The notes under the pieces were generated by a model that was not told the origin of the DNA, did no database searches, and saw nothing but the letters and a program-made list of their open reading frames with translations. From Bacteroidales bacterium OttesenSCG-928-M11 (GTDB lineage Bacteria; Bacteroidota; Bacteroidia; Bacteroidales; Azobacteroidaceae), in assembly GCA_030265685.1 (NCBI GenBank), contig JAJDGO010000017.1, positions 1 to 32,155 on the forward strand: DNA of 32,155 nucleotides, read 5' to 3'. Every line of letters begins with the position of its first letter. Positions within the stretch are counted from its first letter, which is position 1. The position numbers and the translations under genes are program-made. This document shows, piece by piece, positions 1 to 32,155 of the stretch.

Positions 1-3000
1 AGTACGTATGTGCTTCCGCCACGTTTCACTAAGACTTGATGTTCGCTAAGATTACCGTTTATTACTCGGTAAGGAATATTCGGAATATCTTTCCCTCGTT
101 TGTATTTGTCGTCGTTCTCCGACAACTCTTTCATCTTTTCCTCGAAGTCTGTAACTTTCTGATCGACTTCGGATGCTGAGTCATTGGGAGATATTTCGGG
201 GAAGATAGGTTCCCATTCTCCGCTTACTTCATCGTATTGCAACCACAAATCGCTTACGCTTATCAAATCGCTTGGATGATTAAGAACGAAATTAAGAAAC
301 TTTTGTTTCATCAGGTTGCGGTTACTCTTCATGATCGCTGTATCGGCCATCATCGCAATGGTGGCGATAGGATCATCAGCTCTACTTTTCCTGCCCTCTG
401 CGCGTTTGATAGGCGCACCTATGAGTGGAGATTGGTTGCTTGTCATATAACCATACACCTCGTCGCTCGTCTTTTCGTCAAATCCTTGCAGTGGGATATA
501 GTATTGATACATTCCGCTTATCTGCTCGTAGCTTTCTTTGCTTAATAAGCCACCGTAGTAAATTTTGGCTAAAGTTGCTCCGGTAGCTGCATTTATCATT
601 TGCCAAAGTTTGTCGGTTTCATTTTCGCTTTCATAGTCGGCGACCATTTTTTCGGCAATAGCTTCGGCTTCTGCGACATCTTCTACTCCGGTCAAAGCAG
701 TAAGTCCGGCATAATCACGATTACGGTATTCGCTTACATCTTTGTCGTTCTCTTTGGCATCACGTTCGGCAAGAACCTGATTGCGCTCCAAGCCATGCTT
801 AGCCATCATGTAGTCTTCAAGTGCTTGGCGCTTTGCTTTGTCCGTTCCGCAAATACGTCCTATCTCTTCAAGCAGAGGACGCATAAATCTACCATAGTAG
901 TCTCGTTGTTCGGCAGCATTAACGCTGCTCATTCGGTTTTCAGCCAGGTAAGCATTCTCAAATCCGGGAACATCGGCAATATTTGTTTTCTCCTCAAGGA
1001 TGGCTTGATAGGTTTTTTTCAATCCGAGCATACTATCCTGAACAGCTTCTTGGAACTGGTAGGCTCCGGAAGAAACCATTCTTTCATATGATTCACGAGC
1101 AGCTACTCTGTCTCTTTCGGAAAAAGCACTATCTCTTGATGGAGTTTCTTTCTTCTCGACTGATTGTTTTCGGATTTCCGCTTCTTCGCTATTCCGAGAT
1201 TTGTTCTCATTCCATTCGGTCACCCGTCTTGCATATTCGAATAAATCTTCACCCACGTTCATTTTTGGAGGTTCTTGAACCTTGGGTTGTGCAGGACGGA
1301 TAATATCATCAATAACGTGAATATTTCCATTAGCATCTTTCAATACATTTCTTGGATGTAAATCAGATACGATATATTCTCCATTGCTAAATGTAGTATT
1401 ATTGACTTTCTCAAAGCCCAACTCGTCCATATACCCATCAATCTCTTGCTGTGTGGCTTCGACGGAATTGGGAACATACTTTTGTTTGAGTATAGGTTCT
1501 ACGATAGGCGTACTGTTTCCTCCGAAGTCCACTCCGGTAATTCCTTCTATTTCATAAGCCGTTTCAGGGAATATAAGATTGTGAGCAGAGACTTGTTTCA
1601 GTAATTGTGAAACAAGCATATTGGAGTTCATAAGGTTGTTAGCCTTATAGATATATCCATTATTGGGATTAACAGCTAAAGTGTTTTCATTACCGCCACC
1701 TCGCATGGGAGAACCCAGAGAATAAAAATCGTCTACCCATACATCGTTCTCTTTTGCGTAATCACGGGTAATTCGTTTTTCTAAATCTTCTCTTTCGTGT
1801 TGCGAGAGTTGCGAAGAATTTCCTCCTGTACCTTCTCTAAGTCGAGAGGCAAGGTTCGTTCCGAAAGTGTTTTCATACATCCCTCGTAATTCTTCTTGTG
1901 TGCTTCCGAGTGGAATTTCGGAGCCGGATTGGTCGGTGTTTGTTCCGCTTTCTTCATTGTTTGCAAAGTTAGTGTTTTTTTCTGTTTTCTCAATCTTTTT
2001 ACCTCCGAGAATATCAGATAGTGCAAGTTTAGTAAAATCTTGCAACGTCATATCTTCGATATTGTTTTTTGGGGAAATTCCAATTTTTTGTTTAATCCAA
2101 CCCCATATGTCATGTAACCACGCCTTCACACCTGCAAAAGTCATTAAATCCGATTTGCCGTATTGAGCTTCTCCTTTGTCGCCAATAAGCATCGCCAAAG
2201 CTTCGTCAATCTTTTGTTCCTCTGATAAAGAAGAATAAGATGGATTATTGTTCACTTTACTCCAGTATTCGCTTTCTTTGATTAGCTCAGCACCCTTAGC
2301 ATACAGTTCCGGATTATTCTCTTTAATGAAACTATTCCACAAATGCCCAAACTCATGAATAGGAGTATTGGCATTCATTTTATCTGGATTCAAGTAAATG
2401 GTTCCATCTGGAGTGACAAATCCATAGATTTCTCCGGAAGGAGTTGACATGAGACGGATTTTATCCTTTATATCAAGAACCTCTTCGTCAAATATTACAT
2501 AGTTGAAGCTATCACTATCCCTGTCACTCAAGGAGTCGGATGGGTATTTTACCCCATGGAATCCAGCATTTCTCATAAATTCCATATAGGTAGCATCTTC
2601 TCCATTGCCCAAGAGATATTCAAGAGTACCTTGAACTTGTCGTCCATCAAGTCCGCTATTCCTAATTGTGTCAATTACCATAGCTTTGTCTTGTTGATCA
2701 ATTCCTTCTCCGGTTTCATTGTTATATTCCGGAAGTGACTCAATGCCGGCAATTAAAGCGTCTTTTTGTTTTGGAGATAATTCCCCATACCATTCTATAA
2801 GATTTAAATCATCAACAGTATCTACGTTATAAAGCACCCCTTTATTTACATCGACTTCTTCAAAGTCGCTTTCTTTCGAATTGCGGAGAACAGAAATAAT
2901 GTCATTGTATGACTTCTGTATTTCTGAATCGTCCTTAAATTCATTTTTATTTTCTTCTGCTATTCGGATGGCATCCTCTATCGATTCAGCACCATGGAGT

Positions 3001-6000
3001 GTGAATAAGCTATGGGCTGCTTGTTCTGTATTTGATGCCTCCTTCCCTTTATACATCAGCACATACTTTGGGGCGCTCAGTTGAGAAGCGTAGTATTCAG
3101 CTATTTCTTTGTTGTTCGTAAAATACAAACCTGGGCCAAACGCTTGATTGCCTTCTCCTGTTCCCATAAAAGAAAGAGAAAACTTATCAAAATTATGTGG
3201 CGATCCGTGCCAAAGGGTCATGAAGCGTTCAGCGGTTTCTTTTCCAAGATGTTTCTCTAGGTAAGATTGCATTGCTTTCTTATCTACAACAACATCTTTA
3301 GCCAATTCCGTTTTCTTCAATTTAGAAATGAGTTTACCGAGTTTAGGCTTGGATATAGGCTTGAATTTTTCAGAGGATTTTTGATACTTTAATTTGGGTT
3401 CCATCAACCCTTCATCTGCAAAACTCTTATAATTATTGATTATGTCTTCGTCTTGTTTTATTTCCAAAACGTCCAACAGTCTTATTCCGGCAGGTTTGAT
3501 ATATTCTTTTAGAAGGCCTATATAATCAGAGTCAAGAGCTCCATTAGAAGCCAGCATAACACACTCTCCGTGCTTTCCTACTTCGTGAATTATTTTTTCC
3601 TTTAGTTCTGAAACGGACAAATTTGGATCAACAAACATATATTTATTAACCCTGAGCGCATTGTCTAAAATAAGTATTTGTATTTTAGGGACAGCTCCAC
3701 GTTTTTGTTCACTTAAAAATTCTGCAACATCTGCGGATGATCGAATCTGTTTCTTTTTATACACGGGAACATAAAGCTTCTGACGATCGAACTGATAAAT
3801 TTTCGGAGCAATCTCTTTCCCTTTTCTCTTGGACTTCTCCCTGATTTGATCATAATGTTCATCAAATTCAACATAGTTACCAGAGTCAAGGTTTATGATT
3901 ACTGATTGCATGGCTTTTATTCCTGATCCTCTAAATGCCTCAACTATATTTTTGTGAACATTTGAGTCTTGACGAGATGGTTTTAAGCTGCCAGATGGGT
4001 GATTGTGAACAAAACAGACTTTTATGGCTCCATATTCTTTAGCAGCGGCAAATAACAATTTCATATCTACTCCAACCTCTGTCGTTCCTCCCGTGCTTGC
4101 ATAATAAACACCATAGCTTCCATCTTCTTTAATCATTACCAGAAATGCGTTTTCCGTAGCTGCGCTTTCAAGATTCTTGAATAGGAATGCTACATCGGAT
4201 GATGACTTAATTTTGGGACGACCCGTTAATGGCGATCCCATAAAAGTCAGATGACCTTGTTCTGTTAGTTGTCTCTCGGAAAAAGTGACATCTCCAACTT
4301 CTTCTGTGTTATATCCAACCTGCTCTCGTAACTCTTTTTCCTCAGAAGTGATCTCCATTTGGCTAACATGATCTACTTCATGTTGCCAGTTAAATTGTCC
4401 TTGTGTTGAGTTGGGTGTCAATAAGACTGGTTGAGGCTCATTTGCGGTTGATTGCTCATCCCAATCAATGCCTCTTTTATCCAGCACTCTTCGAGCCGCC
4501 TGAGTGGCTTCATTATCAGGGTGACCATTGGCTGTTTTGATAAGCGACTCTTCTCTTGTGGGTTTTCTTATTTCTCCTCGAGATACTTTTTTCTGATATT
4601 CTTTTCGGAGTTCCTCTCTTCGCTCATTGTTTTCTCGCATCGCTTCCGAAACACGGGCGATATTCCTCTGTTTGTTTTTATCGTCCTTTATGTTTTTATG
4701 AAGAGCTGGTTCGGCACCAGCCATAAAACTGGCTCCATTTGCAGACAAGTATTCATCCGCAGTCATGACAGGAATATTCTGGCTATTACTTACCCGGTTT
4801 ATTTCGTTGATAATATCTGGAAGATATGCTACTGTATCGTTATGATTTGCTCTATTAGCCTCATACCACTTGTCATAAGACTCTTTCCCAATAAGATCGC
4901 TTAACACTTGTTCGGCTTCCATGTATAGATCACTCTCTTCATTGCTTGAAATTGAATCGTATGCTATACTGCGAAGTTCCTCTTCTGTGTATGGCGTGTT
5001 ATTTTTCTCAAATTCATTACGCAAATCTTCTGTATAATCTTGAAGGATATTTTCAAAGCGATTGAGGAAAGATTGTTTTTGATTCATTGCATAATCAGCA
5101 AAAGGCTTAATCCTCCTACCATCCATATCTGCCCAATCACGGAATGAATCTATATTGGTTTCGGTTATATTACCCAATCCTTGCCATCCCTCTTCATAGT
5201 TGGATAGATAGGCTTCTCTTGCTTCTTCGACAGAATCGAACCCAATTAAGACCTTGTGCTCATCAAAGGATCTATCGATATTAACTTGGTCTACAACAAA
5301 TACTTTTTGACTTTCGGGATTGGGACCTACAAATACATCTATCTGTTCGTTATCCCGGCTTTTAGTCCCCCGGATATATCCATAAGTATGGTTCATGGTT
5401 ACGCTCCACGCATTCCCGTCAGGATCTACACCGGAACGGATAGAGCCTTTAGGTTGTTCGATAGATATATCGAAGCCATGTATCTTTACATGTCCCTTCT
5501 TGTAGTTTCCGGCTTCTTTCTGTGCTTCGGTAGGATTGGTTTCGGTCTCTGCTTCGGCTACCGCAATTTCTTTGGTTACGGTTGTGGTTCTTCCTGTGCC
5601 AGCATCCTCAGCTCCTCCTCTATCGTCGGTCTGTTCTGTTCCGTCCGTATCTTGTTCTCGGCTAATATCATCTCCATCGCTTCCTGATCGTTCTGCTGTG
5701 CTCTCTTGATTATCAACAGCCACATGTGTACTTCCATTCGTTCCATTATCATTTTGTTTTATAGGTTGATATTCTATGTCTAATACTTGCCTGATGGCTT
5801 CTACGAGAGGTTGGGGTGTTTTGTCTGCTTCCTCAAACAAGGTATCTTCTTTTGTACCCTGTACCACATCGTAAAGGTCATTGAAAGTTTGTTGAATGAA
5901 CTTTTGTGTCTGACCTTTATATATTGCCGCTAAGTATAAAGCAAAGTTACTGAATTTTTCAGCAGGAAGATAAGATTCTCCCGAAACATCATCAAAAGTA

Positions 6001-9000
6001 AGCTGACGTTTCCATGCTTCTACTGCACGTAATACCTCTTCTATATTTTTTGCCTTGAAGAAAGGTTCGTAGGCAGATAACTCATTATAGGCAATAATAC
6101 TCTGCTGCAACTCCTGAACCATGCGCTCGGCATTCGGACTGTCATAATCACGGAAAGCAGTTGCAAGGATAGCCTTTTGTGCCTTAGCCGGCATTCTATT
6201 GAACATTTCTTCCAGACTGGTACTACCACCGGAAAATATGCTTTGGTATAGAATACTTTTAAGATCGTTCACGGCTTCCCCTGTGATATTACCTTTACCG
6301 TCAATAGCACTTGCATATTGCGTAGATGAGATAACACCTGCTTGATTCATCCATTGCAAAGTCTTAACTCCATTCTTATCTACCAGTTCGGAGAAAGACA
6401 TTTCTTCATCATGGCTCGACAAGAGGATATTTGCAAAAGAGCGTATCTTGTCGCCCATTTTCTGAATGGCGTTTTTCGGTTTGATACGTTCTATTCCTCC
6501 ACTTTCCGTATCCTGTGCAACGAATTGACCTAATCGGATAGCTTCGTTATCGTCGGCATCAAGCATATTCACGAGAACAGGATTCTTCATTGCTGCAATA
6601 TCCTCTGTGCTTAAACCGAACTCTTCTGCATGATCAAAAAGGTATTGTTTGTATTTCTCTGCTGATTCTTTGTTGGCATCATACATGAATTTGAGTGCAT
6701 CGCTACGGTTATTGCCTTGTATGACTTCTCCCCGGGTATTTACACTCGGAGCTCCAGTATATGCGGTAACGCTTGATGTGATTTCTTCGGGACGTATATT
6801 CTCGGCAATACGTTGGGCAGAAACAATACTTACATCATCTTTCCGGTCTTTGGGTTGTGCTTCATCTAAGAAGAAGGCAGGATTTCGTTGTCCTTGACTG
6901 TGGCTCGGTTGTAACTGTGATGCTTCGATTACAGTTACATGACCTTTCGGCATATCCTTTTCTCCGAACTTAACTTCTACCTCTTTCCCTTTTATCGATT
7001 CAATGGGTTCTTGTCTGTCGATCTTCTCACTATTGGAACGACGGAAGCCACGGGCACGGGCATATTGTGGAGTATCTTTTATCCAATCGGGAACTCCGTT
7101 GAGTGCCTCACGTTCTATGCGTTCTGCTTCTTCACGCTCTATTCGTTCCTGTTCTTCTTGGATGCGTTTTTCCTCGGAGATTCGTTTTGCTTCCTCCCGT
7201 CTTATGGCTTCAGCTTCTTCTTGTCTCCTTTTATTGGTACGAGCAATATTTTTCCAGTGATTGAGTTCTGCTTGGGCTTCGGCAATCATAGCCTTACGTA
7301 TATTTTCAGCCTCTACAAACTCATCAATATCATCGGTGGTTTTCGTTTTGGCTTTCTCGGCTTTCTTCAATGCTGCTTCTTTATTTGCTACCATATTATC
7401 AGCAAATGATTGGGCGGTCGTTTCGTCTTGCGTTTTCTCTACAAGACCGTCCCAAGCGGTTTCTGCATCCACAGCACCAAATATAGGTTTTCCCTTTTCA
7501 TCTGTCGGGATCCGTTCTAATGCGGATAGCTGATGTTGCTCTTCTGCTTCGGGTTCCGGAACCGTTTCTTCGATGATTTCCGTACTGTCGGGGGTTTCTT
7601 CTGTTATTTCTTCCATGACTGGAGCAGCAGGAGCGATAACAATATCTTCTCCGTTCTTATTGATTAGGATAGAATCAAGTTCATCCGGAGTGAAGAGGTT
7701 AATTCTTTTACCATTTATGGCTTGTTCCGTATAAACCTCAATTTGTCCGTCTTCGTTTATCTCGGCTGTAATAGAACCACGTACAGGAGTTCCGTCTTCT
7801 GCTGTTAAGGTAACAATATCATTGAGGATGTATTCCGGTCTGCTTTCTTCGTAAACTGCTTGTTGTTCAAGTTGTACGTTCTGTTCATTCTCAACTGTTC
7901 TTTCTGTCTCGAAACTGTTGAGACGTTGAAGACTGGCCGCTTCGGATGCTGATTGAATTTCTTCCCGAGTCCAATTTTGAGGTATTCCGTCAATTTCTAC
8001 AAGGAATGAATCAGGAATAGGCATTCCGTTTTCATCAACAGCGGGACCTTCAACTGTTAACTCCTTAATATTCTCTCCATCAAGACTGACATTATAAATA
8101 TCTCCGGCATTCATGGGCAATATACCGTCAATGTTATTGGCGGCTTCCTGAGCATATTGTAACTGAATAGCTTCTCGTGCTTCCTGTTTTTGTTGTTCAG
8201 CGTTGATAGGAGATTCAGCAGACAATATGGAATGAGGATCGGTAAATTCTTTTTTTCCTGTTTCTGCATCAATTAGAATAATGCTTTCATCAGAATGCTC
8301 CCGGTCAATCGTTCCATCATCAAACATAGCAAGATTACCACCAATGACATACACCTTTCTATCGTCCTGCTTCATTGTAGCAGTCTGAATAGTTCCGGTA
8401 TCAGGATTGGTATGCGAATCGATCATTGAATTGCTTTGTGCAATACGATCATCTATTCTGTCTCTAATACCTTGCATCATTCCATTATAGAGAGTTTTGG
8501 CATTAGCATAATCTTGAACGATAGACAATTCATTCTCGTTGTACATACCGCTATTCTTCATATCCAATAGCTGTTGTACCGGATTTCCGTCTATAAGATT
8601 GGCAAGTTCTTCTCCTAAAGCCTCAACTGCTCTCTTACGTTGGTATTCGTACATATTCTTCGCATCGTTCATCTCTTGTGGAGAGGAAGCATCATATCCA
8701 TCCAGATAGCTTTCGTTGAGTGCTTGTTCTTCTTCGGATTGTTCGTTGCCTCGTTGTTCGGCAATAGTACCCAGATTAAAGCCTCGTAGCTGCATGCTAT
8801 TCCAAACATAAGCCATCGTAGCTTCTTTTTCTTTCTCTGAGAATTCGCTGTCGTTGAGTAAAGAAGTAATTAGAGTACCTATATCTTCATTGGTCGTATT
8901 GTCTATGGTTTCTCTAAGCGGTTCCCATATTTCAGGAGACAAAATTTCGGTTGCAGCTTTGTCGGCTCTGTTGACTTGATGCTTCATGTTTCCGTATCCG

Positions 9001-10943
9001 GCAGCAGATACCGTGTAACGCCCTGCACCCATTAAACCCATTGAAAGAGCTAACCCTCCCCATATATCTCCGTGAAATTGACCGGAACGCAATAGATTGG
9101 TGCGTTCTGTTAGTGGTTTCCCGTTCTCGTCCCGGACGATATTACCATTCGTATCTACTATGGGTGTTTCCTGATAAGCATCGTCGAGATTGAGTATGGT
9201 TCTCCATAACTGGCCGTAGTATTCTTCCGTTACCTCTCCGAAGTAATCAGAGATACCGAATTTTTCCAACTGTTTTTTGGTTGTGTCTAATATCTTACCG
9301 AAAGAGGAATGATCCGCACGGGCAAGTAAACCGCTCAACCGTTTTCCTCCGAATGTCTCTGCAATTTTCCTAACTCCTAAATCGGGAAGGTGTGCGCCAA
9401 ACATTTCGGAGTAGTTCTCTATAATGGCATTCGCTTCTCCTTGCCATATAGCACTGCCCCATGATTCATGATTGCTGAAATCATAGTTCCCATTTTCATC
9501 AATGATAACATCTCCCAGTTTGCGGTCTATAATATCCGATGTAGTCTTTCCTATTTGTATGGTGTTTGTCATAAGAGGAGCACGAACAAGCAAATCGTCT
9601 GCTGTTGTGCCTAATGCTTTTATTGTCCAATTAGTAGCTTCCTGTCCGAAACCTTTAATACCGTTATTCTTAACATAGGTCTTAAAGCCTTGTTCGGCCA
9701 TTTCTTTGACTACTTCTTCTCCAACAACTTTAGTGGCGACTTTGGACCCACCTTTGCCGAATAGTTTTATTCCCTCGAACCCGCCACCTGTCAATGCGAA
9801 ATCAATCATGAATGGAACCATGTGTCCTGTCATTACGCCAGCACGATTCCAAAAATTAGCGTTGCCACCATAATTGCCTTGTGTTTCCTGATTGAGATAA
9901 GCCTGCTCCATCATTATCTTATCAGCTTCCTCTTCTCTTTCTGAATAGTTGTGTCCGTGTCCCAATAGGGTAGAAGCGTTTGTTATATCAGACATTCCGA
10001 AATCCCAGGTATTTAACTTGCCGACAACACTTCCAACTCCACGCCAAAAACCTACATTTTCGCCTTTTTGACGTGCTTGTTCATCCTTTAAGGTCGAAAT
10101 GCGTTCATCTAATTGCGCTAATGCAGCTTGTAATTTCAGGTACTCGCCATCAACTTGTCTTCCATTAACGGTTGCTGAATTATAGGTATGAATTGCTCCG
10201 CCACTGCCACGAGGAAGATCTCTCCACGAGAAAGAAAGGGATTCTTTATCCAGCTCTTTGCCTCGAATGTTCATCTTCTCTATTATCTTTTCTCGTTGCT
10301 TGTCTGCTTTACGTAATTGACCACCCACAGACATATCGGCTACTTGACGATATTGAGATGAGTTGAAGTCGGCTACTTCTTTAGAGAAAGTGCGTTCTCC
10401 GGTAGGAGTAATGTAGGTTTGTTCAAAATTTCCTGTTTGTGGATTATGTTGGATGGAACCTTTGGCTGTATTACCGTAATTCATTCCTGTTTTACTGCCA
10501 TATTCAAGCATAGTGTCCATACGCTCGTTGAATTGTTTCATTGAGCGTTCGGAATTTTCCTTCATCCTCTGTATTCGGGATAGAGCCTCTTGTCGCTGTT
10601 CCTCTGTCATGGGTGTTCCGCCCTCTTGGGTTGCTTGTACGGGAGCAACAGAAGTTCCTACACTTACGATAGGATCTTTTCCTGTTTGGTTTTCATTTGT
10701 TGCTACCAGTTGCGTTCCGGGTGTTGGAGAAGAGGTAGGTTGTTCTGTCGGTTGTATTACAACTCTATTGGAGAACTCATCGAAAGTACCCAAGTCATTA
10801 AAGCCATATTTGTTCAGAGCATCATAGGCTTTCTTTCTCTTGCCTTCGTCCTGCAATCTATTACTGAACTCATCGGGGGTTCCCAAGTCATTGAACCCCC
10901 GATTTTTCATTGCATCATATAGTTTGCTGATATTGTCGTTCAT
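1..10943 (-). CDS. Giant polyvalent protein (C-terminus beyond window)
   Basis: The frame is open from an ATG at 10943 to base 1 without a stop: at least 3,647 codons. Frame continuity was checked at seven separate motifs. Approximate domains by residue: 1-61 two copies of a GFNDLG..DEFSNR motif; 360-390 and 625-650 hydrophobic stretches; 850-1090 beta-rich repeats; 1180-1290 E/R/K-rich coiled coil; 1345-1500 DdrB/ParB-like (QGNNRSDALKF); 1815-1920 inorganic-pyrophosphatase-like (MNHTYGYIRG); 2240-2355 RadC/JAB with HNHPSG...D (H2313, H2315); 2395-2500 a degenerate JAB copy; 2570-2825 ADP-ribosyltransferase (LWHGSPHNFDKFS, GLYFT); 2830-2950 metallopeptidase HEFGH (H2863, H2867) with a downstream DEA; 3060-3215 kinase-like (SDLHPRNVL, IDD). 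The remaining end resembles large polyvalent-associated domains. Proteins of this kind, known from phages and conjugative elements, are proposed to be delivered with the DNA and to disarm or modify host systems. It follows two probable ejection proteins at 18 bp, which suggests it is itself injected. Its activities are inferred from motifs only. Confidence 0.88.
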   Translation of the reverse strand, partial: MNDNISKLYDAMKNRGFNDLGTPDEFSNRLQDEGKRKKAYDALNKYGFNDLGTFDEFSNRVVIQPTEQPTSSPTPGTQLVATNENQTGKDPIVSVGTSVAPVQATQEGGTPMTEEQRQEALSRIQRMKENSERSMKQFNERMDTMLEYGSKTGMNYGNTAKGSIQHNPQTGNFEQTYITPTGERTFSKEVADFNSSQYRQVADMSVGGQLRKADKQREKIIEKMNIRGKELDKESLSFSWRDLPRGSGGAIHTYNSATVNGRQVDGEYLKLQAALAQLDERISTLKDEQARQKGENVGFWRGVGSVVGKLNTWDFGMSDITNASTLLGHGHNYSEREEEADKIMMEQAYLNQETQGNYGGNANFWNRAGVMTGHMVPFMIDFALTGGGFEGIKLFGKGGSKVATKVVGEEVVKEMAEQGFKTYVKNNGIKGFGQEATNWTIKALGTTADDLLVRAPLMTNTIQIGKTTSDIIDRKLGDVIIDENGNYDFSNHESWGSAIWQGEANAIIENYSEMFGAHLPDLGVRKIAETFGGKRLSGLLARADHSSFGKILDTTKKQLEKFGISDYFGEVTEEYYGQLWRTILNLDDAYQETPIVDTNGNIVRDENGKPLTERTNLLRSGQFHGDIWGGLALSMGLMGAGRYTVSAAGYGNMKHQVNRADKAATEILSPEIWEPLRETIDNTTNEDIGTLITSLLNDSEFSEKEKEATMAYVWNSMQLRGFNLGTIAEQRGNEQSEEEQALNESYLDGYDASSPQEMNDAKNMYEYQRKRAVEALGEELANLIDGNPVQQLLDMKNSGMYNENELSIVQDYANAKTLYNGMMQGIRDRIDDRIAQSNSMIDSHTNPDTGTIQTATMKQDDRKVYVIGGNLAMFDDGTIDREHSDESIILIDAETGKKEFTDPHSILSAESPINAEQQKQEAREAIQLQYAQEAANNIDGILPMNAGDIYNVSLDGENIKELTVEGPAVDENGMPIPDSFLVEIDGIPQNWTREEIQSASEAASLQRLNSFETERTVENEQNVQLEQQAVYEESRPEYILNDIVTLTAEDGTPVRGSITAEINEDGQIEVYTEQAINGKRINLFTPDELDSILINKNGEDIVIAPAAPVMEEITEETPDSTEIIEETVPEPEAEEQHQLSALERIPTDEKGKPIFGAVDAETAWDGLVEKTQDETTAQSFADNMVANKEAALKKAEKAKTKTTDDIDEFVEAENIRKAMIAEAQAELNHWKNIARTNKRRQEEAEAIRREEAKRISEEKRIQEEQERIEREEAERIEREALNGVPDWIKDTPQYARARGFRRSNSEKIDRQEPIESIKGKEVEVKFGEKDMPKGHVTVIEASQLQPSHSQGQRNPAFFLDEAQPKDRKDDVSIVSAQRIAENIRPEEITSSVTAYTGAPSVNTRGEVIQGNNRSDALKFMYDANKESAEKYKQYLFDHAEEFGLSTEDIAAMKNPVLVNMLDADDNEAIRLGQFVAQDTESGGIERIKPKNAIQKMGDKIRSFANILLSSHDEEMSFSELVDKNGVKTLQWMNQAGVISSTQYASAIDGKGNITGEAVNDLKSILYQSIFSGGSTSLEEMFNRMPAKAQKAILATAFRDYDSPNAERMVQELQQSIIAYNELSAYEPFFKAKNIEEVLRAVEAWKRQLTFDDVSGESYLPAEKFSNFALYLAAIYKGQTQKFIQQTFNDLYDVVQGTKEDTLFEEADKTPQPLVEAIRQVLDIEYQPIKQNDNGTNGSTHVAVDNQESTAERSGSDGDDISREQDTDGTEQTDDRGGAEDAGTGRTTTVTKEIAVAEAETETNPTEAQKEAGNYKKGHVKIHGFDISIEQPKGSIRSGVDPDGNAWSVTMNHTYGYIRGTKSRDNEQIDVFVGPNPESQKVFVVDQVNIDRSFDEHKVLIGFDSVEEAREAYLSNYEEGWQGLGNITETNIDSFRDWADMDGRRIKPFADYAMNQKQSFLNRFENILQDYTEDLRNEFEKNNTPYTEEELRSIAYDSISSNEESDLYMEAEQVLSDLIGKESYDKWYEANRANHNDTVAYLPDIINEINRVSNSQNIPVMTADEYLSANGASFMAGAEPALHKNIKDDKNKQRNIARVSEAMRENNERREELRKEYQKKVSRGEIRKPTREESLIKTANGHPDNEATQAARRVLDKRGIDWDEQSTANEPQPVLLTPNSTQGQFNWQHEVDHVSQMEITSEEKELREQVGYNTEEVGDVTFSERQLTEQGHLTFMGSPLTGRPKIKSSSDVAFLFKNLESAATENAFLVMIKEDGSYGVYYASTGGTTEVGVDMKLLFAAAKEYGAIKVCFVHNHPSGSLKPSRQDSNVHKNIVEAFRGSGIKAMQSVIINLDSGNYVEFDEHYDQIREKSKRKGKEIAPKIYQFDRQKLYVPVYKKKQIRSSADVAEFLSEQKRGAVPKIQILILDNALRVNKYMFVDPNLSVSELKEKIIHEVGKHGECVMLASNGALDSDYIGLLKEYIKPAGIRLLDVLEIKQDEDIINNYKSFADEGLMEPKLKYQKSSEKFKPISKPKLGKLISKLKKTELAKDVVVDKKAMQSYLEKHLGKETAERFMTLWHGSPHNFDKFSLSFMGTGEGNQAFGPGLYFTNNKEIAEYYASQLSAPKYVLMYKGKEASNTEQAAHSLFTLHGAESIEDAIRIAEENKNEFKDDSEIQKSYNDIISVLRNSKESDFEEVDVNKGVLYNVDTVDDLNLIEWYGELSPKQKDALIAGIESLPEYNNETGEGIDQQDKAMVIDTIRNSGLDGRQVQGTLEYLLGNGEDATYMEFMRNAGFHGVKYPSDSLSDRDSDSFNYVIFDEEVLDIKDKIRLMSTPSGEIYGFVTPDGTIYLNPDKMNANTPIHEFGHLWNSFIKENNPELYAKGAELIKESEYWSKVNNNPSYSSLSEEQKIDEALAMLIGDKGEAQYGKSDLMTFAGVKAWLHDIWGWIKQKIGISPKNNIEDMTLQDFTKLALSDILGGKKIEKTEKNTNFANNEESGTNTDQSGSEIPLGSTQEELRGMYENTFGTNLASRLREGTGGNSSQLSQHEREDLEKRITRDYAKENDVWVDDFYSLGSPMRGGGNENTLAVNPNNGYIYKANNLMNSNMLVSQLLKQVSAHNLIFPETAYEIEGITGVDFGGNSTPIVEPILKQKYVPNSVEATQQEIDGYMDELGFEKVNNTTFSNGEYIVSDLHPRNVLKDANGNIHVIDDIIRPAQPKVQEPPKMNVGEDLFEYARRVTEWNENKSRNSEEAEIRKQSVEKKETPSRDSAFSERDRVAARESYERMVSSGAYQFQEAVQDSMLGLKKTYQAILEEKTNIADVPGFENAYLAENRMSSVNAAEQRDYYGRFMRPLLEEIGRICGTDKAKRQALEDYMMAKHGLERNQVLAERDAKENDKDVSEYRNRDYAGLTALTGVEDVAEAEAIAEKMVADYESENETDKLWQMINAATGATLAKIYYGGLLSKESYEQISGMYQYYIPLQGFDEKTSDEVYGYMTSNQSPLIGAPIKRAEGRKSRADDPIATIAMMADTAIMKSNRNLMKQKFLNFVLNHPSDLISVSDLWLQYDEVSGEWEPIFPEISPNDSASEVDQKVTDFEEKMKELSENDDKYKRGKDIPNIPYRVINGNLSEHQVLVKRGGSTYV
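10872..10903. other. Perfect 11-bp inverted repeat inside the start of the giant gene
   Basis: ATCGGGGGTTC at 10872-10882 and GAACCCCCGAT at 10893-10903 are exact reverse complements around a 10-base loop. On the plus strand the hairpin is followed by TTTTTC, the form of an intrinsic terminator for transcripts antisense to the giant gene. In the giant gene's own mRNA it covers roughly codons 14-24, close enough to the start to affect translation. The second copy of the protein repeat (codons 40-61) lacks the complementary bases, so the hairpin is not forced by the protein sequence. The structure is directly visible; its role is inferred. Confidence 0.6.
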
Positions 10944-10961
10944 GTCGATATGTTATTTGAT

Positions 10962-11966
10962 TTACCAACCTACGGAAGGAGTTTGTTTGGAAGCAGCTTC
11001 TACCTCCGCGGCAATTTGCGCAGTAGGCTTACGACGATAAGTTGTTTTGGCTCTTCTCCCGGTACCGGTAGTTATTGCCTCGTTTATATCTACTCCATAT
11101 TCGGAAGCATATCCTTCGACTGCCCTGTCATAATCCTGCGTTGTGTCATATGTATGGGTTTCGTCTCCAATCTTTAGACTCGGCTTCTTACTACTATTGC
11201 TTCCTGTCCTATAGCTTTCGGCTCTTGCGGACGATGCACTGGCAGAAGCGCGGGAGGCTTGTCCTGCGGCATTGTTCCTATCGATACGGGATTTCTCGTA
11301 GTCGCCTGCGTATTCTGACTTAATACGTTCCTGTTCGGCTTTGTATTCGGCTTGTGTTATTTGATGCGCTTTCAACTTCTCATTGAGGTCAGCCATCGCA
11401 ATATCCCGCTTCTCTTTCGCTTCTGCTCTACTATCCAGTATAGCATCCCTTTCCAACTGCCTACGCCAATTGCGGTCTGCTCTGTCTGTATCGTCATCCA
11501 TCTTTAATGCTTGCAGATAACTACTCATATACTGGCGTTGATTTGCCTCTCGTTCGGTTTTCAGTTTGTCATAACGCTCTTTTGCCTTTGCCGACATTCC
11601 TTTGCTCGGATCATAAGCATTGGGTGCGCCTTTAGTTGTAAAATACAGATTAGAGAGGGAAGATATGCCATCGCCAATAGCGGCGAATATTGCCTCTCTC
11701 TTTTGTTTCTTACGTTCTTTATCCAAATCTTCCTGAGTGGGAGGTTTGTATGGACTCATCTGCTGAAACATTTGAGAGTATGACATCCGTTGAGGCTGCG
11801 TAGCCGTTGTAGATGATTGTTCAGCCACGGTAGGACCTTGCGACTGTTGTTGTGGAGAAGTGGTTGCAGGAGGTTGTGGTAAATCCGTAGATACCTTTAC
11901 CTCTTCCACTTGTTGGGATTCGGGCAGTTGAGTACCAGTGCCTAATATTTCATCCAGTGTTGCCAT
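10962..11966 (-). CDS. Probable phage virion/ejection-associated coiled-coil protein
   Basis: A 334-residue protein with no enzymatic motif that I recognise. Residues 1-60 are rich in Q, T, S and P and look disordered. The segment MFQQMSPYKPPTQEDLDKER introduces a long charged helical stretch (about 70-240) dense in K, R, E and A, followed by a serine/alanine-rich linker and a short basic C-terminal part (about 260-334). There is no signal peptide; a short hydrophobic patch lies near AIFAAIGDGISSLSNLYF. It starts 2 bp after the stop of the preceding gene and ends 18 bp before the giant gene, so the three are almost certainly co-transcribed. Position between a gp14-like protein and a giant protein resembles the ejection-protein block of podoviruses. 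That is an inference from order and composition, and a scaffold or tail role is also possible. Confidence 0.75.
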   Translation of the reverse strand: MATLDEILGTGTQLPESQQVEEVKVSTDLPQPPATTSPQQQSQGPTVAEQSSTTATQPQRMSYSQMFQQMSPYKPPTQEDLDKERKKQKREAIFAAIGDGISSLSNLYFTTKGAPNAYDPSKGMSAKAKERYDKLKTEREANQRQYMSSYLQALKMDDDTDRADRNWRRQLERDAILDSRAEAKEKRDIAMADLNEKLKAHQITQAEYKAEQERIKSEYAGDYEKSRIDRNNAAGQASRASASASSARAESYRTGSNSSKKPSLKIGDETHTYDTTQDYDRAVEGYASEYGVDINEAITTGTGRRAKTTYRRKPTAQIAAEVEAASKQTPSVGW

Positions 11967-11968
11967 GA

Positions 11969-12460
11969 TTAAAACAGTCCTGCTATATTACTCCCAACTT
12001 GTGCAACTCCTTGTATGGCTTGTGCTGTATTAGCGGCTTTCTGCATTTGCAAGTTGTTAAGCTGCTCCTGAATGTTTGCATCATTTTGTTGATATTTATT
12101 TTCGATAGCATCTTTTCTTCTGTCTGCATTAATAGCGATAGAAGATGTGGCATCTGAGAGAGCTGCGTTGTTAGCTTCCTTTGCTGCCGCTACACTCTCT
12201 TCGGATCCTCCCATTACAGCTTGCGCTCCGGCAGCTTGCTTGTTGCGGTTACGAATACTATTCTCGGTACGAGTTAGTATAGCCTGTGCATCTGCGCGCT
12301 GTGTAGCATCTTCATTGTAACGACGGTCATACCAATCCTGATTCTTCTTGCGTTGTTCATTGAGATTGTTCCTGACTTTCTTCATCGCTTTGGAAGCGGA
12401 GATGCCGCCAAAAATACTTCCGACAGCACCCAGTCCTGCACCTATTAAACTACCAACCAT
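11969..12460 (-). CDS. Small internal virion / DNA-ejection-like protein
   Basis: A 163-residue protein. The N-terminus MVGSLIGAGLGAVGSIFGGI is a glycine-zipper-like hydrophobic helix able to insert in a membrane. It is followed by a long polar, Q/A/N/R-rich helix with probable coiled coil (about 28-140), and the C-terminus returns to a small-residue hydrophobic stretch (AQAIQGVAQVGSNIAGLF). This layout, one amphipathic or membrane-active end plus a long helix, matches T7 gp14-like internal virion proteins and DNA-pilot proteins of small phages, and similar proteins are common in Bacteroidales prophages. It is the first gene of the minus-strand block that continues into the giant protein. The homology claim rests on pattern, not on a search. 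Confidence 0.7.
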   Translation of the reverse strand: MVGSLIGAGLGAVGSIFGGISASKAMKKVRNNLNEQRKKNQDWYDRRYNEDATQRADAQAILTRTENSIRNRNKQAAGAQAVMGGSEESVAAAKEANNAALSDATSSIAINADRRKDAIENKYQQNDANIQEQLNNLQMQKAANTAQAIQGVAQVGSNIAGLF

Positions 12461-12489
12461 ATCTTTGATATTTTAAGTTAAACTTATAA

Positions 12490-12519
12490 TTGAGCGATAA
12501 AGATAAGTAGTTAGCTTTG
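12490..12519 (+). promoter_or_regulatory. Bacteroidales-type promoter for the 12544 gene
   Basis: TAGCTTTG at 12512-12519 fits the -7 consensus TAnnTTTG, and a TTG at 12490-12492 lies 19 bp upstream in the -33 position. The predicted transcript would begin about 12525, giving a leader of only some 20 bases before the ATG at 12544. This also argues against a TTG start at 12517, which would lie upstream of or at the transcription start. Confidence 0.6.
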
Positions 12520-12543
12520 TGCGGTATTTTTATCTTTAACTAC

Positions 12544-12825
12544 ATGCAAGGGAAGAAAACTGGAGGACGGAAAAAGGGTACTCCCAACAAATCTACTATG
12601 TTGGGAAAAAGCTCTATTGTTGAATTGCTGAATGATTACAGTAATAGTGGTCTCATGTCTTCCGACTTTAAAATACTTGATCCCAAAGACAGGCTTTATA
12701 TAGCTGAGAAGCTAATGCAATACGTTATGCCTAAAATGCAATCTACCTCTCTCAACTTCGACGATTCCGAAAAAGGTAAGACAATAGAAGATACACTCTC
12801 TAAACTTGCAGAAGAGGAAACATAA
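12544..12825 (+). CDS. Small basic phage protein with GRKKGTPNK N-terminus
   Basis: A 93-residue protein starting MQGKKTGGRKKGTPNKST, followed by a predicted helical segment (SSIVELLNDYSNSGLMSSDF), then DPKDRLYIAEKLMQYVMPKMQS and an acidic C-terminal tail. Proteins with a basic G-G-R-K-K-G-T-P-N-K start and a following DPKDRL...YV.PK motif are widespread in Bacteroidota phages and phage-like islands. The basic N-terminal part suggests DNA binding, and a small-terminase-like or regulatory role is conceivable, but I do not recognise a defined function. The ATG at 12544 is preferred to an in-frame TTG at 12517 because the promoter lies between and upstream of them. It is the only plus-strand gene in the element part of the window. 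Confidence 0.65.
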   Translation: MQGKKTGGRKKGTPNKSTMLGKSSIVELLNDYSNSGLMSSDFKILDPKDRLYIAEKLMQYVMPKMQSTSLNFDDSEKGKTIEDTLSKLAEEET

Positions 12826-13059
12826 TTCAATTTGTCGTTGAGAATTGCTCCTTAGCTCTACTTTAGATAACAACTCTCCTAAAATCAACAAAAAGCTATG
12901 TCGTTTTTTATGTAGATAAAAAACCTACATAACCTAAAATAAAAACCTAAAAAAACCTACGTTTAAAAGATAAATATAAACATAAAGTAAAAATAAAAGA
13001 TATATCATCTAACGATGATAATATAAAAGAAATAATAGAAAGTCTTTATGTGATATATT
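12826..13059. repeat. AT-rich non-coding segment with AAAAACCTA repeats and inverted repeats
   Basis: No gene is visible in these 234 bases between the convergent 12544 gene and the integrase. The stretch 12918-12960 contains AACCTA four times (near 12922, 12931, 12944 and 12954), three of them preceded by an A-run. ATGTAG at 12910-12915 and CTACAT at 12925-12930 form an inverted repeat overlapping the first copy. Short direct repeats at the end of an integrative element next to the integrase could be recombinase arm sites, excisionase sites or merely AT-rich drift. The repeats are seen; their function is a guess. Confidence 0.45.
12990..13020 (-). terminator. Possible integrase terminator
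   Basis: TATCATC (13003-13009) and GATGATA (13014-13020) form a perfect 7-bp stem with a 4-base loop. Read on the minus strand, the direction of the integrase transcript, the stem is followed by TATCTTTTATTTTT. The stem is short and AT-rich, so efficiency is uncertain. Confidence 0.4.
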
Positions 13060-14298
13060 TCATGTCGTTATTTTATTGTTTTCAGAACAATACTTCAATA
13101 CATAGTCTACTACCTTTTCGTTAGCCTCATCAATCTTCTTGTTGTCTATGTTGATGTAAATATCCGTTACGGTATTACCTCCATGACCCAAAGCAGCCGC
13201 AATCGTGTCTTTAGATATGTCAAGCGACCACGCTATTGTTGCCCATGTGTGGCGTGTCCAGTAGGTGGATAATTTCGGAAATGCAGCTTCTCTGATTTTC
13301 TTTCCGTGCTTTTTTACTTCAACAAAACCGATTTCTTTGAGGTTCTTGTTGAATCGGTGTGCGAAGTCTTTGTAATTCGAATATCTCTCCATGATGTTGA
13401 GTAGGTATGTTTCCCCGGAATACTTGTCAATAATCTTTTGTGTCTCCGGAAGAATCTTGATAGAATACATACGGCCTGTTTTCGAGCGTTTGTATTCAAG
13501 TCGCCCGTTTACGACATCAGTCTTTTTTGCATAGCACAGGTCAATGATGTTTATCCCGATCAGGTAGAATAAAAGCATGAATAAATCCTGGTATTGCTCT
13601 TGGTGTGGCTCAACGGAGTAGTTTTTGAACTTGGATAACTCCCCAATCGTTAATGAGCGTTTTGCTGTCCTTTCATGCTTTATCTTGAACTTTCTGAAAG
13701 GGTAGTGGGTAATTACATCATCGTCGATAGCTTCGTTAAATACTGCCCTTAAATTGCGAAAATGAATAGCACGGCCGTTTATGGATGTAACTGAATTTTC
13801 CAAATGCTTGTCGAATGATTTCAGCCATCCGACTGTAATATCTTCAAATTTGAGCGTGTGAATGTCATCCACGAAGTTGGTTATCTTCTTGAACGTCGAT
13901 TCGTAAAGTTCCCGGGTGCTTTTCTTTGACTTGCTCTGAATGTATTCTATAAACCGTTGCTCAAATAAACCGATTGTTTCTTTCTCTTCTTCCGGATTTA
14001 TACGCTTCATAATTTCTTTCTTGATAGCAGAAGCATTCAATCTACCCAGTCTTTCTAATTGCAAGTTGAGCAGCTCCGTTTCTACATCAAGGGAAAACCG
14101 GGTTAAGTAATTATTCAGTGATTGCTTTCGTGGATGATTAACAACACGATCCTTGTCTTTATCCCATTGTTCGGGAGTCAAGAACACACTGGTAGAGATA
14201 AGTGCAGAAGTTTGTTTGTGGGTAATACCCAGTTTGAGAGGAGAGCTGCCGTCTTTACGCTTACTCCGTTTGTCTAAGTAGAATTTCGTTGTAGCCAT
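13060..14298 (-). CDS. Tyrosine recombinase / phage integrase
   Basis: A 412-residue site-specific recombinase expected to insert and excise the element at tRNA-Pro. The start MATTKFYLDKRSKRKDGSSP is the typical beginning of the arm-binding domain of Bacteroidales integrases; the frame stays open upstream into the tRNA gene, but that extension is not coding. Residues about 1-95 are the arm-type domain, 108-205 the SAM-like core-binding domain, and 215-405 the catalytic domain. Visible catalytic residues are K273 (in SKTG), R349 (TYWTRHTWAT), H372 (LGHGG) and nucleophile Y381 (TDIYI). Two canonical positions differ: the first catalytic arginine is replaced (GINIIDL, N250), and the His of the H-x-x-R box is Tyr (Y346). 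Loss of the first arginine is known from IntDOT of the Bacteroides element CTnDOT, which remains active. Clustered TGCAAA sites lie across its start. Confidence 0.93.
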   Translation of the reverse strand: MATTKFYLDKRSKRKDGSSPLKLGITHKQTSALISTSVFLTPEQWDKDKDRVVNHPRKQSLNNYLTRFSLDVETELLNLQLERLGRLNASAIKKEIMKRINPEEEKETIGLFEQRFIEYIQSKSKKSTRELYESTFKKITNFVDDIHTLKFEDITVGWLKSFDKHLENSVTSINGRAIHFRNLRAVFNEAIDDDVITHYPFRKFKIKHERTAKRSLTIGELSKFKNYSVEPHQEQYQDLFMLLFYLIGINIIDLCYAKKTDVVNGRLEYKRSKTGRMYSIKILPETQKIIDKYSGETYLLNIMERYSNYKDFAHRFNKNLKEIGFVEVKKHGKKIREAAFPKLSTYWTRHTWATIAWSLDISKDTIAAALGHGGNTVTDIYINIDNKKIDEANEKVVDYVLKYCSENNKITT

Positions 14299-14304
14299 GA
14301 TAAA

Positions 14305-14367
14305 TTTGCAGGGATTTTGCAGGTGTTTTTGTGCAAACCAGTTCAAGACTGTGCAAAAATGTGCAAA
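14305..14367. repeat. Cluster of five TTTGCA/TGCAAA sites upstream of the integrase
   Basis: TTTGCA occurs at 14305-14310 and 14316-14321, both extended to TTTGCAGG and 11 bp apart. The reverse orientation TGCAAA occurs at 14332-14337, 14352-14357 and 14362-14367, each as GTGCAAA. Five copies in 63 bases, with one orientation on the integrase side and the other on the tRNA side, sit between the integrase start and the putative crossover site. This is where integrase arm sites, excisionase sites or an operator would be expected. The assignment is inferred from position. Confidence 0.5.
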
Positions 14368-14464
14368 ACTTCCCTTTTTTTTATCGTCGGCAAGCCTGAT
14401 GTTATGTAAAAAACAATACTGACAACCAATCTTAAATGACTGATTGTCAGAAATTTTTGTTTTG

Positions 14465-14500
14465 TCGAGGTACCAGGATTCGAACCTGGGACCCCCTGCT
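14465..14500 (-). other. Putative attachment site (att) in the 3' part of tRNA-Pro
   Basis: The element abuts the 3' half of the tRNA (T-arm and acceptor). Integration into tRNA 3' ends normally duplicates this segment so that the gene stays intact. The tRNA here is complete, consistent with the junction regenerating it. The crossover length cannot be fixed because the other junction lies outside the window. Confidence 0.5.
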
Positions 14501-14539
14501 CCCAAAGCAGGTGCGCTAACCGGACTGCGCTACACCTCG
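14465..14539 (-). tRNA. tRNA-Pro (anticodon UGG)
   Basis: The 75-base sequence folds as a full cloverleaf on the minus strand: acceptor CGAGGTG pairing with TACCTCG (one G-U), D stem GCGC/GCGC, anticodon stem CCTGC/GCAGG with loop TTTGGGA giving anticodon TGG, and T stem CCAGG/CCTGG with loop TTCGAAT. The discriminator is A, and no CCA is encoded. It reads CCN proline codons, chiefly CCA. It is the host gene at the element boundary. Confidence 0.97.
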
Positions 14540-14554
14540 ATTGTTTTGCGAGTG

Positions 14555-14584
14555 CAAAGGTAATAGATTTTTTAATTATACAAA
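14555..14584 (-). promoter_or_regulatory. tRNA-Pro promoter
   Basis: On the minus strand, TACCTTTG (14562-14555) matches TAnnTTTG, and TTTG (14584-14581) matches the -33 element with an 18-bp spacer. The -7 element ends 15 bp before the tRNA 5' end. A good match at the expected distance. Confidence 0.72.
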
Positions 14585-14750
14585 ACTTTTTGAAAGTTTT
14601 TTGTGGATTTGTATGAAAAAATAACTTTAAGTCATGAAAATATTCAAGATAAAGAGGCTGGTAAATGAAATTTTATGGCTGAGTATTCAAAATAACAATA
14701 CGTAGAAATCAAGTTATTTTAAATAGGACAATAATTATTTTTCATAATCA

Positions 14751-14781
14751 TTGTAAACATTTGATTTTGTTTTTATCTTTG
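14751..14781 (+). promoter_or_regulatory. Promoter of the GH89 gene
   Basis: TATCTTTG at 14774-14781 matches the -7 consensus TAnnTTTG, and TTG at 14751-14753 is the -33 element with a 20-bp spacer. The leader to the ATG at 14827 would be about 39 bases and AT-rich, without a purine-rich Shine-Dalgarno site, as is usual in Bacteroidota. Confidence 0.7.
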
Positions 14782-14826
14782 TCCGGTGTAATCTAAATAT
14801 TACTTTATTTAAATAATTAAAAACTC

Positions 14827-17800
14827 ATGAAAAAACAAAAACTTATTTCAATTCTCTTTCTATTAATTGTGTTTTTTTCGACTTCTTCTTTCTTGGCATA
14901 CTCAACGCCAATCGACGACTTACTTAATCGGATCGGCGGGGCAGGAACTTCGGATCGTATTATAACATCAATAGAAGACTCAGCAGATGGTAAAGATTAT
15001 TTTACTATTACTTCAGAAAATAATAAACCTAAAATTATCGGAAATAGTTATTTGTCCGTTGCGTCAGGGATACACTGGTATTTGAAATATCAAGCAAATG
15101 TCCTTCTGACTTGGAATAATCTAACAACCGATTTAAGTCAAGTAACTTTTCCTGTTCCGACACAAAGCGAAACAAGAAAAACGGATATGAAGTACAGATA
15201 TTACTTAAATTACTGTACCTATTCTTATTCTATGGCTTTTTGGGACTGGGATCGCTGGGAAAAAGAAATTGACTGGATGGCTCTACATGGGATAAATATG
15301 CCTTTGGCTTTAGTAGGAACCGAAGTTGTTTGGAGAAATGTCCTGGTTAATAATTTAGGCTATACAAAATCAGAAGCAAATGAGTTTATTGCAGGTCCTG
15401 CTTACCAAGCTTGGTTTTTGATGAATAATTTGGAAGGCTGGGGCGGACCAAATCCAGACCAATGGTACGATGAACAAGAAAATCTTCAGAAGCAAATAGT
15501 ATCCAGAATGAGAGAACTAGAAATAGAACCTGTATTAGCAGGCTATTCAGGAATGGTTCCTCATAATATTAAATCAAAAAAAGGTTGGAATATTTCAAAT
15601 CCAGGTACATGGTGTAATTTCCAACGTCCTGGATTTTTATTGCCTACCGACTCTCATTTTAATGAAATGGCTGAGTATTATTATAATGCAATGAAAGAAT
15701 TATATGGAACTTCTGCTTATTATAGCATGGACCCATTTCATGAAGGAGGAAATACATCAGGTGTAAATTTGAACCAAGCTTTCAAAGCTGTATATAATGC
15801 AATGAAAGAATATAGTGGTCATCCTACAACTCCTCAGTGGGTTATTCAATCTTGGCAAGAAAATCCTAGACAAGAAGCATTAAATGCGTTAGAGCCAGGA
15901 ACTTTAATTGTTTTAGATCTTTTTTCAGATGCTGTAAAAAAATGGGGAAACAGTTATGCTCAATCTACAGGAGCTAAACATGAATTTGTTTATTGCCAAC
16001 TTAATAACTTTGGAGGACGTACCGGACTGCATGGAAGATTAGAAAGTACAATCGCTGGGTTTTATGCTGCAAAAACACAGTTTCCTAAAACAATGCTAGG
16101 AGTTGGTGCAACGATGGAGGGGATGGAAAACAATCCTATGCTGTATGAATCCTTATTCGAACTTCCTTGGCGCCAAACCAAAGCAGATGCTGAAGAGTGG
16201 ATCAAAGGTTATACCAAATTTCGATATGGAAATACAACAGAAGAAGTTGAACAAGCATGGGTGAAACTATTAAATAGTGTTTATGCATGTTCTGGTTCTC
16301 AACAAGGAGTTTCCGAATCGGTTATTTGTGCTCGTCCGGCTTTGGTTGTTAATAGTGCATCAACATGGTCGACTTCTAAAATTTATTGGGATACGAATGA
16401 TGTAATGGAAGCAGCTGCTTTATTGCTTTCTCAAAGCGATGTTTTAACTGGAAAAAATTATGAATATGATGTAGTTGATGTAGTTCGTCAAACATTATCA
16501 GATTATAGTTCTATATTATTGACTCGTATAAATGCAGCACGTACTGCAAAAAATACAGATCGTTTCAATGCTTTGTGCGATCGTTTTTTGAATGTGATTT
16601 TAGATCAAGATGAATTATTAAGTACAGTTCCCGATTTTATGTTAGGAACGGCTATCTCTCGTGCTCGTGGTAAAGGAGATACAGATGCCGAAAAGAATTT
16701 GTACGAAAAGAATATGAGATTGTTGGTTACTACTTGGGGACCTGAGGCTTCTGCTAATGGAGGTGGATTAAAAGATTATTCGAATCGTGAATGGGCTGGC
16801 TTGATGAAGGATTATTATTATCCTCGTTGGGAATTAATGTTTAATAAATTAAAATCTGGAAGCTCGGCACCGTCAGGTAGTTCATATTTTACAATGGAAT
16901 ATAAATGGGCTACAACTCCAACTACGGATAATCCATATCCTAATACGTCTCAAGGAGATCCGATTGCAACGGCACATAAAATATTTGAAAATTATTACAT
17001 GACTGTTTCTGTAGAAGGTGCTAAAAATAACAAATTTTTAGTGCCGGTTGAAGGAACTATAACCAACGAAGGTGAACAAATCTCGCTTTATCGTGAATCT
17101 GAATTTAAATTATCCTTACCAGCTAAGGATATGATGAAACTTTATATTGATCTAAACGGCAATGGTGTTTTTGAAGAAGAAGAATCTTTTGATCCGGAAG
17201 TAAAAGATGGTCAAGCTATTTTTACTGTTGCTATCCCTAAAGCTGCGATTACTGGAGAAACTTCTTTATTATTGCGAACAGACGTAAAAGATGGAGTTGT
17301 TGATTCGGAAAAAGATCCGATTTGTGGTTTGCATTTTGCAAGTCCGCTTGTTATTATGGACGAAATAAACACTCCTCGTACGGTTTCTGTAAAGATTGCG
17401 TTAGGACAAGAAAAATATGGAAAAGTTTCTATTCAAGGAGAAACTGGTTTATCAGTAACTAACAAGGATGCCGTAGTAGCAGTTGCTACTTCTAATGTTG
17501 GTTATATTTTTGAAAAATGGACAGATGGAGATAATAATACTATCAGTGAACAAAGGATATACGCTTATTATGGCAAAGATCCCATTGTTTTAACTGCAAA
17601 TTTTATAGAAGGCGGAACGATACATGAAATGCCTGTGGGAGAACAATCAATTACTTTTAATCCTCCTTTGTCTTGTAGCGAAAAATGGACTCTTGAAGCG
17701 GAAACAACATTTTTTGGAGAGGCATACAATTCGTGGGGATCAACTTTGATTGCAAACGGAACCGATCCATTTGGAGGTTATACTTTTCAATATTATTTAC

Positions 17801-18240
17801 AAGTTGGCAACGATGTTAAACTTAATAACTCAGAGACAGTAACTACTGTTGTGCCGGATGCTGTAAACGGAACGGTTTTTCGCTTTAATATTATTAGCGA
17901 TGGAACAGGAAAAGTGAAAACACAAATGTTGGTAGATGGAGTTGCATGTTCTTCTTATACATATTCTATGTCTTCGTTGCCGGCTGTCTGTAAAGCATCA
18001 AAATATCCGATGACAGTATCGGTTAATAAATGGGAAGATACCGGACTAAAAGATGTAAAAGATAGTCCTTATTCTGTATATGTTGAAAATGGTAAAATTG
18101 TAGTAGAGGGATTATCATCTACAGATAATTATAGTATTTATACAATCTCAGGAGCAAGAGTGAATAACCAGCAACAGCTTTCTCCCGGAGTTTACATTGT
18201 AATCATTAATGCTACCCAATCATTCAAAGTAGTTGTTTAA
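14827..18240 (+). CDS. Secreted alpha-N-acetylglucosaminidase (GH89), multidomain with T9SS-like tail
   Basis: A 1,137-residue glycoside hydrolase of family 89 (NAGLU-like), which removes terminal alpha-linked GlcNAc from heparan-type glycans or mucin-type caps. A Sec signal peptide covers about residues 1-25 and lacks a lipobox. The NAGLU N-terminal domain is about 30-115, the catalytic barrel 120-460 and the helical C-terminal domain to about 675. The likely catalytic acids are E306 (DPFHEGG) and E431 (TMEGMENNP), matching E316 and E446 of human NAGLU by motif. After a Ser/Gly linker near 678 follow a GEVED-like domain (about 710-840, LYIDLNGNGVFEEEE), an InlB-type B-repeat (851-928, GYIFEKWTDG), a LamG/concanavalin-like domain (940-1071) and a C-terminal segment (1081-1137, IYTISGAR...GVYIV) like a type A T9SS sorting domain. 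The protein is probably cell-surface or secreted. Its extra domains make it much longer than a bare GH89. It appears monocistronic, with its own promoter and terminator. Confidence 0.93.
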   Translation: MKKQKLISILFLLIVFFSTSSFLAYSTPIDDLLNRIGGAGTSDRIITSIEDSADGKDYFTITSENNKPKIIGNSYLSVASGIHWYLKYQANVLLTWNNLTTDLSQVTFPVPTQSETRKTDMKYRYYLNYCTYSYSMAFWDWDRWEKEIDWMALHGINMPLALVGTEVVWRNVLVNNLGYTKSEANEFIAGPAYQAWFLMNNLEGWGGPNPDQWYDEQENLQKQIVSRMRELEIEPVLAGYSGMVPHNIKSKKGWNISNPGTWCNFQRPGFLLPTDSHFNEMAEYYYNAMKELYGTSAYYSMDPFHEGGNTSGVNLNQAFKAVYNAMKEYSGHPTTPQWVIQSWQENPRQEALNALEPGTLIVLDLFSDAVKKWGNSYAQSTGAKHEFVYCQLNNFGGRTGLHGRLESTIAGFYAAKTQFPKTMLGVGATMEGMENNPMLYESLFELPWRQTKADAEEWIKGYTKFRYGNTTEEVEQAWVKLLNSVYACSGSQQGVSESVICARPALVVNSASTWSTSKIYWDTNDVMEAAALLLSQSDVLTGKNYEYDVVDVVRQTLSDYSSILLTRINAARTAKNTDRFNALCDRFLNVILDQDELLSTVPDFMLGTAISRARGKGDTDAEKNLYEKNMRLLVTTWGPEASANGGGLKDYSNREWAGLMKDYYYPRWELMFNKLKSGSSAPSGSSYFTMEYKWATTPTTDNPYPNTSQGDPIATAHKIFENYYMTVSVEGAKNNKFLVPVEGTITNEGEQISLYRESEFKLSLPAKDMMKLYIDLNGNGVFEEEESFDPEVKDGQAIFTVAIPKAAITGETSLLLRTDVKDGVVDSEKDPICGLHFASPLVIMDEINTPRTVSVKIALGQEKYGKVSIQGETGLSVTNKDAVVAVATSNVGYIFEKWTDGDNNTISEQRIYAYYGKDPIVLTANFIEGGTIHEMPVGEQSITFNPPLSCSEKWTLEAETTFFGEAYNSWGSTLIANGTDPFGGYTFQYYLQVGNDVKLNNSETVTTVVPDAVNGTVFRFNIISDGTGKVKTQMLVDGVACSSYTYSMSSLPAVCKASKYPMTVSVNKWEDTGLKDVKDSPYSVYVENGKIVVEGLSSTDNYSIYTISGARVNNQQQLSPGVYIVIINATQSFKVVV

Positions 18241-18278
18241 TATTGATTCGACAAATATTTAACAGATACTAAAAAAAC

Positions 18279-18315
18279 AAGCCGGCATTTCATTATTTAT
18301 GAATGCCGGCTTTTT
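18279..18315 (+). terminator. Strong intrinsic terminator after the GH89 gene
   Basis: AAGCCGGCATT (18279-18289) and AATGCCGGCTT (18302-18312) form a perfect 11-bp stem with a 12-base loop, followed by TTTTTC. An A-run on the left side would also give a U-tract on the other strand, so it may work both ways. Confidence 0.9.
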
Positions 18316-18449
18316 CTATGGAATAAAAAAACTACCTAAAGTTTAATACTACGTACAACTTCCACGATGTAACCAAATAAATGAATAATAACTACTGAAA
18401 TAATTCGGATGTTTTTTTTGTAAAAGAATAAATTCTCTTGTTTTTTATG

Positions 18450-18457
18450 TACTTTTG
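18450..18457 (+). promoter_or_regulatory. Probable -7 element for aspS
   Basis: TACTTTTG matches TAnnTTTG and lies 65 bp before the aspS ATG. No clear -33 TTTG stands at the usual distance (a TTTG at 18417-18420 is too far), so the call depends on the -7 box alone. The remaining 18316-18521 shows no gene. Confidence 0.45.
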
Positions 18458-18521
18458 TGGGCGTTTAAGGATTAGAATCAAATCCTGATAAATAATTAAT
18501 GAATTCTTATTTTTTTAGATA

Positions 18522-20276
18522 ATGTATAGGACTAACACTTGTGGCGAACTTCGCCTCGCAAACTTAAATCAAGAGGTTACACTTTCCGGTTGGGTACAAA
18601 AAGCTCGCCGCTTTGGCGGAATGATTTTTGTAGATCTTCGAGACAGATATGGTATAACTCAGATGGTTTTTAATCAAGAAACCAACGCCGCATTGTGCGA
18701 ACAGGCAGATGCACTTGGAAGAGAGTGGGTTGTACAAGTAAAAGGAATAGTAGCGGAACGATCTAATAAAAATCCTAATATTCCAACTGGGGATATAGAG
18801 ATTATAGTGTCGGAACTAAAAGTGCTTAACTCATCCGAAGTACCTCCTTTTACAATCGAAGACGAAACTGATGGCGGCGATGATTTAAGGATGAAATACC
18901 GTTATCTTGATTTACGTCGAGGATGTGTACGTTCTAATTTGGAATTGCGTCACCAAATGGCTTTCGCAACACGAAGCTACTTGAACGATTTGAACTTTAT
19001 GGAAGTAGAAACTCCGGTATTAATTGGCTCTACTCCCGAAGGTGCTCGCGACTTTATTGTACCTTCGCGAATGAATCCGGGCGAATTTTATGCATTACCT
19101 CAATCTCCTCAATTATTTAAGCAACTATTAATGGTGTCGGGATTTGACCGATACTTCCAAATAGTAAAATGTTTTCGCGACGAAGACTTACGAGCCGACC
19201 GTCAACCTGAATTTACTCAGATCGACTGTGAAATGTCGTTTGTAGAACAAGAAGATATTTTGAATATATTCGAAGGATTAACCAAGTATTTATTCAAATC
19301 AATTAAAGGAATAGATCTTCCCGATTTTCCACGTTTGCCCTATTCTGATGCCATGCGCTTGTATGGTTCGGATAAACCGGACACTCGTTTTGGAATGACT
19401 TTTGTAGAAATTAAAGATCTTACAACAGGTAAAGGATTTGGTGTATTTGATAATGCCGAATACGTTGGAGCTATTTCTGCCGAAGGTTGCGCTAATTATA
19501 CTCGCAAACAATTAGATGAACTGACTAATTTTGTAAAACGTCCTCAGATTGGTGCTTCCGGATTAATATATGTCCGTTATGAAATGGATGGAAGTATTAA
19601 ATCATCGGTTGATAAATTTTATGACTCGGACACCTTGAAGCTATGGCTTGATAGGGCAGGAGCTAAGCCCGGCGATCTATTACTTATTATTTGCGGACAA
19701 AAAGAAAAAGCTCAAAAACAATTATGCGAATTGCGCTTAGAAATGGGCTCGCAATTAGGTTTGCGCAACAAGAACCAGTTCAATTGTCTTTGGGTAACCG
19801 ACTTCCCTTTGTTGGAATATGACGAAGAGTTGAATCGATACTTTGCTAAACATCACCCATTTACCAGCCCCAAAACAGAAGATATTCATTTATTAGACAC
19901 TCATCCCGGTGATGTTCGAGCCAATGCTTACGATATGGTAATTAATGGTGTGGAAATTGGTGGTGGATCTATCCGTATTTTTGACAGCGAGTTGCAACGA
20001 AAAATGTTCTCTGTTCTTGGATTTACAGAAGAACAAGCTCAAGCTCAATTCGGATTTTTGATGAATGCTTTCAAATATGGCGCACCTCCTCATGGAGGAA
20101 TTGCATTTGGTTTGGATCGTTTCGTGTCTATATTTGCCGGCTTAGATTCGATTCGCGATGTAATAGCTTTCCCAAAAAATAACTCAGGGCGAGATATGAT
20201 GATTGATGCCCCGTCTACTGTATCTCAAGAGCAATTAGACGAACTTCATTTAAATATCAAAGCAATTAGTAAATAA
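18522..20276 (+). CDS. aspS: Aspartyl-tRNA synthetase
   Basis: 584 residues, the usual length for a bacterial class IIb AspRS. It charges tRNA-Asp with aspartate in the cytoplasm. An N-terminal OB-fold anticodon-binding domain covers about 1-105 ([20 protein letters not shown]). The catalytic core shows [14 protein letters not shown], class II motif 2 at F218-R219-D220-E221-D222 with the following [10 protein letters not shown], and motif 3 GLDR at 530-533. The bacterial GAD insertion lies between motifs 2 and 3 (about 285-420). The protein is intact. The kinase gene follows after 25 bp and is probably co-transcribed. Confidence 0.98.
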
Positions 20277-20301
20277 TAAAATAGTTTATTTAGGTAAAAA
20301 G

Positions 20302-21153
20302 ATGAAAGGATTAAAAAGAGTTGCTGCTATTCATGACATTTCTGGATTTGGAAAGTGTTCTTTAACTGTAGCATTACCGATAATTTCGGCAGCAGGAATT
20401 GAAACAACAATACTTCCAACTGCTGTTTTATCTACTCATACCGGAGGTATCGAAGGGTATACTTATCGCGACTTAACGGAAGACATGGCGCCAATAACCG
20501 CTCATTGGAAATCATTGAATATTCGATTTGATGCAATTTATACCGGATTTTTAGGATCGTTTGAGCAATTAAATCTGGTAACTAAGTTCTTTGAAGAATT
20601 TAAAACACCGAACAACCTAATATTAGTTGATCCGGTGATGGCGGATAACGGACAACTATACTCTATTTTTACTCCGGAATTTGCAATTGGAATGAGAAAT
20701 TTATGCGAAAAAGCAGATATTATTGTTCCTAACTTAACAGAAGCCGCCCTACTTTTAGGAGAAGATTACAATCCGGGACCATATACTAAGGAATATATCG
20801 AAAGCACTATGAAAAAACTAAGTGCTTTAGGTCCGGAAAAAGTAGTCTTGACCGGAGTTTTCTTTGATGATGAAGAATTAGGGGCTGCTACTTATGATGC
20901 AAAAACAGGAGAAGTTGCATACGAATTTGAGAAACGTGTTCCGGGATACTATCATGGTACCGGAGATGTTTTTGGAAGTGCTTTACTTTCTGCTATTTTA
21001 AATGGATTTTCGTTGCGAGAAGCGGCCGGAATAGCAGTTCGTTTTACTACCGCAGCCATTAGAAGAACAGCAGAAGAAGGTACGGATATTCGATTTGGTG
21101 TTAATTTTGAACAAAGTATTCCGGGATTTTTGCAAGACTTGAAGATCTTGTGA
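20302..21153 (+). CDS. Pyridoxal/pyridoxamine kinase (PfkB/ribokinase superfamily)
   Basis: 283 residues. It phosphorylates the 5'-hydroxyl of B6 vitamers (pyridoxal, pyridoxamine or pyridoxine) in PLP salvage. The start MKGLKRVAAIHDISGFGKCS carries the typical HDISGFG.CS substrate-side motif. VDPVMADNG near residue 112 and the anion-hole/catalytic GTGD at 219-222 (YYHGTGDVFGSAL) mark the ATP side and catalytic base D222. The pattern is closest to PdxY/PdxK-type pyridoxamine kinases rather than ThiD, though ThiD-like activity cannot be excluded. It lies 25 bp after aspS and is likely in one transcript with it. A 22-bp-periodic repeat array follows its stop. Confidence 0.88.
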   Translation: MKGLKRVAAIHDISGFGKCSLTVALPIISAAGIETTILPTAVLSTHTGGIEGYTYRDLTEDMAPITAHWKSLNIRFDAIYTGFLGSFEQLNLVTKFFEEFKTPNNLILVDPVMADNGQLYSIFTPEFAIGMRNLCEKADIIVPNLTEAALLLGEDYNPGPYTKEYIESTMKKLSALGPEKVVLTGVFFDDEELGAATYDAKTGEVAYEFEKRVPGYYHGTGDVFGSALLSAILNGFSLREAAGIAVRFTTAAIRRTAEEGTDIRFGVNFEQSIPGFLQDLKIL

Positions 21154-21177
21154 AAAAAAGATTAAATCTTATTGCCA

Positions 21178-21261
21178 AAGTTTTAGTATCTTTTTAAACT
21201 TTTCTGTACAGAAAATACATCAAGTTCTACTATAACTTGGATGAAGTTTTAGTATCTTTTT
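21178..21261 (+). repeat. 22-bp-periodic palindrome array, locus 1
   Basis: Four elements start exactly 22 bp apart: AAGTTTTAGTATCTTTTT at 21178, the perfect palindrome TTTTCTGTACAGAAAA at 21200, AAGTTCTACTATAACTT at 21222 and AAGTTTTAGTATCTTTTT at 21244. The third is an inverted repeat (CAAGTT...AACTTG). The array begins 24 bp after the kinase stop codon. Its unit and period match the array after relA at 31967-32074. It is non-coding. The function is unknown: a protein-binding array or 3'-end signal is possible. Confidence 0.8.
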
Positions 21262-21327
21262 GACAAACAAATTAGGAAACCAAAAGAAATAAAACGATAA
21301 GATTTTCAAGGAAGTAATAAGTTATAA

Positions 21328-21363
21328 AAAAAGCTATCTCAAAACAAATTGAGATAGCTTTTT
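21328..21363. terminator. Bidirectional terminator between the kinase and htpG
   Basis: AAAAAGCTATCTCAA (21328-21342) and TTGAGATAGCTTTTT (21349-21363) form a 15-bp perfect stem around a 6-base loop. The A-run on the left and T-run on the right give a U-tract in both directions, fitting the convergent aspS-kinase and clpC-htpG transcripts. Confidence 0.92.
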
Positions 21364-21388
21364 GCTTTCTGTTGTTTTATTTCAGATT

Positions 21389-23260
21389 TTATTCGTTTAT
21401 GGAACTAATATTTCGATTAATAAACTTACTTAGGGCTTCTCCTTTTAATAATCCGTTGGATAAAAGTGCTAAATCGATTAATTGACTTGTCAACTCTTTC
21501 GTTCCTTCCTTATCTGCTTCAATTTTTTTGATAGCAGGAGAGTCAAGATTAACTGTCATGTTAAACGATGCAGGCATATCTCCATAAAAGTTCATTCCCG
21601 GTTGCATCTCAGACATTTCTTTCATTCGACGCATAAACTCGTTTTGTGTGATAGTAATAGGATTACTCTTCTCTCCTAAGTGCTCAAAGCCAACAATAAA
21701 GTCGGTTTTTTCCATCGGAGGAATAACTGATTTGAACACTTCGGTTAATGTATTGCGTTCTTCTTCTGTTAATTTTACCTCCTTATTCTCAGTTTTCTTA
21801 ATCAAATTATCGATAACATCCGAATCTACACGTACAAAACGAGTATTTCCTAACTTATGTTCGATCGAGTTCATGAAGTGCGTGTCTAACTGTCCGTCCA
21901 TAACCAAAATGTCGTAGCCTTTTTCTTTGGCGGCATCAATGTAGGCGTATTGCTCTTCTTTATTTGTTGTGTATAGATAGATGATATTATTGTCTTTATC
22001 AGTCTGGTTAGACTCAACTAAAGTCTTATATTCATCAAGTGTAAAGAATTTCTTTTCAACATTCTCTAAAAGGACAAATTTAGTAGCTCGTTCGTAGAAT
22101 TTTTCTTCGGTAATCATACCGTATTCTATGAAGATTTTAAGGCTATTCCACTTTTCTTCGTACTGTTCGCGGTTGTTTTTGAAAATTTCTTCTAATCGAT
22201 CGGCTACTTTCTTTGTGATATAAGTAGAGATTTTCTTTACATTGCTGTCGCTTTGTAAGTAAGAACGCGATACATTCAAAGGAATATCGGGCGAATCAAT
22301 AACTCCGTGCAATAGAGTTAAAAACTCAGGTACGATACCTTCTACCGAATCTGTTACATAAACTTGGTTACTGTATAGCTGAATCTTGTTTTTTTGTAAA
22401 TCGATTCCGCTTTTTACTTTCGGGAAATAAAGTATTCCGGTCAAGTTAAACGGATAGTCTACATTGAGATGAATCCAAAACAACGGATCTTCGCTAAATG
22501 GATAAAGCTCTTTGTAGAACTTGACGTAGTCTTCGTCTTTTAATTCGGTTGGTCTACGAGTCCAAAGCGGATTAGTATCGTTAATAATATTATCTTCTTC
22601 TGTTTCTATCGACTTTCCGTCTTTCCATTCTGTTTTTTTACCAAATGCAATTTGCACGGGAAGGAATCGACAATATTTTTTCAAAAGGTTTTCGATCCGA
22701 GTTTTATCATTAAATTCGTTACTTTCTTCGTCAAGATAAAGAATAATATCGGTTCCTCTGTCTTCTTTTGTTGCTTCGGTCATCGTATAAATAGGAGAAC
22801 CGTCACATTCCCATTTCATTGCTTGAGAATCTTCTTGCCAAGATTTTGTGATAACTTCTACTTTTTTGGCAACCATAAAAGCCGAATAGAATCCTAATCC
22901 AAAATGTCCGATGATAGAATTAGCATCTTTTTTGTATTTTTCAAGAAATTCTTCGGCACTGGAGAAAGCAATTTGATTGAGGTATTTTTCAATCTCGTCC
23001 GCAGTCATACCGATTCCTCTGTCGCTGATAGTCAATGTTTTCTTCTTTTCATCGAGAATTACCCGAACAGTTACATCTCCAAGCTCGCCTTTGAAGTCTC
23101 CTACGGAAGCAAAAGTTTTTAATTTTTGCGTAGCATCAACTGCATTGGACACTAATTCACGAAGAAATATCTCATGATCACTATACAAAAATTTTTTAAT
23201 AATAGGGAATATGTTTTCTGTAGTTACCCCAATTTGACCTGTCTTTTTATCTTTGCTCAT
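21389..23260 (-). CDS. htpG: HSP90-family chaperone HtpG
   Basis: 623 residues. It is an ATP-dependent dimeric chaperone that remodels client proteins in the cytoplasm. The GHKL ATPase domain (about 1-220) shows FLRELVSNAVDA (catalytic E35, Mg-binding N39), DRGIGMT near 79 and the lid/glycine motif GHFGLGFYSAF near 121. The middle domain is about 235-500 (including NVSRSYLQ) and the C-terminal dimerisation domain follows. Its start lies 2 bp after the clpC stop, so both must be on one mRNA and are probably translationally coupled. Expression as a stress operon is inferred; no CIRCE element is seen upstream. Confidence 0.98.
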   Translation of the reverse strand: MSKDKKTGQIGVTTENIFPIIKKFLYSDHEIFLRELVSNAVDATQKLKTFASVGDFKGELGDVTVRVILDEKKKTLTISDRGIGMTADEIEKYLNQIAFSSAEEFLEKYKKDANSIIGHFGLGFYSAFMVAKKVEVITKSWQEDSQAMKWECDGSPIYTMTEATKEDRGTDIILYLDEESNEFNDKTRIENLLKKYCRFLPVQIAFGKKTEWKDGKSIETEEDNIINDTNPLWTRRPTELKDEDYVKFYKELYPFSEDPLFWIHLNVDYPFNLTGILYFPKVKSGIDLQKNKIQLYSNQVYVTDSVEGIVPEFLTLLHGVIDSPDIPLNVSRSYLQSDSNVKKISTYITKKVADRLEEIFKNNREQYEEKWNSLKIFIEYGMITEEKFYERATKFVLLENVEKKFFTLDEYKTLVESNQTDKDNNIIYLYTTNKEEQYAYIDAAKEKGYDILVMDGQLDTHFMNSIEHKLGNTRFVRVDSDVIDNLIKKTENKEVKLTEEERNTLTEVFKSVIPPMEKTDFIVGFEHLGEKSNPITITQNEFMRRMKEMSEMQPGMNFYGDMPASFNMTVNLDSPAIKKIEADKEGTKELTSQLIDLALLSNGLLKGEALSKFINRNISSINE

Positions 23261-23262
23261 GT

Positions 23263-25767
23263 TTAATTAATTGAAGTTATAATTTGTTGTTTATCACTAT
23301 CAAAGTCTACTAAGATTGAGTCGCCTTCTTTTACATTTGATTTAATAATCATCTCGGCCAATTCATCTTCTAGGTATTTTTGGATAGCACGTTTTAATGG
23401 ACGTGCACCAAATTGAATGTCATAACCTTTAGAAGCAATAAATTCTTTTGCTTTATCGGTAATAGTGAGTTTATAACCCAAGTTTTCGATTCGTTGATAA
23501 AATCCTCTTAATTCGATTTCTATAATCTTTTGGATAGCTTCTTTGTCTAATTGATCAAACATAATAATATCATCGACGCGGTTCAAAAACTCCGGCGCAA
23601 AAGCACGGTTCAAAGCTTTTTGAATTACACCGCGAGAAAATTCTTTATTATCAGAATCCGACTCGGAAGTATTGAATCCAACACCCCGACCGAAGTCTTT
23701 TAATTGTCGAGTACCTATGTTTGATGTTAATATTAATATAGTATTTTTAAAATCAATACGACGACCCAAACTGTCAGTCAAACGACCTTCGTCCATTACT
23801 TGTAAAAGTAGGTTGAATACATCGGCATGTGCTTTCTCTATCTCGTCTAATAAAATAACGGAATAAGGTTTTCTTCTTACCTTTTCGGTTAATTGTCCGC
23901 CTTCTTCGTATCCAACATATCCCGGAGGTGCGCCGATTAATCGGGAAACAGAAAACTTTTCCATATATTCCGACATGTCGATGCGGATTAAAGTGTCTGC
24001 CGAGTCGAATAAATACTCTGCCAGTTTTTTTGCCAAGTGTGTTTTTCCCACACCTGTTGGGCCAAGAAACATAAATGTTCCTATTGGCTTGTTCGGATCT
24101 TTTAAGCCAATTCGATTTCGTTGTATTGCTTTAACGATCTTCTGTACAGCTTCGTCCTGACCAATAACATTTGTTCTGAGAATATCACTCATTTCCAATA
24201 GTTTTTGGTTTTCGGCTTTGGCAATTCGTTGTACCGGAACGCCAGACATCATGGCAACTACTTCAGCAACTTTTTCTTCGTCGACAATTTGACGGTTTTC
24301 TTGTAGCTCTTCTTCCCATTTTGCTTGCGCAGCTTCCAACTTTAATCCCAATTGTCTTTCCTGATCTCGGTAATTTGCAGCTACTTCGAAGTTTTGAGAT
24401 TTTACTGCTTGAAGTTTTTGTTGTTTTGTTTCTTCAATTTGTGCTTCTAATTCTTCGATCTTCTTAGGAACGATGATATTAGAGATATGTGTTCTTGATC
24501 CGGATTCGTCTAAAGCATCGATGGCTTTATCGGGAAAGTTCCGGTCACTAATATAACGATCTGTTAGTTTAACACAAGCTTCTATCGCTTCATCAGTATA
24601 TATTACATTATGATGATCTTCATATTTTGGTTTAATGTTTTTCAAAATCTGAAGTGTCTCTTCTGCAGTTGTAGGATCTACAATTACTTTTTGGAATCTA
24701 CGTTCCAAAGCTCCGTCTTTCTCAATGTTTTTCCGGTATTCGTCAAGTGTTGTAGCTCCAATACATTGTATTTCTCCTCGAGCCAAAGCCGGTTTCAACA
24801 TATTTGCCGCATCCATTGACCCGGTTGCTCCTCCGGCTCCGACAATAGTATGTATCTCGTCGATAAAAAGAATGACATTTGGGTTTTGAGAAAGTTCATT
24901 TAGTATTGCTTTAATTCGTTCTTCGAATTGTCCGCGATATTTTGTTCCGGCAACAATTGATGCCATGTCAAGATTAACTACTCTTTTGTCGAATAATACA
25001 CGAGCAACTTTTCGTTGTACAATTCGAGATGCCAATCCTTCTACTATGGCAGACTTTCCTACGCCTGGTTCTCCGATCAATACCGGGTTATTCTTTTTCC
25101 GTCTACTCAAGATTTGCGCCAAGCGTTCGATTTCTTTTTCTCGTCCGACAATAGGATCTAGTCGGTTTTCTTCTGCAGCTTTAGTCAAGTCTGTTCCAAA
25201 ACTGTCGATAACAGGCGTATCGCTGTTTTTTGTATTTGGGTTTTTGAACGATTCTTTTTTAGTAGAAAACGAATCTTCCTCTTCTTCCTCTTCATCTCCG
25301 GTAAATCCTGCACCCATTTGTGGCTTATTTAAATTGTCTGAGTCGGCAGCCAGATGATTATATACTTTCTCGTAGTCGAGATTGTACTTGTTTAATATCT
25401 GAGTAGCCAAAGCATTTGGATTTCTCAATATAGCAAGTAATAGATGTTCCGTATCTGTTTGTGAACTATTTAGGTTCATTGATTCTAATAAACTCATGCG
25501 TAAGATATTTTCTACGTTTTTATCAATAGTAAGTTGATTCTCTGACACAAAATCACCCTCTTGAAATAATTCATTGTCAATATCAATTTTTATTTCTTGA
25601 ATGTTAATGCCCAATGAATTTATAATAGATGATGCTCTATTGTTTCTGTCGCGTAGAATACCAAGTAAGACATGTTCTATACCTACTTGATTGTTGTGTA
25701 ATCGTCCGGCTTCTTCACGACTATACAATAGAATATCCTTTACATTATCTGAAAAATTCTTTTTCAT
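23263..25767 (-). CDS. clpC: ATP-dependent Clp protease ATPase ClpC
   Basis: 834 residues, a Hsp100 class I unfoldase that feeds substrates to ClpP. Tandem Clp_N repeats occupy about 1-145, followed by an acidic linker (EEEEEDS near 158). AAA+ domain 1 has Walker A with K238 (GEPGVGKSA) and Walker [14 protein letters not shown]-type coiled-coil segment lies in the middle domain (about 430-480). AAA+ domain 2 has Walker A with K575 (GPTGVGKTH) and Walker [18 protein letters not shown] in the second domain is the ClpP-docking loop, which makes it ClpC/A-like rather than ClpB. It is the first gene of the operon with htpG. I could not find a convincing promoter upstream on the minus strand. Confidence 0.96.
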
Positions 25768-26125
25768 ACATTCTTTTCCTTTCTATTTATTTGTCTTATA
25801 AAACTAACATGTTGTATTATTGTCTCTGACATTTAAGGAAACATGCTTTGTTTTATATCTAATACGAATTATTAGGGGTTATTTGATGTCCGTTTTTCTG
25901 TCGGTTTTTCAAATTTTCCTTTTAATCCGTAAAAATACTTTTTATTCTATATACGTACAAATAATATGCCAATAATCGCGAAAAGGTTCAATATGGCATG
26001 TTAAGAAATCTAAAAGAGTAAGAAATATTTATTTCGAGCCATTAAGATTTGAAAAAGAAAGGGAAATATTGACTTTTTTCGGATTTTATATCTAAGTTTG
26101 TGCTACTCAAATTAAATCTAAAAAA
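25768..26125. other. Divergent intergenic region between clpC and the metallopeptidase gene
   Basis: 358 bases with no gene. It must hold the promoter of clpC-htpG (minus), but no exact TAnnTTTG was found there; the nearest partial match is TAGTTTTA around 25800-25810 on the minus strand. ATGCCA (25966-25971) and TGGCAT (25994-25999) form a loose inverted repeat. The promoter of the plus-strand gene is at 26069-26100. The rest is plain AT-rich DNA. Confidence 0.5.
26069..26100 (+). promoter_or_regulatory. Promoter of the metallopeptidase lipoprotein gene
   Basis: TAAGTTTG at 26093-26100 matches the -7 consensus, and TTGAC at 26069 provides the -33 TTG with a 21-bp spacer. The ATG follows 25 bp after the -7 box, giving a short leader. 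Confidence 0.68.
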
Positions 26126-28150
26126 ATGATGAAGTCAAAACTTATTCTTATTACAATTGGTTTATCTATGATTTTGATAAGTTGTTCGAAAGAAAAGCAA
26201 ACAATGTCTATTCCTGAAGCCTCTATTGGCGAAGTTATTAATTATTTATCCGATCAAGGAGTTGTTGATAATTCCGATTTAATGGAACGTGGTGTTCGGC
26301 AAGTAGCCAAACTTTGGTTGCCGGAAGATGGAACAAATGAGGAGTTTGTTTCTTTCTGTAAAAAGAATTACATATCCGATCCGAAAGAAAAACATGAAGT
26401 CTTCTTAAGAATCAGTTATTATCTGGAAACTATTTATGGTAATTACAATGAAATGGTGTTAGGCTTGAAATTGCATCAAGACGAACCGATAGGAGAGCTT
26501 TATTCTATTGACGAATTCTTTTCCGGTTATAGTCCATCTTCGCATCTTAGCGATGACTTTTATGCGAATAAAATTGCTTTTATTATAGCTTTGAACTTTC
26601 CAGAACAATCATTGAAAGAGAAAGAAGCTTTGACCGAGCGTAAAGATTGGGCATATGCACGATTAGGTGATATTTTTACTTCACGTATTCCTGCCGATGT
26701 ATTACAAAATGCAGCTAATGCCGAAAACGAAGCATCTCTTTATATCGATTCTTATAATATTTATGCAGGGCACTTATTAGATAAAGGAGGTAATCTTCTT
26801 TTTGATGAAAATATGATTTTGCTTTCTCATTGGAATTTACGAGACGAAATCAAGGCAAATTATAGTCAAAGCGAAGCAGGATTGAGTAAGCAAGAAACCA
26901 TATATGAGGTAATGAAGCGGATTATATCCCAAGAAATTCCGTCGGAAGTAATTAACTCGGGCGAATATGAATGGAATCCTTATACAAACTTGGTGTTTCA
27001 AGACGGGAAAGAAGTATCTTTTACTCCCGAATCTACAGTACGTTATGAGAAGTTATTGAATAACTTCCTCGCTCTTCAAAAGGTTGATGAATATACGGGC
27101 AATACTTATATAGAAAGAAACTTTTCCGAAAATATGGAAGTCTCGGTAGAAGATGCGATTTCTCTTTTCGATAATTATTTATCAGCGCCGGAGTTGAAGG
27201 ATGTTGCCCGGATAGTTGAGCAACGTTTGGGTAGAAAACTGCAAGCATTCGATATTTGGTATGATGGGTTTAAGCCTCGAAGCGAATTGGACGAAGATAA
27301 ATTGAGCGAACAAACACGCAAACTATATCCCGATGCAAGTGCTTTCGAGAAAGATATGCCTAATTTATTAATCAAATTGGGATTTTCTCCGGATAGAGCA
27401 AAGTATTTGTCCGATCGAATTGAAGTTGATGCTGCTCGAGGTTCAGGTCATGCATGGGGAGGACAAATGAAAGGAGAGAAAGCACATTTGAGAACTCGTA
27501 TCCCTTCTGAGGGTATGAATTACAAAGGATACAACATAGCGATTCATGAGTTTGGACATAATGTCGAACAAACCATATCTCTTTATGATGTTGATTATTA
27601 TATGCTCAACGGAGTTCCTAATACTGCCTTCACCGAAGCTTTGGCTTTTGTTTTCCAGAAGCGTGATTTGGAATTGTTGGGAATTAAAGACAGCAATCCG
27701 GACAAGTATGCGATGGATGTTTTAGACAAAGCTTGGGTTTTAATAGAAATATCTGCTGTTTCGATGGTCGATATTTCCGTTTGGAAATGGCTTTATGAGA
27801 ATCCAAATGCTACGGCTTCCGAACTTCGTGATGCAACTATTCGTATTTCTAAGGAAGTTTGGAACAAGTATCTTGCTCCTATTTATGGAATAGAAGATGA
27901 AACGGTATTAGGGATTTACTCTCATATGGTTAGTTATCCTCTTTATTTGTCGGCATATTCTTTCGGACAGATAATTGAGTTTCAGTTGGAGCAATACTTT
28001 AACGGAAAAAATTTCACAGAAGAAGTTGATCGTATCTACAAATTAGGACGTTTGACTCCTAATGCTTGGATAGTTGAAGCAACCGGCAAACCACTTTCGG
28101 CAGAACCTTTGCTAAAAGAAGTAAGTAAAATTGTGAACGCAAAAAAATAA
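26126..28150 (+). CDS. Lipoprotein zinc metallopeptidase (gluzincin type)
   Basis: 674 residues. The N-terminus MMKSKLILITIGLSMILISC ends in a lipobox with Cys20, so it is a lipoprotein. The residues after the cysteine (SKEKQ) do not form the usual acidic surface-export signal, so inner-leaflet or periplasmic attachment is possible. The zinc site is H474-E475-F476-G477-H478 with a third ligand probably E504 (FTEALAF), 26 residues after the second His. That spacing is typical of gluzincins and reminiscent of M3 oligopeptidases. The long N-terminal part (about 25-430) is helical with no motif I recognise. Substrate is unknown; an oligopeptidase role is a guess from the fold type. It is convergent with the next gene, with only 5 bp between the stops and no terminator visible. 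Confidence 0.8.
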   Translation: MMKSKLILITIGLSMILISCSKEKQTMSIPEASIGEVINYLSDQGVVDNSDLMERGVRQVAKLWLPEDGTNEEFVSFCKKNYISDPKEKHEVFLRISYYLETIYGNYNEMVLGLKLHQDEPIGELYSIDEFFSGYSPSSHLSDDFYANKIAFIIALNFPEQSLKEKEALTERKDWAYARLGDIFTSRIPADVLQNAANAENEASLYIDSYNIYAGHLLDKGGNLLFDENMILLSHWNLRDEIKANYSQSEAGLSKQETIYEVMKRIISQEIPSEVINSGEYEWNPYTNLVFQDGKEVSFTPESTVRYEKLLNNFLALQKVDEYTGNTYIERNFSENMEVSVEDAISLFDNYLSAPELKDVARIVEQRLGRKLQAFDIWYDGFKPRSELDEDKLSEQTRKLYPDASAFEKDMPNLLIKLGFSPDRAKYLSDRIEVDAARGSGHAWGGQMKGEKAHLRTRIPSEGMNYKGYNIAIHEFGHNVEQTISLYDVDYYMLNGVPNTAFTEALAFVFQKRDLELLGIKDSNPDKYAMDVLDKAWVLIEISAVSMVDISVWKWLYENPNATASELRDATIRISKEVWNKYLAPIYGIEDETVLGIYSHMVSYPLYLSAYSFGQIIEFQLEQYFNGKNFTEEVDRIYKLGRLTPNAWIVEATGKPLSAEPLLKEVSKIVNAKK

Positions 28151-28155
28151 ACAAG

Positions 28156-29673
28156 TTATTGGTGTTCCGGACGTAATAAATCGTTTACCGTCTTTGCCGG
28201 ATTGAATGTTTCGATAGGAACTTCCACAAAGACGGTACTCCAATCCGACATGGCTCCATTCCAAAGTCCGGGCAATTCAAGCGCTTTTAATTCTTTTCCC
28301 GACTTAGACTTGATCGAGATAAACCCGGTATTGTGATCGATATAATTAAGTAGATCGAACGATTCGCCTTTGTAATCTCTTAATCCGCAAACAAGATCGA
28401 CAGGATTAAAGTGAGTTCCTTGTTCGAAGAGTTCTTTCATTTTTGAATCTTCGAGATCTATTTGTGAACTTTCGAGGATTTGTGGCGAAATTGTACCATC
28501 CGGGTTGACGGCTAAGAAAGGTCCTCCGCCCGGTTCTCCCAAGTTGCGCACCATTCCGCAAACTCGTATCGGTCGGTTTAGTTTCGATTTGATATATAAA
28601 ACCAACTCTACGTCTTCCAAATGTTTTGTATTCGGGTTTTTTATGCAAAGTTCGTTTTGAAGAAAGTAAAGCATTTCCATCAATTGCTCGTGCGAGTACT
28701 GTCCGGAATCAATTAAATTCAAATATTTGAAAATTCTTTTTTGGAAAGAAACCAAGATACCTGCAAGCAAACGTTTGTAACGGATCGTTGCATGTTTGAA
28801 ATGATCGGGAACTACATTGTCTATATTTTTCACGAAGACAATATCGGCCTCCAAATCATTTAGGTTTTCGATCAAAGCCCCATGCCCTCCGGGACGAAAA
28901 ACTAATTGATTGTTTTCGCGAAACGGTAGATTTTCGGCGTCGGCGGCAATTGTATCGGTCGATTTTTTTTGTTCGCTGAACGAAATCAGGTAATCGGCTT
29001 CGTAATGATCGGCAAATGTAGGGGTCTTTTCTTTGGTTAATTTTTCGAAAAGCGTTTTATGTTCGGAAGAAACCGTAAAATGAATGTTCACTTTGTTGCT
29101 GTCGTTTTTGGCATAAAGCGCGCCTTCGACCAAGTGTTCCTCCATTGCGGTTCGAGGACCTTCTTGATAAAAATGAAATTCGATCAAACCTTTAGGCAAT
29201 TGCCCATAATTAAGACCCTTTTCTTGGAGTAAATTTTCAACTATTGCTTTATACTCTCCCGATTGTATCAGATCTTTGATCGATTTGGCTTCGTTGCGAA
29301 GACAAGAGTCGTTTAATGCGTAAAAGAATGCAAACTGTTCGATCTGTTCGAAAAATGTTTGTTCGAAAGAAGTAGTAGGTTTCGAGTAATCAGCTTTTAG
29401 AAATTCAAACAAGTCTTTAAACATTCTGCTGGCAGCTCCCGAAGCCGGAACAAATTTTACAATATCTTTATTCTCGCCTAAATAACGATCCCAAGCTTCA
29501 ATAAAAATCTCTTGCTCGTCGGGCGAAACAAACTTGATTCCTTTTTCGACAGAAGCTGATGAAATGAGAGGTAAAAACGGGAAGCCTTCTTTGAATGACT
29601 GTAATTGTTGTAAAACTTTTTCTTCGGAAAGACCCTTTTCCGTGATTTGTTGAATATCAGATTGACTAAACAT
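28156..29673 (-). CDS. DUF4301 family protein, nucleotidyltransferase-like
   Basis: 505 residues, a full-length member of the DUF4301 family found in Bacteroidota. No function is established that I know of. Visible motifs are VPASGAASRMF (residues 75-85) and RPGGHGALIENLNDL (260-274), followed by DIVFVKNIDNVVPDH (277-291). A glycine-rich loop with an S-R-M, then GGHG and a NIDN-type Asp motif, is the order seen in UDP-sugar pyrophosphorylases and related NTP-transferases. A sugar-nucleotide or phosphosugar role is therefore a reasonable inference, not a demonstrated one. There is no signal peptide, so it is cytoplasmic. It is transcribed divergently from relA, with 76 bp between the starts. 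Confidence 0.8.
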   Translation of the reverse strand: MFSQSDIQQITEKGLSEEKVLQQLQSFKEGFPFLPLISSASVEKGIKFVSPDEQEIFIEAWDRYLGENKDIVKFVPASGAASRMFKDLFEFLKADYSKPTTSFEQTFFEQIEQFAFFYALNDSCLRNEAKSIKDLIQSGEYKAIVENLLQEKGLNYGQLPKGLIEFHFYQEGPRTAMEEHLVEGALYAKNDSNKVNIHFTVSSEHKTLFEKLTKEKTPTFADHYEADYLISFSEQKKSTDTIAADAENLPFRENNQLVFRPGGHGALIENLNDLEADIVFVKNIDNVVPDHFKHATIRYKRLLAGILVSFQKRIFKYLNLIDSGQYSHEQLMEMLYFLQNELCIKNPNTKHLEDVELVLYIKSKLNRPIRVCGMVRNLGEPGGGPFLAVNPDGTISPQILESSQIDLEDSKMKELFEQGTHFNPVDLVCGLRDYKGESFDLLNYIDHNTGFISIKSKSGKELKALELPGLWNGAMSDWSTVFVEVPIETFNPAKTVNDLLRPEHQ

Positions 29674-29691
29674 AGTTGAAATTTATTTGCG

Positions 29692-29699
29692 CAAATATA
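29692..29699 (-). promoter_or_regulatory. -7 element for the DUF4301 gene
   Basis: On the minus strand 29699-29692 reads TATATTTG, matching TAnnTTTG, 18 bp before the ATG at 29673. No clear -33 box was found. Confidence 0.5.
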
Positions 29700-29720
29700 T
29701 AGAAAGTCCGATAAAAAACC

Positions 29721-29728
29721 TAACTTTG
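29721..29728 (+). promoter_or_regulatory. -7 element for relA
   Basis: TAACTTTG matches TAnnTTTG, 21 bp before the relA ATG at 29750. No -33 TTTG sits at the normal distance; the nearest, at 29686-29689, overlaps the start region of the divergent promoter. Confidence 0.55.
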
Positions 29729-29749
29729 TCTTGATTTTATAGGTGATTT

Positions 29750-31954
29750 ATGAGTCTGCTGAGCAAAGAAGAACAAATAGAATTTGTAAAACAATACCGT
29801 CATTTACTTAAAATGACCGGCGATACGGCTTTTCCTGGCGATACAAATAAGGTTCGTAAATACATAACAAAGGCTATTGAGACAAACGGATACGGCAAAG
29901 ACGTTTTCGGACTAAAAAGACTTCCTCGTACTATTAATACAGCTTTGATAATTGCAGAAGAGATGGGACTCAGAAGAGACTCTATCCTTGCCATACTGTT
30001 AGTAGAACTGGTAACAGATGGTCATTGCAGATTGAAAGATATCGAAACTGATTTCGGAGCAGATACGGCCGGTATTATAAAAGGGCTTATTAAAGTACAC
30101 GAACTTTATGGCAAAAGTGCTGCCATAAACAATGAAAATTTCAGAACACTACTGATTTCTTTTGCAGAAGATTTGCGGGTAATTCTTATTTTAATTGCAG
30201 AACGACTTTATTTAATGCGAATTTATAAAGAGTTAAACCCCGATCACGCCATGCAAGTTGCTACGGAGGCATCTTATCTTTATGCGCCGTTGGCTCATCG
30301 CTTGGGATTGTACAAAATAAAGTCGGAGTTGGAAGATCTTTCCCTTAAAATACAAGATAGAGAAACATATAGTAAGATTGCCAACAAACTAAATGAAACA
30401 AAACGTTCGCGCGATCGCTATATTTCCGAATTTATTGCTCCGGTAGAGAATAAGTTAAAAGAACTAGGATTGAATTTTGATATTAAAGGAAGAACAAAGT
30501 CAATCCATTCGATACGGAATAAACTCCAAAAACAAAAGATAGAATTTGAAGCCATATACGATCTTTTCGCCATCCGGATTATTCTTGATACGGAAAAAGA
30601 GAAAGAAAAAGCAGAATGTTGGCAAGTTTATTCAGTTATTACGGATATGTATCAACCCAATCCGAAACGTTTGAAAGATTGGTTGTCTGTTCCTAAAAGC
30701 AATGGCTACGAATCGCTTCATATAACCGTACTTGGTCCCGAAGAAAAGTGGGTAGAAGTTCAAATACGAAGCCGCCGTATGGATGAAATAGCAGAAAAAG
30801 GATTAGCGGCACACTGGAAATACAAAGGAGTAAAAGATACCGACGGATTAGACAAATGGTTGAGTGGAGTTCGTGAAGTATTGGAGCATAAAGAAGAATC
30901 TCCTACCGAACTTATCCATGATTTTAAGATGGATTTGTACGACGAAGAAATATTTGTCTTTACTCCGAAGGGCGATCTTTTTAAATTACCTCAGGGAGCT
31001 ACCGTTCTCGATTTTGCATTTGCTATTCATACTTCGGTCGGTTCGCGCTGTGTTTCGGCCCGGATTGGTGGGAAAAATGTGCCGATAAGACATAAACTTC
31101 AGAGCGGAGATCAAGTAGAGATATTAACTTCTCCCAATCAAACGCCCAAACAAGATTGGTTAAGTATTGCAATTACTTCGAAAGCGAGGGTGAAAATTAA
31201 ACAATCGCTGAAAGAACAATCGGCTAAACAGGTCGAGTTTGCCAAAGAGTTGCTCCGCCGTCGTTTCAAAAATAGAAAAATAGAAGAAGACGAATCGATC
31301 ATTATGCGTCTGATTCGGAAGAAAGGATATAAAACCGTAACCGAGTTCTATGCCGACATTGCCGACGAACGCTTAGATGTCAATACAGTTATTGATCAAT
31401 ACTTGGAAATGGAGAAGAAAGAACAGGAATTGAACGATCATTCTTCTCAAAGTGTCGAAAACTTTATCCCGCAAAAACAGTCACAAAAGCCCGAAGATAT
31501 ATCCGGTCGGGAAGATGTTTTAGTAATTGATCAAAACTTAACAGGCATTGATTACTCGCTGGCTAAGTGTTGTAATCCTATTTATGGCGATGAAATATTT
31601 GGTTTTGTTTCTTCAAAAGGAATAAAAATACATAGAATGAATTGCCCTAATGCTCCAACTATGTTCAAAAGATACGGATACCGGATCGTTAAATCCCGTT
31701 GGGCGGGCAAAGCAGGAGCCAGTTATCCGGTTACTTTACGTGTTGTTGGCAACGATGATATTGGAATCGTGACCAATATTACCTCCGTTATTTCAAAAGA
31801 AAAAGGAACAATGCTCCGTTCCATAAATGTAGATCCGGGAGATGGGCTTTTTCAAGGAACATTTACCGTAATGCTTAGCGATTCCCAAGCCGCAGATGGA
31901 TTGATTAAAAAGATTAAAACGGTAAAAGGAGTAAAGCAAGTGAGCCGTTTTTAA
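29750..31954 (+). CDS. relA: RelA-type (p)ppGpp synthetase with degenerate hydrolase domain
   Basis: 734 residues, a long RSH protein of the stringent response. The N-terminal domain aligns in order with the HD hydrolase of Rel/SpoT, but its metal ligands are gone: the HD pair of the ALLHDxxED motif is V85-E86 in ILLVELVTD, the early HP motif is replaced (TINTALIIAEE), and the later ADRLHNMRTL is IAERLYLMRIY. The synthetase domain (about 215-360) is intact: YDLFAIRI, R306-L307-K308-D309, NGYESLHITVLGP and WVEVQIRSRRMDEIAEKGLAAHW. TGS is about 395-455, a Cys-containing zinc-finger-like helix region (CCNP, NCPN) lies near 600-640, and an ACT domain covers 660-734. Prediction: it makes but cannot degrade (p)ppGpp, so a separate hydrolase should exist elsewhere. 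It keeps RxKD, which is usual in bifunctional enzymes, rather than the ExDD of gammaproteobacterial RelA. Confidence 0.94.
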   Translation: MSLLSKEEQIEFVKQYRHLLKMTGDTAFPGDTNKVRKYITKAIETNGYGKDVFGLKRLPRTINTALIIAEEMGLRRDSILAILLVELVTDGHCRLKDIETDFGADTAGIIKGLIKVHELYGKSAAINNENFRTLLISFAEDLRVILILIAERLYLMRIYKELNPDHAMQVATEASYLYAPLAHRLGLYKIKSELEDLSLKIQDRETYSKIANKLNETKRSRDRYISEFIAPVENKLKELGLNFDIKGRTKSIHSIRNKLQKQKIEFEAIYDLFAIRIILDTEKEKEKAECWQVYSVITDMYQPNPKRLKDWLSVPKSNGYESLHITVLGPEEKWVEVQIRSRRMDEIAEKGLAAHWKYKGVKDTDGLDKWLSGVREVLEHKEESPTELIHDFKMDLYDEEIFVFTPKGDLFKLPQGATVLDFAFAIHTSVGSRCVSARIGGKNVPIRHKLQSGDQVEILTSPNQTPKQDWLSIAITSKARVKIKQSLKEQSAKQVEFAKELLRRRFKNRKIEEDESIIMRLIRKKGYKTVTEFYADIADERLDVNTVIDQYLEMEKKEQELNDHSSQSVENFIPQKQSQKPEDISGREDVLVIDQNLTGIDYSLAKCCNPIYGDEIFGFVSSKGIKIHRMNCPNAPTMFKRYGYRIVKSRWAGKAGASYPVTLRVVGNDDIGIVTNITSVISKEKGTMLRSINVDPGDGLFQGTFTVMLSDSQAADGLIKKIKTVKGVKQVSRF

Positions 31955-31966
31955 CTTCCTATCGAA

Positions 31967-32074
31967 AAGTTATACAAGAACTTGTACAAAGTTTTACTAC
32001 AACTTGCCCCAAGTTATACAAGAACTTGAGTAAAGTTTTACTATAACTTTACCCAAGTTTTACTATCTTTTTTT
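31967..32074 (+). repeat. 22-bp-periodic palindrome array, locus 2
   Basis: Five units start at 31967, 31989, 32011, 32033 and 32055, exactly 22 bp apart. Units 1 and 3 are AAGTTATACAAGAACTT; units 2 and 4 are AAGTTTTACTA(C/T)AACTT; unit 5 is AAGTTTTACTATCTTTTT and runs into a T-tract. Each of the first four is AAGTT-N7-AACTT plus a 5-bp spacer (GTACA, GCCCC, GAGTA, TACCC). The alternation gives a 44-bp higher-order period. Unit 4 extends to an 8-bp perfect arm pair (GTAAAGTT/AACTTTAC). It begins 12 bp after the relA stop. The role is unknown; the 3'-end position and final T-run allow a terminator or mRNA-end role, and the helical phasing allows cooperative protein binding. Confidence 0.85.
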
Positions 32075-32155
32075 AGCGGATAAGCTTCTTGTAGATTAAA
32101 AAATAATATTTCGAGAAGTTTACAGCTTAATAAGCCGTGCTTTTTGTGTTTCGAA
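32075..32155. other. End of window, no gene seen
   Basis: AT-rich sequence after the array, with no open reading frame and no convincing promoter or hairpin. Confidence 0.6.

Follow-up and report, generated by a model that had tools for sequence, protein, structure and literature searches.

REPs are extragenic palindromes, and most are described from intergenic regions whose two genes converge or run in the same direction (PMC3733652). In BIMEs, REPs are reported to be regularly spaced, to alternate in orientation and to act as protein-binding sites (PMC2817692), and DNA gyrase is reported to bind some BIME-2 (PMC6379681). GTAG REPs have a cognate REP-associated tyrosine transposase, and CGTC REPs are said to be without a dedicated one (PMC3733652). 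Abundant intergenic short tandem sets of TAACTGA heptamers are described in Beggiatoaceae and some Bacteroidetes (PMC4679880). Azobacteroides is reported as one of the genera in which palindromes and close inverted repeats are in extreme excess, although within coding sequence (PMC4060949).

The arrays analyzed here resemble REPs and BIMEs in that extragenic palindromes are grouped at many loci. They differ in their exact phase of 22 or 23 bp, with 4–6 units per array in the source genome, in the avoidance of extension into longer hairpins, and in that neither of the two array-rich genomes has a Y1_Tnp match; even chromosomal spacing was measured for the arrays here alone. The TAACTGA sets are contiguous 7-bp direct repeats, mostly just upstream of starts in the described genome, and not phased palindromes. 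SlmA, Noc and MatP/matS, like the arrays, involve palindromic dimer sites that are spread over the chromosome and not tied to promoters, but their sites are single palindromes and are not known to form phased arrays or an even grid. Plasmid iterons and parC/parS-type centromeres likewise consist of protein sites repeated directly at intervals of about two helical turns; these sit beside a rep or par gene at a single locus or a few, whereas the arrays here occupy dozens of loci. The ends of Mu and Tn7 are arrays of ~22-bp transposase sites, and target immunity separates their copies. In contrast, no rve-type transposase was found in either array-rich genome and no shared element ends were seen in the source genome.

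LexA sites were considered and set aside: the motifs named for Bacteroidetes differ from the array palindromes, and Bacteroidales are reported to lack both regulator groups (PMC8565304). A CRISPR origin is argued against by 5-bp spacers that follow a pattern. A search of open-licence papers returned nothing like phased palindrome arrays, and a 22-bp Porphyromonas repeat, looked for by the term '22-bp' in the main text of PMC5771137, gave no hit there. Of the known kinds tested, REP/BIME elements come closest, and specialists might rather regard the arrays as a 'distant variant' of them; we rank the arrays as a new kind because the defining features of each tested known kind fail or stay open.

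Phased palindromes in the window and in the source genome

The window is the whole stretch of DNA that was analyzed, 32,155 nucleotides of Bacteroidales bacterium OttesenSCG-928-M11, and is contig 9 of the source genome (1.48 Mb, 52% complete). The original prediction of five units at an exact 22-bp period after relA, four of them of the form AAGTT-N7-AACTT, was borne out. Units 1–4 of array 1 are AAGTT-ATACAAG-AACTT (31967..31983), AAGTT-TTACTAC-AACTT (31989..32005), AAGTT-ATACAAG-AACTT (32011..32027) and AAGTT-TTACTAT-AACTT (32033..32049), all strandless. The fifth, an end unit on the + strand (AAGTT-TTACTAT-CTTTT, 32055..32074), has a right arm that merges with a T-run. The alternation between two types holds for the N7 cores of units 1–4, and Tandem Repeats Finder reports periods of 22 and 44. 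The upstream neighbor, a RelA/SpoT homologue (29750..31954, + strand), lies outside the system.

The original prediction overlooked another unit type, the constraint on the spacers, the even chromosomal spacing and a second array in the window (21178–21260), which is mixed. This array consists of an end-type unit AAGTTTTAGTATCTTTT (21178..21194, +), a unit of the second type TTTTCTGTACAGAAAA (21200..21215, strandless), AAGTT-CTACTAT-AACTT (21222..21238, strandless) and another end-type AAGTTTTAGTATCTTTT (21244..21260, +), in that order and in a single 22-bp register. The kinase-type and Hsp90-type genes that flank it face each other. Rfam at gathering thresholds gave two tRNAs and no other match across six sources.

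The first 13 kb of the window are without arrays, and an integrase lies beside a tRNA there: a tyrosine integrase gene (13060–14505) overlaps a tRNA (14465–14539). Across positions 1–13000 the GC content is raised, at 0.37–0.445 in 2-kb steps, and there is no ORF of more than 163 aa before 10.9 kb. This region and the adjoining integrase are probably a decayed integrated element.

The original prediction had named a lack of further copies, or their random spacing, as the mark of a local duplication. Copies are abundant and the 22-bp spacing is fixed. Single AAGTT-N7-AACTT units occur 184 times in the source genome vs 9 for the backwards-read control, and the searched-for pattern of two such units at 22 bp occurs 113 times vs 0. 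In 1.07 Mb, three shuffles in blocks of two bases gave 0 pairs in total vs 89 in the real sequence. The array pattern is not a product of chance. CTGTACAG at 22 bp occurs 34 times in the source genome and 0 times in 37 congeners.

A census of arrays of two or more units of all types, covering 1,069,760 bases (1.07 of 1.48 Mb), found 77 arrays. Exactly 22 bp separate the units in 201 of 227 steps; 18 steps are of 21 or 23 bp and 8 take other values. Both unit kinds, AAGTT-N7-AACTT and TTTTCTGTACAGAAAA, share one register, and by content the arrays are AAGTT-type (38), CTGTACAG-type (22), mixed (16) or made of end units only (1). After relaxed extension 68 of the 77 have 4–6 units (4 in 25 arrays, 5 in 32, 6 in 11), and nine fall outside this range.

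The spacers do differ in sequence, as predicted (51 distinct among 89, strand-collapsed), but they are constrained. They follow the pattern N-R-N-Y-N, with a purine at position 2 (a pyrimidine at position 4) in 160 of 178 readings on both strands, and their GC content is 60% vs 36% for the genome. Among 140 exact units, the N7 core reads X-TACTA-Y or the complement of this in 90 and belongs to the TACAA type in 33. REPs carry a GTAG or CGTC tag at one end, and GTAG is present within some cores. X and Y can be almost any base and are seldom complementary. Among units with a neighbor at 22 bp, core positions 1 and 7 are complementary in 5 of 127 vs 38.6 expected (P = 4e-14 if units are independent, which related units are not). 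In a wider set they are complementary in 8 of 140 units (31% expected), and among 25 distinct cores in 4, a weaker deficit than in the raw count. The next inner core pairs match composition (115 vs 115.5 expected and 83 vs 83.1), and spacer complementarity is mildly short (18 vs 28.4 expected for positions 1–5; 28 vs 36.7 for positions 2–4).

Our reading is that longer perfect inverted repeats are selected against while the arms are retained. The short (5-bp) arms and the rarity of their extension tell against a stable hairpin, and the avoidance of extension favors a reader of duplex DNA over one of hairpins. The folding of RNA hints in the opposite direction, with 7 of 10 array strands beating their shuffles at z < -2.5; arrays of palindromes tend to fold better than shuffles.

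Random pairs of units agree at 34% of spacer positions and 59% of core positions, and adjacent cores agree at 68%. The closer likeness of neighbors is what a local tandem duplication without function would leave. We nevertheless consider this origin hardly credible in view of constant arms beside variable spacers, the narrow unit number, and the even spacing and the second species with a like layout described below.

Placement between genes and along the chromosome

Gene positions were analyzed in the first 738 kb (32 AAGTT arrays; 92% of the sequence coding) with our own longest-ORF caller. Every one of the 32 AAGTT arrays is intergenic by these predictions, and so are 23 of 24 CTGTACAG loci. 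When both neighbors are known, convergent pairs flank 13 of 30 arrays of the AAGTT type, 10 of 22 CTGTACAG loci and, for comparison, 41 of 232 intergenic regions. A T-run end is callable in 16 of the 32 AAGTT arrays with our own motif. Six such arrays lie in same-direction gene pairs, where the T-run points with the genes in 3 cases and against them in 3, and three lie between divergent genes. The orientation bias looked for in these tandem pairs is thus not seen.

These results bear on the possibility that the arrays act as transcribed RNA, as bidirectional terminators or 3′ stabilizers, and on the structured 3′ end raised by the original prediction, which is weakly supported at most. Such a role would account for the T-run ends, for the excess of convergent pairs, which recurs in a congener, and for the folding scores. 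It does not account for T-runs that point either way or lie between divergent genes, nor for source-genome units that avoid complementarity at the next pair, and terminators need no ~11-kb interval. Dispersed copies in the congener (below) show no orientation preference, a weak consensus fold and little covariation. On balance an RNA role is quite improbable.

The 200-bp flanks of 76 arrays gave 7 inter-array matches, a single long one (187 bp) being the only one above 34 bp. The flanks are mostly unrelated, and homology mostly ends at the array.

Along the chromosome the arrays are evenly spaced. The 44 gaps of the source genome have a mean of 11.6 kb and a CV of 0.47; when the observed number of arrays was placed in random intergenic regions of ≥100 bp per segment, the CV was 0.757 ± 0.088, and a value at or below 0.47 was reached in 0 of 5000 trials. 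Only 4 gaps are shorter than 5 kb (1.2, 2.1, 2.9 and 3.1 kb) vs 14.5 expected. The idea of even spacing came from contig C1, which is itself in the tested data, and a congener (G026, below) provides the independent check. Just 1 of 31 CTGTACAG-holding arrays lies within 4 kb of a pure AAGTT array vs 9.2 expected (0 of 5000 trials); these are the 31 of 38 such arrays found in segments with both kinds. In the source genome both unit types thus act as a single set.

Arrays are missing from six segments, three of them of ≥20 kb. In composition, these three long array-less stretches belong to the five that deviate most, and another of the five (L071) has an array. They encode a relaxase and TraG (C34; L083, L183), TraM and ParB (C10; L059), and an integrase and a topoisomerase (C7:1-20000; L191). 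A small sample thus suggests that arrays are absent from mobile islands, the link being drawn from three stretches and 20 proteins with a mobile-gene scan that covered array-less segments only. Efflux genes also occur on the C7 stretch and an ArsP-type permease gene on C10.

Arrays of other sequence in congeners

The two-unit AAGTT pattern at 22 bp was found 0 times in 57 relatives, 33 of them of the same genus. In the congener G026 (2.5 Mb, 99% complete), however, a period scan peaked at 23 and 46 bp. Its arrays are of a TCTACTAAGA type (TCT) and a GTTTCA/TGAAAC type, both unrelated to the source-genome sequences. In 511,719 bases, 26 loci were found, with 0 within predicted genes, a CV of 0.32 over 21 gaps and a minimum gap of 8.6 kb. 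With the rest of contig C5 the 27 gaps have a mean of 17.1 kb, a minimum of 3.8 kb and a CV of 0.37 vs 0.82 ± 0.12 at random (0 of 5000 trials); loci were called from 23/46-bp autocorrelation, which misses degenerate arrays. Convergent pairs flank 9 of 26 loci vs 20 of 124 intergenic regions. A real, ordered, genome-wide system is thus present in two species with unrelated sequences.

The TCT element of G026 is dispersed. At least 40 strong copies, 79–100% identical, were found among 117 first-look candidates, of which 40 were scored, and no match was found in 37 other congeners. Thirty aligned copies are homologous over up to ~500 bp, with one constant and one ragged end. The 4-bp loops between arms (ACTA/TAGT) occur in both orientations, and the left gene is forward for 15 and reverse for 13 of the 30 copies, with no preference. 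Their consensus fold reaches -17.7 kcal/mol over 232 columns with a covariation term of -0.92, and 2 of 36 pairs are altered on both sides. By eye, some copies of the short form finish with terminator-like hairpins of differing sequence; the long form has a conserved non-coding tail of ~200 bp (L111–L140).

All 21 TCT–TCT gaps are of ≥12.8 kb, whereas distances between the two families go down to 3.8, 7.4 and 8.6 kb. The inter-family mean distance was reached by shifted positions in 176 of 5000 trials, and the number of inter-family pairs closer than 8 kb (2 vs 3.7 expected; 848 of 5000) is unremarkable. The spacing in G026 looks like family-specific exclusion, with weak avoidance between families. 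For 26 TCT copies on contigs little or not used before, the nine gaps are all ≥13.2 kb, a check that is only supportive because low-scoring copies were left out.

These properties give rise to the main rival explanation, a self-excluding small mobile element whose transposition machinery would bind the phased palindromes and avoid its own copies by target immunity, with even spacing as a by-product of saturation. A dispersed TCT element with long homology and one constant and one ragged end, an orientation to genes that is not fixed, TCT copies that keep apart while the other family comes closer, and a patchy occurrence among congeners (below) are all as expected for such an element. The source genome fits it poorly: homology mostly halts at the array and shared ends were not seen among 76 arrays, the arrays are not plain copies of one another (agreement of random pairs, above), and two unrelated unit types exclude each other. 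The deficit in core complementarity and the narrow array size are unexpected for a passive repeat. The transposase classes covered, rve (PF00665) and Y1 (Y1_Tnp), gave 0 matches both in the source genome (52% complete) and in G026 (99% complete), although PF00665 matched in 6 of 14 control genomes and Y1_Tnp scored above its cut-off in 16 of 38 genomes of the genus. We therefore consider a mobile element rather unlikely as the explanation.

Other congeners gave fewer loci. G060 has five, each with 4–7 exact copies of TTTCAGWCTGAAA at 42 bp and, by eye, a second palindrome halfway between copies. G016 has one 41-bp array and one or two weak further loci. G019 has a single 23-bp array (L164:211-299) with, by eye, the paired arm changes CACTCG/CGAGTG and CAACACG/CGTGTTG; such paired changes are unlike the source-genome units. 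In 14 of 18 sampled congeners (~20–69 kb each) there was no clear single-period signal. Scattered hits exceeded the shuffled control in several genomes, which shows that this control is not strict enough, and a signal was therefore called only from a peak at one period. Downstream of relA (≤330 bp), no such array was seen by eye in 29 congeners, one of these loci spanning 47 bp only. The trait is patchy among congeners, or elsewhere too diverged for the scan. Simple repeats of 7, 8 and 14 bp were seen in several congeners (L147, L163, L164).

Beyond the genus, the exact two-unit AAGTT pattern occurs in 5 stretches of a genome collection, from which near records of the source genome were possibly excluded, and in 1 viral contig. 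By eye, each of these (L010–L014, L085) has short 22-bp repeats, palindromic or tandem, at one place. Two CTGTACAG units at 22 bp occur in 12 viral contigs (L219–L230). No plasmid record similar to the G026 element and no phage record similar to the window array was found.

A putative reader of the arrays and its possible role

The arrays have a fixed phase, a narrow size, a constrained sequence, a place between genes and an even spacing along the chromosome. The explanation that we favor, at a little short of an even chance, is that they are phased sites for a putative dimeric protein that organizes the chromosome. Each unit would be the site of one dimer of this DNA-binding protein, which probably oligomerizes. 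About five dimers could then sit side by side, one per 22 bp (about two helical turns), and form a nucleoprotein block of ~110 bp. Such blocks, placed between genes about every 11 kb of core chromosome, would have an architectural function, such as anchoring or delimiting supercoiled loops, and G026 would run a like system with other sequences at 23 bp.

The side-by-side arrangement is suggested by (i) two-turn palindromes, (ii) a narrow unit number, (iii) constant arms with constrained spacers and (iv) the avoidance of longer hairpins. The architectural role is suggested by the even spacing, the absence from three stretches with mobile-element genes and the indifference to gene direction. The original prediction is thus partly supported: its array of sites for a dimeric protein is the best fit to the data, and no protein was found. 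A ParB/Noc-type paralogue did not appear, since G026, as most congeners, has a single HTH_ParB match, which also sets its arrays apart from a Noc-type system. The source genome (52% complete) has one, on array-less contig C10. A ParB DNA-binding domain occurs in 34 of 38 genomes, with none in G003 and G022 (1.0–1.2 Mb, 99% complete).

Intergenic palindromic arrays of ~110 bp about 10 kb apart would also be expected if the arrays were functional analogues of BIME-2, with strong sites for DNA gyrase that set supercoil domains. Gyrase is reported to prefer BIME-2 and to read a ~130-bp motif in whose flanks GC content varies with a 10.75-bp rhythm (PMC6379681). In AAGTT units the amplitude of the GC rhythm is 3.82 at 3.14 bp and 2.23 at 5.5 bp, but only 1.07 at 11 bp, and in G026 the 23-bp period does not imply an 11-bp rhythm. 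The conserved arms suggest a sequence-specific reader, and gyrase is, to our knowledge, not known as one. We regard gyrase sites as very improbable.

A broader and still more tentative proposal can be made for the lineage. These Bacteroidales may mark their chromosome with a near-regular grid of phased palindrome arrays (one per 11–17 kb). The putative reader would be an oligomeric protein that evolves fast and sets loops, and sequence and period (22, 23, perhaps 20.5–21 bp) would vary between species while the architecture stays constant.

Bacterial chromosomes are commonly described as consisting of supercoiled domains of ~10 kb, and we know of no fixed, sequence-encoded, evenly spaced domain-boundary element. 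If the arrays are boundary elements, domain borders would be readable from sequence, and the protein would be recoverable with a 110-bp bait. If instead a mobile element spaces itself, the layout of an entire chromosome would be shaped by self-exclusion.
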